A stretch of 64,000 bases of DNA from Chitinophaga vietnamensis (GTDB lineage: Bacteria; Bacteroidota; Bacteroidia; Chitinophagales; Chitinophagaceae), in the NCBI RefSeq assembly GCF_902167635.1, contig NZ_CABHMS010000002.1, positions 434,001 to 498,000 on the forward strand. Direction: 5' to 3'. Of this stretch, positions 1 through 64,000 are shown one piece after another. Each line of letters starts with the position of its first letter. The first letter of the stretch is position 1. Below the pieces are notes generated by a model. The model did not search any database, was not told the DNA's origin, and saw nothing but the letters and a program-made list of their open reading frames with translations. The translations under genes and the position numbers were made by a program.

Positions 1-326
1 ACTGCAAAGCTCACAGCGTTGGTGGCTTTGATATCACGTTGCAGGCGGGTGGCTTCGGAGCTGATGAACTGTTCGGGCATGCGGCTTTGCAGGTAGATGA
101 TCAGGTCGATAGCGGCGGGGTCGGTACCGCTTTCCTGCAAGAGTTTTTCGCTGGCGCCGAGCGCCAGTTCATAACTGCTGATATCGCCGGAATCGTATAC
201 GGTATTGATGCCGCAGGTATTGAAATAGGAGAGTTCTGTATCGTTAAAAGTTGCTTTCTCCGGCAGCTGTGCGATGGCTACCGGCGTTCCGGGCGTAAAG
301 GTGCTGATGTGTTGTATGCCTGTCAT
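1..326 (-). CDS. KAS III-like (3-oxoacyl-ACP synthase III family) enzyme, partial
   Basis: Partial gene: 108 codons are visible before the window edge. The start ATG overlaps the stop of the upstream acyl-CoA dehydrogenase gene in an ATGA, which implies translational coupling. The N-terminal part reads like a thiolase-fold KAS III. It has a YFNTCGI segment, then GDISSYELALGASEKLL and DLIIYLQSRMPEQF, matching the helix and strand that precede the active site in FabH-like proteins. The catalytic Cys, expected near residue 110-115, lies just outside the window. Such enzymes do decarboxylative condensation or acyl transfer between CoA/ACP partners. Its place at the end of an ACP cassette behind a thioesterase-less NRPS suggests a role in building or releasing the product. 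The family call is moderately sure; the exact reaction is unknown. Confidence 0.6.
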   Translation of the reverse strand, partial: MTGIQHISTFTPGTPVAIAQLPEKATFNDTELSYFNTCGINTVYDSGDISSYELALGASEKLLQESGTDPAAIDLIIYLQSRMPEQFISSEATRLQRDIKATNAVSFA

Positions 327-1471
327 AAGATAGCGTTTAAATGGGCGAAGCTGTGATCGGCGATGAGCAGCTGTTGCAGTTCTGATGATCCTTCGATGAT
401 CTCCATCACTTTTGCATCGCGGAAGTAACGTTGAATGGAGGCGCTGTCGTGGCAGCCCATGGCGCCATGCAGCTGTACGGCTTCTGCGGCGGCGCTGTTG
501 GCGGTGCGCGAAGCGTGGTATTTGGCCAGCGATGTTTGAATGATGCTGTCAGGATCTTTTTTATCGCGCAGGTAGCCGGCGTTACGGCACAGGAGGGTGG
601 CGGCTTTCACCTCGGTGACCATATTCGTGATCTTTTGTTTGATGAGCTGATGATCTTTGATGAGCTGACCAAAGGCATGACGCGTTTTCGCATAAGCGAT
701 GCTGTCTTCCAGGCAGGCCCGCGCAATGCCGAGCGAGCCGCAGGCCACGCTGTAGCGGCCATTGTCGAGCGCCGTGTTCACGATCTGTTGCAGGCCCCAG
801 CCTTTGCGGCCGAAGATATTCTCCGCCGGCACAAAGCAATCCTGTAAATGTATTTCGCCCAACATAGAAGCGCGGGTGCCGAGGATGCCATCCAGCGGCT
901 GCACGGAAAGGCCCGGCGTATCCCGTTCTACGAGGAAAGCCGTGATGCCTTGCGCGCCTTGTGCGATGATCACGAAGAGATGCGCCAGCTGCGAAAAGGT
1001 GATCCATTTCTTCACGCCATTGAGCACATAGCCGCCGATAGTTTCGGTGTAAGCCGTTTGGATGGCGGCGGTATCGCTGCCGGCGCCTGGCTCTGAAAGG
1101 CCGAAGGCTGCCAGCTTCTGGCCGGTGGCGAGCAAGGGCAGCCACTTCTCTTTCTGTTCGCGGGTGCCCCAGCGCAACAAGGTTTCGGCGGTGAGGGAGG
1201 AATGCACCGTGATGAGGCTGCGTGTGGAGGAACACGCGCGCCCGATCTCTTCGGTGAGCAAGCCGTAAGATACCTGGTCCATCTCCCGCCCGCCATAAGC
1301 GGCAGGCAGCGTAGCGCCCAGGTAGCCCGCCTCGCCCAGCTGCCGGATCAAAGTATCCGGAATGAAGCCCTGCCGGTCGTAATCGTTGGCATACGGCTGC
1401 AAGCTGCTTTGCACAAAGCTCCTGAACTCTTCGCGGAGCGACTGCTGCGTATGATTTAATGCGAGGTTCAT
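323..1471 (-). CDS. acyl-CoA dehydrogenase family flavoprotein (FkbI-like)
   Basis: 382 residues, the usual length for an FAD-dependent acyl-CoA dehydrogenase. The all-alpha N-terminal domain is followed by the FAD/substrate signature FGLSEPGAGSD (about residue 123 on) and WITFSQLAHLFVIIA. The C-terminal helical domain holds RYFRDAKVMEIIEGSSELQ, where E360 aligns with the catalytic base of medium-chain enzymes. The gene begins 6 bp after the discrete ACP gene and overlaps the next gene by 4 bp. Next to an ACP and a hydroxyacyl-CoA dehydrogenase it matches the FkbI/FkbJ/FkbK arrangement. In that pathway the enzyme oxidises an ACP-bound C3 unit on the way to methoxymalonyl-, hydroxymalonyl- or aminomalonyl-ACP. 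The family is certain; the ACP-bound substrate is inferred from context. Confidence 0.9.
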   Translation of the reverse strand: MNLALNHTQQSLREEFRSFVQSSLQPYANDYDRQGFIPDTLIRQLGEAGYLGATLPAAYGGREMDQVSYGLLTEEIGRACSSTRSLITVHSSLTAETLLRWGTREQKEKWLPLLATGQKLAAFGLSEPGAGSDTAAIQTAYTETIGGYVLNGVKKWITFSQLAHLFVIIAQGAQGITAFLVERDTPGLSVQPLDGILGTRASMLGEIHLQDCFVPAENIFGRKGWGLQQIVNTALDNGRYSVACGSLGIARACLEDSIAYAKTRHAFGQLIKDHQLIKQKITNMVTEVKAATLLCRNAGYLRDKKDPDSIIQTSLAKYHASRTANSAAAEAVQLHGAMGCHDSASIQRYFRDAKVMEIIEGSSELQQLLIADHSFAHLNAIL

Positions 1472-1477
1472 GATGGT

Positions 1478-1732
1478 TTATCCTTTCTTTTTAAGAATAA
1501 ATGCGCTGAGATTATCGACGGTCCTGAAATTGTCCAGGTTGAGGTCTTCATTCTCCACCGTAATATCAAAAGCCTGTTCCAGGAATACGACCAGTTCCAG
1601 CGCGAACAAAGAGTTCACCAGCCCGAGCTCGAAAATGTCGTCACTATCGGAGAAATGTACTTCTTCACCGATACGTTTCTGAAGGAATGCCTTGATGGTT
1701 TGCTGCGGACTTGTTTGTGTGGTGGTTGTCAT
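1478..1732 (-). CDS. discrete acyl carrier protein of extender-unit type (FkbJ-like)
   Basis: 84 residues, a stand-alone carrier protein. The phosphopantetheine attachment site is S41 in IFELGLVNSLFALELV. The usual Asp before the Ser is replaced by Asn (LVNSL instead of LDSL). As I recall, this variant is typical of carrier proteins in methoxymalonyl/aminomalonyl extender cassettes (FkbJ, AsmM, ZmaD). It sits 33 bp downstream of the 3-hydroxyacyl-CoA dehydrogenase and 6 bp upstream of the acyl-CoA dehydrogenase, so the three probably act in sequence on an acyl group bound to this protein. No MbtH-like or NRPS-specific features are visible. Confidence 0.85.
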   Translation of the reverse strand: MTTTTQTSPQQTIKAFLQKRIGEEVHFSDSDDIFELGLVNSLFALELVVFLEQAFDITVENEDLNLDNFRTVDNLSAFILKKKG

Positions 1733-1765
1733 ATCGTATATGCTTTTGTTTGTTGATGAATAGGA

Positions 1766-2617
1766 TTAGTTGAGATCATATTTGTAGAAGCCTTCTTTGC
1801 TCTTGCGGCCGTGCAAACCGGCGTCCACCATCTTTTTCAGCAGGGGCGCTGGCCTGAACTTGGTATCATTATAACTCGCGAAGAGTACATCGAGCGTGTA
1901 GAGGATCGTGTCAAGGCCAATCAGGTCGGCGGTTTCCAGCGGTCCCATTTTGTGGCCGAAGCATTCTTTGAATATCCGGTCGATATCCGGTGTGGTGGCT
2001 ACGCCATCCTGCAAAGTGAAAATGGCTTCGTTGATGGTGAGCATCAACACGCGGTTGGATACGAAGCCTGGCAGGTCGTTCACTACCACGCCTTGCATCT
2101 TTACGGCGCCCAGCAATGCCAGCGTAGCATCGATGGTGGCGGTAGTGGTATGGTAGCCCCTGATCACTTCCACGGTAGGTTTCAGGTGCACCGGGTTCAT
2201 GAAATGTATGCCCATCACCTGTTGTGGTTGCGGCAGGAAAGAGGCCAGGCGCGTAACGGATACGGCAGACGTGTTCACCGCCAGCAATGCATGATCTGCT
2301 ACAACATCTTTCAACTGACGGTACAGCGTTTCTTTCTGCGCTATGTTCTCGGTGATATTCTCGATGATAAAATCTGCTGCACGGGCGGCAGAGAGGTCAG
2401 CGGTGAAAGTGATCTTGTCCAGTACGTTCACGGTGCTGGCGGATTTATGCAGCATCCGGTCCAGCCGCTCGATGTTGCGTATCTCTTTTTTTGCATGCGC
2501 CAGCGCTGCCTCGGAGATATCGATGAGCAGGATATTGAAATCGTACTTGGCAAACTGGTAGGCTACACCCTGGCCCATTACGCCTGCGCCTATTACCGCT
2601 ATTGTTTTGATCGTCAT
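1766..2617 (-). CDS. 3-hydroxyacyl-CoA dehydrogenase family protein (FkbK-like)
   Basis: 283 residues, the length of 3-hydroxybutyryl-CoA dehydrogenase. The N-terminal Rossmann fold has the NAD(P) motif GAGVMGQGVA (residues 10-19) and a strand ending LLIDIS. The active-site region GIHFMNP carries the expected catalytic His138. The C-terminal dimerisation domain includes DLPGFVSNR and GPLETADLIGLDT. It starts 10 bp after the NRPS stop codon, so it is in the same transcript. In methoxymalonyl-type cassettes the homologous enzyme oxidises the glyceryl-ACP hydroxyl. That role is inferred from the neighbouring ACP and acyl-CoA dehydrogenase; a plain beta-oxidation role is less likely here. No FkbH-like glyceryl-loading enzyme is in the window, but it could lie beyond the left edge. 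Confidence 0.85.
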   Translation of the reverse strand: MTIKTIAVIGAGVMGQGVAYQFAKYDFNILLIDISEAALAHAKKEIRNIERLDRMLHKSASTVNVLDKITFTADLSAARAADFIIENITENIAQKETLYRQLKDVVADHALLAVNTSAVSVTRLASFLPQPQQVMGIHFMNPVHLKPTVEVIRGYHTTTATIDATLALLGAVKMQGVVVNDLPGFVSNRVLMLTINEAIFTLQDGVATTPDIDRIFKECFGHKMGPLETADLIGLDTILYTLDVLFASYNDTKFRPAPLLKKMVDAGLHGRKSKEGFYKYDLN

Positions 2618-2627
2618 AGTGTGGTAT

Positions 2628-5600
2628 TTAGAATTGTACTCGTTTTGCTTTGGATGGTGTTTGTTTTAAAGAGGTCTGTTGATGTTTCGATATTACGGCT
2701 GCTTGTTCTATGATCGTGGGCTTGTCGAACAGGTCGCTTACTTTCAGCACATCGCCAAAGGATTCTTTGATCATACTGAGCATGTTGATGATACGCAAGC
2801 TGTTGCCGCCGATCTCGAAGAAATTATCAGTGGTGCTGATACGGTTTGTTTCCAGCACGGTTTCCCAAATTTGAAGGAGCTTCGTTTCGGTGGCATTGGC
2901 GGGCAGTACGCGCTCATCTTTGTGTTGGGCGGTATCCGGCGCTGGCAGCGCTTTCCGGTCGATCTTCTCATTACTGGTGAGCGGGAATTTCTCCATCACA
3001 ATAAAATAAGATGGTATCATATAAGCCGGCAAGGTGATGGCGAGATGCGCGCGTAAAGCCGTTGCATCCAGCGCTTGCGGGCTTACCACATATGCGCAGA
3101 GGTACTTGTTGCCGCTGCCGTCGGTTTTATCCATCACCAGCGCCTGTTTGATGTCCGGATGTTTCATCAGCCTGGATTCTATCTCACCGAGTTCTATGCG
3201 GAAGCCGCGGATCTTGACCTGGTGGTCTTTACGGCCGATGAACTGAATATTGCCATCAGGCATCCATCGTGCGAGGTCGCCGCTATGATAGAGTTTTTGC
3301 CCCGGCTCAAATGGATTGTCCACAAATTTTTCGCTGGTGAGAGCAGGGTTATGGAGATAACCTCTTGCCAGCCCTTCGCCGGCGATGCACAGCTCTCCGG
3401 GGATACCTTCCGGCTGCAATTGCAGCTGCTCATTCACGATATAGATACGGGCATTGCGCAGCGGTTTGCCGATGGGCACATTCACGCCTCTGGGGTTGCC
3501 CGGCTCAAAACGGTAGCTGGTACAGTCTACCGCCGCCTCCGTAGGCCCGTAACCGTTAATGATCTCCATCTTCTCATTCAGCGTCATGTACTGCTGCAAG
3601 GTGGTATCCTTGATAGGCTCTACGCCTACAAACAGTTTGTTGAGCGCAATGCTGCCATGGCCCGACAGCGCCTTGTACAGCGGCTGTAAGAGAGAAGGCG
3701 GCACATAACAGAAAGTGATCTGTTGCTCCGTGATCACGCGGGCGAGCGATTGTACGTCATATACATTGTCCCTTTGCAGCAATACCAACCTGGCGCCATG
3801 TACCAGCGGAATGAATATTTCGATGATGCTGGCATCAAAAGAAATGTTGCTGAGGCTCAGACAGGCATCGCCCGGGCCAAAGCCGCTGCGGTAGTTGGCC
3901 GCATTGGCGGTAATGGTATTGTAGAAGGAATGGTGTTCTATCATCACGCCTTTCGGCTTGCCGGTGGAGCCGGACGTATAAATGATATAAGCAAGATCAT
4001 TAGGATTCCTGACGTTTTTATAAGTGGCAGCCGGCGCTACTGATAATTCGTCCAATAATACCACCTGCGGCATGTACGACAAGCCCGCGGCATATTGCTT
4101 TTCGGTGATCACCAGCAATGCCTGGCTGTCTTCCAGCATATAGCGGATACGTTCTTCCGGGTATTCCGTGTCTACCGGCATCCAGGCGCCCCCTGCCTTG
4201 ATAATGGCCAGCATGGCGGCGATCATGCCAACGGAGCGGCCGGTGTGTAAGGCGATGATACTATCGGCACGACAACCTTTGGCTACCAATATATCCGCTA
4301 TGCGGCTCACCTGTTGTTCCAGCTCCCGGTACGTGAGGCGCATATCGCCGGATTGTACGGCAATATGATCCGGGTAGAGGTCCACGCTCATCTCAAACAA
4401 TGCATAGAGATCTTTTGCAGGCGATGGATGTGCAGTTTGATTGTATTGCAAAATTTTCGCTTTCTCCTGCTCCGTGATGAGCACAATATCTTTCAGCAGG
4501 ATATCAGGGTCTTCACTGATCTGTTCGAGGATGTGCAGGAAATGCCCCGCCAGTTTGGCGACGGTAGCGTTGGAATACAGCCTGGTGGCGTATTCTATGC
4601 ATCCTTCCAATCCGTTATTGTTGCCGCTGATTTGCAGCGAGAGGTCCATTTTGGAGATGGTATGTTGTACCGGTATGGCCTTGAGCTGCAAACCTTGCCA
4701 TTGCATCGTATCTTCCGAAGCAGCACGATAAGTGAACAGGTGATCGAACAGCGGGTTGCGGCTCATATCGCGGGTGATATCAAGATCATCGAGCAGGGTT
4801 TCAAAGGGATAATCCTGGTATTCGAAAGCGCGCAGCGACAGGTCTTTGATCTCCTGTAAGAACGCGCTGAACTTTTTGTCTGCTGCCGGGAGACCACGCA
4901 GGGGCAAGGTGTTCACGAACATGCCTAGCAAGGGTTGCACATCGGCGCTGGAGCGGCCGGACACCGGCGTGCCGATGATGATATCTTCCTGCCCGCTGTA
5001 TTTCGACAACAGAATATTGTAGGCGGCGAGCATCACCATGAAGGTGGTGGCGCCGTTGCTGCTGCTGATCTGTTTTATGGCATTGCTCACCTGCTGCGGA
5101 ATGGCAAAGGGATAGAGCGCGCCTTCATAGGACCGCAGCGGCGGCCGCACGAAGTCCGTGGGCATGTTGAGCGGTGTGGTCTCTTGCTCGAACTGCGACA
5201 ACCAGAATTTTTTGGCTGGCTGCACGGTATCAGCGTGTAGCCATTGCTGTTGCCACACGGCGAAGTCGCGGGTTTGTATCTCAAGACCGGGCAGCGCGGC
5301 GCCGTTATAGGCGGCGGTGAGCTCGCGGAGGAGATTATCTATCGCCACGCCATCAGCGATGATGTGATGGAGGTCGAGCAGGAAGTATTGCCCCTTGCCG
5401 GTTTGTACGAGGCAAGCGCGGAACAGCGGTGCGCGGGTGAGGTCGAAGGGTTGCACGAAATCCTGTACAAACCTTTCCAGCTGGGCTTCTTCGCAGTGAT
5501 GTGTTTCCAGGTCGAAGTCGATATGCTCCTGTATGATCTGTATTACTTCCCCTTGCCGGATGGCGAAGGCGGTGCGCAGTATCTCATGGCGGCGTACGAG

Positions 5601-8600
5601 CTGACGGATGGCATTGGTGAGTTGTGCGCTGTCTACTTTCCCTTCTATGGCATAGGCCGCGGGGATGTTATAATGTATGCCGGCGCCATCGATCTGGTTA
5701 AGGATAAACAGGCGCTTCTCCGCAGAAGATGCCGGGTACCAGGCCGCAGGAGCGGCTTTCGGGATATGCCGGCTGGCAGCAGGCATACTTTGTTGCAGGA
5801 AGGCGGCCATCTCGCGCAGGCCCGGCGTGGTGAATATCTGGCGGATGCTGATATCGGTCTGGAAATGTTTGTGGATGAGCGCTGCGAGCTGCACTGCTTT
5901 GAGCGAGTGACCGCCGAGCTCAAAGAAATGATCGTTTAGCCCTACCCGTTGTACATGCAGCAGTTCCACCCACAATGCGGCGAGTTGCTTTTCTGTGGCG
6001 GTTTCCGGCGCTTCGTAGCTGGCGGCCGACAGCAGGGTATCTTCGGGCAGCGGCAGTTTGCTACGGTCGGTTTTGCCATTGCTGGTGAGCGGGAAATGAT
6101 CCATCACGATGAAGAAGGCAGGCACCATATAATCCGGCAGGAAGGCAGACAGATGTTTTCGTAGGTCCGTAGCTGTTATATGGCTGCCGGCCGCTACGTA
6201 GGCGCAGAGGTAACGGTCGCCGGAGCGGTCTTCCCGGTCTATCACGAGCACATCTTTCACTTCGGGATGGGCCATGAGCTTGTTTTCTATCTCTCCCAGC
6301 TCGATGCGGAAGCCGCGTATCTTCACCTGGTGGTCGATCCTGCCAAGGTATTCAAACTCGCCATTGGGGAGCATCCTGGCGAGGTCGCCGGTGCGGTAGA
6401 GTTTTTGCCCGGGCCGGAAAGGATGATCGATAAAACGTTCGGCAGTGAGTGCCGGGCGGTTCAGGTATCCTCTGGCCAGTCCTGCACCGGCTACATGCAG
6501 TTCCCCTGCGGCGCCTGGCGGCGTCAGCTGACGGTCTTTATCCAGCAGCAGCATCGATAAGGTAGGAATAGGCTTGCCGATGTTGCTGACATTGGTATCA
6601 ATTTCCTGTTGCGTAATTTCTTTATAAGTCACATGCACCGTTGTTTCAGTAATGCCGTACATGTTAATGAGGCGGCAAGCGGGATATTGCGCATGCCATG
6701 CTTTGAGCTTTCCGGGTTTGAGGGCTTCGCCGCCAAAGATGACGTAACGCAGTGCCAGCGCGGTATCCGGCTGTTCCCCTGCGGCGCTGATGAGTTGATA
6801 GAAAGCGCCCGGCGTTTGGTTGAGCACCGTCACCTGTTGTTGTTGCAGCAATTGTAAAAACTCCCGCGCATTTTGTGCCACCGTTTTCGGAATGAGCACC
6901 AGTTTGCCGCCATATAATAAAGCGCCATACATCTCCCAAACGGAGAAGTCGAAGCAATAGGAGTGGAACAGCGTCCAGGTATCGTTTTCGGAAAAGTCAA
7001 AAAGGTTTTTATCATTGAACAGCAGGCGCACTACGTTGCGGTGCGTGATCATCGCGCCTTTTGGCTGACCGGTAGAACCGGAAGTATAGATGATATACGC
7101 CAGATCGTCTGCTGACGTTTGCACTGGCGCAAACGTTTGTGCCGGCAATTGATCTACATACAGCCTGCTGCCCTGGAATGCTTGATCAATAGCAGAATGG
7201 GAGATGAGCAGCGGGGTATTGCTATCTTCCAGCATATAGCTGATACGGTCCTGCGGATAATCGGGATCGATGGGCAGGTAGGCGGCGCCGGCTTTTAGTA
7301 TACCCATTAAGGTGATGATCATGTCCATGCCGCGGGGCAGCAATACGGCCACCACAGGATTATGTACACCCGGTAAAGCGGCTTGTATGGCGGCTGCCAC
7401 GCGATTGGCTTTTTCGTTCAGGGTCTGGTAGCTCATCTCTTCTTCTCCCCACACCAAAGCCGTACGCTGCGGATGCCGCTGCACCTGTGTTTCAAACAGC
7501 TGGTGCAGGGTAGCCTGTTGCGGGTAAGTTGCATCGTTATCGTCACCCAGCAAATCCGCCTGTTCTGTTTTGTCCAGTATATTGAGTTGAGACAGTAACT
7601 CATCCGGCGTTGCGGCGATCGCCTCCAACAGGTTCCGGTAACGTTGCAGGAAACTTTCTGCCGTCGCGGTTTCGAAGAGATCGGTGCTGTATTCGAGGTT
7701 CAGGATGATATGCTCCTTCGTTCTGGCAGCATCCAGCAGGAGGTCGAACTTGGCGATATCGTAAAGGCCTGGTACTGGCTCCAGCAGGGCATCTCCGAGG
7801 GTGAGCGGCACTGTTTCATCATGGATGAAAGAGAACATCACATCGAAGAGCGGGTTGCGGCTCATATCCCTTTTGAGATCGAGTTGTTCGATGAGCAGTT
7901 CAAAAGGATAATCCTGGTGTTTGAGCGCTTCCACGCTGGTTTTGCTGACCTCCGACAAAAAGCTCTTGAACGTTTTATCGCCTGCCGGGAAAGTGCGAAT
8001 GGCGAGCGTATTGATGAACACGCCCATGATGTTGTTCAGCTCTGCGCGGGTACGGCCAGCCACCGGCGTGCCGGTAATGATGTCGTTGTTACCGGCATAT
8101 TTATAGAGCAATACGTTGAAAGCCGCCAGCAGCAATTGGTTGAGCGTGCTGCCTGCGGATACGGCCAGCTGTTCCAGCTGTGTGCTGAGGGCCGTATCGA
8201 TGATATGATACAAACGTTTGCCATTGAAAGTTTTCTGTGCGGGCCGCGGGAAATCCGTTTGCAAACTGAGCACCGGCACTTCGCCGGCCAGCTGTTGCCG
8301 CCAGTATTGCTCCTGTTCTTTCAGCGCGCCTGTTTTGAGCAGTTGCTGCTGCCATACGGAGAAGTCCTTGTACTGGATCTTCACCGGTTCCAGTGGAATA
8401 TCATTATAAAGGCGGATCAGCTCAGACGTGAAGAGGTTGGAAGAAACCGCATCGGAGATGATATGATGCATATCGAAGATGAACAGCTGTTCACCGTCTT
8501 CAAATTCGTATAGGTGTGCCCGTAATAATGGCGGCGCGGCCAGGTCGAACGTTTGCACAAAATCACGCAGCAGTTGTTCCTGTTCGCTTGCCAGTGCTTT

Positions 8601-11600
8601 GCTGTGGCCGATGCTGAAGGGAACTGCTGTTTTGATCACCTGTATAGGCGTGCCGTCTTTCATGATGAAGGCGGTGCGCAGGGCTTCGTGGCGCTGGATG
8701 AGCGCAGCAAAGCAGCGTTCCAGTTTCGGAAGGTCGATCTGCCCTTTGATGCGGAAGGCCTGCGGCATGTTATAGCTGTTCTGCGAGCCTTCGATCTGGT
8801 GCAGCAGGTACAGGCGCTTTTGCGACGATGATTGCGGGTAATGCGGCCGCGCCGGCGCTGGCAGCAGCGGGGTAGCCTGCTCTTTCTGTTGCCGGTCGAT
8901 AAACGCGGCCTGTTCTTTCACGGTTGGCCGGGTAAAGAAGATATTGAGCGGCACGTTTACCTGGAAGAGCTGGAAGATGCGGGCTACGGCGTTCACTGCT
9001 TTGAGCGAGTGGCCGCCGAGCTCAAAGAAATGATCGTTTAGCCCTACCCGTTGTACATGCAGCAGTTCCACCCACAATGCGGCGAGTTGCTTTTCTGTGG
9101 CGGTTTCCGGCGCTTCGTAGCTGGCGGCCGATAGCAGGGTATCTTCGGGCAGCGGCAGTTTGCTACGGTCGGTTTTGCCATTGCTGGTGAGCGGGAAATG
9201 ATCCATCACGATGAAGAAGGCAGGCACCATATAATCCGGCAGGAAGGCAGACAGATGTTTTCGTAGGTCCGTAGCTGTTATATGGCTGCCGGCCGCTACG
9301 TAGGCGCAGAGGTAACGGTCGCCGGAGCGGTCTTCCCGGTCTATCACGAGCACATCTTTCACTTCGGGATGGGCCATGAGCTTGTTTTCTATCTCTCCCA
9401 GCTCGATGCGGAAGCCGCGTATCTTCACCTGGTGGTCGATCCTGCCAAGGTATTCAAACTCGCCATTGGGGAGCATCCTGGCGAGGTCGCCGGTGCGGTA
9501 GAGTTTTTGCCCGGGCCGGAAAGGATGATCGATAAAACGTTCGGCAGTGAGTGCCGGGCGGTTCAGGTATCCTCTGGCCAGTCCTGCACCGGCTACATGC
9601 AGTTCCCCTGCGGCGCCTGGCGGCGTCAGCTGACGGTCTTTATCCAGCAGCAGCATCGATAAGGTAGGAATAGGCTTGCCGATGTTGCTGACATTGGTAT
9701 CAATTTCCTGTTGCGTAATTTCTTTATAAGTCACATGCACCGTTGTTTCAGTAATGCCGTACATGTTAATGAGGCGGCAAGCGGGATATTGCGCATGCCA
9801 TGCTTTGAGCTTTCCGGGTTTGAGGGCTTCGCCGCCAAAGATGACGTAACGCAGTGCCAGCGCGGTATCCGGCTGTTCCCCTGCGGCGCTGATGAGTTGA
9901 TAGAAAGCGCCCGGCGTTTGGTTGAGCACCGTCACCTGTTGTTGTTGCAGCAATTGTAAAAACTCCCGCGCATTTTGTGCCACCGTTTTCGGAATGAGCA
10001 CCAGTTTGCCGCCATATAATAAAGCGCCATACATCTCCCAAACGGAGAAGTCGAAGCAATAGGAGTGGAACAGCGTCCAGGTATCGTTTTCGGAAAAGTC
10101 AAAAAGGTTTTTATCATTGAACAGCAGGCGCACTACGTTGCGGTGCGTGATCATCGCGCCTTTTGGCTGACCGGTAGAACCGGAAGTATAGATGATATAC
10201 GCCAGATCGTCTGCTGACGTTTGCACTGGCGCAAACGTTTGTGCCGGCAATTGATCTACATACAGCCTGCTGCCCTGGAATGCTTGATCAATAGCAGAAT
10301 GGGAGATGAGCAGCGGGGTATTGCTATCTTCCAGCATATAGCTGATACGGTCCTGCGGATAATCGGGATCGATGGGCAGGTAGGCGGCGCCGGCTTTTAG
10401 TATACCCATTAAGGTGATGATCATGTCCATGCCGCGGGGCAGCAATACGGCCACCACAGGATTATGTACACCCGGTAAAGCGGCTTGTATGGCGGCTGCC
10501 ACGCGATTGGCTTTTTCGTTCAGGGTCTGGTAGCTCATCTCTTCTTCTCCCCACACCAAAGCCGTACGCTGCGGATGCCGTTGTACCTGTGTTTCAAACA
10601 GCTGGTGCAGGGTAGCCTCTTGCGGATAGGCGGCATCGTTATCGTCACCCAGCAATGCCGCCTGTTCTGTTTCGTCCAGCACCTGTAACTGCGAGAGTAA
10701 CTGGTTGGGCCTGGCCACGATGGCGCGCAGCAGCTGATGGTAGCGTTGCAGGACGCCTTCTGCCGTATCAGCGGTGAAGAGATCGCTGCTGTATTCGAGG
10801 TTCAGGAATATGCCATGACGCGTACGGATCGCTTCCAGCAGCATATCGAACTTGGCAGTGTCGTATATCTCGCTTTCCGGCTCCAGCAGGGCATCTCCCA
10901 ATGTTAAACTGATATTGTCTTCATGGATGAAAGAAAACATCACGTCAAACAGCGGATTACGGCTGCTATCTCTTCTTATATTCAGCTTGTCTATCAATAA
11001 TTCAAATGGATAGTCCTGATGTTTGAGCCCCTCAATGCTGGCCTGGCTCACCTCTGCGAGAAATGCGGGGAAGGTTTTATCGCCCTTCGGAAAAGCACGG
11101 ATGGCGAGCGTATTGATGAACACGCCCATCACTTTTTCCAGTTCTGCATGGGTGCGGCCAGCCACCGGCGTACCGGTAACGATATCTTCATTGCCCGCAT
11201 ATTTATATTGCAACACCTTGAAAGCCGCCAGCAGCAATTGATTCAGCGTGCTGCCGAGGGATGTGGCCAGCTGCTCCAGACGTGTGCAGGTGGCTTCATC
11301 GATCGCACTGTAGCAACGCCCGCCCTGGAATGTTTTCTGCGCAGGCCGCGGGAAATCGGTTTGCAGGTTGAGCACCGGCACTTCATCGGCAAACTGTTGC
11401 AACCAGTACTGTTCCTGCTCTTTGAAGGCGCCAGTGTTTAACAGCTCATGCTGCCACACCGCGAAATCTTTGTACTGGATGCTCAAGGGCTCCAGCGTTT
11501 CGCCCTGGTATAGGCGCGCCAGCTCTTCGGTGAAGAGGGCGGCCGACATCCCGTCTGAAATAATATGGTGAATATCGTAGATGAAATATTGCTCGCCATC

Positions 11601-14600
11601 TTCAAATTCGTATAGGTGTGCCCGTAGTAATGGCGGCGTAGCGAGATCAAAGGTACGGACGAAGTCGCGCAGCAGCTGCTGTTTATCGGCCTTCAATGCT
11701 TTGCTGTAGCCGATCCGGAAAGGTACGGCCGCTTTGATGAGCTGCACCGGCATACCATCTCTCATCTCGAAAGCGGTGCGGAAAGCCTCATGCCGCTTGA
11801 TCAGCGCGAGGAAGCTGTCTTCCAGCCTTTTCATATCCAGTTGCCCTTTGATACGGAAAGCACGGGGGATATTATAACTGTTCTTTGAGCCTTCGGCCTG
11901 GTGCAGCAGGTAATGCCGTTTTTGCGAAGACGATTGCGGATGGTAGTCCCGCTCCGGCGCTTTCGTGATATCCGCTACAGTACTGGATTGCCGCGCCTCC
12001 ATCAGCGCAGCGATATCTTTTAGCTGCGCCGCGCGGAATACCTCGCTGAATAGCAGACGGATACCTGTTTTTTTGAAGATGAGGTTGATGAACTTCCCTA
12101 CTTTCAAACTGTGGCCGCCCAGCTGGAAGAAATTATCGGTGATACTGATCTGTTGCAGCCCGAGCAACTGTTGCCATACTTCTGCAATAGCTTTCTCATA
12201 GGCCGTTTCAGGGGCGGTATAAGTTTTTGCCGTTTCTTCTTTTACATCGGCGAGCAGTTTGCGTTTATCTACTTTACCGTTGATGGTAAGCGGTATTTCG
12301 GATAATAATATAATACGATCGGGTATCAGGAAGTGTGGTACACGCACTTCGAGGAAGGCGTGGAGATCGGCGCCGGTAATGGTTTTCGCTGGTACTACAA
12401 AAGCATACAATACTTTTTCGTTGCGGCTGATCTCTTTTACCACCACGCTCACGTTCTGCACCTCAGGGTGTTGCGCCAGCACGGCTTCTATCTCTCCCGG
12501 CTCTATACGGTGGCCCCTGATCTTCACCTGGTCGTCGGCGCGGCCCAGGTATTCGATATTGCCATCGGAGAGCCAGCGGCCTACGTCGCCACTGCGGTAG
12601 AGGCGTTCGCCCGGCTCAAAGGGAGAGGGGATGAACTTTTCGGCAGTGAGCACGGGATTGTTGAGATAGCCTTTCGCCAGGCCGGCGCCGGCAATATATA
12701 TTTCGCCGGGAACGCCATAAGGCAGCAGCTGGCGGTGCTGATCGAGGATATATACCTGCATGTTGCCGATCGCTTTACCGATCGGTACATTGCGGTTGAT
12801 GTTGGCGGTTTCTTTGAAGACGGTGGTACATACCGAACACTCCGTAGGTCCGTAAGCGTTATAGTACTCCTGGTCGTCGCGCAGGTGCAGCTCCGAACGA
12901 GGGATGGCCGGCTCGCCGGCCGTTACAAGCGCCCGCACGGGCGCCAGGGCCGCCTTGTTCAGGTTACGCAGGTAGGAGGGCGGCAATATCAGGTAAGCAA
13001 TACGGTGCGCTTCCAGGAAGCTGGCGAAGCTGTCGTAATCCGTGATGGTATCTTTAGAAACGGGGTACAGCGCTGCGCCGGAGAAGAGGGCGATGAATAT
13101 TTCCAATACGGAGCCATCGAACGACAGAGAGGCAAATTGCAGACAATGTTCCTCTGGCCGTACCCTGATCTCCTGTTCATATTCCACTACTACGTTCACC
13201 GCGCCGCTATGCCTGATCACGGCGCCTTTGGGCTTGCCGGTGGAGCCGCTGGTGTAGATGATATAACTGATATCATCGGAAGTGTTCACCGGTTCCGGGT
13301 TCTGCACCGCGTGGGAATCGCCCTGCCATTCATCTATCATCCATACTTCTCCGCTGAATGCAGGCACGCCGAAGCGGCTTTCTGTGATCAGCAGCCTGGC
13401 GCCGGAATCCGCCAGGGTGAAGCGTTTGCGTTCATCGGGGTAATCGGGGTCGATGGGCAGGTAAGCCGCGCCCGATTTCAGGATGCCCAATATGGTAATG
13501 ATGGCCGTATCTGATTTCGGGACCATCATCGCAATAATTTCGTTGGGGCGTACCCGGTAGTGTTCCCGCAGGTGATGCGCCAGCTGGTTGGCGGCCGCAT
13601 TCAGTTCTGTATAAGTGTAGCGGCGGCCTTCAAATACAAGCGCGGGCTGATCGGGATATTGTTGCACGGCGGCCTCAAAGCGCGATACCAGCGTGCCGCT
13701 GTGCGTGATGCCGCCAGCGGGCTTGCGCAGTAGCGCTTCCCTTGTAGCCGGCGTCACTAAAGGCACTTCGCCGATCGCCTGCTCCGGCGCGCTGACCAGC
13801 GCGTGCAATAGTAAGCGGAACTGTTGCAGGAATTGATCGATATAATATTCGTCCCAGTGGCCGGTATTGAAATCAAAATCAATCTGGATGTCATCGTCCG
13901 ACTGGCATTCTCTAACGAAGATGCCCAGCGGTGTTTTTTCTGCGCGGTGATGCAATCCTTTGACTTCCGTTTCAAAGCCGTTGAACAGAAGCGACTGGCT
14001 CTGTTTCTCAAACGACAGCGAGATATCGAAGAGGGTAAGTGTTTCCGGTTCTTTTGTCTTTACAATGCGGATGATCTCATCCATCGGGAAACGTTGATGG
14101 ACAAGGTCTTTCAGGAATGTGTTCCTGATCTGCGGCAGCAGCGCTTTGAACGTGAGCGTGTTTTCAAACTGCATGCGGAATGGCATGATACCCACAAAAT
14201 TGCCGGGTGTTTGTAAGAAAACATCGTTGGACCTGTTGAGTACAGGTACGCCCATTACGAGGTCGTCTACCTGTTGTATACGGGAGAAATAGACGTAGCA
14301 TATACCGAGGAAAACATGGAAGGTGGTGACCTTGTTATCCGCTGCCAGCTGGCGTATGGATTGATAGAACGATTGGTCTATAACTTCCGTTCTGCGTACG
14401 CTTTGCAGCAGCAGTTCTTCTTTTTTGCCATCGCGGATACCGGCGGACAATGGCGGCGGGATGGTAGCAAATCTTTCCTGCCAGTATTGTTCGTCGGCTT
14501 TGAATGCTTCAGAGCGCGTATAGGCTTCATCTTCGCGGATATAGGCGGCATAGGAGCCGGCGGCGGTCATGGCAGCTGTTGCGCCTTTTGCGAGCGATTC

Positions 14601-15065
14601 ATATATAGCCGCGAGATGATGTACCAGCACGGCGGTGCCCCATCCGTCGGTAAGGGTATGATGCACTTTGGCGTACCAGTAAAAGGAGTTATCTGCTTGC
14701 TTGAGTAATGTAAAGGCGTATAATTTATTTTCTGCGAAAGGCAGTGGTATGGCGGTTTCGCGTTCCATCCATTCCATGCAGGCCTGTTGGCTGTCGGGCT
14801 GTCCGGAGAGATCGATATACATGAGCGGATAAGCTTGCGCAGCATCATATGCAGGCATACTTAAACGGGGTATGCCATCAATTTCACTGAAAACGGAACG
14901 AAGGGCATCGTGCTGTGCAATCAATATGTTGAGGGCGTTCTCAAATAATGGCGCCTCAATATTTCCGCGTATATGTGTATAGAAACATACGTTATACAGG
15001 GCGGAATGAGGAAATAGCTTCTGATCAAACCAGATCACTCTTTGGTTAGCAGGAAGAAAAAACAT
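2628..15065 (-). CDS. four-module NRPS, C-A-T x4, no thioesterase
   Basis: 4145 residues. Carrier-protein serines are S986, S2020, S3054 and S4089. Condensation motifs begin at H135 (HHTLTDG), H1166 (HHIISDG), H2200 (HHIISDA, Gly to Ala) and H3233 (HHIIADG). A-domain codes read by hand alignment to GrsA are DGLIVAAVCK (module 1, perhaps aromatic/hydrophobic), DFWNIGMVHK (modules 2 and 3, classic Thr) and DAIYFGGVDK (module 4, faintly Glu/Gln-like, unassigned). The A-T segments of modules 2 and 3 are the same protein sequence. There is no E, MT, TE or reductase domain, so release must happen elsewhere. The protein opens directly with a C domain, so it takes an acyl starter or a chain from another synthetase. 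The start at 15065 faces a 664-bp divergent intergenic region. The cassette genes follow within 10-33 bp. Confidence 0.95.
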   Translation of the reverse strand: MFFLPANQRVIWFDQKLFPHSALYNVCFYTHIRGNIEAPLFENALNILIAQHDALRSVFSEIDGIPRLSMPAYDAAQAYPLMYIDLSGQPDSQQACMEWMERETAIPLPFAENKLYAFTLLKQADNSFYWYAKVHHTLTDGWGTAVLVHHLAAIYESLAKGATAAMTAAGSYAAYIREDEAYTRSEAFKADEQYWQERFATIPPPLSAGIRDGKKEELLLQSVRRTEVIDQSFYQSIRQLAADNKVTTFHVFLGICYVYFSRIQQVDDLVMGVPVLNRSNDVFLQTPGNFVGIMPFRMQFENTLTFKALLPQIRNTFLKDLVHQRFPMDEIIRIVKTKEPETLTLFDISLSFEKQSQSLLFNGFETEVKGLHHRAEKTPLGIFVRECQSDDDIQIDFDFNTGHWDEYYIDQFLQQFRLLLHALVSAPEQAIGEVPLVTPATREALLRKPAGGITHSGTLVSRFEAAVQQYPDQPALVFEGRRYTYTELNAAANQLAHHLREHYRVRPNEIIAMMVPKSDTAIITILGILKSGAAYLPIDPDYPDERKRFTLADSGARLLITESRFGVPAFSGEVWMIDEWQGDSHAVQNPEPVNTSDDISYIIYTSGSTGKPKGAVIRHSGAVNVVVEYEQEIRVRPEEHCLQFASLSFDGSVLEIFIALFSGAALYPVSKDTITDYDSFASFLEAHRIAYLILPPSYLRNLNKAALAPVRALVTAGEPAIPRSELHLRDDQEYYNAYGPTECSVCTTVFKETANINRNVPIGKAIGNMQVYILDQHRQLLPYGVPGEIYIAGAGLAKGYLNNPVLTAEKFIPSPFEPGERLYRSGDVGRWLSDGNIEYLGRADDQVKIRGHRIEPGEIEAVLAQHPEVQNVSVVVKEISRNEKVLYAFVVPAKTITGADLHAFLEVRVPHFLIPDRIILLSEIPLTINGKVDKRKLLADVKEETAKTYTAPETAYEKAIAEVWQQLLGLQQISITDNFFQLGGHSLKVGKFINLIFKKTGIRLLFSEVFRAAQLKDIAALMEARQSSTVADITKAPERDYHPQSSSQKRHYLLHQAEGSKNSYNIPRAFRIKGQLDMKRLEDSFLALIKRHEAFRTAFEMRDGMPVQLIKAAVPFRIGYSKALKADKQQLLRDFVRTFDLATPPLLRAHLYEFEDGEQYFIYDIHHIISDGMSAALFTEELARLYQGETLEPLSIQYKDFAVWQHELLNTGAFKEQEQYWLQQFADEVPVLNLQTDFPRPAQKTFQGGRCYSAIDEATCTRLEQLATSLGSTLNQLLLAAFKVLQYKYAGNEDIVTGTPVAGRTHAELEKVMGVFINTLAIRAFPKGDKTFPAFLAEVSQASIEGLKHQDYPFELLIDKLNIRRDSSRNPLFDVMFSFIHEDNISLTLGDALLEPESEIYDTAKFDMLLEAIRTRHGIFLNLEYSSDLFTADTAEGVLQRYHQLLRAIVARPNQLLSQLQVLDETEQAALLGDDNDAAYPQEATLHQLFETQVQRHPQRTALVWGEEEMSYQTLNEKANRVAAAIQAALPGVHNPVVAVLLPRGMDMIITLMGILKAGAAYLPIDPDYPQDRISYMLEDSNTPLLISHSAIDQAFQGSRLYVDQLPAQTFAPVQTSADDLAYIIYTSGSTGQPKGAMITHRNVVRLLFNDKNLFDFSENDTWTLFHSYCFDFSVWEMYGALLYGGKLVLIPKTVAQNAREFLQLLQQQQVTVLNQTPGAFYQLISAAGEQPDTALALRYVIFGGEALKPGKLKAWHAQYPACRLINMYGITETTVHVTYKEITQQEIDTNVSNIGKPIPTLSMLLLDKDRQLTPPGAAGELHVAGAGLARGYLNRPALTAERFIDHPFRPGQKLYRTGDLARMLPNGEFEYLGRIDHQVKIRGFRIELGEIENKLMAHPEVKDVLVIDREDRSGDRYLCAYVAAGSHITATDLRKHLSAFLPDYMVPAFFIVMDHFPLTSNGKTDRSKLPLPEDTLLSAASYEAPETATEKQLAALWVELLHVQRVGLNDHFFELGGHSLKAVNAVARIFQLFQVNVPLNIFFTRPTVKEQAAFIDRQQKEQATPLLPAPARPHYPQSSSQKRLYLLHQIEGSQNSYNMPQAFRIKGQIDLPKLERCFAALIQRHEALRTAFIMKDGTPIQVIKTAVPFSIGHSKALASEQEQLLRDFVQTFDLAAPPLLRAHLYEFEDGEQLFIFDMHHIISDAVSSNLFTSELIRLYNDIPLEPVKIQYKDFSVWQQQLLKTGALKEQEQYWRQQLAGEVPVLSLQTDFPRPAQKTFNGKRLYHIIDTALSTQLEQLAVSAGSTLNQLLLAAFNVLLYKYAGNNDIITGTPVAGRTRAELNNIMGVFINTLAIRTFPAGDKTFKSFLSEVSKTSVEALKHQDYPFELLIEQLDLKRDMSRNPLFDVMFSFIHDETVPLTLGDALLEPVPGLYDIAKFDLLLDAARTKEHIILNLEYSTDLFETATAESFLQRYRNLLEAIAATPDELLSQLNILDKTEQADLLGDDNDATYPQQATLHQLFETQVQRHPQRTALVWGEEEMSYQTLNEKANRVAAAIQAALPGVHNPVVAVLLPRGMDMIITLMGILKAGAAYLPIDPDYPQDRISYMLEDSNTPLLISHSAIDQAFQGSRLYVDQLPAQTFAPVQTSADDLAYIIYTSGSTGQPKGAMITHRNVVRLLFNDKNLFDFSENDTWTLFHSYCFDFSVWEMYGALLYGGKLVLIPKTVAQNAREFLQLLQQQQVTVLNQTPGAFYQLISAAGEQPDTALALRYVIFGGEALKPGKLKAWHAQYPACRLINMYGITETTVHVTYKEITQQEIDTNVSNIGKPIPTLSMLLLDKDRQLTPPGAAGELHVAGAGLARGYLNRPALTAERFIDHPFRPGQKLYRTGDLARMLPNGEFEYLGRIDHQVKIRGFRIELGEIENKLMAHPEVKDVLVIDREDRSGDRYLCAYVAAGSHITATDLRKHLSAFLPDYMVPAFFIVMDHFPLTSNGKTDRSKLPLPEDTLLSAASYEAPETATEKQLAALWVELLHVQRVGLNDHFFELGGHSLKAVQLAALIHKHFQTDISIRQIFTTPGLREMAAFLQQSMPAASRHIPKAAPAAWYPASSAEKRLFILNQIDGAGIHYNIPAAYAIEGKVDSAQLTNAIRQLVRRHEILRTAFAIRQGEVIQIIQEHIDFDLETHHCEEAQLERFVQDFVQPFDLTRAPLFRACLVQTGKGQYFLLDLHHIIADGVAIDNLLRELTAAYNGAALPGLEIQTRDFAVWQQQWLHADTVQPAKKFWLSQFEQETTPLNMPTDFVRPPLRSYEGALYPFAIPQQVSNAIKQISSSNGATTFMVMLAAYNILLSKYSGQEDIIIGTPVSGRSSADVQPLLGMFVNTLPLRGLPAADKKFSAFLQEIKDLSLRAFEYQDYPFETLLDDLDITRDMSRNPLFDHLFTYRAASEDTMQWQGLQLKAIPVQHTISKMDLSLQISGNNNGLEGCIEYATRLYSNATVAKLAGHFLHILEQISEDPDILLKDIVLITEQEKAKILQYNQTAHPSPAKDLYALFEMSVDLYPDHIAVQSGDMRLTYRELEQQVSRIADILVAKGCRADSIIALHTGRSVGMIAAMLAIIKAGGAWMPVDTEYPEERIRYMLEDSQALLVITEKQYAAGLSYMPQVVLLDELSVAPAATYKNVRNPNDLAYIIYTSGSTGKPKGVMIEHHSFYNTITANAANYRSGFGPGDACLSLSNISFDASIIEIFIPLVHGARLVLLQRDNVYDVQSLARVITEQQITFCYVPPSLLQPLYKALSGHGSIALNKLFVGVEPIKDTTLQQYMTLNEKMEIINGYGPTEAAVDCTSYRFEPGNPRGVNVPIGKPLRNARIYIVNEQLQLQPEGIPGELCIAGEGLARGYLHNPALTSEKFVDNPFEPGQKLYHSGDLARWMPDGNIQFIGRKDHQVKIRGFRIELGEIESRLMKHPDIKQALVMDKTDGSGNKYLCAYVVSPQALDATALRAHLAITLPAYMIPSYFIVMEKFPLTSNEKIDRKALPAPDTAQHKDERVLPANATETKLLQIWETVLETNRISTTDNFFEIGGNSLRIINMLSMIKESFGDVLKVSDLFDKPTIIEQAAVISKHQQTSLKQTPSKAKRVQF
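5892..7478 (-). repeat. copy 2 of a 1587-bp duplicated A-T segment (module 3)
   Basis: This segment of the NRPS gene repeats 8994-10580 at a constant offset of 3102 bp. By eye only two mismatches were found (5910 and 6030, both silent at protein level). Sequence diverges sharply at both ends: 5891 on the left and 7479 on the right. It covers essentially the whole Thr-specific A domain plus the start of the T domain up to its GGHSLKAV motif. Confidence 0.9.
8994..10580 (-). repeat. copy 1 of a 1587-bp duplicated A-T segment (module 2)
   Basis: Partner of 5892-7478. The flanking C domains and the rest of the T domains of modules 2 and 3 are clearly different, so only the A domain and T core have been homogenised or recently duplicated. 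Breakpoints fall inside the T domain (just past the phosphopantetheine Ser) and just inside the N-terminal edge of the A domain. Confidence 0.9.
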
Positions 15066-15594
15066 AGCTTAATATTTGACACAATGACTTTAATGGTATA
15101 CCTGTAAATGCATGGGCTGAAGTATGCAGTCAGCATTACGCATGAGTATTTCGTTGTTTAATAAGTTGACATTCACCCTACAAGAGGCGTTCAGCTTTCG
15201 TTGTAAACGGTATTAATTTTTCTCAATTAGCGAAACAGGGCATAGGTGCTAAAAAGGCGCTAACAACCGTATTTGTTCTCGGAACAAACAGGCATCAATT
15301 TAACATCATGATTTAAAAAATCTTATTGTAATGGTCTGTTGCTTTTGTGGGGGCAGCAGGCTGCTTACAAAAAGAGTAGAATGGCGTCGAGGTCCTGAAT
15401 TACCGGGTTTCTGCTTTCATTCGTTGTGATTTTTGACAATAAAAGTTTCTCAAAATCTAAGTTGACCTTATGCTTCGTGGTGAGGGCAACAACAATCAAC
15501 CTGCATGTCCGTTTTGAAAATAAACGCTTACCAAAACGCGGATAGTATTTTGCCGTTTAAAGGTATAATATTTTTATCGAAAAAAAATACCGGA

Positions 15595-15691
15595 GATTTA
15601 CGGATTTTTTGATTTGCGGATTTTTTGATTGATGAGCACTGCTGTTGTATTACAAATCAGGAAATCCGTAAAACAAGAAATCCGCAAATTT
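15595..15691. repeat. imperfect inverted pair of AAATCCG(T/C)AAATC-type repeats
   Basis: The left arm is 15595-15630 and the right arm about 15655-15691, with a loop near 24 nt. Each arm contains two AAATCC units separated by about 17 nt; roughly 30 of 36 positions pair. A third, direct copy of the same unit lies at 49112-49143 in the right-hand operon, so this looks like a dispersed intergenic repeat family. A role as terminator or protein-binding site is possible but unproven. Confidence 0.6.
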
Positions 15692-15693
15692 CC

Positions 15694-15723
15694 TATGTTT
15701 GTAAGTCTAACTAACAAGTCTAA
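15694..15723 (+). promoter_or_regulatory. candidate marR promoter -7 element and direct-repeat operator
   Basis: TATGTTTG at 15694-15701 matches the Bacteroidota -7 consensus TAnnTTTG. It is followed by two direct copies of AAGTCTAA (15703-15710 and 15716-15723), spaced 13 bp start to start, ending 6 bp before the marR ATG. The placement would suit autoregulation by MarR near the transcription start. I found no good -33 TTG at the usual distance, so the promoter call is tentative. Confidence 0.4.
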
Positions 15724-15729
15724 TAGCGC

Positions 15730-16158
15730 ATGTCGACAAAAGATTTAACTTCTTCCCTGCGAACGGTGGTGAGTGCCTTGCACAAAGCTTTGCGGCGGCA
15801 AACCACCAGCCTTACGGCTTTTTCCATGACAGAGCTGGAAACGATCGGCCTGCTGCACCGGCATGGCTCCCTGCTGGCGTCCGAGCTGGCGGAGTATACG
15901 CATATCACCACGCAATCTATGTCGCAGGTACTGAAGAAACTGGAAACCATGGACCTGATACAGCGGCAGGTTTCCGATACGGATAAGCGCAAGGCGCATA
16001 TTTCGCTCACCGCCGCGGGCATGAAAGCGGTGGATATGAATCGTTATGAGCGCGATAAATATTTACAGGAGCGTATTGAAAAGGTATTGACGGAAAAAGA
16101 GATCGCCTTGCTGGAGAAAGTGATCCCGGTGTTGAACAAGCTGGCGGCGGTACAGTAA
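15730..16158 (+). CDS. MarR-family transcriptional regulator
   Basis: 142 residues, the typical MarR length. A helical N-terminus leads into a winged helix-turn-helix (about residues 35-95): FSMTELETIGLLHRHG, then ASELAEYTHITTQSMSQVLK as recognition helix and DLIQRQVSDTDKRKAHISLT as the wing, whose Asp/Arg pair is conserved in the family. A C-terminal dimerisation helix follows. It is divergent from the NRPS operon, so it is a candidate local regulator responding to a small molecule; that is inference from position only. The downstream gene is convergent and a hairpin follows its stop, so it is probably monocistronic. Confidence 0.9.
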   Translation: MSTKDLTSSLRTVVSALHKALRRQTTSLTAFSMTELETIGLLHRHGSLLASELAEYTHITTQSMSQVLKKLETMDLIQRQVSDTDKRKAHISLTAAGMKAVDMNRYERDKYLQERIEKVLTEKEIALLEKVIPVLNKLAAVQ

Positions 16159-16165
16159 AAAATCA

Positions 16166-16183
16166 GGGGTAAAGAATTACCCC
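16166..16183. terminator. hairpin between convergent marR and DUF4302 genes
   Basis: GGGGTAA (16166-16172), loop AGAA, TTACCCC (16177-16183): a perfect 7-bp stem 8 bp past the marR stop, followed by a loosely T-rich stretch. The upstream A-run gives a T-run on the opposite strand, so it may serve both converging transcripts. Confidence 0.55.
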
Positions 16184-16272
16184 CGTTGTTGTAGTGCTCT
16201 CTTGGATTGGATCATGCCCGTTCAGCAAGCGTACCGTATGCTTACTGTTACGGCTATACGTAGTTGCTACAG

Positions 16273-17187
16273 CTATTGTCGTGTAAGTGTTTCTTCCACT
16301 ACACGGCCGTTGCCGGCGGTGTTTACATAGGATGTTTTAAGATAAATCTGTTTTTGTGTATCGTCGTAGTTTACACTGATCACCTTGAAAGACCCTGCCG
16401 TGATCTGGCTGGCCAGGGAAGCGGAAGGCGCTACGGCAGTGATCTTTTTGGCATTGGCATCAAAAGAGAGGATGTACTGCCAACCTGAGCTGCCAAGATC
16501 TGCATAATCTACCGCATAGGCGCCGGGATAGGCCAGTGCAAGGGTTTTAACGCCGCCCAAAGCAACAGCGCCTGTTACTACATTGTTACTGATAGCTCCC
16601 GCATACAATGTTCTTTTGCCGCTGGATACATAGTTCCCGCTGAGATAATTATTTAACCGGAACAGGTTATCCGTGAAAGTGGCGGAGTCGCCGGCAGCGG
16701 CCTTTACCAGTTTGGCATAGCTGCCATTGTACTTTCCATACAGCACGATGCTGTCTGCCGATACATACCGCATTTCATATTCAAAATCTGCCTGCAGGCC
16801 TTTGCCCACTACTGCGCCAGGAACGGCGCCAGTAGGGTCGGAGAGCATATGCAGATAACTGTAAGTGTCAAAGATCAGCTCGGGTTGCATCATGGCCTTC
16901 AGGCGGAAACTGCTCTCCATGGCCGGCAGCGTGTCCATGCGCTCTATTACGCGATTCTGATTGTTGAAGCGCAGCCAGAAATAGAATACATATGGTTCGG
17001 ATGTGTCGCCTGGCACTACCGTCATCTTCCAGCCATAGGGCGCGGCTACCAGCTTGGCCTGGTAATCGGCCAGGGTAGCGTTCAGGCGCTCATCGGGCGA
17101 TTTATCGAATATTTTGTCGTCGCTGTTTTTGTTACAGGCAGTAAAGACAGCTGCGAGCAACAATATATATAAGCAGTACTTCTTCAT
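16273..17187 (-). CDS. DUF4302-family lipoprotein
   Basis: 304 residues. The N-terminus is a lipoprotein signal peptide with lipobox VFTAC, lipidated at C18, followed by an Asn/Asp/Lys-rich linker. The conserved region LNATLADYQAKLVAAPYGWK is what I recognise as the start of the DUF4302 family, found in Bacteroidota SusCD loci and thought to act at the cell surface. It is the last gene of the minus-strand import operon, 20 bp after the metallohydrolase gene. Biochemical function is unknown; a surface-exposed substrate-handling lipoprotein is the reasonable guess. Confidence 0.8.
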   Translation of the reverse strand: MKKYCLYILLLAAVFTACNKNSDDKIFDKSPDERLNATLADYQAKLVAAPYGWKMTVVPGDTSEPYVFYFWLRFNNQNRVIERMDTLPAMESSFRLKAMMQPELIFDTYSYLHMLSDPTGAVPGAVVGKGLQADFEYEMRYVSADSIVLYGKYNGSYAKLVKAAAGDSATFTDNLFRLNNYLSGNYVSSGKRTLYAGAISNNVVTGAVALGGVKTLALAYPGAYAVDYADLGSSGWQYILSFDANAKKITAVAPSASLASQITAGSFKVISVNYDDTQKQIYLKTSYVNTAGNGRVVEETLTRQ

Positions 17188-17207
17188 GTTGTTTTGATTT
17201 GCAGCGG

Positions 17208-18086
17208 TTAATGGATCAGTTGTTGGATAGCTGCCTGCACGCGTGTTTGCAGGCTATAGAAATCAAGGCTGTAGGAATCTTTGAAGTATTGCACGATCAG
17301 CAATTCCTTCTTCCGCAGCTTGTTCACGCCATCCTGGTTCTGCGCCAGCGTTTCCGGGGTGGAGGAGGCCAGGAAATCCGCCAGCAGCTTCTCATAACGG
17401 GCTTTCCCCAATACCAGCATCCAGGATACCATCTCCGCAATATCTTCTCCCGGCTCCTTCCGCGCATAATTGGAGATGAAGCCGAGCGACAAAGGATTTT
17501 CCTGGGCTACCGTCCAGCCACCGGTGTAGCCGCTGGGCGTCACTGACTTGTATTCTATCGGATAGGCTTTCTTCTGGTTGAGGATATGGGTAAACTCATG
17601 ATGGATGAGATGCGCCATATCGCTCACGGCGGATGAATCTTTTGGATTGAAAGTATTGATAGAGAAGAGCAATATTTTCAGGCCGCCTTCTGCCAGGCCC
17701 TGCACGGAAGTGCCGTCGCTGTTGATGGCCGGACTGCCCGACAACACGATCTGCTTGGGTGCATATTTTTTCATGAACATCACCGTGCCGGCTTCGGCAT
17801 TATAGGTGTCGATCCACAAACGAAGCACAGATTGCGCGGCAGGCACCACCTGGCTTTCCAAAGGCGGCACCAGCGTGTATTGCATGTCAAATTCCGACTG
17901 ATCCCATTTGTACTTTATTTCAATATTAGTTGGCACGGTAACAGAATCGTACAACCATTTGTCGATGGGCGTTTTAACCCAGGTATCGCCACCCAGCCCG
18001 GTGAGTGGCACATTGAGGTTGTCTTTCTTCTTACAACCTGTTATTGTTAGTATTCCTAATGAAAATAATATTAGTAGTTTTTTCAT
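17208..18086 (-). CDS. SusCD-associated zinc metallohydrolase lipoprotein
   Basis: 292 residues with a lipobox ending ITGC (C18), so a lipoprotein. The zinc-peptidase motif HEFTH is at residues 163-167 inside LIHHEFTHILNQ. A downstream segment, EPGEDIAEMVSWML, supplies a plausible third ligand/Glu helix. This matches the family of putative zinc-binding metallopeptidases encoded beside SusC/SusD pairs (substrate import-associated metallohydrolase). It lies between SusD and the DUF4302 lipoprotein in one operon. Together these suggest capture and trimming of a peptide- or protein-like substrate at the outer membrane. The substrate cannot be read from sequence. Confidence 0.85.
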   Translation of the reverse strand: MKKLLILFSLGILTITGCKKKDNLNVPLTGLGGDTWVKTPIDKWLYDSVTVPTNIEIKYKWDQSEFDMQYTLVPPLESQVVPAAQSVLRLWIDTYNAEAGTVMFMKKYAPKQIVLSGSPAINSDGTSVQGLAEGGLKILLFSINTFNPKDSSAVSDMAHLIHHEFTHILNQKKAYPIEYKSVTPSGYTGGWTVAQENPLSLGFISNYARKEPGEDIAEMVSWMLVLGKARYEKLLADFLASSTPETLAQNQDGVNKLRKKELLIVQYFKDSYSLDFYSLQTRVQAAIQQLIH

Positions 18087-18113
18087 GTTGCCATTTTTTA
18101 AATGATGAAGCCA

Positions 18114-19607
18114 TTAGCGCTGGTTGGCGGGTACGCCGGCCGCCTGCGCGGATTGTGGTATCTGTACAACCCTGCGCGGATCATTGGCGCTGAGTGTGAT
18201 CACGGCGCCGTTGTTGTCGATATGGGTAACCGGCAGCTTGTAGCGCAGGATATCGAACCAGCGCAGCCCTTCCTGTAAAAATTCTACCCGCTTCATATCC
18301 AGCAGGGCATTGATCATGGCCTGTTTGGCATCTTGTGTTTTATAGAACTTCGTTGCTTTGGCAACGCTGAGGTCCTGCACGCCTTTGGAATAATTTTGCA
18401 CGCGGGTGGCGATGAAGCTATTCAGATCAGTGAGCGCCGCATCGTTGTTGCCCAGTTGTATATTGGCTTCGGCGCGGTTGAACAGCACTTCTTCTGCGGT
18501 GAGCAGCGGCACGAAAATATAGGGGTTACCAATATCGGCACTGGTATAAATAAATTTCTCCAGGAATTTACCAGCGCCGCGCCTGTTCGGATCTGAGCCC
18601 CAGTAGTAGGTGAGGTTAGCATAAGTCCAGGTACCGCCTGTTACATTGGGACTGTACAGCATCTGCTGAACGAGCGCCTGGTTCAGCCCGAACTGGTATC
18701 CGCGGTCGCCCCGCGCCCATACTGAGTTAGCGGTGGCAATGAGGAGATTGGCTTTCTCCTGTGAACTGGTATACATGTTCTGGTATTCATTGAGCGTATA
18801 GCCAGTATAGGCTGTATTGAGTTGCCTGATAAAGCTGTTGATCGTGCTGCCCGGAAACGCCTGGTTAGCATGCGCCAGCACTTTATCATATTGTTTCATG
18901 AAGAGATAGAAACGGGTGGCAAAGGCATGTGCAGCGGCTTTGGTGAAATGGAAGGCCGGTACTTTATAGGCGTTATCATCGAGCAAAGGAATGGCCGCGG
19001 TGATATCTTTATCGATCATATCATACACATACGCTACGGTCTTGCGCTCGTAATGCCTGAACAGCGTGGTTTCCGGGGAGGTCACATACGGTACGCCGGG
19101 ATCGTTGGCGGCAGTGGCCGGATCATAGGCTTTGGCGAAAAGACTTACCAGCATGAAGTGGTTGTAGGCGCGGGCCATCAGCGCCTCTCCTTTGTACGGC
19201 GTATAGCCGGCGGCGTTACCCGCCTTGTCGCAGGCATCGATGGCCTGGTTAGCCGCTGCGATGGCATAATAACAGGCTTGCCAGTACGAATCGGCAGAGC
19301 CCTGCGCATCGCTGGCGAAGTCGATATAGCGGTAAGGGTTTTCGTTGACGCGCAACTCGCCCACGGAGCTGGAAGCGGCGGATTGCCGGTTGCCGGAGTT
19401 GTCAGACATGCTTTCCATCAGCGTGATGTAATCCTGGTTGGGATAGGCGGCCGTGAGCAGCTGCGCTACCTTGTCGGGACTGTCGAGCTGCGTGCGGTTA
19501 TCCGGCGCCTGCTCCAGGTATTTTTTACAGCCGGATGTCATCGCCATACAGGCGCTGAGGCAAAGGGCTGTGAAGATCGTTTTTGTATGCAGCAAATTAT
19601 TTTTCAT
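18114..19607 (-). CDS. RagB/SusD family nutrient-uptake lipoprotein
   Basis: 497 residues from the preferred ATG at 19607. An in-frame ATG at 19628 would overlap the SusC stop and add MDYKKRE before the signal peptide, so I reject it. The lipoprotein signal ends MTSGC (C27), followed by KKYLEQAPDNRTQLDSPDKV, typical of SusD N-termini. TPR-like helices follow, with RAYNHFMLVSLFAKAYD and a C-terminal VEFLQEGLRWFDILRYKLP, both family signatures. SusD-type proteins cap the SusC barrel outside the cell and bind its substrate. It pairs with the SusC gene 10 bp upstream. Confidence 0.95.
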   Translation of the reverse strand: MKNNLLHTKTIFTALCLSACMAMTSGCKKYLEQAPDNRTQLDSPDKVAQLLTAAYPNQDYITLMESMSDNSGNRQSAASSSVGELRVNENPYRYIDFASDAQGSADSYWQACYYAIAAANQAIDACDKAGNAAGYTPYKGEALMARAYNHFMLVSLFAKAYDPATAANDPGVPYVTSPETTLFRHYERKTVAYVYDMIDKDITAAIPLLDDNAYKVPAFHFTKAAAHAFATRFYLFMKQYDKVLAHANQAFPGSTINSFIRQLNTAYTGYTLNEYQNMYTSSQEKANLLIATANSVWARGDRGYQFGLNQALVQQMLYSPNVTGGTWTYANLTYYWGSDPNRRGAGKFLEKFIYTSADIGNPYIFVPLLTAEEVLFNRAEANIQLGNNDAALTDLNSFIATRVQNYSKGVQDLSVAKATKFYKTQDAKQAMINALLDMKRVEFLQEGLRWFDILRYKLPVTHIDNNGAVITLSANDPRRVVQIPQSAQAAGVPANQR

Positions 19608-19617
19608 CTCTCGTTTT

Positions 19618-22600
19618 TTATAATCCAACTTTTAATGAGATCACTACTTGTCTTTGTAAGGGCTGTGCCACGCCGCCCGCATTGAAGAACTCGGGATCCT
19701 GGCCCTTCAGTTTTTTGTCGGCATAAAGGAGCCACAGGTTGGAGCCGGAGGCGGTGAGCGACAGGTTATTCAACCCGGTCCGTTTCAACAGGCTGGGCGA
19801 TAGTTGGTAAGTGAGCGCGATGTATTTCAATCTCACGAACCCGCCATCAGCCACTCTTGCAGAGGAGTAGTTGTAGTTGTTGTATGGATAGGCGCCACCC
19901 ATGCGGTAATTGGTGAGCGCATCGATGAGTGAAGGAATGTTGGTTTTGTTTTCATCTCCCGGCAGGGTCCATCTGTCGGTGAACTCGCGCGGTAAGGCAT
20001 CCAGGTCGGAATAGGTAGGCTTGAACACAGGCGTGAGCCTGATCTTGTTGCCGGCCTGGTAGGTAAACAGCACGTTCAGCGAAAGGGATTTGTACCGGAA
20101 GGTATTGGACAGGCCACCGGTGAGCGTAGGATCTACCGGCCCTTCGTAGACGAGGTATTTCGTTTCTACGTCTTGCAGGTTTACGCTGCGGTTGACCTGT
20201 CCTTTTTCGTCAACGAACAATGGAATGCCCGTCTGTGGCTCCAGACCTTTGTAGTTGAGCGAGAAGAGGCTGCTAACCGGATAACCTTCCTTGTTGCCGC
20301 CTTCTGCCACTACCTGGTTGAAGATGATGGGCGTATTTTTAGCATTGGTGATCTTGTTTTTATTATAACCGGTGGTGAGGTTCACGCGCCAGCCCCAATC
20401 CTTTCTGCGCACCGGCTCGCCGCCGATGGTTACTTCCACGCCATGAGAGGTCATATCGGCGTAGTTGGCTTGTTTGTATGTTTGTCCGCCGATACCGGAA
20501 GTTTTGATATCCGCGATCAGGTCAAAGCCATTCTTCTTGTATACATCCGTGATCAAAGTAAGGCGGTTATCAAAGAAGCCCGCATCGATACCGATGTTGC
20601 CGATGTATTGTTTTTCCCAGGTGAGGTCTGAGTTTTCGAGATCCTGTATGTAGATGCCAGATTCGATATCAGACGTTCTTGCACGGATGGTGTTGGCTGT
20701 TTTGAGCACAATAGACGAGTTGGTAGCAGCGCCCATCGTGGCATTGAGGCCATAGCTGCCGCGCAATTTGAGATAGGTCACTTTATCGACGTTCTTCAGG
20801 AATGCTTCCTGGTCGATGTTCCAGGCGCCGCTCACGCTCCAGGTGGGCAGCCAGCGTGCAGTGCTGGATTCGCCGAGTTGGTTGGAGCCGTCATAGCGGA
20901 GGGCTGCACCGAAATTATATTTTTTATCGAAGGTATAATCTGCTTTGCCGAAGAAAGCCACATAGCGGTCGTAGTTGTTGGACATGCCATAGTAGGGCAG
21001 GTTGGCTTCGATGTATTGTTTGATAATACGGTAATCGATCAGCGGCGTGCCGCCATAATCGTACTGGTAGCCATATCCGTAGTTATATGCTGTTTGACGG
21101 TTGGCATATTTCACTTCCTGTCCGGCGAGGATATTGATATCATGCCGGCCGAAGCTTTGGATATAGTTCACGCTGTTCCTGAAGTTATAGTTAGTGAGCG
21201 CATTTTGTGTGCGGTTGTAGAAGCCGCCAGCGGGCAGCACTACTTGCGGCAATGCGTTAGGGAAATCGGGATCGGAATACAGGAAGCGGTTGGCGTTGGC
21301 GATGGTAGCATTGTAATTCGCGCGGTAGGCCTGCGCTTTATTCGAATGTTCGGTTACAATATCTTCCTGTGTGGTTTGTGCATATCTCAATGCGCCGATG
21401 AAATCGTATTGCAGGTGATCGGTGATCTTCCAGCTGAGGTTACCTTGCAGTTTCACATCTATCACGCCCAGCTTGATCTTGTTGTTCTGTAGTTCGTTGA
21501 TGATATTGAACGGAGCAAAGTTGCGGGTGAAATATTCGAGGTTGCCTTTATCATCATATGCGGTGATAGTACGGTTGGTGCTCATCGCATAGTTGTAAGG
21601 GTTGATGTCGAAGTCGCGGCTCATTTTGCCGTAATACGCATCCTGTGTGCGGTTCACGGTGCCGGGCGCCTGCTGCTGCCTGACGGAGCCGGTAGCGATA
21701 AGGCTTCCACTGAGTTTATTGGTAAAGCGATAGGTATTTTGTGAGTTGAAGGTAAAACGTTTCACCTGGTCGGCGATAGTCCAGCCATTATCATTGTAGA
21801 AGCCGGCGGAGAAATAGCTCTGGAATTTATCAGAGCCGCCGGAGAGGCTGATGGTATGTTCCTGTATGAAAGAGTTCCTGAACAGGATATTGAACCAGTT
21901 GGTATTGGCGTGCGCATATTTCTCGAGGAAGGCCTGGCGCGCTTCCGGCGTGTTTTCCAGCGCAAATTTGCCGGTGGCGGGATCTACCTGTTGCAAGAGA
22001 TCATACATCTTGCCGAATACGCCTTTATCTGGTGCGTTGCCGATATTGGAGAGATTGAAAAGCCCTTTTCTGTACATCTCCGAGAACACCGACATCTGTT
22101 CGGCGGAGTTCATGATATTGAAATTATTGTAGCTGGGGCGGAGCTGTGAGCTGAAAGTGCCGACGTAGTTGGTTTGCAGCTTGCCTGCGCGGCCTTTCTT
22201 GGTGGTGATCACCACTACGCCGTTCATGGCCCTGGCGCCGTACATGGAGGTGGCGGCGGCGTCTTTGAGGATGTAGATATCTTCCACATCGTTCATGTTA
22301 AGACCAGCTACGGAAGATGCCAGCAGGGTAGAAGGATCGCCGCTGGACAGCTGGTCGTTGGATACGTCGATCACGTCTTCCAGCACGATACCGTCTACCA
22401 CCCACAGTGGCTTGTTGGCGCCGGTGAGAGAGGTAGCGCCCCTGATGCGCAGTTTGGGAGCAGAGCCGAAGGTGCCCGATACGTTCTGTACGGAAACGCC
22501 GGCGGCGCGGCCTTCCAGCATGCGGCTGATATCGGTGGCGCCATCCATTTTAATATCGTCTGCTTTCAGTTTCACGGCGGCGCCGGAGAATTTTGTTTTG

Positions 22601-23274
22601 TCGATCTGCTGGTAGCCGGTAACGATCACTTCGTTCAGCCCTTTGGTGGCGGGCGTCATGGTGATGTTGAGCGTATGGGTATTGCCGACGGCCTTCTCCA
22701 GCGTATTATAGCCGATGAAGGTGAAGCTGAGTTTATCTTCGGGGTCGGTGTTGATGCTATAGCTGCCGTTGTTGGCGGTAACGGCGTTCTTCTTGCTGCG
22801 TGCAGCGCGGATAATGACGCCGGGCATAGGCTGTCCTTTTTCATCCGTGACGAGGCCCGATACGGTGATGGTAGTATCGATGGCAGCATGCGCTGAAGGC
22901 GGCTGCTCCATGATGATGATATTTTTCTCTACCAGCTTGTAGGTCAGGGGCTGATCTTTCAAAGCTGCGTCCATGGCTTCTTTGAGCGAGGCCTTTTTCA
23001 GGGTCACGGCTATTTTGCTGTCGCTGTCGCTGAGGCGGTTGCTGGCATCGCCGCTGAACAGGAGCAGGTAGCCCGATTGTTTCGAGATCTCTCCCAACAC
23101 TTTTTTCAGGGAGGTATTGTTGACAGACAGGGATATCTGTTGGGACAGTGCAGTAGCGCTGAGCTGCATGCAACCGACAAACATCAGAAAGGCAATCATT
23201 CTCATTACCACAAAGATTTTGGTCAATAGGCGCCCCGTTTGCCGCGGGGGCATACCATCTGGTTTAAAAAGCAT
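19618..23274 (-). CDS. SusC/RagA TonB-linked outer-membrane transporter with STN domain
   Basis: 1218 residues. After an N-terminal extension and signal peptide (hydrophobic run MIAFLMFVGCMQLSATALS), an STN secretin/TonB N-terminal domain covers about residues 46-120. Then follow a carboxypeptidase-regulatory-like fold (VSGLVTDEKGQPMPGVIIRA), a plug (VIVTGYQQIDKTKFSGA ... MNDVEDIYILKDAAATSMYG) and a long beta-barrel. The STN domain is the part that signals to a FecR-type anti-sigma factor, fitting the fecR and sigma genes directly upstream in the operon. M1, M8 or M24 could be the true start; I kept the first. The substrate is unknown. Confidence 0.95.
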   Translation of the reverse strand: MLFKPDGMPPRQTGRLLTKIFVVMRMIAFLMFVGCMQLSATALSQQISLSVNNTSLKKVLGEISKQSGYLLLFSGDASNRLSDSDSKIAVTLKKASLKEAMDAALKDQPLTYKLVEKNIIIMEQPPSAHAAIDTTITVSGLVTDEKGQPMPGVIIRAARSKKNAVTANNGSYSINTDPEDKLSFTFIGYNTLEKAVGNTHTLNITMTPATKGLNEVIVTGYQQIDKTKFSGAAVKLKADDIKMDGATDISRMLEGRAAGVSVQNVSGTFGSAPKLRIRGATSLTGANKPLWVVDGIVLEDVIDVSNDQLSSGDPSTLLASSVAGLNMNDVEDIYILKDAAATSMYGARAMNGVVVITTKKGRAGKLQTNYVGTFSSQLRPSYNNFNIMNSAEQMSVFSEMYRKGLFNLSNIGNAPDKGVFGKMYDLLQQVDPATGKFALENTPEARQAFLEKYAHANTNWFNILFRNSFIQEHTISLSGGSDKFQSYFSAGFYNDNGWTIADQVKRFTFNSQNTYRFTNKLSGSLIATGSVRQQQAPGTVNRTQDAYYGKMSRDFDINPYNYAMSTNRTITAYDDKGNLEYFTRNFAPFNIINELQNNKIKLGVIDVKLQGNLSWKITDHLQYDFIGALRYAQTTQEDIVTEHSNKAQAYRANYNATIANANRFLYSDPDFPNALPQVVLPAGGFYNRTQNALTNYNFRNSVNYIQSFGRHDINILAGQEVKYANRQTAYNYGYGYQYDYGGTPLIDYRIIKQYIEANLPYYGMSNNYDRYVAFFGKADYTFDKKYNFGAALRYDGSNQLGESSTARWLPTWSVSGAWNIDQEAFLKNVDKVTYLKLRGSYGLNATMGAATNSSIVLKTANTIRARTSDIESGIYIQDLENSDLTWEKQYIGNIGIDAGFFDNRLTLITDVYKKNGFDLIADIKTSGIGGQTYKQANYADMTSHGVEVTIGGEPVRRKDWGWRVNLTTGYNKNKITNAKNTPIIFNQVVAEGGNKEGYPVSSLFSLNYKGLEPQTGIPLFVDEKGQVNRSVNLQDVETKYLVYEGPVDPTLTGGLSNTFRYKSLSLNVLFTYQAGNKIRLTPVFKPTYSDLDALPREFTDRWTLPGDENKTNIPSLIDALTNYRMGGAYPYNNYNYSSARVADGGFVRLKYIALTYQLSPSLLKRTGLNNLSLTASGSNLWLLYADKKLKGQDPEFFNAGGVAQPLQRQVVISLKVGL

Positions 23275-23460
23275 ACATTTGTGTTGTTTAGGTTAGTTCC
23301 GATAATCTGAGTACAAGGATTTCAGGCATGACCTGGACGCTGCCGGGGATGCTGCGAACATCTCCGGTTTATTTTTGCCCACCTGTGATTTTTCTTTTAC
23401 GTGTTACTGTTCTATTCTTTCATTATAGCGATTTAGTTGATGACGCGTGTAACAGGATGT

Positions 23461-24627
23461 TTACTGTTTGATGATCAGCTTTTTTCCTTCCAGGCTGAAA
23501 TGCAGGCCGGTGGCGCTGAGTACGGCCAGCGTCTGTTCCAGGCTATAGTTGCGGTATAGCTCTCCTGAAAATTTTTTGGTGATGGTTCCCTCGTATTGTA
23601 CGTCGATGTCATACCAGCGGGCGAGTTGCCGCATGGCGGTGCTGATGTCTTCATTTCTGAAGAAGAAGATTCCGTTTCGCCAGGCGGTTTCTTCGTCGGT
23701 GTTAACATTGTTGACGCTCAGGCGGCTGTATTGGTCCAGCACGGCCTGTTCGCCGGGTTTGAGCACGAGGCTGTTGCGTTGATGGCTAACGCGTACGGCG
23801 CCATCTACCAGGGTGGTGCGGATGGCTTGTTCATCCTGGTAGGCCATGATGTTGAATCGGGTGCCGAGTACATCTACCTGCATGTTGTTGACCTGTACCT
23901 GGAAAGGCTTGCCGGGATCGGGCGCAATATCGAAATAGGCCTCGCCCAGCAGCCTCACCTGGCGCTTGTTTCCGTGAAACGATGCGGGGAACTCCAGTAT
24001 GGAGCCGGAGTTGAGCCACACTTTGGAACCATCGGCAAGCGTCAGCTGATAGTGGGTGCCTTTGGGAACCGAAAGCGTGTTCATCGCAGTGGCAGTGAGG
24101 GTATCATTGCCTTGTTGTTCATAATACAATTCACCATTCTTCGTGTGTATGTTCACGTTACCTTGCCGGCCTATCGCCGCAAACGCGCTGCTGTCGAGCG
24201 GTACCACTACACCGTTGGATAATTGCAGGGTGGCTTGCGCATAGGTATGACCACGGGAGGCATGATGTGCCATGCCGCTATGGCCTGGCGGACCTTGCAG
24301 AAACAGGGCGCCACCTGCTGCCAGCAGTAAGCCGGTGATTGCCGCAGCGATGGCATATCGTTTCCATTTTATGATGGGTGGATGAATGTTGGTTACAGGC
24401 GCTTGCTGTATCTGTTGCAGCAACCGGTCGAGTTGTGCCTGCTGCTCGGCGGCCGTCCATCCGGATGCCTGGCCTGTACCCGTTTTCAGGGTATGCAGCA
24501 GATCCTCTTTCAGGTAGCTGTCGTACTGCCCGCTGGCCACCAGCTGCATAAAGCGCTGGTGGCTGGCATCATCCAGCTGGCCCGACTTAAAGGCCTGTAA
24601 TAATAGAAGAAACTCCTGTTCTGACAT
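23461..24627 (-). CDS. FecR-family anti-sigma factor
   Basis: 388 residues. The cytoplasmic N-terminus (1-90) would bind the sigma factor. One membrane segment runs at residues 91-110 (YAIAAAITGLLLAAGGALFL). The periplasmic FecR domain has VPKGTHYQLTLADGSKVWLN and GEAYFDIAPDPGKPFQV. A C-terminal domain of DUF4974 type carries FFFRNEDISTAMRQLARWYD and ends LIIKQ. It transmits the signal from the STN domain of the SusC transporter to the ECF sigma factor encoded 96 bp upstream. The order sigma-FecR-SusC-SusD is the standard Bacteroidota trans-envelope cascade. Confidence 0.95.
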   Translation of the reverse strand: MSEQEFLLLLQAFKSGQLDDASHQRFMQLVASGQYDSYLKEDLLHTLKTGTGQASGWTAAEQQAQLDRLLQQIQQAPVTNIHPPIIKWKRYAIAAAITGLLLAAGGALFLQGPPGHSGMAHHASRGHTYAQATLQLSNGVVVPLDSSAFAAIGRQGNVNIHTKNGELYYEQQGNDTLTATAMNTLSVPKGTHYQLTLADGSKVWLNSGSILEFPASFHGNKRQVRLLGEAYFDIAPDPGKPFQVQVNNMQVDVLGTRFNIMAYQDEQAIRTTLVDGAVRVSHQRNSLVLKPGEQAVLDQYSRLSVNNVNTDEETAWRNGIFFFRNEDISTAMRQLARWYDIDVQYEGTITKKFSGELYRNYSLEQTLAVLSATGLHFSLEGKKLIIKQ

Positions 24628-24723
24628 AGTTTATGAATATACGTCCGGCGATGGTTGATATAGTAAAGACGTTCAGGAAGAAGGGGAGGACCACTCTTGC
24701 TAAAAAAAAATTTCCGGGGGAGA

Positions 24724-25281
24724 TCAATCGGTATTCGCTTGCAGGAAAAGCCGGATGTAACGCAGGGCGCGTATCATCTGGTTCCTGACGGTAAGGGAGG
24801 AGATATGCAGCTGGGAGGCTATTTCAGCATAGCTGTGGCCTTCTTCTTTCGCCAGCTGGTAGATACGTTTGCGCTGCGGCGGCAAACTGGCCACAGCAGA
24901 TTGCAGCAGCTGGCTGTACTGGCGCTCCCGTAACGGGTGATCGGTATTATCTATCGCATCGGTTTGCAGTTGCCGCATATTGTCATAGGCCGCCGCCTCT
25001 TTGGCCGCCTTTCTCAGCTGATCAAAAATAATGTTGCGGGCAATAATAAAGAGGTAATCCTGTAGTTTTTTAATTTCAGAGAGGGCGCTGCGCTTTTCCC
25101 ATATACGCGAAAATACCTCCTGTACCACCTCATGCGCCAGCGAACGCTCCTTCAGGTATAGCATGGCGGCATCAAAAACCTGATGACTATAGTGCAGGTA
25201 AATAGATGTGAAAGCTTCGGCATCTCCACTTGCAACAGATTTTAACAATATATGCTCATTATGTAACGGGATCCTTTCCAA
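24724..25281 (-). CDS. ECF RNA polymerase sigma-70 factor (FecI-like)
   Basis: 185 residues. Region 2 includes EAFTSIYLHYSHQVFDAAML and LQDYLFIIARNIIFDQLRK. Region 4 includes LPPQRKRIYQLAKEEGHSYAEIA with helix-turn-helix SQLHISSLTVRNQMIRALRY. It belongs to the short ECF sigma factors paired with FecR in Bacteroidota and should switch on the downstream SusCD import genes. The only usable start in frame is TTG at 25281: a TAG lies four codons upstream and the first in-frame ATG falls deep inside region 2. A non-ATG start may keep its level low. Confidence 0.92.
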   Translation of the reverse strand: MERIPLHNEHILLKSVASGDAEAFTSIYLHYSHQVFDAAMLYLKERSLAHEVVQEVFSRIWEKRSALSEIKKLQDYLFIIARNIIFDQLRKAAKEAAAYDNMRQLQTDAIDNTDHPLRERQYSQLLQSAVASLPPQRKRIYQLAKEEGHSYAEIASQLHISSLTVRNQMIRALRYIRLFLQANTD

Positions 25282-25341
25282 TACGCATCGCTATGATGCA
25301 ACAAAATAGAAATTTTTTGGATAATCGGGCAGATTTTTTTG

Positions 25342-25594
25342 GCGTAGGTTGTCTTAGCTCAGGATTATAGTGATTGAAAGGATTACCAGGATTTTTTTTA
25401 TCAGGATTAAGAAAGATTAAAAAATATTGACGGGAAGATATTAGCGATGGTAGCCCTTGAAGCGCTCAAAGCGCTTCAAGGGCTGGAACCTCGTTGATCT
25501 TCTCGTCAATATTTTTTAATCTTTCTTAATCCTGATAAAAAAAATCCTGGTAATCCTTTCAATCACTATAATCCTGAGCTAAGACAGCCTACGC
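25342..25594. repeat. 253-bp inverted-repeat element with 98-nt arms
   Basis: The left arm 25342-25439 and right arm 25497-25594 are reverse complements with only two mismatches seen, separated by a 57-nt centre. The right arm runs into the stop codon of the upstream gene. The centre carries its own perfect hairpin (25452-25484). There is no ORF and no transposase. It fits a miniature (MITE-like) element or a giant terminator between the secreted-protein gene and the sigma-factor gene. No target-site duplication was recognised. Confidence 0.85.
25452..25484. terminator. perfect 14-bp hairpin at the centre of the inverted repeat
   Basis: AGCCCTTGAAGCGC (25452-25465), loop TCAAA, GCGCTTCAAGGGCT (25471-25484). 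GC-rich and perfect, lying inside the larger inverted repeat. It could terminate transcripts from either side, but no adjacent T-run is present, so the terminator role is uncertain. Confidence 0.45.
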
Positions 25595-26451
25595 TATCTA
25601 TATAATGGTGTCCGCTTCATCAGGAAGTTGATGTAGCCTTTCCAGATATCATCTTCAAATGTGAGTTCGGGGCCGAGGTCCAGTGGTTTAACGCGGCGCT
25701 GATACACCAGGCTGCCATCATTTTTGTAAACAGATACCTGTGCACTGATATTATAAGCGTCTTTATCGCTGGCGGTGGTGGTTACGGAGCTGTTGGAGCG
25801 GTCGCGCTCTGCGCTGGTGGTGGAGGTTTGCTGCCGTTCCTTAAAGGTTTTAAAAAGATCGAACATCAATATATATTCTGCGCCGGTCTTTTGCGCCAGT
25901 GATGCAATATCATAGCTGTTGATGGAGGTAGGGTCGATGCCGGCGCCACGGAGGCGCGCATTCACTACGCGTATATCCATGGGCGTTACCTTCATACGTT
26001 TCTGGTATTTGCGGATGAAGTCGGAGATATGCGATTGCGCCAGGTCGCTGAGGTCTTTGCGGTAAGCGCCTTCCTGTGTGAAATAGGGCGGCATGATGGC
26101 TACCGTGCCTGGTGTAACAGGGGGTACATCATTACTGGCAGGGGCGGGCTTTTCGGCCGCAGTGCCATTGTTGGCAGGTGCGGTGGCCGGCGCTGCATCC
26201 GATTTATTTTTGTTGAACTGCTGTTCGCGGCCGCTGGCAAAAACAATGCGGTTGATCTCACTGGTAGGCACTACATTTTCTACCGTCTCGCCCGGATAGC
26301 GGAAGCTGATAGAGCTGTTGGATACTTTGAATACTTGTACTTTAAGGATATCGCCATTTGTTTTAATGACCATATCCGTTTTGGCGTTGTTTTGTGCGCA
26401 GGCGAAGATAGCCAGCAGCAGCGAGAAGCAAAGGGCTGTGATATGTTTCAT
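25594..26451 (-). CDS. secreted protein of unknown function
   Basis: 285 residues from the ATG at 26451, chosen because a signal peptide (MKHITALCFSLLLAIFACAQ) begins exactly there; an upstream in-frame ATG at 26577 would bury it. Cleavage after ACA or lipidation at the Cys are both possible. Residues about 25-80 (DMVIKTNGDILKVQVFKVS ... PTSEINRIVFASG) form a small beta module common in Bacteroidota exported proteins. An Ala/Pro-rich linker follows. The C-terminal domain (TVAIMPPYFTQEGAYRKDLS ... GAEYILMFDLFK) is reminiscent of lipoproteins that assemble at the envelope, but I cannot name its family. The inverted repeat separates it from the sigma-FecR-SusCD genes. Confidence 0.75.
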   Translation of the reverse strand: MKHITALCFSLLLAIFACAQNNAKTDMVIKTNGDILKVQVFKVSNSSISFRYPGETVENVVPTSEINRIVFASGREQQFNKNKSDAAPATAPANNGTAAEKPAPASNDVPPVTPGTVAIMPPYFTQEGAYRKDLSDLAQSHISDFIRKYQKRMKVTPMDIRVVNARLRGAGIDPTSINSYDIASLAQKTGAEYILMFDLFKTFKERQQTSTTSAERDRSNSSVTTTASDKDAYNISAQVSVYKNDGSLVYQRRVKPLDLGPELTFEDDIWKGYINFLMKRTPLYR

Positions 26452-26877
26452 ATGAAGAACGGGTTTGTACAGAGGACTTTGAAGATGGTTTCCGGCGTTG
26501 ATGTTTAAATCGTGAGCAAAGTAAACAGATATCATCCAGCTAAAAAAATTTTTTCGGGTATTTTGCCTGTATTCCACTGCTGACGTGTTTTAGCAGTGAT
26601 ACGCCAAAAGTGTTGTTGTCACACATGTTTAGTATTATTGTATGATATGTTAGTGATACTAATTATGAAATGCTTCTTAATATTTTCTTAATGACCTTGC
26701 GGCTTGTAAATTTGGTTATATCCTGTTTTTTATTTTATTTTGATTCCAGATTGTTCGAAATACACGGAAACCGAACATTCGCTTACTGACTGCCAAGTTA
26801 ATCCACCATAACTCAAAGTAGACCATGCCCCACGTGATGATAGTCAGTGCTCAAGTTTAGGACAGGGAAAAATTAGG

Positions 26878-26898
26878 ATAGTATACACGGAATACTAT
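26878..26898. promoter_or_regulatory. operator-like dyad ATAGTAT-N7-ATACTAT
   Basis: A perfect 7-bp inverted repeat (26878-26884 and 26892-26898) with a 7-nt spacer, in AT-rich intergenic DNA about 620 bp before the lipopeptide operon. Size and spacing suit a dimeric repressor site. No regulator is known for it; the MarR protein encoded in this window is one candidate. Confidence 0.35.
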
Positions 26899-26944
26899 GT
26901 TAGAATTTAATCTATCTGTTTTCATTTAACAAAAGACTTTTATC

Positions 26945-27042
26945 ATGAAACCCTTTGTACGCTGTTGCTGTTAGTTTCGCTTTTGATTTTCCCCCGGATC
27001 TATGATAATACGTGCTGTAAAGGCATTGCGCTTTTGCAGTAG
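26945..27042 (+). pseudogene. possible frameshifted remnant of a signal-peptide coding start
   Basis: ATG at 26945 opens MKPFVR and then stops after three cysteines. A single -1 shift at 26962 instead gives LLLLVSLLIFPRIYDN and continues to a TAG ending at 27042. The joined sequence looks like a normal Sec signal peptide. No downstream body of a gene was recognised. It may be the decayed start of a lost gene or chance. Confidence 0.25.
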
Positions 27043-27421
27043 TGTAAATTTTTCATGGCATTGCTGTCTGCCGTACGCAATCGCTATGCCGCTATGGAGT
27101 AGTGTAACTGTCGAAATGTGCGCTCAACGATTATTATAGAACTGTCAAGAATGCCCTTAAAAAACGAACGATAGAGCCTTTTACAACATAACAGAGATAT
27201 GAAAATCCGGATAGTAAATGTATACGTCGTGAAGCATAAAACGTGTAGTATGCCTAGCTGTCTTTGTGACCCACCGCCAGTCAATCTCTGCATTTATATA
27301 TCGAGCAGATCGTTTGCCCCGCCTTCGGTGTTGGTGGAACATTGCCGTTGTGCGTGGTGATTTCAAACGTGTGCTATAACCCGTGCTGCGACTGCGAAAG
27401 CCGCGGCCAGGGAGGTGCTTG

Positions 27422-27471
27422 CTAAAACGCGCACAGCTTTATTTCCGTGAATAACAGCTGTCGCGTTTTAG
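27422..27471 (+). promoter_or_regulatory. large leader hairpin before the lipopeptide operon
   Basis: CTAAAACGCG-C-ACAGCT-TTATT (27422-27443) pairs with AATAA-C-AGCTGT-CGCGTTTTAG (27450-27471). This is a 21-bp stem with two single-base bulges and a 6-nt loop, ending 47 bp before the start codon at 27519. It could be an operator for a large dimer or an RNA structure controlling readthrough or translation. It has no T-run, so simple termination is unlikely. Confidence 0.6.
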
Positions 27472-27518
27472 TTCGGCATCCTGCCTATTGCATATTTAAT
27501 ATAGAACGAATTAACCCT

Positions 27519-29651
27519 ATGGATAATATGATACCCGGAAAACCAGTGGTGCTGCTCTCAGAAATGTTACTGCGCTTGCAGCACGAAGTAAATAAAGGCA
27601 TCACCTTCATCAAAAGTGGCGAACAGGAAGTGTTCGTAGCTTATGCACAACTCCTGCAACAAGCCAAACGATGCCTTTACTACCTGCAAAATGAAAGAGG
27701 ATTACAGCCCGGCGATGAACTGATCATACAGGAAGATGATAGTGAGATCATGCTCACCGCCTTCTGGGCCTGCATCCTGGGCGGCATCATCGCCGTACCG
27801 GTATCCACCGGCAATAAGAACGAACATAAACTGAAACTGCTCAAAATACGCGAAACGCTGAAGCGGCCCTACCTCTTTACAGGTAATGAACACCTGCAAA
27901 GGCTCATCGCCTTCATACAATCCGATGTACCGCAAACAGATGTGCTCTCCCTGCAACACAGCACCATCGATGCGGCGCTGTCTTTCGATCATCTCCCCGA
28001 TACCCCCGTATTACACACCGCTGCGGCGGATGATCTGGCCTTTATCCAGTACTCGTCCGGCTCCACCGGATCGCCCAAAGGCGTGATGCTCACCCATCGC
28101 AACCTCTTCTATAATACTACCGATATGGCCGAGCGCATGCAACTCAGCGCCGACGATAAAGAACTGAGCTGGATGCCGCTCACGCATGATATGGGCATGA
28201 TCTGTTATCATCTCACCGGCACCCTCACCGGCTGCATGCAATACCTCATGCCCACCTCGCTCTTCATCCGCCGCCCGCTGCTGTGGATGGAATCCGTGAA
28301 TAAACACCGCGCCACTATTTTATACTCGCCGAATTTCGGTTACGAATATTTCCTGGAAGCGCTGGACAACAAGCCTGCAACGGGCTGGGACCTCTCGTCT
28401 GTGCGCATGATCATCAACGGCGCAGAACCAATATCCGCGGAGGTATGCCGCCGCTTCACCACCCGCCTGCAACATTTTGGTTTATCACCCCTGAGCATAC
28501 AGCCAGGATACGGCATGGCAGAGGCTTCGGTATGCGTAACGCTCAATGCGCCCGGCACGCCCCTGAAAGAGCTGCACCTGCAACGCAATGCCCTCGGCAT
28601 CGGCGATGAAGTGATCAGCGAAGAAAATGCGCAGACCGGTACCATCGGCTTTGTAAACTGTGGTCTGCCCGCCAGGCATTGCCGCGTCAGGATCTGCGGC
28701 GATAAAGACGAGATACTGCGTGCCGGGACCGTAGGCCATATCCAGATCAGCGGCCTCAATGTAACAGAAGGCTACTACCGCAACGAAGCGGCCACCAATG
28801 CCATCCTCACGGCTGATGGATGGGTACGCACCGGCGATCTCGGCTTCCTGCTGCCCAGCGGTGAACTGGTGATCACCGGCCGGCACAAGAATATGATCAT
28901 CCTGCAAGGACAGAACTATTACCATCACGATATAGAACGCATCCTCTTCGACGTGCCCGGCATCGCAGCCGGAAAGATCGTCGCCTGCGGCATTCCGGGC
29001 GATAGCAACGAGAAAGAAAAACTGCTGCTGTTCGTATTGTTCAAAGGACAGCTCAACGCTTTTGCAACGCTGGAAGAGATGATTACAGAGAAATTGGGAG
29101 AGGTGCTGTCGATCATTCCGGATCATGTGATACCGGTGAGAGAAGTACCGAAAACAACCAGCGGTAAAATACAGCACTACGAAATGTTACAGCGCTTCCG
29201 CAATGGCGAATATGATGAAGCGCTGCAACAATTGCGGGAGCTGTCGGCCCAAAACATTATCGCCGCCTGGAAAGACGCTACGCCAGCGGCCCAGGTGCGC
29301 CATATCGAATCATGGCTGCGGGAGCAGGCAGCAGGCCTGATCAAAACAACGCCGGCAGCCATCGACCTCTTGCAGCCGCTCACCGACCAGGGGCTGAAAT
29401 CGTTGCTCGCCGTACAACTCAAAGGCATCATCGAACGGAAACTCAATATCACGGCAGGTATCGGCATCTTGTACCGGTATCCGTCCATAGAAAAACTGGC
29501 TGTATTCATTCACGGGCTGTTATTCCCGCCAGCTGCGGCATCGCCGCAAACGCCCGCTGAGGAAAGCCCGGCGCCCGAAGCGCTGCTCAACAAAGCAGCC
29601 GCTTTATCAGACGAACAGATTGCTTTACTCCTTAATGAAAACTTGTTATGA
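27519..29651 (+). CDS. fatty acyl-AMP ligase fused to ACP (lipopeptide starter enzyme)
   Basis: 710 residues from ATG 27519; an in-frame ATG at 27447 lies inside the leader hairpin and adds non-conserved residues, so I reject it. The adenylate-forming domain (about 1-560) has FIQYSSGSTGSPKGVMLTH, PGYGMAEASVCVTLN and TGDLGFLLPSGELVITGRHK, typical of FAAL rather than amino-acid A domains. A C-terminal ACP follows, with the pantetheine Ser at 628 in DQGLKSLLAVQL. It would activate a free fatty acid as acyl-AMP and load it onto its own ACP for the KS encoded next. The stop overlaps the next start (ATGA), so the two are translationally coupled. It matches the AL-ACP part of iturin/mycosubtilin synthetases. 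Confidence 0.92.
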   Translation: MDNMIPGKPVVLLSEMLLRLQHEVNKGITFIKSGEQEVFVAYAQLLQQAKRCLYYLQNERGLQPGDELIIQEDDSEIMLTAFWACILGGIIAVPVSTGNKNEHKLKLLKIRETLKRPYLFTGNEHLQRLIAFIQSDVPQTDVLSLQHSTIDAALSFDHLPDTPVLHTAAADDLAFIQYSSGSTGSPKGVMLTHRNLFYNTTDMAERMQLSADDKELSWMPLTHDMGMICYHLTGTLTGCMQYLMPTSLFIRRPLLWMESVNKHRATILYSPNFGYEYFLEALDNKPATGWDLSSVRMIINGAEPISAEVCRRFTTRLQHFGLSPLSIQPGYGMAEASVCVTLNAPGTPLKELHLQRNALGIGDEVISEENAQTGTIGFVNCGLPARHCRVRICGDKDEILRAGTVGHIQISGLNVTEGYYRNEAATNAILTADGWVRTGDLGFLLPSGELVITGRHKNMIILQGQNYYHHDIERILFDVPGIAAGKIVACGIPGDSNEKEKLLLFVLFKGQLNAFATLEEMITEKLGEVLSIIPDHVIPVREVPKTTSGKIQHYEMLQRFRNGEYDEALQQLRELSAQNIIAAWKDATPAAQVRHIESWLREQAAGLIKTTPAAIDLLQPLTDQGLKSLLAVQLKGIIERKLNITAGIGILYRYPSIEKLAVFIHGLLFPPAAASPQTPAEESPAPEALLNKAAALSDEQIALLLNENLL

Positions 29652-32600
29652 TCACCCGAGATGAAAGAATAGCGGAACTCAGTCCGCTGCAGAAAGCCTA
29701 TCTTAAAATTGAAGAATATAAAGCAAAGCTGAACAAGCTGGAAGATAAAAGCCGCCACTACAGCGATGTAGCGGTAATCGGCATGGCTTTGCGTTTCCCG
29801 CAGGCGGATACGCCCGCAGCTTATTGGGAAAACCTGGTGAATGGCCGTGATCATATCCGTCCTTTTCCCGAACAACGCGCCGCTGATGTTACGGATTACC
29901 TGCGTGCCAGCGGCAAGCCGGCCGTGACTTTCCGCGAAGCGGCCTATCTCGACGAGATCGATCATTTCGATCACCGCTTCTTCAAATTCAAACAGAAAGA
30001 AGCCGCGCAGATGCACCCCCTGCAACGCCTGTTATTACAGGTGTCGTGGCAGGCAATGGAAGATGGCGGCTACCTCGATAACAGTGATGAACAGTGCCGC
30101 ACGGGCGTATACCTTGGTATCTCCGGTGACATCACCTATAGTCAATACCTCGATATGATCGCTGCCAGCGATCCGCAGTTAGGCCCGCTTGCACTTACCG
30201 GTAACAACAATGCCATCAGTTCCAGCCGCGTATCTTATTTCCTCGATCTGAAAGGTCCGGCCATCACCATTGATACGGCCTGCTCTTCTTCGCTGGTGGC
30301 GATTCACCAGGCCTGCAAGGCTTTGATGAATGGCGACTGTGAAATGGCGCTGGCAGGCGGCGGCCGCGTGTACCTGGTGCCTGAAAAAGGGAGGTATGAA
30401 GTAGGCTTTGAATCGCCCGCGGGCAGAACAAAAGCATTCGACAATGCCGCTGATGGCGCTGGCGTAGGCGAAGGCGTGGCGGTGGTATTACTCAAACCGC
30501 TCGACAAAGCCATCGCTGATGGCGACCGTATACACGCTGTGATCAAAGGCTCCGCCATCAACCAGGACGGCACCTCTGCGGGTATCACCGCGCCTAATCT
30601 CGCCGCGCAGGAAGCCGTATTGAAAAGCGCCTGGCAAGCTGCGGGCATCACGCCAGATACGATCACGTACATCGAAACACATGGCACCGGCACTGCGCTC
30701 GGCGACCCTATTGAGTTCCAGGCATTGCAGGAAGCCTTCGGTACGCAGGCGCCTGCCGGACAATGCGCGCTCGGCGCCGTGAAAAGTAATATCGGCCATC
30801 TCTTTGAAGCCGCCGGTATTGCAGGATTGATCAAATGTGTGCTGGCACTGCAACACCGCCAGCTGCCACCGCTGATCAATTATCATACGCCTAACCGCGA
30901 AATAAAATTAGACGCTTCTCCTTTTTATATCAACACCACCAATGTAGACTGGAACCCGCCAGGGCTGCGCCGTTGCGGCGTCAGCTCCTTTGGTATCAGC
31001 GGTACCAATGCACATGTGGTGCTGGAAGAATATACGCCCGCATTGCCGCATACCAATGGCGCCGCGGTTGCGCCACAGTTGTTTGCTTTGTCGGCCGCCA
31101 GCCGGGAAGACCTGCTGGTACTGGCCGCAGCCTATGTGGCCTGGCTGGGCGCTAAAACGGATGCCGACCTCGAAAGCGTCTGCTATTCCACTAATACCGG
31201 CCGCGCGCACTATCCGTGGCGATTGGCGGTGGTAGTGGATTCAGTCGCGCAGTTGCAAGAGGCGTTGCGCAAGCCCGAAGCAATTTTACAGGAAGCGGCC
31301 AGTCGCTCTCGCATCAACGGCTATACGAATATACAGGAGCTGGCAGCCTTGTATATGGAAGGAGGGATGATCAAATGGTCGTTATTGTATAATGGCAAGA
31401 AGATACAGAAGATCAAACTGCCGCCTTATCCGCTCAACCCTGTGCGTTGCTGGGTAACTTACGACCCGTCGAAAACCGCGGTGACAGCAGCGCTGGCGCC
31501 AGCGGCGGCTATAACGCCAACGTATACACGCGAATCAGTGATCGCCGCCCTGCGTATCATGATCGCAAAAGATACCGACCTGCGGCCGGAAGATATACAG
31601 GAAGATGCAGACTTTTTCCAGCTGGGCCTCGACTCGCTCATCATCATGCAGTTGATACAGGGCATCCGCAAAGAATGGCAATTGCAGCTGGAGATGTCGC
31701 AATTTTATGAGAAGCTGAATACGCTGCGTTTACTCACCGATCATCTTCTCGCCAATGCCAATATTACAACAACAGCACCGGTGCAGGCCGCGCCAGTGGC
31801 GGCCAATACCGTAGCGGCCAAACCCGCACAAATCAATTACTACGTACCTTATAAAGAAGTACAGAAAAAATCGGATCATAATCTTACGCCGCAACAACAG
31901 CAGCACCTGCAACAGCTGGCAGCGCGTGTAAATCAGGCCACCGCGAAGAGCAAAGCCTCCACACAGCAGTATCGCAGCGTGCTGGCCAATAACAGGAATG
32001 TAGCCGGTTTCCGCCCCGAGCTGAAAGAGATCACCTACCAGATCATCGCGGAAAGCGGCAACGGCGCCAATATCACCGACCTCGACGGCAACCGTTATGT
32101 AGACCTCACCATGGGCTTCGGCGTAAACTTGCTGGGGTATAATCCAGAGTTCATCAAAGCCGCACTGATGGCCGAGTTACAGAAAGGCTTCCCCGTAGGC
32201 CCGATGGTAGAAACTGCCGGCAAGGTAGCCACGCTGATGCATGAAATGACCGGCGTAGAACGTGTAGCGTTTTACAATTCCGGCTCCGAAGCCGTCATGG
32301 TAGCGCTGCGACTGGCAAGGGCCACCACCGGCCGTAACAAAGTGGTGCTGTTCAAAGGTTCCTATCATGGTACTTTCGATGGCGTACTGGCGCTCGCCAG
32401 CGCGCTCGATCCGGCCTCTTCTATCCCGCTGGCGCCGGGCATTGCAGACAATTACGTGAGCAATGTGACCGTGCTGGATTACGCTACGCCGGCATCGCTG
32501 GAATTTATCCGCGCGCATGCGCATGAACTAGCCGCCGTACTGGTAGAGCCGGTACAGAGCCGCCGCCCGGATATCCAGCCGCGCGATTTCCTCCATGCTA

Positions 32601-34579
32601 TCAGGGAGATCACCACAGCTGCCGGCGCCGCCATGATCATGGATGAGGTGATCACCGGCTTCCGCATCCATCAGGGCGGAGCGCAGGCCTGGTTTGGCAT
32701 CAAGGCAGACCTGGTGACCTATGGCAAGATCACCGGTGGCGGCATGCCCATCGGCATCGTAGGCGGTACCGCGAAATTTATGGATGCGGTAGATGGCGGT
32801 ATGTGGCAGTTCGGAGATCAATCCTATCCCGATAAGCCCACCACCTTTGTGGCAGGCACTTTCAACCAGCACCCGCTGGCCATGCAGGCGTCTTTACAGA
32901 TGCTCACCTACCTCAAACAACAGGGGCCGGCCTTACAGGAAAATCTCAATGCCCGCACCGCTGCACTCGCGGAAAGGCTCAACAAATATTTTGCAGAAAA
33001 ACGTGTACCCGTTAGCGTAGTACATTTCGGTTCGCTGTTCCGCTTTGTGCTGAAAGGCAACTGGGAGCTGTTCTACCAGCACCTGCTGGCCAACGGCGTA
33101 TATGTGTGGGAAGGCCGCAACTGCTTCCTCTCCACCGCGCATACCGATGAACACATAGAGTACATATACAACGCCGCTGTGCGCGCCATCAATGAAATGC
33201 TGGAAGGCGGCTGGGTAAGCGCCGAACAAAACGTACAGGCGTCACTGTTAGCCGTGCCCTTTACGGAAGAACAGGAGCAGCTCTATGCCCTTGCGGTATC
33301 TGATCCGCATTCTTCCAGCGCCTTCAACGAAAACCAGGTGGCCTCCCTGCAAGGAACGCTTGATATTGCCGCCTTGCAGGAAGCCGTACAAACGGTCGTA
33401 AACCGCCACCAGGCGTTGCGTACCGTGAAAGTGAACGAGAAAGGGATGTGGATCGCGCCGAAAGTGGAAGCATCTTTCCACCTTGCGCAAGGGCCGGAAC
33501 TGGCTGCCATCGCGGAAGAAGGCAAAACCGTTACGGAATGGCTCACCGAAAAAGGCCAGCAGCCTTTTGATCTGCAACAAGGACCTTTCATTCGTTTCCT
33601 CTTGTTGGAAGAGGGGCCGCAGCTTCATCAATTGCTGATGACAGCGCACCACCTGGTAGCTGATGGATGGTCGATAGAGCTGATCTGGAGCGAGATTGGA
33701 CAGGCTTATTCTGCCATCACCGGTAAAGAGCCGGTATCCTTGCCTGCGCCCGTGCCGATCGCGGCCTTCAATCACTGGCAGGAACAGCAGCAGGCGCAAC
33801 ACAGCGCCAGCCGCGAGTTCTGGCAGCAAGAGTTTAAAAAAGATTATCCCGCCATACAATTACCTGCTGATCACCTGGCCGCCGCCAACAACGGCAAACA
33901 GGGCGACAGCTTCACCCTCACCATCGAGCCGGAACTGAAAAAACAATTGCAGGCATTTGCCCAACAGGAAAAGATGACGCTGTTCAACATCATGCTGGCA
34001 GCCTATAACATCCTGCTGTATCGCCTCTCCGGGCAAGACACTTTTGTGATAGGTATTCCGTCTGCCGGTCAGGCGCAAATGGGAGAGGCCTGCCTCGCCG
34101 GGCAATGCGTACGCATGTTGCCTTTCTATAGCCAGGTACAGCCGGATAAAAGCATCCGTGATTATTTACTGGAGATACGTACACGTTTGTCGGATATCAT
34201 CCGCCATCAGCATTGTTCCTTCAATGCCTTGCTGGAAGCGGATACGCAGCTGGCGCCGCCGCGCATCGCTACCGAGATAGATATGAACAGCGTGAAGAAT
34301 CATTTCCGTTTCCGTGATCTCGGCGTAGCCGTGTCTTTCCCGCCGGTGCAATATGTGAAGTATGATCTCAGCATCAGCATCATCGAGTTGGATGAACAAT
34401 TGTATGCGGGCTTCTACTTCAACACCAATCTGTTCAACCGGCAAACCGTGGAGCACTGGGCATCGTGTTATACCAGCCTGCTCGCCGACATGGCCGCCGA
34501 CCCCGCAAAAGCAGCAGGGGAGCTGGCCATGAACGATGAAGAAAGCGAACGTATTTTTTCTGCCTGGAACAATTTGTAG
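29648..34579 (+). CDS. PKS-NRPS hybrid: KS-ACP-aminotransferase-C, AT-less
   Basis: 1643 residues. The KS (about 40-460) has its active Cys212 in DTACSSSL, then HGTGTALGDP and NIGHLFEAAG. The KS is followed by a linker, but no AT domain: nothing resembles GHSxG and only about 170 residues precede the ACP. The ACP Ser is 663 in LGLDSL. A class III PLP aminotransferase (about 770-1200) has Lys1027 in YGKITGGGMP and IMDEVITGFR. A C domain ends the protein, with HHLVADG from H1334. This layout (FAAL-ACP, then KS-ACP-AMT-C) is that of MycA/ItuA, which extends a fatty acid by one malonyl unit and aminates the beta-keto group to a beta-amino fatty acid. A malonyl transferase must come in trans (FenF in mycosubtilin); none is in this window. 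No KR, DH or MT is present. Confidence 0.93.
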   Translation: MITRDERIAELSPLQKAYLKIEEYKAKLNKLEDKSRHYSDVAVIGMALRFPQADTPAAYWENLVNGRDHIRPFPEQRAADVTDYLRASGKPAVTFREAAYLDEIDHFDHRFFKFKQKEAAQMHPLQRLLLQVSWQAMEDGGYLDNSDEQCRTGVYLGISGDITYSQYLDMIAASDPQLGPLALTGNNNAISSSRVSYFLDLKGPAITIDTACSSSLVAIHQACKALMNGDCEMALAGGGRVYLVPEKGRYEVGFESPAGRTKAFDNAADGAGVGEGVAVVLLKPLDKAIADGDRIHAVIKGSAINQDGTSAGITAPNLAAQEAVLKSAWQAAGITPDTITYIETHGTGTALGDPIEFQALQEAFGTQAPAGQCALGAVKSNIGHLFEAAGIAGLIKCVLALQHRQLPPLINYHTPNREIKLDASPFYINTTNVDWNPPGLRRCGVSSFGISGTNAHVVLEEYTPALPHTNGAAVAPQLFALSAASREDLLVLAAAYVAWLGAKTDADLESVCYSTNTGRAHYPWRLAVVVDSVAQLQEALRKPEAILQEAASRSRINGYTNIQELAALYMEGGMIKWSLLYNGKKIQKIKLPPYPLNPVRCWVTYDPSKTAVTAALAPAAAITPTYTRESVIAALRIMIAKDTDLRPEDIQEDADFFQLGLDSLIIMQLIQGIRKEWQLQLEMSQFYEKLNTLRLLTDHLLANANITTTAPVQAAPVAANTVAAKPAQINYYVPYKEVQKKSDHNLTPQQQQHLQQLAARVNQATAKSKASTQQYRSVLANNRNVAGFRPELKEITYQIIAESGNGANITDLDGNRYVDLTMGFGVNLLGYNPEFIKAALMAELQKGFPVGPMVETAGKVATLMHEMTGVERVAFYNSGSEAVMVALRLARATTGRNKVVLFKGSYHGTFDGVLALASALDPASSIPLAPGIADNYVSNVTVLDYATPASLEFIRAHAHELAAVLVEPVQSRRPDIQPRDFLHAIREITTAAGAAMIMDEVITGFRIHQGGAQAWFGIKADLVTYGKITGGGMPIGIVGGTAKFMDAVDGGMWQFGDQSYPDKPTTFVAGTFNQHPLAMQASLQMLTYLKQQGPALQENLNARTAALAERLNKYFAEKRVPVSVVHFGSLFRFVLKGNWELFYQHLLANGVYVWEGRNCFLSTAHTDEHIEYIYNAAVRAINEMLEGGWVSAEQNVQASLLAVPFTEEQEQLYALAVSDPHSSSAFNENQVASLQGTLDIAALQEAVQTVVNRHQALRTVKVNEKGMWIAPKVEASFHLAQGPELAAIAEEGKTVTEWLTEKGQQPFDLQQGPFIRFLLLEEGPQLHQLLMTAHHLVADGWSIELIWSEIGQAYSAITGKEPVSLPAPVPIAAFNHWQEQQQAQHSASREFWQQEFKKDYPAIQLPADHLAAANNGKQGDSFTLTIEPELKKQLQAFAQQEKMTLFNIMLAAYNILLYRLSGQDTFVIGIPSAGQAQMGEACLAGQCVRMLPFYSQVQPDKSIRDYLLEIRTRLSDIIRHQHCSFNALLEADTQLAPPRIATEIDMNSVKNHFRFRDLGVAVSFPPVQYVKYDLSISIIELDEQLYAGFYFNTNLFNRQTVEHWASCYTSLLADMAADPAKAAGELAMNDEESERIFSAWNNL

Positions 34580-34598
34580 TGATTGAAACCCTATAAGC

Positions 34599-36065
34599 AT
34601 GAACATCAGATCAGGAAAGATTTTACCTGCCGTAGCTGCAGATAAGATAGCCGTGATATATGGCGCTACCCGTCTCACTTATGGCGCATTGGCCGCCGAA
34701 GTGTGGAACAACGTAGTGCTCCTCAAAGTAACCGCCGGCAGGCCGGTATTCATCATCGCCAGCGATCCCGTGAAACGCGTAGTGCTGGCCCTCAGCGTGA
34801 TAGAGGCCGGCGGCTATTGCTGCTTCCTTCATCCGCAGGCGGATGATACTTTCAAACAACAGGTGGCCGCCTGGCCCGACGCCGTGGTGCTCACCGAAAA
34901 AGACCATAGCGCGCAGCTGGCGCATCCCAACAAGATCATCTACGACGCACAGGGATACATTATCCCTTCCACTCTGGTGATGGACGAAGCTGCACCACCT
35001 TACGCCACACAGGGCGGCATCCTGCTGCGCAGCACGCATGCGGCGCCTGCGGCCTTCCTCGTGGAACAGCCTGCCCTGGCCGAACACCTGGAACATACCA
35101 TCCGCGAGTTTGGCATCAATGAAAATGAACAATTGCTTACGGATACCAGGCATCAATACCACGACCTGCTGGAATGGCTGCTGCCGGCCATCGCCGCCAA
35201 AGCAACCATCCATTTCATGACGAATGAATGGCAGCCGCATAACAGCCAGGCATTGCTCAAACTCAATGTACATGCACTGCGCGAATGGCTGCATCATCCG
35301 GAAAGATATGCGCACATTGCTGCGCACCGCCTTGTGATCAGCAGCGATCGTAAAGTGAACCGCCATCTCCTCAAAGCCTGGCGCAAACAGTACCCGCACA
35401 TCCCCGTGGTGTCGCATACCTGGCAACCCAATGGCCTGCCCATCTCCGTTGCTAGCGGCCATCTCGATGCGGAAGAAGAAAGCCACATCGCCGACAGCAT
35501 TCCTTTGCACAAGCCTTTCGGCAAAACCCGCATCATGGTGCTGGACGAACAGAAAAGGGCCACGCCGGTGAATGTGAAAGGCAGCCTGCTCGTACAACAT
35601 AATTGTCTCGTACGCCCGGTGATGTTCAAAGCGCACAATGCGCCGGCCGTACCCACAGGATACAATGCCCGCTTCGTTTCTGGCGGAAAGATACAGTTGA
35701 TCAACCAGCAACACCGCGAGCTGCAACACGGCAACCAGGTATTTGCACCGGATGAAACAGAAGAAATCGTACAGGCGCACCCGTTAGTATACCATTCGGC
35801 CGTTGTACAATTTTTCCATGAAGGGGCCAGCACGATTGCCGCCTTTGCCGCGCCCCGCGCCGGCGAACGCCTTACGCCCGCAAGTCTGCGCCAGTGGCTG
35901 AGCGTGCACATCCCCGCGGCGCGCATGCCCAGGTATTTTGTGGTGCAGCCTTCTTTGCCGCTCCTGCCGGATGGCAATGTGGATACGGCTTTGCTGCAAT
36001 TGCCGCCCGACCGCTACGATAGCCAGGCTGCCGCCAGCGAAAGCGAAAGCCGCATCATCGCCATC
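34599..36065 (+). other. degenerate, probably inactive adenylation domain
   Basis: About 490 residues align with an A domain from its start (LTYGALAAEVW, VIEAGGYCCFLHP), and the right length is kept with no stops. The catalytic motifs are gone. The P-loop YTSGSTGxPKG is replaced by ILLRSTHAAPAAF, and the YGPTE region by SHTWQPNGLPI. There is no Y-x-TGD motif and the QVKIRG hinge is lost. The final NGK becomes DGNVDTALL, so the A10 lysine is missing. The frame has been maintained, which suggests a structural role. Confidence 0.88.
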
Positions 36066-39000
36066 TGGAAAGAAACCCTGAAACTGGACAATATCGGCCC
36101 GGCCGATGATTTTTTCGCGCTCGGCGGCCACTCCCTGCTGGCCACCCGCACCATCGCTGCTATCAACGCAGCCTTTGGCAGCAGCTTGTCTTTAAAAGAT
36201 ATTTTCATTCATAGTACGCCCGCATTGCTTGCCGCCCGCATTGCCGCGGATACGGCACGCAGCAGCGCCGCCCGCCCGGCGCCACAGCCCCGCGAAGGAC
36301 GGATACCACTGTCTTTTTCACAGGAGCGGGTGTGGTTCATCCACCGCCTGCAAGGCAGCATTCCTTTTCACCAGACCGGATGGCTGAAACTATCGGGCAA
36401 GCTAGATATCGCAGCGCTGGAACATGCCCTGCTGGGCATTGTACAACGCCATGAGGTGATACGTACGCTCATCACCGAACAAGACGGGGAAGCCTTCCAG
36501 CAAGTGATCCCCGCTGATGGCTGGCAGCTGCAATATAAGGATGCTGCGGGTTTCGACGAACGCCATTTGCAAGACCTGCTCAATGAATGCCTCCTCATAC
36601 CTTTCGACCTGCGCACAGATTTCATGTTGCGCGCTACCCTGATCCGCCGCGCGGATGATGAACACCAGCTACTGCTGGTGATGCATCATATCGCCACCGA
36701 TGGCGGCTCTTTCCCGGTGATCATGCAGGAGCTGGTGACGCTGTATGTAGCGCATACAGAACAGCGCGCAGCAGAGCTGCCGCCGCTGCCTTTGCAATAT
36801 GCCGACTATGCCATCTGGCAACGACAGCACCTCAACGCTGCGGTGCTCGACCGCGAGGTAGATTACTGGAAGCAGCAACTGGCGGGCCTCTCGCCATTGG
36901 AACTGCCTACCGATTTTGCCCGGCCAGCCATCCAGAGCACGGCAGGCGGCATGGTATGCATGACCCTCGAAAAAACACTTTGCAACCAACTCAACCTGCT
37001 GGCGCGCCAGGAAGGCGTTACCCTGTATGTATTGTTGTTGTCTGCCTTTAAAATATTGATGTCGCGCTACAGCGGCCAGCAGGATATCTGTGTAGGCGTG
37101 CCCGTAGCCAACAGAACACATGCCGAACTGGAGCCGCTGGTGGGCTTCTTCCTCAACCTGCTCGCCATCCGTACGGATATGGACGGCAGTGAAAAAGTAC
37201 ACGACCTCTTACTAACGGTAAAGGATACACTGATGCAGGCCTATGCCCACCAGGAAGTGCCTTTCGAAAAAGTAGTAGGCGTGCAGCGCGACCTGAGCCG
37301 CAGCCCTGTGTTCCAGGTGCTGTTTACGCTGCACAGCGGCGGCGGCGCGGAACATTTCCGTATCAAAGACCTTGCCCTGAGCGAACTGGACATGGAAGAA
37401 AGAGCCATCCAGTTCGACCTCGACGTGGCGGTGGTAGAAACCAATGGCGCCTTGCAGGTGAATTTCGGCTATTGCAGCGACCTGTTTAAAAGAAGCACGA
37501 TCCTGCGCATGGTGCAGCATTTCCGCCAGCTGTTGTTGTCGATACTCGATAATCCCTATGGCAAGGTAGCGGCGCTGCCCATGATCACGGCCGAAGAAAC
37601 CGCACTGCTGCATAGTTTCAACGATAACGCGCTGCCTTACCCGCTGCAACAAACGATCGATGAGCTGATAGATGAAACGGTAGCACGTTATCCCAATGCA
37701 GTGGCTATCAAACATAACAATAACGTGGTCGACTATACGCAGCTGAAACAACATGCGGAGCAGCTGGCGCAACATCTGCTGCTCTCCGCGCAGCTGCAGG
37801 AAGAAGAGATCGTAGGCGTATTGTGCGACCGCTCGCCGCTCTTGCCCACGGCGGCTTACGGCATCTGGAAAGCGGGAGGCGCCTATCTGCCCATCCACCC
37901 GGAATTGCCGGAAGAGCGCATGAAAATGATCCTCGAAGATGCAGGCGTAAAAGTCATCATCTCCGAAAGAAAATATGCCGCTATCGCAGCAGCATTAGCT
38001 GTACAGGTGATCTATTGCGATGAGCCATTGCCTGCGGCAGATGATTTTAAGAAGAAGATCACCGGTGCAGACAATACCCGGCTGGCCTATGTGATCTACA
38101 CCTCCGGTTCTACCGGCAGGCCAAAGGGCGCTATGGTGGAGCATCGCGGGCTGATCAATCATCAATATGCCCGTATCCGTTCGCTGGAAATAGATCACCG
38201 TTGCCGCATTGCGCAGAACGCTTCCCAGAGTTTTGATATTTCCATTTTTCAGATGTTCGCCGCCCTCTTATGCGGCGGCACTACCGTGATCTACAGCCAG
38301 GATGTTGTATTACGGCCGGATGAATTTTTACGGCGCGTATCAGCAGATGGCATTACCCTGATGGAAATTGTACCAGGCTACCTGTCGCTGATACTGGACG
38401 AGCTGCCGGAAAACCGGCAGGAGCCCCTGTTCCCGGCCTTGCAATACATGCTGGCAGGCGGGGAGACGCTGAAGAAAACGCTGGCGGCCCGCTGGTTTGC
38501 CGCCTTCCCGCATATTAAACTGGTGAATGGCTATGGACCTACCGAGGCATCCGATACCGTAACACAGTATATCATGCAGGAAACGCCTGCAACAGACAGC
38601 ATTTCCATTGGCAAGGTATTACCCAACCTCAACGCCTATATCGTAGACAAGCACGGAGCGCTTTGCCCGCCGGGCGTTCCCGGCGAACTGTGGGTGTCTG
38701 GCGCAGGTGTGGGCCGCGGCTACGTGAACGACCCTACGAAAACGGCGCAATCATTTATCAAAGATCCATTTAATAAAGATGGGGGTCGCCTTTACAAAAC
38801 GGGCGATCTCGTCAGATACCTGCCTGACGGTAATATTGAGTTTATAGGGAGAAAAGACCATCAGGTGAAGATACGCGGATACCGTATCGAGCTGGGGGAA
38901 ATTGAGCAACGCCTCAACAGCTTGCCGGGCGTAAAGGAAGCCATTGTAATGGACAGGGAAGGAAACGACCGCCAGCTGGCCCTGTACGCTTATGTTACGC

Positions 39001-42000
39001 TGAACAGCGCCCGCACTACCGATGAACAAACCATGAAAGCGCAGCTGGGTAATAGTTTACCGGCTTATATGGTGCCTGCACATATCATGGTGCTGGATGC
39101 TTTCCCCTTAACGACCAATGGCAAGGTAGACCGCCGGGCATTGCCCATGCCGGATGCTGCCGATGCCGCCGTTAAAGCCATGGTAGCGCCCCGCAACCAT
39201 ATAGAAGCCGGCATGGCTGCCATCTGGCAACGATTGCTCAACATTGCCGCCGTCAGCGTTACCGCTGATTTCTTTGAGCTGGGCGGCCATTCCCTGCTGG
39301 CCGTGCGCGTGCTGTCGGCCATCCGGAATGAACTGGGACTGGATATTAGTATCAAAGATTTCTTTACGCATACTACCATCGAAGCATTGGCAGCGTATAG
39401 CCGTCACAGTGAGACAGCGGCGCTTGCCGCTCATCCGCCGCTGACGGTGCAGGAACGCGGCGTGTTCATCCCGCTGTCGTTCTCGCAGGAGCGCCTCTGG
39501 TTTATCGACAAATTCAAAGGCACGCAAGCCTATCACCTGCCATTCCTGCTGCAACTCAATGGCGTAGCAGATGTGAGCGCCCTGCAATATGCTTTACAGG
39601 AAACGGTGAATCGCCATGAGGTGCTGCGTACCCTCATCCGCGAAGAGAATGGTAAAGGCTACCAGCACATTTTGCCCCCTGGCGGCTGGCAACTGGAATT
39701 TGTTAACGCTGCGGCCTTCCCCACCGAAGCGGCCTTACAGGAATTTATCTATCAAAGTATACAAACGCCTTTCGATCTCGCCAATGATCATCCGCTGCAA
39801 GCCACGCTGATCAGCCGCGACAGGGAGGAACACCTGCTGCTCATTATCCTGCATCATATTGCCGGCGACGGATGGTCGATACCATTGCTCGCAAAAGAAC
39901 TGGCCTTGCTGTACAATGCCCGCCTGCAACAGCGCATGGCGGTATTGCCCGAACTGGCCTTGCAATATGCCGACTATGCCATCTGGCAACGGCAGCATAT
40001 CAAAGAGGAAGTGCTGGCCAAACAATTGCATTACTGGAAAGAGCAGTTGTACGGCGTAGAGCCGTTACAGTTACCTACCGATTTCCTGCGGCCGGCCGTA
40101 CAAAGCAATCGCGGAGCGGTATTGCATTATCATCTTCCCAAAACCACGGTAGATGCGCTGGAGGCATTGTCGAAACAACAGGGCGTAACGCTCTTTACCA
40201 CTATGCTGGCAGCATTCAAGGTATTGTTGTTCCGGCATAGCAACCAGGAAGATATCTGTGTGGGCATACCCGTGGCCGGCAGGTTACAGCCCGAGCTGGA
40301 ACCGCTGATCGGCTTCTTTGTAAATACGCTGGCGCTGCGGAACAATCTCGCCGGCAACATATCTTTCGCGGAACTGTTGCAACAACTGAAGCAAACTACC
40401 CTCGACGCCTATACGAACCAGGACGTGCCTTTTGAAATGGTGGTAGACCAGCTCACCATCACCCGTGATATGAGCCGTAACCCTGTGTTCCAGGTGGCCT
40501 TCGGGCTGAACAACGTACCGGCGGCGAGCAGCGGCCTGGCGCTGGATCAGCTGATCGTGAAGGAAGTGGCGCTCGACCGCGAGCATGCGCGCTTCGATCT
40601 AACCTTCGAATTATTTGTAACAGAAGAAGGGCTGCAACTGGCAGTAGAATATTGCACCGATCTGTTTACGGCCACCACAGCGGCCCGCATGGCTGCGCAT
40701 TATCAACAGCTGCTGCAATCCATCCTGCAAGCAGTGGATACGCCGGTACTGGCCTTGCCGCTCTTGCCCGCCGGGGAATTACAACTGTTACATTCTTTCA
40801 ATCATACTTCAGCGGCTTTCCCGCTGGAAAACACTGCCACAGCCCTTTTCGAGGCAGCGGCTGCCAGATACGCCGCTGCCGCTGCCGTCGTGAATGGCGC
40901 ACGGTATCTGTCGTATGCAGAACTGGATCGCCGCTCAAACCAGCTGGCACATTACCTGCTACGTATAGGCCTTGGCGTTGGTAAACTGGCAGCGGTTTGT
41001 ATGTCGCGCTCCGAGCAGCTGGTGGTGAGCATTCTCGCCATCCTCAAGACTGGCGCGGCTTACGTGCCGGTGGACCCGGCTTACCCGCAGCAACGCATCG
41101 CCTATATCATGAGCGATACGGAAGCGGCCTTACTTATCCGCGATGATGCCTTTCAGCCTGCGGAAGGCAAGTGGCCACCGGTATTGCATATCAACGATGA
41201 TTGGGAAGCCGCCATCGCAGCGATGCCGCATACCGCTACAGGTGTGGATATCCGGCCATCGGACCTGGCTTATGTGATCTATACTTCCGGCTCTACCGGC
41301 GAGCCTAAGGGCGTGATGGTAGAACATCGTTCGCTGCTGAACCTCTGCTATTGGCATACTGCCGCCTTTAATGTAACACCCGCATCACGGGCTACGATGT
41401 ACGCCGGCATTGGCTTTGACGCCGCCGTGTGGGAGATATGGCCTTACCTGCTTCATGGCGCCGCGCTCTATCCCGTAGCGGAAGCCAGCAAACTGGATAT
41501 CGATTATCTGCTGGATTTCTTCCGGCATAACGGTATCACCCATACGTTTTTACCAACTGCCATCTGCGAACAGCTGGCAGATCATCCGGCGGAGCGGCTG
41601 CCCCTCATCCTCACGGGTGGCGATCAGCTGAAGAAAGCGGGCCGGCATCTGCCGGTGATCAATAACTATGGTCCTACGGAATCTACGGTGGTGGCCACTT
41701 CTATTGCCTTGAGCGCCATTGCGGAAACGGCGCCGATCAGCATTGGCCGGCCCATCAGCAATACGCAAATTTATATTCTCAACGATGCCTTGCAACTGAT
41801 GCCGCTGGGCGCTACCGGCGAAATCTTCGTAGGCGGCGATAGTCTCGCCCGCGGCTACCTCAAGCGCGAAGCGCTGACGGCAGAACGTTTCATCGCGCAT
41901 CCTTTCCAGGCTGGCGCACGCCTGTACCGCAGCGGCGACCTGGGCCGCTGGCTGCCCGATGGTACCATCGAGTTCATGGGCCGCGTAGATCACCAGGTGA

Positions 42001-44018
42001 AGATCCGCGGCTACCGCGTAGAGCTGGGCGAGATCGAAAATGTGATGCAGCAGAGCGGCTATGTGAACCAGGCCGTGGTGCTGGCACGCGAAGATAATGG
42101 CGGCCACAAACAGCTGGTAGCCTATGTAGTGCCGCAAGGCACGCTGGATAAAGAAGCCTTCACCGACTACCTCAAAGGCAAGCTGCCGGCCTATATGGTG
42201 CCCGCTGTGCTGGTGCCGCTGGAAAGCCTGCCATTGACGCCAAACGGCAAGATCGACCGCAAGGCATTGCCCGCGCCTGACCTAACGGAACTTAACGGAA
42301 ACGTATATACGTCGCCCCGCAATGAGCTGGAACTCACATTGGCAGGCATCTGGCAGGAACTGCTGGGCGTAGAGTGGGTAGGCATCCATGATAATTTCTT
42401 TGAGCTGGGGGGAGATTCCATCATCACCATACAGCTGGTGAGCCGGGCTAAACGTCTCGGCTATACGTTGCAAACCAAGGATGTGTTCAGCAACCAGACC
42501 ATCGCAAGGCTCGCAGCCGTGATGCAGGAGCGTATGGCCGTGCAGGCTGCCTTCGAGGCAGAGCAAGGCTTGCTCACCGGCAATGCCGGGCTGCTGCCCA
42601 TCCAGCAATGGTACCTCGATGGCGCGCCTGCCGAGGTATCACATTTTAATCAAAGCATTCTTTTGAATATCGATAAACAGGTAAGGCCTGCCGTACTCGA
42701 AAAGGTGATCGCGCAATTAATTGATCATCACGATGCCCTGCGCTTCGTATACACGCAGCAGGAAGGGCAATGGCAGCAGGCATATGGTCTCGCGCCGGAA
42801 GGCGTGCTGGTCGTGGAGCAGCTGGGTAAAGAAAATATCTCCCAACAGATCATCTCCCTGGAAGAAAAATACCAGCAAAGTCTTGATATCCATACCGGTG
42901 CTGTCATGCGCGTAGTGCTGATGCAAACACCGGCATCGGAGCCGTATAACCGTCTGCTCACCATCATCCATCATCTTGCGGTGGATGGCGTATCCTGGCG
43001 TATCCTGCTGGAAGATACCGAGCTGCTGATCACTGCGGCGATGAACAGCGAACATGCGGACCTGGGCCGCAAAACAGGCTCTTACCGTCAGTGGCGGCAA
43101 TCGCTGGAACTATATGCCAATACCGCCAGGCTACAACAGCAGCTGCCGTATTGGGAGCAGGTAACGAATGCCTACACCGCATTGCCGGTAGATAAAAACT
43201 ATACGAAGATGGTAACGGCAAAGGATATACGCAGTATTGCCGTATCGCTGGATCAGGCGCATACCCATCAGCTCTTGCAGGAAGTATCTAAAGTATACCG
43301 CACGGATATCAACGATATCCTGCTGGCTGCGCTCGCCGCCACCCTGGCCGATTGGAGCGATAGCGACCGCATAGTGGTAGGCCTCGAAGGGCATGGCCGT
43401 GAAGACATTGGCGGAGAGACAGATACCAGCCGCACAGTAGGATGGTTTACCAACCTCTATCCCGTATTGCTCGATGTATCCGGCGTTGACGGCGAGCGTG
43501 ACCTGGTACGCAATATCAAAGAACAGCTGCGCAGCATACCTGATAAAGGCATGGGCTATGGCGCATTGAAATATATCCGGCAGACGGAAAGTCTGCATGG
43601 TAAAGACCCTTGGGATATCGTATTCAACTATCTCGGTCAGCTCGACAACCTTGTGAGCCACAGCCGCTGGTTCAATGGCATGGACGAAGCCGATTCTTCC
43701 AATGCCAACGTAAGCGCGGCTAACCGGGTAGGGGAGAAGATCGCGGTAACGGCGATGGTGGAAAATGCGCAGCTCACGCTGGTATGGAACTACAGTAGCC
43801 GTCATTACAAAGTGTCCACCATCCGCGAACTGGCGGATAGCTATCTGCGTGTACTCGTGGCCGTTATACAGCATTGTATGGCGCAATCGGGCGCAGTGTA
43901 TACGCCATCGGATTATGGCCTCACCGCGGAGGTAAGCAACGAAGAGCTGGATCTCTTCTTCCTGCAGCAAGGCGCCACCGAAGAAGAGGACGATATGGAT
44001 AGCATATTGAATTTCTGA
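34599..44018 (+). CDS. NRPS, A*-T-C-A-T-C-A-T-E (first A degenerate)
   Basis: 3139 residues, 19 bp after the hybrid PKS-NRPS. The first A-like domain (about 1-495) has lost its core motifs (see separate entry) but is followed by an intact T (S512). Then C (HHIATDG at H696), A with code DIFELGGDTK (not recognised), T (S1565), C (HHIAGDG at H1752), A with code DAWFLGNVVK (a known Leu code), T (S2607 in GGDSI, the form typical before E) and an epimerisation domain with HHLAVDGVSWRIL from H2791. C domains open PLSFSQERVWFI and PLSFSQERLWFI, the LCL type. Predicted addition: unknown, X, then D-Leu. The C domain of the previous protein feeds the first T in trans-protein fashion. Confidence 0.93.
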   Translation: MNIRSGKILPAVAADKIAVIYGATRLTYGALAAEVWNNVVLLKVTAGRPVFIIASDPVKRVVLALSVIEAGGYCCFLHPQADDTFKQQVAAWPDAVVLTEKDHSAQLAHPNKIIYDAQGYIIPSTLVMDEAAPPYATQGGILLRSTHAAPAAFLVEQPALAEHLEHTIREFGINENEQLLTDTRHQYHDLLEWLLPAIAAKATIHFMTNEWQPHNSQALLKLNVHALREWLHHPERYAHIAAHRLVISSDRKVNRHLLKAWRKQYPHIPVVSHTWQPNGLPISVASGHLDAEEESHIADSIPLHKPFGKTRIMVLDEQKRATPVNVKGSLLVQHNCLVRPVMFKAHNAPAVPTGYNARFVSGGKIQLINQQHRELQHGNQVFAPDETEEIVQAHPLVYHSAVVQFFHEGASTIAAFAAPRAGERLTPASLRQWLSVHIPAARMPRYFVVQPSLPLLPDGNVDTALLQLPPDRYDSQAAASESESRIIAIWKETLKLDNIGPADDFFALGGHSLLATRTIAAINAAFGSSLSLKDIFIHSTPALLAARIAADTARSSAARPAPQPREGRIPLSFSQERVWFIHRLQGSIPFHQTGWLKLSGKLDIAALEHALLGIVQRHEVIRTLITEQDGEAFQQVIPADGWQLQYKDAAGFDERHLQDLLNECLLIPFDLRTDFMLRATLIRRADDEHQLLLVMHHIATDGGSFPVIMQELVTLYVAHTEQRAAELPPLPLQYADYAIWQRQHLNAAVLDREVDYWKQQLAGLSPLELPTDFARPAIQSTAGGMVCMTLEKTLCNQLNLLARQEGVTLYVLLLSAFKILMSRYSGQQDICVGVPVANRTHAELEPLVGFFLNLLAIRTDMDGSEKVHDLLLTVKDTLMQAYAHQEVPFEKVVGVQRDLSRSPVFQVLFTLHSGGGAEHFRIKDLALSELDMEERAIQFDLDVAVVETNGALQVNFGYCSDLFKRSTILRMVQHFRQLLLSILDNPYGKVAALPMITAEETALLHSFNDNALPYPLQQTIDELIDETVARYPNAVAIKHNNNVVDYTQLKQHAEQLAQHLLLSAQLQEEEIVGVLCDRSPLLPTAAYGIWKAGGAYLPIHPELPEERMKMILEDAGVKVIISERKYAAIAAALAVQVIYCDEPLPAADDFKKKITGADNTRLAYVIYTSGSTGRPKGAMVEHRGLINHQYARIRSLEIDHRCRIAQNASQSFDISIFQMFAALLCGGTTVIYSQDVVLRPDEFLRRVSADGITLMEIVPGYLSLILDELPENRQEPLFPALQYMLAGGETLKKTLAARWFAAFPHIKLVNGYGPTEASDTVTQYIMQETPATDSISIGKVLPNLNAYIVDKHGALCPPGVPGELWVSGAGVGRGYVNDPTKTAQSFIKDPFNKDGGRLYKTGDLVRYLPDGNIEFIGRKDHQVKIRGYRIELGEIEQRLNSLPGVKEAIVMDREGNDRQLALYAYVTLNSARTTDEQTMKAQLGNSLPAYMVPAHIMVLDAFPLTTNGKVDRRALPMPDAADAAVKAMVAPRNHIEAGMAAIWQRLLNIAAVSVTADFFELGGHSLLAVRVLSAIRNELGLDISIKDFFTHTTIEALAAYSRHSETAALAAHPPLTVQERGVFIPLSFSQERLWFIDKFKGTQAYHLPFLLQLNGVADVSALQYALQETVNRHEVLRTLIREENGKGYQHILPPGGWQLEFVNAAAFPTEAALQEFIYQSIQTPFDLANDHPLQATLISRDREEHLLLIILHHIAGDGWSIPLLAKELALLYNARLQQRMAVLPELALQYADYAIWQRQHIKEEVLAKQLHYWKEQLYGVEPLQLPTDFLRPAVQSNRGAVLHYHLPKTTVDALEALSKQQGVTLFTTMLAAFKVLLFRHSNQEDICVGIPVAGRLQPELEPLIGFFVNTLALRNNLAGNISFAELLQQLKQTTLDAYTNQDVPFEMVVDQLTITRDMSRNPVFQVAFGLNNVPAASSGLALDQLIVKEVALDREHARFDLTFELFVTEEGLQLAVEYCTDLFTATTAARMAAHYQQLLQSILQAVDTPVLALPLLPAGELQLLHSFNHTSAAFPLENTATALFEAAAARYAAAAAVVNGARYLSYAELDRRSNQLAHYLLRIGLGVGKLAAVCMSRSEQLVVSILAILKTGAAYVPVDPAYPQQRIAYIMSDTEAALLIRDDAFQPAEGKWPPVLHINDDWEAAIAAMPHTATGVDIRPSDLAYVIYTSGSTGEPKGVMVEHRSLLNLCYWHTAAFNVTPASRATMYAGIGFDAAVWEIWPYLLHGAALYPVAEASKLDIDYLLDFFRHNGITHTFLPTAICEQLADHPAERLPLILTGGDQLKKAGRHLPVINNYGPTESTVVATSIALSAIAETAPISIGRPISNTQIYILNDALQLMPLGATGEIFVGGDSLARGYLKREALTAERFIAHPFQAGARLYRSGDLGRWLPDGTIEFMGRVDHQVKIRGYRVELGEIENVMQQSGYVNQAVVLAREDNGGHKQLVAYVVPQGTLDKEAFTDYLKGKLPAYMVPAVLVPLESLPLTPNGKIDRKALPAPDLTELNGNVYTSPRNELELTLAGIWQELLGVEWVGIHDNFFELGGDSIITIQLVSRAKRLGYTLQTKDVFSNQTIARLAAVMQERMAVQAAFEAEQGLLTGNAGLLPIQQWYLDGAPAEVSHFNQSILLNIDKQVRPAVLEKVIAQLIDHHDALRFVYTQQEGQWQQAYGLAPEGVLVVEQLGKENISQQIISLEEKYQQSLDIHTGAVMRVVLMQTPASEPYNRLLTIIHHLAVDGVSWRILLEDTELLITAAMNSEHADLGRKTGSYRQWRQSLELYANTARLQQQLPYWEQVTNAYTALPVDKNYTKMVTAKDIRSIAVSLDQAHTHQLLQEVSKVYRTDINDILLAALAATLADWSDSDRIVVGLEGHGREDIGGETDTSRTVGWFTNLYPVLLDVSGVDGERDLVRNIKEQLRSIPDKGMGYGALKYIRQTESLHGKDPWDIVFNYLGQLDNLVSHSRWFNGMDEADSSNANVSAANRVGEKIAVTAMVENAQLTLVWNYSSRHYKVSTIRELADSYLRVLVAVIQHCMAQSGAVYTPSDYGLTAEVSNEELDLFFLQQGATEEEDDMDSILNF

Positions 44019-44363
44019 CTTTGGCAGATCAATGCGATGGCTATCGCCCCTACGGGGCGGAATAAGGGTAGACCATTCGTTTGCTACCAACATAGCGCCC
44101 CCATAGGGGCGGAATATAGGTAGATCGTTCATTGGCTACCAACATAGCGCTCCATGGGGGCGCCACATCGGTAGGCAAATATGTTCGGCGCCGGTCTCGC
44201 CCCATCGGGGCGATAGCCCGGTAGCCCCGGGTGGAACCCGGGGAATAAAAAATCGGGGAATAAAAAAACGGGCAATAAACCCGGAAACAAAAAATGGATA
44301 ACAAAACATCAGGCAACAAATCCCGAACAACAAAAAATTCTAAAAACATCAAGAAATAAAAAA
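44019..44363. other. 345-bp intergenic gap inside the lipopeptide operon
   Basis: The only large gap in an otherwise compact operon. It is filled by the palindromic repeat array (44045-44243) followed by an A-rich stretch leading to the next ATG. No gene is visible in it. It separates the two epimerase-containing NRPS genes. Confidence 0.7.
44045..44243. repeat. REP-like array of GC palindromes, four ~51-bp units plus one
   Basis: Palindromic cores CGCCCC-TAC-GGGGCG (44045-44059), CGCCCC-CATA-GGGGCG (44096-44111), CGCTCC-ATG-GGGGCG (44148-44162) and CGCCCC-ATC-GGGGCG (44198-44212) recur every 50-52 bp. The first two intervals share a common sequence (GGTAG ... GCTACCAACATAG). A further dyad CCCCGGG-TGGAA-CCCGGGG closes the array at 44225-44243. 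This resembles dispersed palindromic (REP/RAYT-type) elements. No transposase is nearby. Confidence 0.8.
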
Positions 44364-47300
44364 ATGAGCATCCCGGAATTTGTAGCACACATTGAAAGTT
44401 TACATTTTTCACTGTCGGTGGAAGGCGATACCCTTAGCCTCAAAGCCAACAGGAAAAAGCTCGACAAACAAGAGATCGACGCTGTCAGGCAGAACAAGGA
44501 GATCATCGATTACATCCGCAGCAACAAGGATGCCTTGATGTCGTACCTCCACACGGCGAAGAATAAAAAGAAGGCAGAGGAAGTGGCTGCGCTGTACCGC
44601 CTCAGCGGCTTACAGGAAGGTATGTTGTTCTATGGCCTCTATGATGAAGGCACCGGTGCTTATATCAACCAGTTATCCTGCGACCTGCTGCAGCTGGACG
44701 AAGCAGCCTTCCTCAAAAGCTGGCAGCACCTGATTGCGCAGCACAGCATCCTGCGCAGCAGCTTTTATTACGATTCATTCAGCATACCGGTACAATGCGT
44801 GTACCAGGCCGCTGATGTGCCGCTGGTGAAACTGGATTACCGCCATCTCGACGAAGCCGCACAAGCCGCCGCTATAAAGGAGTTGGAGGCAGCAGATGCA
44901 CGCCGCGCCTTTGATTTCAAGAAAGCGCCCGTGATGCGCCTTACCTTGATACAGCTCCCGGAGCAGCGCCACCGCTTCATCTGGACACACCATCACATCC
45001 TGCTGGACGGCTGGTCTGTATCCGCGCTGATGGAGGAGTTTGTAGCCGCTTACGAGCAACTGGCTGCGGGCCGCGAACTGCTGGAAGAAGCGGAAGACCG
45101 CTACGAAGATTATATCCGTTATATCGAATCAAGAGATAAAGAAGCTGATGAACGTTTCTGGCGTGATTATCTCCGCGAGATAGAAGAAGGCTGCCTCTTG
45201 CCCTTTGTGGCCACTACGGCCGAAAGGACCAAAGGCACCGGCACTTACGGCCTGGAACAATTGCAGCTGAGCGCCGCAGTAACCGCCAGCATCGAAGCCT
45301 ATGCACAGCGGCATCATATTACGGTGAATACGCTGATGCAGGGCGTGTGGGCTTGTTTGCTCCGCCACTATACCGGGCGCGCAGGCGTTACCTTTGGCGT
45401 TACTGTATCAGGCAGGCCGGAAGAGCTGCCGGGCGTAGAGCACCGCATCGGTATGTACATCAATACGCTGCCGGTATTCACCACCTGGAACCCCGAACAA
45501 AGCGCCACAGAGTGGCTGCAACAAATACAGGCGGAGCAATCGCAATGCCGCGAGCATCAATATACTACGCTTAATGATATCCAGCGCTGGACGGGCATCC
45601 AGGGCGATCTGTTCGATACCATACTGGTATTTGAAAACTATCCGGTGTCTAAAGTTGCTGCTGCGGGGCAATCGCTGCAACTGGAAAATATTCATTTCCG
45701 GGAGCAGACTAACTACCCGCTCGATATCATGGTAGAAACTTCCGAAGAGCTGCTGATCTCTTTTAACTACAATGCCGACCTACTCGACGCTTTCTATGTA
45801 AAGCAGATCCGTGGCCACTTTGAGCAGGTGCTGATGCAGATGGTAGATGGCCGTGCGCAACAACTGAAAGATATCGTGCTGATCACAGCGGCCGAACGCC
45901 AACAACTGGTGCATGATTTCAACCAGACTGACAAGCCTTTCGATCTGAGTATTTCCTTTCATCATTATGTAGCGCATTTTGCGGCGCAAACGCCGGATAA
46001 AACAGCCATCATCGCCAATGAACGCTCCCTGACGTATAAAGAGCTAAATGATCGCGTGAACAGGATGGCGGCGGCTTTGGGCGCGCAATGCAGTATCCGG
46101 GAAGATGATTTTCTGGCCGTATTCATGGACCGTTCCGAAAACATGGCGGCGGCTATACTGGCCACCTGGAAACTGGGTGGCGCTTATATTCCTGTTGAAA
46201 AGAAATTGCCGGATAACCGCATCATCAACATCCTCGAAGATGCCGGCGTGAAAGCCGTGATCGCAGAAAGAGCGCTGGTATCGCCTGCGCTGGCCGAAAG
46301 GATATTGCTGTACTGTCCTTTGATCTATGTAGATGACCTGTTGTTGTATGATGGAGATGGTAGGATTCCTGACCATATTTTTAATCCGCATAGCCTGTCC
46401 TTCTCAGTATTTACCTCCGGTTCTACCGGTAAGCCCAAAGGCGCGATGAGCGAGCATATCGGCATGATGAACCATGCCCTGGCTACCATCGAATACCTCG
46501 GTATGGATGAGAACAGCGTGCTGGTACAAAATGCCTCTCACAGCTTTGATATTTCCGTATGGCAGTTCTTTACCGCCTTCGTGAAAGGCGGCACCACATT
46601 GGTGTTCGATGATGAGGTGGTGAACAATGCGGAAGAGTTCCTGCGCCGTGTGATGGCGCACAAGGTGACTGTATTACAGGTGGTGCCTACTTACCTGAAC
46701 CTCCTGCTGGATATACTGGAAAAAGAACCTGCGCAGTATCCGCTGCCGGTGCAGCGCCTTGTTTGCGGAGGCGAGATATTGAAGCCCGAAACCGTGAAAC
46801 GCTGGTTCGCCCTGTATCCCGGCACAGTGGTGGTAAATGATTACGGCCCGGCAGAAGCCTCTGATGGCACCTGCTGGTATGTGTTTGATCAACTGCCGGA
46901 GAATATGCAAAAGATACCGATCGGTACGTCTATCTACAACATGCGTACCTATATCGTTGACGACTATATGAATTTATGCCCGGTAGGCGTGGTAGGAGAG
47001 GTGTGTGTAGCGGGTGTGGGCGTGGGCCGCGGCTATATCGGTGATCCGGAAAAAACGGCCGCCGTATTTACCAACGATCCTTTTGCAGATACGCCGCAGC
47101 GCCTCTACAAAACCGGCGACCTGGCGCGTTACCTGCCTGATGGCCTGCTGGAATTTCATGGCCGCAAAGACTACCAGGTGAAGGTGAACGGTCAGCGTAT
47201 CGAGCTGGGAGAGATAGAGGCCAAACTGGCCATGCTGCCCGGCGTGAAGGATGCCGCCGTTATTGCCGCGGATGATGCCAATGGCCGTAAATACCTCTGT

Positions 47301-49106
47301 GCTTTCATAGTGTTCCATGAAGGACAGGGATATGAATTGTCGATGCTGAAAGAGCTGTTGTCTAAAGAGCTGCCGCCGTACATGGTGCCGCGCCTCTTCC
47401 AGGAGCTGGGCGTACTGCCGGTGAATGCCAATGGCAAGGTAGACCGCAAGCTCCTGGCTCGGATGAATACCGCAACGGTATTCTCCGATAACGACTACGC
47501 CGCGCCGGAATCCGCGGTGGAACAGGTATTGGTGAATGCCTGGCAACAGGTACTGAAAAAAGAGCGTGTAGGCGTAACCGATAATTTTTACGAATCCGGG
47601 GGCGACTCTATCAGCGCGATACAGGTAGCCTCGCAGGTGTACAGGCATGGCTATAAAGTGGAGATCAAAGATATCATGAAGCTGCCTACCATCCGCAAGC
47701 TGGCCTATGCCTTGAAGCCGCTGAAGGCCAGCGCAGCGCAAGGCCCCGTAACCGGTACTGCGCCACTGACGCCCATCCAGGCCGATTTCTTTGCCATGCA
47801 AAAAGAAGTGCCGCATCATTATAACCAGTCGGTGATGCTGCGCTCCGCCAAACCTTTGGAAGAAACAGCGGTACGCAAAGCATGGTATGAACTGGTGAAT
47901 TATCACGATGCATTGAGAACTGTTTTTATAGATGGACAACAACATATCCGGCCTGCCGGTATAGCCGCTCCACTGCAAACCTATGATTGGCGCGGGTTGA
48001 CAGATACGGACAGTTTGCTGGAGACCACCGCCGACGCTTTACAGGCTTCCCTGGATATTGAACAAGGCCCCTTGTTGCAGGCTGCCTTGTTCCATCTCCC
48101 GCAGGGTGATCATCTCTTCCTCACCATTCATCACCTGTTGATCGATACGATATCCTGGCGTATCCTGCTGGAAGATTTTGCTACGCTGTATGAGCAAAAT
48201 GCCTCCTTGCCGGCAAAAACAGACGCTTTCAAAATCTGGGCAGAACGCCTGTTGCGTTATGCCAACAGCAGCGATTTCCGGCAGGAGATACCCTACTGGC
48301 ATGCCGTGCAACAGCAGGCGGGCAGCGCAATTCCGGCGGATACGGATGCACCGGCCATCATTGGTAACGTAACCGCCTATACGATCCGCCTGAACGAGAT
48401 CACCACCACGCAATTGACGCGGCATGCGCATAAAGCCTTCAATACAGAAATCAACGACCTGCTGGTGGCTGCGCTGGGATTAGCTACTGCCCGCACTTTC
48501 GGGCTGCCGCAATTGTCGCTGGCGATGGAAAGCCATGGCCGCCCGGATATCTTCAAAGATATTTCCGTATCGCGCACGGTGGGTTGGTTCACCGCCGAAT
48601 ACCCTGTGGTCCTGCCTTTGCAGCAGGTGGACAACCTGCCACTGCATATCAAACAAACGAAAGAAATATTGCACAAGGTACCGAACAATGGCATCGGTTA
48701 TGGGTTGGCCAAATACCTGACGACTAACAGCCCGCTGCGCCATGCCGCAAGACCGCAGCTGGTGTTCAACTACCTCGGCGCTACCGGCGACGACCTTCCC
48801 GATGGCGACCTGGTATTGCTGGAAGATGCGCCGGGCGCAGTAGAATCGCTCCGCAACCGCAGCGATTATCCGCTGGAACTGATCGGCTTCCTGCGGCAAC
48901 AACAGCTGGTGCTCACGCTCTATTATCACCATACGCAATTCAAAGAACAAACCATCCATCGCTGGATGCAGGCCCTGCAACAGGCTTTGGAGGAAGTAAC
49001 CGCTTTGTGTACCGGCGCCACCATACAGGAGCTTACACCCAGCGACTACGACTATAAAGATCTTTCCATAGCAGAACTGGATGAACTGAAATCCATCTTC
49101 GGCTAA
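44364..49106 (+). CDS. NRPS module C-A-T-E with N-terminal docking domain
   Basis: 1580 residues. Residues 1-60 (LHFSLSVEGDTLSLKANRKK ... IDYIRSNKDALMSYL) look like a TubC-type N-terminal docking domain, which would recruit the upstream synthetase. The C domain opens LSGLQEGMLFY, the DCL form that accepts a D-configured donor, and has HHILLDG from H210. The A domain has YGPAEASDGT; its code, DIWQVGDDGK, is not one I can assign. The T Ser is 1082 in GGDSI. An E domain follows with HHLLIDTISWRIL from H1256 and SRTVGWFTAEYP. So it takes the D-Leu chain and adds another D-residue. The neighbouring diaminobutyrate-type aminotransferase makes Dab one candidate, by inference only. Confidence 0.92.
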   Translation: MSIPEFVAHIESLHFSLSVEGDTLSLKANRKKLDKQEIDAVRQNKEIIDYIRSNKDALMSYLHTAKNKKKAEEVAALYRLSGLQEGMLFYGLYDEGTGAYINQLSCDLLQLDEAAFLKSWQHLIAQHSILRSSFYYDSFSIPVQCVYQAADVPLVKLDYRHLDEAAQAAAIKELEAADARRAFDFKKAPVMRLTLIQLPEQRHRFIWTHHHILLDGWSVSALMEEFVAAYEQLAAGRELLEEAEDRYEDYIRYIESRDKEADERFWRDYLREIEEGCLLPFVATTAERTKGTGTYGLEQLQLSAAVTASIEAYAQRHHITVNTLMQGVWACLLRHYTGRAGVTFGVTVSGRPEELPGVEHRIGMYINTLPVFTTWNPEQSATEWLQQIQAEQSQCREHQYTTLNDIQRWTGIQGDLFDTILVFENYPVSKVAAAGQSLQLENIHFREQTNYPLDIMVETSEELLISFNYNADLLDAFYVKQIRGHFEQVLMQMVDGRAQQLKDIVLITAAERQQLVHDFNQTDKPFDLSISFHHYVAHFAAQTPDKTAIIANERSLTYKELNDRVNRMAAALGAQCSIREDDFLAVFMDRSENMAAAILATWKLGGAYIPVEKKLPDNRIINILEDAGVKAVIAERALVSPALAERILLYCPLIYVDDLLLYDGDGRIPDHIFNPHSLSFSVFTSGSTGKPKGAMSEHIGMMNHALATIEYLGMDENSVLVQNASHSFDISVWQFFTAFVKGGTTLVFDDEVVNNAEEFLRRVMAHKVTVLQVVPTYLNLLLDILEKEPAQYPLPVQRLVCGGEILKPETVKRWFALYPGTVVVNDYGPAEASDGTCWYVFDQLPENMQKIPIGTSIYNMRTYIVDDYMNLCPVGVVGEVCVAGVGVGRGYIGDPEKTAAVFTNDPFADTPQRLYKTGDLARYLPDGLLEFHGRKDYQVKVNGQRIELGEIEAKLAMLPGVKDAAVIAADDANGRKYLCAFIVFHEGQGYELSMLKELLSKELPPYMVPRLFQELGVLPVNANGKVDRKLLARMNTATVFSDNDYAAPESAVEQVLVNAWQQVLKKERVGVTDNFYESGGDSISAIQVASQVYRHGYKVEIKDIMKLPTIRKLAYALKPLKASAAQGPVTGTAPLTPIQADFFAMQKEVPHHYNQSVMLRSAKPLEETAVRKAWYELVNYHDALRTVFIDGQQHIRPAGIAAPLQTYDWRGLTDTDSLLETTADALQASLDIEQGPLLQAALFHLPQGDHLFLTIHHLLIDTISWRILLEDFATLYEQNASLPAKTDAFKIWAERLLRYANSSDFRQEIPYWHAVQQQAGSAIPADTDAPAIIGNVTAYTIRLNEITTTQLTRHAHKAFNTEINDLLVAALGLATARTFGLPQLSLAMESHGRPDIFKDISVSRTVGWFTAEYPVVLPLQQVDNLPLHIKQTKEILHKVPNNGIGYGLAKYLTTNSPLRHAARPQLVFNYLGATGDDLPDGDLVLLEDAPGAVESLRNRSDYPLELIGFLRQQQLVLTLYYHHTQFKEQTIHRWMQALQQALEEVTALCTGATIQELTPSDYDYKDLSIAELDELKSIFG

Positions 49107-49111
49107 ATCCA

Positions 49112-49143
49112 TAAATCCGTAAATCAAAAAATCCATAAATCAA
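49112..49143 (+). repeat. AAATCC-unit repeat in a 43-bp operon gap
   Basis: AAATCCGTAAATC followed by AAAAAATCCATAAATCA, just before the aminotransferase start. It is nearly the same unit as the inverted pair at 15595-15691, in a different genomic position, pointing to a dispersed short repeat. Confidence 0.6.
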
Positions 49144-49149
49144 TATCCC

Positions 49150-50556
49150 ATGTCCCGCTTTACAAAGTTTCACCTGGCTGAACAACCCAAGATAGTTACC
49201 CAAAGCATTCCCGGCGCTCGCTCACAGGAATTGTTGGCCTTGCAGCAGCAGATAGAAGGCAGCGTAGTATCCTATCCCCGCAGCAACCCCATTGCATTTG
49301 AACGCGCCAAAGGCGCTATCGTGGAAGACGTGGACGGCAACCAGTTTATCGATTTCTTCGCCGGCGCCGGCGTGGTAAACCTCGGCCACTCCAATGAAGA
49401 AGTGCTGGCTTATGTGACTGCACAGCAGGAGAAATTGATCCATGCGCTCGACTTCCCCACAGCCAATAAATTATCTGCCATACAAAAAATATTATCACAC
49501 CTGCCAGAACATTTGCAGGATCAATATAAGGTGAGCTTTGGCGGCCCTACCGGCTCCGACGCCATAGAAGCGGCGCTCAAGCTGGCCAAGATCAAAACCG
49601 GGCGCGATACCATCATCGCCTTCACCGGCGGCTATCATGGCATGACCGCCGGCGCGCTGTCGCTCACTTCTGATACCGCTTTCCGCAACCGCCTTACCTC
49701 GCTCACACCCAACGTGCACTTTGTGCCTTACAGCTATTGCTACCGTTGCCCTTTCAAGCTCGATGAAAGCAATTGCAAGATGGCCTGTGTAGACTACCTG
49801 CGCAATGTGCTGGAAAACGGCCACTCCGGCATTCCCAAGCCGGCGGCCATTGTGATAGAGCCTATCCAGGGCGAAGGCGGTAACATCGTGCCACGTGAAG
49901 GCTATCTCGAAGCGCTGGTGAAACTGGCGCATGCCCATGATGTGCTGGTGATATTTGATGAGATACAATGCGGCTTCTTCCGCTCCGGCGAGTTCCTCGC
50001 CTGGATGCATACAGACGCCGTGCCGGATATCATCACCATCTCCAAAGGCATTGGCGGCGTGGGTTTGCCGCTGGCGGGCCTTATCTACCGTAAGGAGGTG
50101 GAAGCCTGGGGCCCTGCTGCGCATATCGGCACCTTCCGTGGTAACCAGGCTAGTCTGGCAGGTACGAACGGCGCTTTCGACTTTGTAGATAAATATAACG
50201 TGAACGAGCACACGAAAGAAGCAGGGGAGTACCTGATGGAAGGTTTACGCGCCTTGCAGGCAGACAGCGCCTACATCGGCGATGTGCGTGGCCGCGGCCT
50301 GATGATCGGCGTGGAGTTCGTAAAAGATAAAAATACCAAAGAGCCATATCCTTCGCTGGTGAAGCGTTTCAGGAGCGAATGCCTGCAACGCGGCCTCATC
50401 TTTGAAGTGGGTGGTCACTATAATAACGTCGTGCGTTTTGTACCGCCGCTGATCATCACCACCGCCATCATAGATGCGGCCCTGGCCGTGATGAAAGAAG
50501 CCCTGGAAGTGAGCACGGCTGCCCTGAAAGAAGAAGGCCGACTGGCGCTCATCTAA
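49150..50556 (+). CDS. diaminobutyrate-2-oxoglutarate-type class III aminotransferase
   Basis: 468 residues. Fold-type I PLP enzyme with the family features VSFGGPTGSDAIEAALKLAK, TGGYHGMTAGALS, IFDEIQCGFFRSGEF and the cofactor Lys299 in ISKGIGGVGLPLAG. Overall it resembles EctB/Dat enzymes, which convert aspartate semialdehyde and glutamate to L-2,4-diaminobutyrate in the cytoplasm. The FRGNQASLAGTNGA segment is also typical. It lies in the middle of the NRPS operon (43 bp after one synthetase, 27 bp before the next), as Dab-supply genes do in other lipopeptide clusters. So a Dab residue in the product is likely, though no A domain here has a Dab code I recognise. The related beta-amino acid or ornithine aminotransferases are less likely. 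Confidence 0.85.
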   Translation: MSRFTKFHLAEQPKIVTQSIPGARSQELLALQQQIEGSVVSYPRSNPIAFERAKGAIVEDVDGNQFIDFFAGAGVVNLGHSNEEVLAYVTAQQEKLIHALDFPTANKLSAIQKILSHLPEHLQDQYKVSFGGPTGSDAIEAALKLAKIKTGRDTIIAFTGGYHGMTAGALSLTSDTAFRNRLTSLTPNVHFVPYSYCYRCPFKLDESNCKMACVDYLRNVLENGHSGIPKPAAIVIEPIQGEGGNIVPREGYLEALVKLAHAHDVLVIFDEIQCGFFRSGEFLAWMHTDAVPDIITISKGIGGVGLPLAGLIYRKEVEAWGPAAHIGTFRGNQASLAGTNGAFDFVDKYNVNEHTKEAGEYLMEGLRALQADSAYIGDVRGRGLMIGVEFVKDKNTKEPYPSLVKRFRSECLQRGLIFEVGGHYNNVVRFVPPLIITTAIIDAALAVMKEALEVSTAALKEEGRLALI

Positions 50557-50583
50557 GCGTATAGCCCTGTTAAAATCTATCCC

Positions 50584-53500
50584 ATGAACGAAAAAAACAA
50601 TATCCAGAAAATATATCCGCTCACGGCCATGCAGGAGGGAATGCTGTTCCATACGCTGTATGGCGGCAATCATGCCTATTTCAACCAGGTATGCTACCGC
50701 ACGGCCGGCGCCTTACAGCCCATGCTGCTGGAACAGGCCCTGGATATACTTTCGGAGCGGCATGATATCCTGCGTACCGCTTTTGTGTATGAGAAGAACG
50801 AACGCCCCATACAGGTAGTGCTGAAGAACCGCCGCATCGGATTTTCCCTCACCGATATATCCCATCTCGATACCAAAGCCGCTAATGCCTTTGTGGCGCG
50901 CTTCCGCCAGGAAGATATCGCCCGCAGCTTCGATCTCCTCAAAGATCCGCTGATGCGCCTGGCCGTGATAAAAATGAAAGGCGATGAATATGCCTTCATC
51001 TGGAGCCACCATCACATCCTGCTGGATGGCTGGTGCATACCGGTATTGCTGAACGAGCTGGTGACCATCTATCACACGCTGGCCGCCAACAAGCCACTAC
51101 AGCTGCCGCCGCCGGTATCTTTCGCGACGTATATCCAATGGCTGGAAAAGCAGGATAAACAGGAAGCTGCCGCCTATTGGCAGCACTACCTGAACGGCTA
51201 TACGAATATTGCCGCTGTGCCGCCGGTGTTATTCCCCGGCGACAATGCCCCGCACCAGGAAACCGCTACGGAAAAATTGTCCTTCTCCCCGGAAATCACC
51301 GCGCAGCTGGAGGCCCTCGCCCGCAAGGAGCAGGTAACCATGAACGTATTGTTCCAAACGCTGTGGGGCCTGCTGGTGGCGGCTTACAACAATACTACGG
51401 ATGTAGTGTACGGCAATGTCGTATCCGGCCGCCCCTCGGATATCCCCGGTGTGGAAGAGATATTGGGCCTGTTCATCAATACCGTGCCGCTGCGCATCCG
51501 TTTTGAGCAAGCTACCCGCTTCAGTGAATTGCTGCGCCAGGTGCATCACGACAGTATCGAGAGCTTGCCCTACCATTATTCGCCACTGGCTGAAATACAG
51601 GCTGGCAGCGCGCTGAAGCGCGACCTGTTGCAACACATCATCGCGGTAGAGAACTACCCGCTGGAAGAAAGCATCAGGCAATCCGGCAGCAGCGGCGATA
51701 TTTTTGATGTGAAGGAAGTGGAGATGTTTGAACAAACCAATTACCACTTTCATATCAATGTGATGCTGGCGGCGCAGATGGAAGTGATCATGTCGTACGA
51801 CCCTTCCCGTTATACCGCGCCTTATATCAAAGGCCTGCTGCAACAGCTGGAAAGCCTGGCTGTGCAGGTATTGCGCAATGAAGATATCCCGGTGAAGCAG
51901 CTCCGGATCGAAGTGCCGGTGGAAGTTAGCGCCAGGCCCGCTTATCAGCAGGCTTATTGGAAAAGACAGCTGGCCGGCGTAGAGCCCTTACAGTTACCTA
52001 CTGACAAGGCGCGCCTGCCCCTCGCTTCCAATCACGCTGCCATAGCGGATATCATCATCCCCAAAACGATCCGCGATCATCTGGCAATCCTTTCCTTCGA
52101 CGAAAATACCACCTTGCCCATCACCTTATTGGCTGCTTTTCATGCGCTGTTGTACCGATATACCGGTCAGGATGCTGTGGCAACAGGCATTCCCGTATCG
52201 CGTGAACATGGGCTGCTGCCTTTGTGCACGCATATAAACGAAGCGCCCTTGTTCATCAACCTGTTGCAACAGGTAAAGGAACAGGTGCGTGAAGCCGCTG
52301 CACATCAGGAGATACAATTGCCCGCAGACAGCTACCGGGTTACTTTCAACTGGCCGGATGCCTTGCCCATAGCGGAACATACGGCATACGATCTGGAAGT
52401 GGCCATAAAAGACCAGGAAGAGAATATACAGGTACGCATCCTATACGCTACGGATCTTTTCACTGCCGATACCATCCATCGCATGCTGGGCCATTATCTC
52501 CGCCTGCTCGAAAGTATCAGCGCCGATCCTGCAAAGGCCGTTGCCTCCCTGCCGATGCTCAGCAGCGCCGAAGAGCAACAGCTGCTGGCCGCTTCCGCGG
52601 AAAGGACGGCCGGTTATCCCATAGATAAAACAATTGTTGACCTGATAGAAGAACAGGTGGCGTGCACGCCCGACAACATCGCCGTAACGATGGGCGCTGC
52701 ACAGCTTACCTATCGTGAATTGAATGAAAGAGCCAACCGCCTTGCACATTATCTGCGCAGCAAGGGCGTTGGCGCCGATGCATTGGTGCCGGTATGCCTG
52801 TACCGCAGCATGGATATGATCATTGCGCTGCTAGGCGTCCTCAAAGCCGGCGGCGCCTATGTGCCCATAGATCCCGAATATCCGCAGGATCGCATTGCCT
52901 TCATGCTGGAAGATACCGCTGCACCGGTAGTGGTAACATCTGCTGATGTGGCGGCAGACATACAGACCTTTACCAATGCTGAAATTATTTTGATAGATGA
53001 ACATAGAGAACAGATCCATCAGCAAGCAGCTGCAAACCCTTCGCCGCTGGCTACGCCGGCGCACCTGGCCTATGTGATCTATACTTCCGGTTCTACCGGC
53101 AAGCCCAAAGGCGTACTGATAGAGCATCGCAACGTAGTGCGTTTGTTTGAGACCGATGCGCCCTTGTATGATTTTACAGAGAGAGACGTATGGACCATGT
53201 TCCACTCTTTCTGTTTCGACTTCTCTGTATGGGAGATGTATGGCGCGCTGTTCTATGGCGGTCGCCTGGTAATGGTACCAAAAAATATTGCGAAAGACAC
53301 CGCCGCCTTTGCCGCGCTGCTGGCCGATGAGGGCGTAACGGTGCTGAACCAGACCCCTTCTGCATTTTATGTGTTACAGGAATATATCACCGCGCAACCC
53401 ATGCCCCTGCAGGTACGCTATGTGATCTTTGGCGGCGAAGCGCTTAATCCCGCCGCCATTCGTCCCTGGAAGGCACAGTATCCTGCCTGCCGCATGATCA

Positions 53501-56500
53501 ATATGTACGGCATCACAGAAACCACGGTACACGTGACTTACCAGGAGATCAATGAACGGGAGATGGAAAGCAGCAGCAGCGTGATCGGCATGCCTATCCC
53601 TACGTTAGGGCTGTATATCCTCGACGCGCGCCTGCAACTCGCGCCCACAGGCGTGCCGGGCGAGTTGTATGTTTCCGGGGCCGGACTGGCACGCGGCTAC
53701 CTGCACCGGGACGAGCTGACGAAGGAACGATTCATTACTAACCCTTACGACCATACGAAAACAGGCCGCCTGTATAAAACTGGCGACCAGGCCCGCTGGC
53801 TGCCCGATGGCAACATCGAGTACCTGGGCCGCATCGACAACCAGGTGAAGATCCGCGGCTTCCGCATTGAATTGGGCGAGATCGAAACGGCCCTGCAACA
53901 AAGCGGTTTCGTGAAGCAGGCCGTCGTGATTGCAGACACCGATCCCGCAGGCGCTAAAAGGCTGGTAGGCTATGTATTGCCTGATGGCCCTTTCCAGCGC
54001 GAGGCTTTATTGAGCTATCTCAAAGAACGCTTGCCAGATTATATGGTGCCGGCGATCCTCATCCCGGTACCCTTCTTCCAGCTTACCTCCAACGGTAAAA
54101 CCGATCGCCGCGCCCTGCCGCATCCTGATACCGCCACGCCAGCCGTTACGGCTTATGCAGCGCCTTCCAATGACACGGAAAGCGCGCTGGCAGCCATCTG
54201 GCAGAAACTGTTGGGAGCGGAGCGTATAGGCGTTGACGATCATTTCTTTGAACTGGGCGGTCATTCCCTCTCGGCCATACGCCTCATTGCGGCGGTGAAT
54301 AAACATTTTGATACTACCATAAAGGTATCGGCCATCTTCGAATATCCAACGGTAAGATCGCTCGCCAAACATATCGCGAAAGGCAGCGCCGCTTACCAAT
54401 CCATACCAGTCGCGCCTTTGCAGCCGCATTATCCATTGTCGCACGCACAGCAGCGCCTCTGGCTCATATACCAGCTGGATGAGGAACGTAACAATTACAA
54501 TATGCCGGTGGCCTTTACATTCAAAGGAGCTTTGGACATTGCTGCCTTTAGCGCCGCATTCAACCTGCTGGTGGTAAGGCATGAAATATTACGTACCACC
54601 TTCCTCACAGAAAATGGTGAGCCGCGTCAGCAGGTGCAGCCCATCGATGCCCGCTTTGCCTTGCAGGTAGCGGATATCCGGGGAGAAGAGGTGAATGCCA
54701 AAGCTGCGGCAGTAGCGGCTGCCGCCTTCGATCTCGAACAGGCGCCATTATTCCGCGCGCAGCTCTGGCAAACAGGCGATGCGGAATATGTGTTCCTGCT
54801 GGTAGTGCATCATATCATCACGGATGCATGGTCTACCGGTATTCTCCTGCGCGACCTGATGCTGTTCTATGGCGGCATGCTGCATCATGATAATCCTTTG
54901 CCGCCGCCGCTGCCGATACAATACAAAGATTTCGCTGCCTGGGACCTGGCACAGACGGCCCTTCCGGCCTATCAGCAACACCGCCGTTACTGGCTGGATC
55001 AGTTCCGTGAACCGGTGAACATACTGGAACTGCCGGCGGATTATCCCCGTCAGTCGTCTCCTCAAAAAGGGCAGCTGGTATATGATCATCTCTCCCCTGA
55101 TCTTACCCGTCAACTGAAAAATATTGCCGCGCAGCAAGGCGTAAGCCTGTTTATGTTGCTGCTGGCGGGTTTCAAGGCATTGCTTCACCGCTATACCGGT
55201 CAGCAGGATATTGTAGTAGGCATGCCCTCCGCCGGCCGTGAACATCCTGACCTGGCAGAGCAGGCAGGGTTCTATGTGAATACTTTGCCGCTGCGCAGCC
55301 GCTTCGATGCGGACGCGCCGTTCACGCAATTGCTCGACACCGTAAAAGTGAATACACTGGCGGCTTTCGAGCATCAGCAATATCCTTTTGATACTTTGGT
55401 GGAAGAACTGGCCATCCCTCGCGAGGCCGGCCGCTCGCCTCTGTTCGATATTATGTTCGTATTGCAACAGGCAGATATCAAACAGGCGGAGCAGAGCGCT
55501 GGCTTCGACATCAGCCCATTGCCGATGCCTTCGCAAGGCACCAAGTTCGATCTCACCATCGAGTTGTGGGAAGAGGCAGAAGGGCTGCAAATGAGCTTTG
55601 AATACAATGCCGGCCTTTTCACAGCAGCCCGCATCCGCAGGATGACAGCGCATTACGCGCAATTGTTGTCGGCTGTTGTCGCTAACCTGCAATCGCCGGT
55701 AGCCCAACTGGAATACATGAGCAATGCCGAAAAGCATCACCTGCTCCACGTGCTCTCCGGCAAGTCAGACAAATTGCCCGCCGATAGTACTGTTACGAAA
55801 CTGTTTGAAGCCAGGGCGGCACAATACCCCGATGCCACAGCCGTGGCGGATGAGCAGCGTTCCTATACCTATCAGCAACTCAATGCCAAAGCTAACCAGC
55901 TGGCGGCGTATATCCGGGAACGTTATACCGGCGGCGTAGTAGCGGTGATACTGCCGCGCAGCGTGGATTTTGTAGTGGCCATACTGGCCATCCTCAAAGC
56001 GGGCGCCGCTTACCTGCCACTGGAAACAAATACGCCACAGGAACGTATCGACCTGTTATTGGCGCAAACCAATGCCGCCCTGGTGATCAATGAGGCATTT
56101 TTGAGAGATACTAACGTAGACGGCTATCCGCAGAATAACCCTGTTGATGTGCCGCTCAATGGCGATTCATTGGCCTATATCATGTTCACCTCCGGTTCTA
56201 CCGGTACGCCCAAAGGCGTGATGGTGAAGCATAAGAGCATTGTAAGACTGGTGAAGGATACTAATTACATAACCCTTTCTCCTGACGATAAAATATTGTT
56301 GACCGGCTCCTTGTCGTTCGATGCGGCCACCTTTGAAATATGGGGCGCGCTCCTCAACGGCGCGCAAGTACGCCTGATGGACCTGCTGCACCTGCTGGAT
56401 ACCGCGCAGCTGTCGCAGGCCATACAAACGCAGGGCATTACCACTATGTGGTTCACCGCCTCCTGGTTCAACCAGCTGGCGGACCAGGACCCTGCGCTCT

Positions 56501-58866
56501 TCCGCCCGCTCAAACATATACTGGCGGGTGGCGAGCAACTATCGCCGGCGCATATACGAAAAGTGCAGGCGGCTTGTCCGGGTATCCGGATCACTAACGG
56601 TTACGGGCCTACGGAAAATACTACTTTCTCGATCTGTGGCGAAGTGCCGCTCTTCCCCGAGAGCGCCGTGCCGCTGGGCCGGCCCATCTCGCACAGCACG
56701 GTATATATCGTGGATGCCCGCCTGCAACCCGTTGCGGTAGGCATTCCCGGCGAAATACTGTTAGGCGGCGAAGGCTTGAGCGCCGGTTATATCGGTGATG
56801 AAGTTCGCACGGCCAAACAGTTCATCCCGCATCCTTTTGAGGCGGGAGAGAAAGTATACCGTTCCGGCGACCTGGGCCGCTGGCTGGAAGATGGCACTGT
56901 GGCTTTCCTCGGCCGCAGCGACGACCAGGTGAAGATACGCGGCTATCGCGTAGAGCCCGGCGAGATCGCGCATGCCGTGAAACAGCTGGCGCATATCCGC
57001 GAAGCCTTTGTGTCCGTAGAAAAGAACCTGCAGGGCGACAAGCTCCTCGTATGCTTTTTTACCGCCAGCGAGCCGTTGCCTGCCGCTGTGCTCAAAGCCG
57101 CGCTCAAAGCCACTTTGCCGGACTATATGATTCCCGCATTGTTTGTGCAGCTGGAACAGGCGCCGCTCAACAAGAACGGTAAACTGGACAGAAATGCATT
57201 GCCCGACATTACGGCTTTATTACAGGAAGAGAAGGTAGAAGAGACGCCGGCTACCGCTACAGAAGCGCAATTGCTGGCCCTTTGGCAAGCGGTGTTGGGA
57301 AGAAAAGGCATCGGCATGCAGGATAATTTCTTTGAGGCGGGAGGCAGTTCTTTGCTGGCTTACCGCATCATCGCGCAGCTCGCCGAAGCAACCGGTAAAA
57401 AGATCGGGCTGGCGGCCTTCTTCAAAAATCCGGATATCCGTTCGCTGGCGCAATGGCTGGATGGCATGGAAGCCGCTGCCAGCGGGCCTATCCCCTTAGT
57501 GCCGGCAGCGCCGTTGTACGAAGCCTCCCGCGCGCAGCAACGTCTCTGGATCATGGACAAGCTGGAAACAGAAAAGAACGCTTTCAATATCACTGGCGCC
57601 TTCCGCATCGATGGCCCCCTGGATATTCATGCGCTGGAAATGGCCATCAACCAGGTGATCGCCAGGCATGAAATATTACGCACCGTTTTCGTAGAACAAG
57701 AGGGGCAGCCCTATCAGCGGATATTACCGGAAGCGGCGATCCAGCTGCCGGTAAGCATTGCCTCTGCCGGTACCGATATCAATCGCCTCGGCGCGGCCCT
57801 GCTCCGGGAAGAGGAACAACACATCTTCCGGCTGGATGAATGGCCCCTGCTGCGTTTCCGGCTGGCGACGCGCGAAGAAGAACATGTGCTGCTCGTCAAT
57901 ATGCACCACATCATCAGTGATGGATGGTCGCTGCAATTGTTCTACACCGAAACGCTGCAATGCTATCATCAGCTGGTAAACGGCATCCCTGCTGCTTTGC
58001 CGCCCCTGCGCATACAGTATAAAGATTTCGCGGCCTGGCAATACCGCCAGCTGCAACAGGCCGCACACCAGGATGAGCGCTACTGGCTGCAACAGCTGCA
58101 ACGTGATAGCGTGTATCCTGATCTGCCATTAGATAAAGAACGTACCCGTGTTCGCAATTATAGCAGTCATACGCTGCGCTTTACCCTGGAGGAGGCGACC
58201 CTTGCGGCTTTCCGCCGGATAGCCGCCGCGCAGGACGCCAGTTTGTTCATGGTGTGTCAAAGCCTGGTAGTGGCTTTACTGCAACACTATCAGCAAACCA
58301 ATGATATCACGGTGGGCGCCACCGCCACCGGCCGCGAACATCCCGATCTGCAACACCAGATGGGCTTCTATGTGAACGTGCTGGCATTACGTACCCGGCT
58401 ATACGAAGATGATACTTTCCTTTCCCTGCTCGAAAAAGTAAAAGCTACCACGCTGGCAGCCTATGATCATCAGTTCTATCCTTTCGACCTGCTGATAGAA
58501 AAACTCAAACAGAAACGCGACCTGGGCCGCAATCCCCTGTTTGATGTGATGATCGCCTTCAACGACGGCTTTGAAGCGAAAGCGCCGGAAGGCGCCAGCA
58601 CGCCGGTTTTCAGCGAGCTGCCACTGGAAAACAGGGAAGGCACGAACAAATACGATATCACTTTCTTTTTTGAATCCGGCGAGGCGGAAGGCCTCCACGT
58701 TGCGCTGGTGTATAACAAAGCCTTGTTCCATGAACATACCATGGAAACGATGTTGCAACGTTTCGCCGCGCTGGCCGCAGCAGCTGCCGCCGATCCCGGC
58801 AAAGCCTTGCTGGCCGGCAAGCCCGCCAGACAGGAAATAATTTCAATAGAAGACGATTTCAGCTGA
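50584..58866 (+). CDS. NRPS, C-(half C)-A-T-C-A-T-C
   Basis: 2760 residues. The first C domain opens YPLTAMQEGMLFH (DCL type) with HHILLDG from H143, fitting the upstream E domain. A half condensation domain follows at about 450-668 (separate entry). A1 has code DFWNIGMVHK (Thr), with T at S1228. The second C has HHIITDA from H1409 (Gly replaced by Ala). A2 has code DAFWLGGTFK (Val), with T at S2256 in GGSSL. A terminal C (HHIISDG from H2441) must condense onto the next protein. Predicted additions: Thr, then Val. A Thr hydroxyl could serve later as a ring-closing nucleophile in a depsipeptide; that is inference. There is no epimerase, methyltransferase or thioesterase. Confidence 0.93.
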   Translation: MNEKNNIQKIYPLTAMQEGMLFHTLYGGNHAYFNQVCYRTAGALQPMLLEQALDILSERHDILRTAFVYEKNERPIQVVLKNRRIGFSLTDISHLDTKAANAFVARFRQEDIARSFDLLKDPLMRLAVIKMKGDEYAFIWSHHHILLDGWCIPVLLNELVTIYHTLAANKPLQLPPPVSFATYIQWLEKQDKQEAAAYWQHYLNGYTNIAAVPPVLFPGDNAPHQETATEKLSFSPEITAQLEALARKEQVTMNVLFQTLWGLLVAAYNNTTDVVYGNVVSGRPSDIPGVEEILGLFINTVPLRIRFEQATRFSELLRQVHHDSIESLPYHYSPLAEIQAGSALKRDLLQHIIAVENYPLEESIRQSGSSGDIFDVKEVEMFEQTNYHFHINVMLAAQMEVIMSYDPSRYTAPYIKGLLQQLESLAVQVLRNEDIPVKQLRIEVPVEVSARPAYQQAYWKRQLAGVEPLQLPTDKARLPLASNHAAIADIIIPKTIRDHLAILSFDENTTLPITLLAAFHALLYRYTGQDAVATGIPVSREHGLLPLCTHINEAPLFINLLQQVKEQVREAAAHQEIQLPADSYRVTFNWPDALPIAEHTAYDLEVAIKDQEENIQVRILYATDLFTADTIHRMLGHYLRLLESISADPAKAVASLPMLSSAEEQQLLAASAERTAGYPIDKTIVDLIEEQVACTPDNIAVTMGAAQLTYRELNERANRLAHYLRSKGVGADALVPVCLYRSMDMIIALLGVLKAGGAYVPIDPEYPQDRIAFMLEDTAAPVVVTSADVAADIQTFTNAEIILIDEHREQIHQQAAANPSPLATPAHLAYVIYTSGSTGKPKGVLIEHRNVVRLFETDAPLYDFTERDVWTMFHSFCFDFSVWEMYGALFYGGRLVMVPKNIAKDTAAFAALLADEGVTVLNQTPSAFYVLQEYITAQPMPLQVRYVIFGGEALNPAAIRPWKAQYPACRMINMYGITETTVHVTYQEINEREMESSSSVIGMPIPTLGLYILDARLQLAPTGVPGELYVSGAGLARGYLHRDELTKERFITNPYDHTKTGRLYKTGDQARWLPDGNIEYLGRIDNQVKIRGFRIELGEIETALQQSGFVKQAVVIADTDPAGAKRLVGYVLPDGPFQREALLSYLKERLPDYMVPAILIPVPFFQLTSNGKTDRRALPHPDTATPAVTAYAAPSNDTESALAAIWQKLLGAERIGVDDHFFELGGHSLSAIRLIAAVNKHFDTTIKVSAIFEYPTVRSLAKHIAKGSAAYQSIPVAPLQPHYPLSHAQQRLWLIYQLDEERNNYNMPVAFTFKGALDIAAFSAAFNLLVVRHEILRTTFLTENGEPRQQVQPIDARFALQVADIRGEEVNAKAAAVAAAAFDLEQAPLFRAQLWQTGDAEYVFLLVVHHIITDAWSTGILLRDLMLFYGGMLHHDNPLPPPLPIQYKDFAAWDLAQTALPAYQQHRRYWLDQFREPVNILELPADYPRQSSPQKGQLVYDHLSPDLTRQLKNIAAQQGVSLFMLLLAGFKALLHRYTGQQDIVVGMPSAGREHPDLAEQAGFYVNTLPLRSRFDADAPFTQLLDTVKVNTLAAFEHQQYPFDTLVEELAIPREAGRSPLFDIMFVLQQADIKQAEQSAGFDISPLPMPSQGTKFDLTIELWEEAEGLQMSFEYNAGLFTAARIRRMTAHYAQLLSAVVANLQSPVAQLEYMSNAEKHHLLHVLSGKSDKLPADSTVTKLFEARAAQYPDATAVADEQRSYTYQQLNAKANQLAAYIRERYTGGVVAVILPRSVDFVVAILAILKAGAAYLPLETNTPQERIDLLLAQTNAALVINEAFLRDTNVDGYPQNNPVDVPLNGDSLAYIMFTSGSTGTPKGVMVKHKSIVRLVKDTNYITLSPDDKILLTGSLSFDAATFEIWGALLNGAQVRLMDLLHLLDTAQLSQAIQTQGITTMWFTASWFNQLADQDPALFRPLKHILAGGEQLSPAHIRKVQAACPGIRITNGYGPTENTTFSICGEVPLFPESAVPLGRPISHSTVYIVDARLQPVAVGIPGEILLGGEGLSAGYIGDEVRTAKQFIPHPFEAGEKVYRSGDLGRWLEDGTVAFLGRSDDQVKIRGYRVEPGEIAHAVKQLAHIREAFVSVEKNLQGDKLLVCFFTASEPLPAAVLKAALKATLPDYMIPALFVQLEQAPLNKNGKLDRNALPDITALLQEEKVEETPATATEAQLLALWQAVLGRKGIGMQDNFFEAGGSSLLAYRIIAQLAEATGKKIGLAAFFKNPDIRSLAQWLDGMEAAASGPIPLVPAAPLYEASRAQQRLWIMDKLETEKNAFNITGAFRIDGPLDIHALEMAINQVIARHEILRTVFVEQEGQPYQRILPEAAIQLPVSIASAGTDINRLGAALLREEEQHIFRLDEWPLLRFRLATREEEHVLLVNMHHIISDGWSLQLFYTETLQCYHQLVNGIPAALPPLRIQYKDFAAWQYRQLQQAAHQDERYWLQQLQRDSVYPDLPLDKERTRVRNYSSHTLRFTLEEATLAAFRRIAAAQDASLFMVCQSLVVALLQHYQQTNDITVGATATGREHPDLQHQMGFYVNVLALRTRLYEDDTFLSLLEKVKATTLAAYDHQFYPFDLLIEKLKQKRDLGRNPLFDVMIAFNDGFEAKAPEGASTPVFSELPLENREGTNKYDITFFFESGEAEGLHVALVYNKALFHEHTMETMLQRFAALAAAAAADPGKALLAGKPARQEIISIEDDFS
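51931..52587 (+). other. N-lobe-less half condensation domain before Thr A domain
   Basis: Begins at the C-domain midpoint signature (AYWKRQLAGVEPLQLPTDKA, W459) and continues through ALLYRYTGQDAVATGIPVS to the usual C-domain end, AVASLPMLSS. The first 200 residues of a C domain, with HHxxxDG, are absent; a complete DCL C domain stands directly before it. So the order is full C, C-lobe only, then A. It could be a deletion remnant of an LCL C domain or a docking/interface platform. Confidence 0.85.
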
Positions 58867-58899
58867 TCCTTTCATCACCCTATTTAACGACGTTGATTT

Positions 58900-61800
58900 A
58901 TGAGCGAGATCACCCTACAGGAGTATACCACCACCAGTTACTGGACCGACAAGATCAAACGTGCCGGTGGCGCCTCCTTCTACAATAAACAGTTGTTGCC
59001 CGCCAGCGAAACCGCCCGGCAACAATACCGACTGCCGCTGGCAGCCGGCCTTTCAGACGCTGTTGTACGCACCTCCAAAGATAAAGACCTCAACATCTAC
59101 AAACTCGCGATGGCCGCGCTGTACATCCTCCTGGGCAAATACAGCCAGCGCCCCGAGTTGCTGCTCACTACCAGCACCATCCGCCTGGATGCAGGAGTGC
59201 CTGCAAGTAATCCCGCATTGCTGTTCTTCACCGTACCTTATGATGATGGCATGACCGTGAGAGACTTGCTCAAACAGGTGCACGCAGAGCTGGAAGCCAA
59301 TATCAGCCGGCAACAGTACGACTATCCGCAATTATATGCCACTTTACAGCAACGTACCGATTGGGCCGAATATGCTTTCTCTACCGCGTTTGCCTATGAG
59401 CCGGTGAGCATCTTGCAGGATGATCTCTATAAAACAGATATTTTATTTCTCCTCACCCGTAAAGACGACCAGCTCGAATGGGAGATCGATTATAATGCGC
59501 ACCGGTATGATGAAGTGGAAGTGATGCTGCTTGGCGCGCATCTGACAAGGATCCTGGAGCAGATCAGCCATGATCTCTCCCTAAAGATCGATGACCTGAA
59601 CTGTATCTCATCTCTCGATCATCATTATCTCTTCGGCGCTTTCAACGACACGGCTGTTTCTTTTCGTGAACAGCCGGTGATAGAACAGTTCGAATCACAG
59701 GCCTTGCTCACGCCCGATGCTATCGCTGTAAAAAGCGGGCCGGTAACGCTCACCTACCGCGAGCTGAATGAGCGCGCCAACCGTGTAGCCTGGCATCTCA
59801 AGCAGGAGCGGGGCTTGCCACATCAGGCCAAAGTAGCGTTGATGGTGAACCGTTCTGAAAAGATCATCATCGGCATCATCGGTATATTGAAGGCGGGTGG
59901 CGTGTATATTCCCATCGATCTCAGTTCGCCGCAGGAGCGCGTGCGTTTCTTCCTCGAAGATAGCGGCTGCCCCATCGTGCTCACAGAAAAATCGTTGATC
60001 GAACAAACGCCCGATGCTGCACAGCTGGGCTATGTAGCGATCGATGAGCTCAGCGACGGTTCGCCGGATAACCCGCTTGTAAACCGCGATCCGCACGAGC
60101 TGGCGTATATGATCTATACCTCCGGCACTACCGGTAAGCCCAAAGGCGCCATGGTGCATCATCTCGGGCTGGCCAACCACGTGAGCTGGTACCGCAAACG
60201 TTTCGCCATCACCCCGGCGGATAGCACCATGCTCATCAACTCTTACAGCTTTGATGGCTGCTATAGCTATATCTGGGCAACGCTCACTTCCGGCGCTACT
60301 TTGCATGTGCCAAACGATAGTTACTTCGATCCGGAAAAAACATTGCAATATATCAAACAGGAGCAGGTGACCTTTTTGAAGATGGTGCCTTCTACCTTCG
60401 GCGTGCTGGTGAACAGCGCCACCTTTGATGAAGACCCCGAAGTATGCCGCTCCGTGCGCATTATCAAGCAAGGTGGCGAAACCATCAACGTTAAAAACCT
60501 GCGTAAATATTTTGAGCGCTATCCGCATGTGGAGCTGGGTAATCACTACGGCGCCACAGAAGCTACTATCGGCTCGGTAGCACACTGGATCAATAAAGAC
60601 ACCATCGACGACTTTGCCCGCCAACCTGTGCTGGGCAAGCCTTTCGACAATCAGCGGGTATATGTGTTGAACAGTCGTGGCGAATTATTGCCCATCGGCG
60701 TACCGGGCGAGATCTGCATTGGCGGCATAGGAGTGGGCAAAGGTTATCATCAGCGGGAAGAGCTCACTGCGCGCAAATTCATCAATGATCCATTTACGCC
60801 GGGCGGGCGTTTATACCGCACCGGCGACCATGGCCGCTGGCTGCCCTCCGGCGCCCTGGAGTTTTTTGGCCGCATCGATAACCAGGTGAAGATACGCGGC
60901 TACCGCATCGAGCTCGATGAAGTGGCGGAGACCTTGAAGGCCAGTCCGGCCGTACGCGATGCCATTGTAATGGTATACAATAAAGATGGCCAGGACCAGC
61001 TAGCCGCCTACATCGTCGCCGATGAAACCCCCGACATCGCCGCCTTACAGGAATTTATAAAAAGTCGTTTACCGGAGTACATGATCCCGGTGTATTATGT
61101 GCCGCTGGCCCGTATCCCGCTCACGCCCAATGGCAAGATCGACAAGCGCGCTTTGCCCGATGCCAGCGAATACCGCGCGCAATTCCAGGGACAGGCCGTA
61201 GCGGCACGCAATGCCGTAGAAGCCCAACTGGTGGCCGTTTGGGAGTCATTGCTGGATATCAACGGCGTCGGCGTTACCGATAATTTCTTTGAGATAGGCG
61301 GGCATTCCCTGAAGGCAACGCAGCTGGTAGCCCTCATCCATAAAAAAATGCAGGTACTGCTGCCTTTGCGCGAAGTGTTCCTGCACCCAACGATCGAAGA
61401 ACAGGCGCAACTCATTGGAACCGGCGAGCAGCAAGCTTTTGCGGATATTGAACCGGTGGCTTTGCAGGAAGACTATGCGCTGTCGCACGCCCAGCAAAGG
61501 ATGTGGCTCATGGCGAGCATGGAGCAGGACCAAACGGTATACAACATTCCGCATGCCGCTATACTGGAAGGCGAATTGGATATCGCCGCTTTTGAAAAGG
61601 CTTTGCAAGCGCTGGTAGCAAGGCATGAAGTGTTGCGCACCGTTTTTGTGCAACGCGATGGCGAGCCACGGCAGCGGGTTTTACCAGCCTCCGGTTTTGC
61701 GCTCGCATATAAAGACCTGCAACATGCACCACAAAGCGAAGAGGCAGCCGCCGCCATCGCCGCGGCGGAAGCCAGCACCGTATTCAATCTGGAGCGGGGA

Positions 61801-64000
61801 CCACTCGTACGCGCCGTGCTGCTGCAACTGGCGCCGCAGCGTTTTACTTTTCTCTTCACGCTCCATCATATCATCTCTGATGGCTGGTCTACACAGGTGT
61901 TCTTCTCCGAAATATTGCAACTGTATTACGCTTTCCACCGGAATGAATCTTCTCCGCTGGAAGCGCTGAAGATACAATACAAAGATTTCGCCGCCTGGCA
62001 GAATGCTTTGCTGGCGGGCGATGAGGGCCGCCGCCACCGCGACTACTGGCTGCAACAACTCGGTGGCAACCGCCCGGTGCTGGAGCTGCCGGCAGATTTC
62101 AGCCGTCCGCGTGTAATGACCTACAAAGGTGATTACATTTCTACTTGTCTGCCGCTGGCGGTGCAACAGAAATTGCAGCAGTATGCAGCTGCGAATCAGC
62201 TCAGTGTATACATGGTGTTGATGGCTGCGGTGAAAACCTTGCTGTACCGCTATACCGGCCAACAGGACCTGATTGTAGGCACGCCGGTGGCAGGCAGGGA
62301 ACATGCGAGCCTCGCCAACCAGATCGGGTTTTATGTAAATACCCTGGCTGTGCGTACACAGATACCGGAAAATATTTCTTTCGATCAATTCGTAAAAGAC
62401 GGTATCCGCCATCGCTTGCTGGAAGCCTATCAGCACCAGGCTTATCCCTTTGATCAGTTGATAGACGACCTGTCGCTGGAACGTGATATGAGCCGTTCGC
62501 CGCTGTTCAACGTGATGGTGGTGATGCAGAACAACAGCGCCACCCGCGATGCCCTGCTGGAAATGAACCAGCTGCGGGCAACGCCTTTCAGCAACCAGGC
62601 GCCGCAAAGCAAGTTCGATCTCACCATCGATTTTGAAGAAAGCAAAGATGGATTGGTGCTGGGTATTGAATATTATGCTGATCTCTTTGCGCGCCCGCGT
62701 ATCGTGCGCATGCTCGGTCACCTGGCAAATATCATCACGGCTATTGCAGATGACCCGGGAATAATGTTGGAAGAGATAGATTATTTGTCGGAAGATGAAC
62801 AGCGCGAGATCGCTTCCTTCAACGGACAGGTAACCCCGATACCGCTGCACCTGACTGTGCATGGCGTGTTTGAGCAGGTAGCCCGGGCAAGGCCGGATGC
62901 CATGGCCTTGGAAGATGAGCAACATGCTTATACCTATGCACAGCTGCATGCCTATACCGATCAATTAGCCACCCTGCTGCAACAGCGAGGCGTATCGCAT
63001 GAATCTGTAGTGGCGGTGGTAATGACCCGCAGTGCCGACTTTGTAATCGGTATGCTGGCTACCCTGAAAGCAGGAGCGGCGTATATGCCCGTGGAATCCA
63101 ATACGCCGGTAGAACGTATTGCACAATTGCTGCAACAGACCAACGCCGCTATTGTGCTCACCAATGATGCGCGCATCCGGCAGCATTTTGAACAAACCAT
63201 CTATCTGCCGGAAGTTGAACTGCCGCTTGCCGCCATACAATCTTTTGCCAACGCGGATTCGCTGGCATATATCATGTTCACCTCCGGAACTACCGGCCGG
63301 CCCAAAGGCGTGATGATCACACACCGCAGCATCGTGAGCCTGCTCACTAACCCGCGTAATGTATACATCACCGCGGAAGACCGGATGCTGCAAACCGGCT
63401 CGCTCTCCTTTGATGCGGCCACCCTCGAAATATGGGGCGCCCTGCTCAATGGCGCCACCATTTATATGATGGAGCTGCAACGCCTGCTGGACCCCGCTTC
63501 CATGGCAGAGGTGCTGCGGGAGAAAGCGATTACCACCGCCTTCTTCACCACCTCCTGGCTCAACCAGCTCATTGATCATGATCCGCAGCTGTTCGCACCT
63601 ATGCGCACCATTTACTCTGGAGGCGAGCAGCTATCGGTATCGCATGTACGAAGATTGTTAGCGCAATTGCCTGCACTGAAATTTTATAACATATATGGCC
63701 CTACGGAGATCACCGTATTTGTGACGAAGAACGCCGTGCATGAAGATGCCGAGGTAACAGCCACCATCGGTTATCCTGTTGAAAACGGGCAGGTATTTAT
63801 TGTAGACCGCCACGGCCGCCCGGTGCCGAAAGGCATTCCTGGTGAAGCGCTGCTGGGTGGGGAAGGACTTAGCCGCGGTTATATAAACGACGAAGCGCGT
63901 ACCCTTCAACAGTTCATCCGGCGCGGCACGCAGCGCCTGTACCGCTCCGGCGATCAGGCCCGCTGGCTGGAAGATGGCCGCATAGAATTTACCGGCCGTA
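58900..64000 (+). CDS. NRPS, (half C)-A-T-C-A..., partial at the window end
   Basis: At least 1700 residues with no stop before the window edge. It starts 33 bp after the previous synthetase, at an ATG directly before a half C domain (about 13-235). The full C domain needed for this module is the terminal one of the previous protein. A1 has YTSGTTGKPKGAM and code DGSKKGHIGK; seven of ten positions agree with the Asp code DLTKVGHIGK. T is at S803 in GGHSL. A complete C follows with HHIISDG from H989. A2 has code DALFYGIVF plus an unseen last position, closest to Ile/Val. The window ends inside A2 near the GRxDxQVKIRG hinge. More modules and probably a thioesterase should follow. Confidence 0.92.
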   Translation, partial: MSEITLQEYTTTSYWTDKIKRAGGASFYNKQLLPASETARQQYRLPLAAGLSDAVVRTSKDKDLNIYKLAMAALYILLGKYSQRPELLLTTSTIRLDAGVPASNPALLFFTVPYDDGMTVRDLLKQVHAELEANISRQQYDYPQLYATLQQRTDWAEYAFSTAFAYEPVSILQDDLYKTDILFLLTRKDDQLEWEIDYNAHRYDEVEVMLLGAHLTRILEQISHDLSLKIDDLNCISSLDHHYLFGAFNDTAVSFREQPVIEQFESQALLTPDAIAVKSGPVTLTYRELNERANRVAWHLKQERGLPHQAKVALMVNRSEKIIIGIIGILKAGGVYIPIDLSSPQERVRFFLEDSGCPIVLTEKSLIEQTPDAAQLGYVAIDELSDGSPDNPLVNRDPHELAYMIYTSGTTGKPKGAMVHHLGLANHVSWYRKRFAITPADSTMLINSYSFDGCYSYIWATLTSGATLHVPNDSYFDPEKTLQYIKQEQVTFLKMVPSTFGVLVNSATFDEDPEVCRSVRIIKQGGETINVKNLRKYFERYPHVELGNHYGATEATIGSVAHWINKDTIDDFARQPVLGKPFDNQRVYVLNSRGELLPIGVPGEICIGGIGVGKGYHQREELTARKFINDPFTPGGRLYRTGDHGRWLPSGALEFFGRIDNQVKIRGYRIELDEVAETLKASPAVRDAIVMVYNKDGQDQLAAYIVADETPDIAALQEFIKSRLPEYMIPVYYVPLARIPLTPNGKIDKRALPDASEYRAQFQGQAVAARNAVEAQLVAVWESLLDINGVGVTDNFFEIGGHSLKATQLVALIHKKMQVLLPLREVFLHPTIEEQAQLIGTGEQQAFADIEPVALQEDYALSHAQQRMWLMASMEQDQTVYNIPHAAILEGELDIAAFEKALQALVARHEVLRTVFVQRDGEPRQRVLPASGFALAYKDLQHAPQSEEAAAAIAAAEASTVFNLERGPLVRAVLLQLAPQRFTFLFTLHHIISDGWSTQVFFSEILQLYYAFHRNESSPLEALKIQYKDFAAWQNALLAGDEGRRHRDYWLQQLGGNRPVLELPADFSRPRVMTYKGDYISTCLPLAVQQKLQQYAAANQLSVYMVLMAAVKTLLYRYTGQQDLIVGTPVAGREHASLANQIGFYVNTLAVRTQIPENISFDQFVKDGIRHRLLEAYQHQAYPFDQLIDDLSLERDMSRSPLFNVMVVMQNNSATRDALLEMNQLRATPFSNQAPQSKFDLTIDFEESKDGLVLGIEYYADLFARPRIVRMLGHLANIITAIADDPGIMLEEIDYLSEDEQREIASFNGQVTPIPLHLTVHGVFEQVARARPDAMALEDEQHAYTYAQLHAYTDQLATLLQQRGVSHESVVAVVMTRSADFVIGMLATLKAGAAYMPVESNTPVERIAQLLQQTNAAIVLTNDARIRQHFEQTIYLPEVELPLAAIQSFANADSLAYIMFTSGTTGRPKGVMITHRSIVSLLTNPRNVYITAEDRMLQTGSLSFDAATLEIWGALLNGATIYMMELQRLLDPASMAEVLREKAITTAFFTTSWLNQLIDHDPQLFAPMRTIYSGGEQLSVSHVRRLLAQLPALKFYNIYGPTEITVFVTKNAVHEDAEVTATIGYPVENGQVFIVDRHGRPVPKGIPGEALLGGEGLSRGYINDEARTLQQFIRRGTQRLYRSGDQARWLEDGRIEFTGR
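58936..59604 (+). other. second N-lobe-less half condensation domain, at a protein N-terminus
   Basis: Starts SYWTDKIKRAGGASFYNKQL (W15) and carries YKLAMAALYILLGKYS, the C-lobe latch region, and DYPQLYATLQQ, where C domains have YPFE. The HHxxxDG half is absent. The module's real C domain lies at the end of the preceding protein, so this again gives full C followed by an extra C-lobe before an A domain. Confidence 0.82.

Follow-up and report, generated by a model that had tools for sequence, protein, structure and literature searches.

In the first peptide module of a 13-gene NRPS operon of Chitinophaga vietnamensis, a full-length adenylation-like domain (A0) has lost its core motifs and is very probably a catalytically dead pseudo-A domain that has been retained by selection, and the carrier next to it (T0) is intact. 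With the first A domain apparently dead, its intact carrier probably receives its load from elsewhere in the machinery, and the overall reading put forward here, tentatively, is a pseudo-A scaffold beside a live carrier that would be charged in trans within the operon. The operon, which runs past the end of a stretch of 64,000 nucleotides, hereafter the window (Table 1), shows the order of acyl-AMP ligase, KS, ACP, aminotransferase and C domain by which beta-amino fatty acid lipopeptide synthetases are recognised. A0 and T0 share one open reading frame (34599-44018, + strand) with C1-A1-T1-C2-A2-T2-E, and a gene boundary separates them from C0 at the end of the preceding protein, in the window as well as in another species (G433) that has an orthologous operon.

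Table 1 Features of the operon in the window.
Feature	Position	Strand	Evidence or remark
FAAL-ACP, fatty acyl-AMP ligase-like protein with carrier	27447..29651	+	Pfam AMP-binding 191 bits, PP-binding
KS-ACP-aminotransferase-C0 protein	29648..34579	+	Pfam ketoacyl-synt, Aminotran_3, PP-binding, Condensation
C0, motif HHLVADG intact	about 33257-34558	+	Pfam Condensation, motif reading
A0, full-length putative pseudo-adenylation domain; A3, A5, A7, A8, A10 gone	34599..36026	+	Pfam, TIGR01733, alignment, profile comparison
T0, carrier with intact Ser512 (36132-36134)	36027..36242	+	PP-binding 51.7 bits; alignment
C1-A1-T1-C2-A2-T2-E, remainder of A0-T0 protein	36306..44018	+	
A1, nearest active-looking A domain to T0	37668-39155	+	
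C3-A3-T3-E protein, same operon	44364..49106	+	
Diaminobutyrate-type aminotransferase, precursor supply	49150..50556	+	TIGR00709 405.4 bits (cut-off 401.6)
C4-halfC-A4-T4-C5-A5-T5-C6 protein	50584..58866	+	
halfC-A6-T6-C7-A7-T7-C8-A8-T8-E-C9 protein, start	58900..63999	+	runs past window to position 70416

The degeneration of A0 (residues 1-476) is evident at the level of both profiles and motifs, the two levels at which it was compared with canonical A domains. Its Pfam scores are 34.7 bits for AMP-binding and 27.2 bits for AMP-binding_C, against 528.6 bits for AMP-binding in A1 and A2 of the same frame together, and on the amino-acid adenylation model TIGR01733 it reaches 37.7 bits where A1 reaches 428 and the cut-off is 317.4. 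In the alignment, motif A3 reads LLR-STHAAPAA, A5 SHTWQPNG and A7 VPTGYNA, A8 starts NQQHRELQHGNQ, and the A10 lysine is replaced by asparagine (DGNV). A0 therefore lacks the core motifs of a functional amino-acid A domain, as the original prediction of a degenerate A domain at the first peptide module had it, and the search by profile and alignment for canonical A3, A5, A7 and A10 in this domain found none. The domain is nevertheless recognisable over almost its entire extent: residues 14-477 align with residues 14-494 of canonical A domains in the profile comparison (probability 99.7%, E 1e-25; 0.3% for a C-domain control), so that homology extends over the entire core and the C-terminal sub-domain, and the length is near that of the neighbours (461 matched residues vs 469-499), although the A6-A7 interval is short (16 aligned residues vs 26-30). 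This full-length alignment, both with A domains of the operon itself and with related ones, led to the rejection of A0 as a different enzyme class; the amino-acid A and NRPS models were also the top NCBIfam models on A0, all far under their cut-offs.

Such a loss of motifs is rare among the A-T didomains compared. Among 133 A-T didomains taken from the DNA of the compared genomes, with exact copies removed, at least three of four core-motif patterns were kept in 126, two patterns in 2, and none or one in 5. The five motif-poor didomains, with scores of 37-55 bits against at least 330 for every other member of the set, are A0, its orthologue in G433 and three from the equivalent position in other genomes.

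In G433, A0 is encoded at 57% identity in an open frame with identical motif losses. As these losses are shared with an uninterrupted orthologue at that distance and the domain is under purifying selection, sequencing or assembly error and recent decay were both rejected. Tested against omega = 1, A0 of the window and G433 gives a likelihood ratio of 178, and its three sub-segments have omegas of 0.06-0.17, values that are rough because synonymous sites are saturated in this pair. Of the nine A domains, only the active A7 (55.7% identity) is less conserved than A0 (56.7%), whose conservation is unevenly spread: identity is 74% up to motif A2 vs 54% for the remainder (odds ratio 2.43, p = 0.0015). 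Orthologous pairs of the operon's active A domains show the reverse, with an odds ratio below 1 in all eight and p < 0.05 in four of them. A shift towards the N-terminal part is also seen in the dead A domain of a second Chitinophaga lineage described below, although it could be partly a passive outcome of relaxed catalytic constraint. The shared frame and losses, the omega well below 1 and the N-terminal constraint in two lineages all support the earlier view that A0 is kept despite being catalytically dead.

Conservation of the N-terminal part, together with the gene boundary between C0 and A0 in both species, is also what would be expected if A0 were an inter-protein adaptor that docks its protein to C0 of the upstream protein, and the degenerate carrier at the N-terminus of TomB is described as such an adaptor (PMC11186497). 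The TomB type, however, is degenerate and carrier-like, whereas the N-terminus here is A-like and the carrier intact. Furthermore, the dead A domain of the second lineage shows the same shift within one protein, fused to its C domain, so that docking between proteins is not the general reason for it, and an adaptor role appears very unlikely.

A0 had a narrow distribution in the genomes searched. No wider relatives turned up in a scan of genome contigs, and among 79 genomes of the genus only the window genome and G433 carry it, with the arrangement of the second lineage in 3 of the 79. Overlapping samples of 394 genomes from the family, 395 from the phylum and 395 from the class yielded the window genome alone. 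These searches applied strict E limits to a capped number of scored candidates in each genome and may have overlooked weak relatives. Matches in plasmid records were distant throughout, none reaching 60% identity, both for A0-T0 (558 records) and for the aminotransferase-C segment (1526 records).

T0 (residues 477-548) is probably a live carrier, judging from its intact serine motif and from the constraint on it in the second lineage. S512 is intact, as originally proposed, and invariant in the alignment, and the carrier serine is kept at the equivalent position in all five genomes; the domain itself does not stop at position 36134, where it had been ended before, and extends to about 36242. 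The C domain of the module is likewise intact, with HHLVADG in the window and HHIVADG in G433. It keeps HHxxxD in common with 33 of 36 compared C domains that follow an aminotransferase, even though the C5 and C7 motifs of the window C0 are unusual. A dead A domain beside an intact carrier and an intact C domain is the combination expected of a module complemented in trans. Among the carriers T0-T8, dN between the window and G433 is highest for T0 (0.289; T4 0.280, others 0.125-0.249), and strict constraint on it is therefore seen only in the other lineage.

This rapid evolution of T0, and that of A0 relative to most A domains, would suit a skipped module, in which C1 takes the chain straight from the ACP and C0, A0 and T0 are spacers or relics. 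Module skipping is reportedly known from the myxochromides. The intact C0 motif and T0 serine speak against it, as does the second lineage, in which T0 of the pair G455/G424 is 94.4% identical vs 74.8% for the dead A domain, a difference unexpected for a skipped carrier. Skipping is thus considered unlikely.

The second lineage comprises three species of the genus with another dead A domain in the same place, directly after KS-ACP-aminotransferase-C. Synonymous sites are less saturated in the pair G455/G424, where the corresponding T0 (omega 0.025, dN 0.026) is as constrained as the active carriers T1 and T2 (omega 0.036 for both; dN 0.033 and 0.026). The C domain preceding this dead A domain has lost the second histidine of HHxxxDG, which is present in the window. 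In a tree, the C0 domains of the two lineages form one group (support 99/96) with long stems. This may be long-branch attraction, although the C0 of each lineage taken alone falls within the same wider clade. Similarity of A0 to the other dead A domains does not exceed the similarity of either to normal A domains, and the aminotransferase tree does not unite the two lineages; a single ancestral dead A domain for both is a possibility.

A lineage that lost both its A domain and its C histidine while T0 stayed constrained like an active carrier raises the possibility of a non-elongating relay, in which T0 accepts the beta-aminoacyl chain from the ACP and hands it to C1, no amino acid is carried, and A0 serves as the frame for the hand-off. 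The joint branching of the C0 domains, subject to the same caveat, would agree with this, and non-elongating polyketide synthase modules pass chains on in an analogous manner. The window C0, however, retains HHxxxDG, and no C domain is known to move a chain onto a free carrier thiol; a relay is considered rather unlikely. The sequence does not decide between charging in trans and a silent relay, both of which had been envisaged: the intact C0 and T0 favour amino-acid charging in the window, and the loss of the C-domain histidine fits a relay better in the second lineage.

If T0 is charged, its loader would be expected either in the operon or elsewhere in the genome. Within the 13 genes, no stand-alone amino-acid A, A-T or aminoacyltransferase was found. 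By its scores, the FAAL-ACP (67% identity to its G433 orthologue; 73% for the KS-ACP-aminotransferase-C0 protein) is acyl-ligase-like rather than a stand-alone amino-acid A domain: it reaches 311.5 and 310 bits on NCBIfam acyl ligase models, both below their own cut-offs, and only 140.8 bits on the amino-acid A model. Genome searches with A1 as query found no stand-alone amino-acid A or A-T protein common to both genomes (G000 and G433), which leaves the eight A domains of the operon. A loader coded elsewhere has precedents in albicidin, enduracidin and ramoplanin (PMC8949500), and the window genome does encode one A-T protein (1329 aa) on another contig. This protein has no apparent counterpart among the G433 matches, where single-A proteins with domains read are A-T-C, C-A-T or C-A-T-C, whereas the dead A0 is shared. 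The remaining short-frame matches are weak, with the pair present in both genomes being an acetate-CoA ligase and three frames of 597-658 aa receiving no family name at the limit used. The trans-acting A genes of WS9326A are reported to sit inside their cluster (PMC7539972). A loader from elsewhere seems improbable.

The explanation favoured here, as a possibility that falls somewhat short of even chances, is that one of the operon's A domains charges T0 in trans. Selection would hold A0 for a structural role in the first peptide module, T0 would receive an amino acid from an A domain that is active elsewhere in the operon, and C0 would couple the ACP-bound beta-amino fatty acyl chain to this amino acid, giving a product one residue longer than the eight active-looking A domains suggest. 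The nearest candidate is A1, which adjoins T0 on the same protein, although its role as the loader is a doubtful guess. Likeness among the operon's carriers singles out no partner, T0 being equally similar to T1, T4 and T7 (42% each). Among the specificity codes, those of A2 (Leu), A4 (Thr) and A5 (Val) are presumably standard; the assignments of A1 (Dab-like), A3 and A6 are guesses.

Albicidin, SidD and capreomycin offer precedents in which a missing A activity is compensated. In albicidin and cystobactamid synthesis, in-line A domains with poor core motifs are made up for in trans, the inactive A domain of albicidin being complemented in this way, and the enduracidin and ramoplanin carriers are charged by separately coded A domains (PMC8949500). 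In albicidin and cystobactamid, however, a stand-alone A-T complements, of a kind not found in the window operon, and the dead A domain of the window belongs to the first peptide module, which follows a beta-amino fatty acid unit. The fungal siderophore synthetases SidD and SidC have a dead A domain, a live carrier and the loader within the same system, where A1 of SidD loads T1 and T2 past the dead A domain; that domain lacks about 290 N-terminal residues, whereas A0 is full length with its N-terminal part most conserved (PMC10192304). In capreomycin synthesis, the trans-iterative A domain CmnA-A1 loads CmnI-T with Dap, a bacterial case of a module without its own A activity served by the A domain of another module, but CmnI is described without any A domain while the window keeps a pseudo-A (PMC12400406). 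Module 1 of the kistamicin NRPS is likewise a first module with a defective A domain, yet unlike A0 it misses the A core sub-domain (PMC6565677). Among products of the genus, the chitinopeptins are 3-amino fatty acid lipopeptides as well, and those of C. flava have an extra Dap between fatty acid and N-Me-Val. They contain 14-15 residues vs eight active-looking A domains here, their clusters carry hydroxylation genes where the window operon has glutamate mutase and Dab aminotransferase, and three of four start with a C-starter in place of a PKS start (PMC9248904).

Products are predicted from the number of active A domains, and where a dead A domain has a live carrier next to it this prediction becomes uncertain by one residue. 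The pseudo-A may even define a class of non-elongating hand-off modules after the aminotransferase in beta-aminoacyl assembly lines, which at present seems unlikely. If so, such a module would consist of a scaffold pseudo-A (in one lineage the C domain too) and a live T0 that accepts the beta-aminoacyl chain of the polyketide-type ACP and offers it to the first true peptide C domain, and would be the NRPS counterpart of non-elongating KS modules in polyketide synthases. The five genomes form a natural series, from an intact C with a dead A domain to a lost C histidine with a dead A domain, that bears on whether chain transfer without elongation is possible for an NRPS module. Finally, A domains that are kept as scaffolds might be recognised by such a shift in conservation, which would help in module exchange that relies on the C-A platform.

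A0, the pseudo-adenylation domain that opens the peptide part of the line, is, judged from its sequence, a dead adenylation domain. Motifs A3, A5, A7 and A8 and the A10 lysine are absent from it in the window and in G433, a second genome of the genus with an orthologous operon, and on TIGR01733, with a cut-off of 317.4, it reaches just 37.7 bits in the window and 30.9 in G433, compared with 428 for the next A domain, A1. Yet a profile of the two A0 sequences aligns end to end with canonical A domains (probability 99.7%, E 1e-25; 0.3% for a C-domain control), which bears out the original prediction of a domain that has lost its core motifs and is still A-like over its full length. Its structural start is retained, with an Ala preceding motif A1, motif A1 itself (LTYGAL) and an A2-like EAGG; in LgrA, such an Ala is described as contacting A1 and the back of A4 (PMC10212144). 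A gene boundary separates A0, at the start of its protein, from the condensation domain C0 at the end of the preceding one. A stable conformation is discussed for a C-A didomain (PMC8150014), and the N-terminal part of A0 would face C0.

The 13 one-strand genes termed the operon here, which extend beyond the window end, all have counterparts in identical order in G433. Genes directly bordering the operon are unmatched within the compared region of G433; matches there are limited to NRPS genes lying further off, which are paralogues. By its scores, the FAAL-ACP protein (FAAL, fatty acyl-AMP ligase) is acyl-ligase-like, with 311.5 bits on an acyl ligase model vs 140.8 on the one for amino-acid A domains, every score lying under its cut-off. 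The glutamate mutase pair within the operon suggests a supply of 3-methylaspartate, and the terminal C domain of the last NRPS protein, at whose end no thioesterase domain was noted, may serve product release or cyclisation. Specificity codes assigned to the operon A domains are presumed ones.

Features of the operon and its surroundings (window numbering unless stated)
Feature	Position	Strand	Remark
Operon, 13 genes	27447-77718	one strand	extends beyond window
FAAL-ACP	27447-29651		upstream of A0 ORF
KS-ACP-aminotransferase-C0	29648-34579		upstream of A0 ORF
A0-T0-C1-A1-T1-C2-A2-T2-E	34599-44018		order from Pfam matches
A0	34599-36026
Half C before A4	51916-52587		C-terminal lobe only
Half C before A6	58909-59631		C-terminal lobe only
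E-C end of final NRPS protein	70416		beyond window
Glutamate mutase pair (MutE, B12-binding subunit)	72084-73841		beyond window, inside NRPS operon
Diaminobutyrate-type aminotransferase			operon gene
ABC transporter			operon gene
Thioesterase			operon gene
Phosphopantetheinyl transferase			operon gene
TonB-type outer-membrane protein			operon gene
Neighbouring NRPS gene	2628-15065	-	two C-A-T modules
Neighbouring cluster's 3559-aa NRPS protein	-16413 to -5734	-	half C (C-terminal lobe only) at N-terminus
Open frame before a T domain in L023	248-2041 (L023)	+	598 residues, no Pfam match at 1e-5

Half condensation domains directly precede A4 and A6 and are conserved in G433 (47% and 53% identity, respectively); the protein upstream of the one before A6 ends with a full C domain, and a third half domain opens a protein of a neighbouring cluster. 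The two C-A-T modules of the neighbouring NRPS gene have an exact stretch of 1448 bases in common and are identical at 2650 of 3102 bases overall, a pattern suggestive of a recent duplication or of gene conversion.

Between the window and G433, the two genomes that represent A0 itself, its identity is 56.7%, the other eight A domains ranging from 55.7% (A7) to 82.8% (A6). Omega = 1 is rejected for A0 (likelihood ratio 178); as synonymous sites are saturated between the two, the whole-domain value is meaningless, and its three sub-segments give omegas of 0.13, 0.06 and 0.17, likewise at saturated dS. Identity is higher up to motif A2 (56/76, 74%) than in the remainder (213/398, 54%; odds ratio 2.43, p = 0.0015), the reverse of the operon's active-looking A domains, in which the odds ratio is below 1 in 8/8 and p < 0.05 in 4/8. 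These values uphold the claim that A0 is kept though degenerate, and on this sequence evidence it is maintained by selection. The dN of its carrier domain T0, 0.289, is the highest among the nine carriers T0-T8 for this pair and speaks against that view.

Searching 79 genomes of the genus for the aminotransferase-C arrangement gave 45 matches in 32 genomes, 44 of which were examined (the other being a match at E 2e-94 in a 622-aa frame). These 44 include the window and G433 themselves. Ten (L027-L036) have a separate architecture; in the three of these read closely (L027, L030 and L031, 3.3-4.5 kb) an oxygenase-like gene follows the aminotransferase-C protein, and the next protein opens with a very weak C before an intact-looking A. 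In four loci (L037-L040) the protein stops after the aminotransferase, the reading ending before the downstream genes. Among 28 further loci (L052-L079), C0 is followed by an A domain of 432-601 bits in 24; no A domain was seen after C0 within the ORF of L079, and in L052, L053 and L054 (genomes G455, G424 and G413) C0 is followed by a dead A of ~413 residues with an intact T0 (LGGNSI). Of seven named loci from other phyla, three (L017-L019) continue past the aminotransferase with C and A domains, the A being intact in each. A dead A thus adjoins a post-aminotransferase C in 5/32 cases, window and G433 included, in two lineages, and only these five among 133 A-T didomains in the analysed DNA keep 0-1 of 4 core motifs, counts that hold for loci sampled around aminotransferases and not as a genus-wide frequency. 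All five retain the carrier Ser, as had been predicted for the window. In a control that took T domains as its starting point, 19 of 143 are without a good preceding A domain: the five dead-A cases and two copies of them (L086, L087), checked PKS-type carriers (the window ACP, its G433 counterpart, L042, L083), two assigned to that type by likeness to L083 (L084, L085), ORFs cut at the locus end (L043, L051, L080-L082) and a T domain in L023, whose 598 preceding open-frame residues have no Pfam match at 1e-5 and which fits no class. Dead or missing A domains beside live carriers are already known; among the open-licence literature matches listed, with subscription journals mostly outside scope, no report concerned a dead A that follows an aminotransferase module, or the way in which such a domain is conserved.

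In the second lineage (G455, G424 and G413), synonymous sites are less saturated between G455 and G424 (dS about 0.6-1.5). Omega is 0.118 for the dead A (likelihood ratio against 1, 218), 0.077 for A1, 0.065 for A2 and 0.076 for the C domain before the dead A, while T0 (omega 0.025, dN 0.026) is similar to T1 and T2. The conservation shift repeats in the three, non-independent dead-A pairs (odds ratios 1.69, p = 0.09; 2.03, p = 0.006; 2.09, p = 0.004), with odds ratios below 1 in 6/6 active A pairs (p < 0.05 in 3/6). Here the aminotransferase module is internal to a longer line, after NRPS modules, rather than at the fatty-acid start, and the C0 motif reads HTIIADG, HAIIADG or HSIIADG, the second His being lost in 3/3; of the 36 post-aminotransferase C0 domains in the comparison (just three of L027-L036 type), the remaining 33 keep HHxxxD, window and G433 included. 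C0 domains of both lineages cluster together (support 99/96, with a long-branch warning), and when either lineage is omitted, the C0s of the other group with an unchanged set of relatives. In the aminotransferase tree the two lineages stay apart, and their dead A domains show no special likeness to each other.

T0 is probably used, since the carrier is intact and is strictly constrained in the second lineage. Among the 13 operon genes, none was found that encodes a stand-alone A or A-T protein for amino acids. Genome-wide searches of the window genome and G433 with A1 (E limit 1e-5) found A domains in frames of at least 1103 aa, those read being multi-domain NRPS proteins; a 1329-aa A-T protein of the window genome has no evident counterpart in G433 at that limit. 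Six weak matches (at most 49 bits, frames of 597-741 aa) were FAAL-ACP, acetate-CoA ligase in both genomes and three without a name at the limit used. That T0 passes the chain on without carrying an amino acid of its own is rather unlikely, and is retained above all for the second lineage. As C0 is intact in the window, charging in trans within the operon is the best reading: with A0 unable, T0 would receive its amino acid from one of the operon's eight other A domains, A1 being the nearest. Dead A domains are described as bypassed in SidD (PMC10192304) and albicidin (PMC8949500), and a bacterial precedent is CmnA-A1, described as loading Dap onto CmnI as well as its own carrier (PMC12400406). 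Chitinopeptins of C. flava are reported to carry an extra Dap directly after the beta-amino fatty acid (PMC9248904), so that, by analogy, a basic residue at that position would be chemically plausible.
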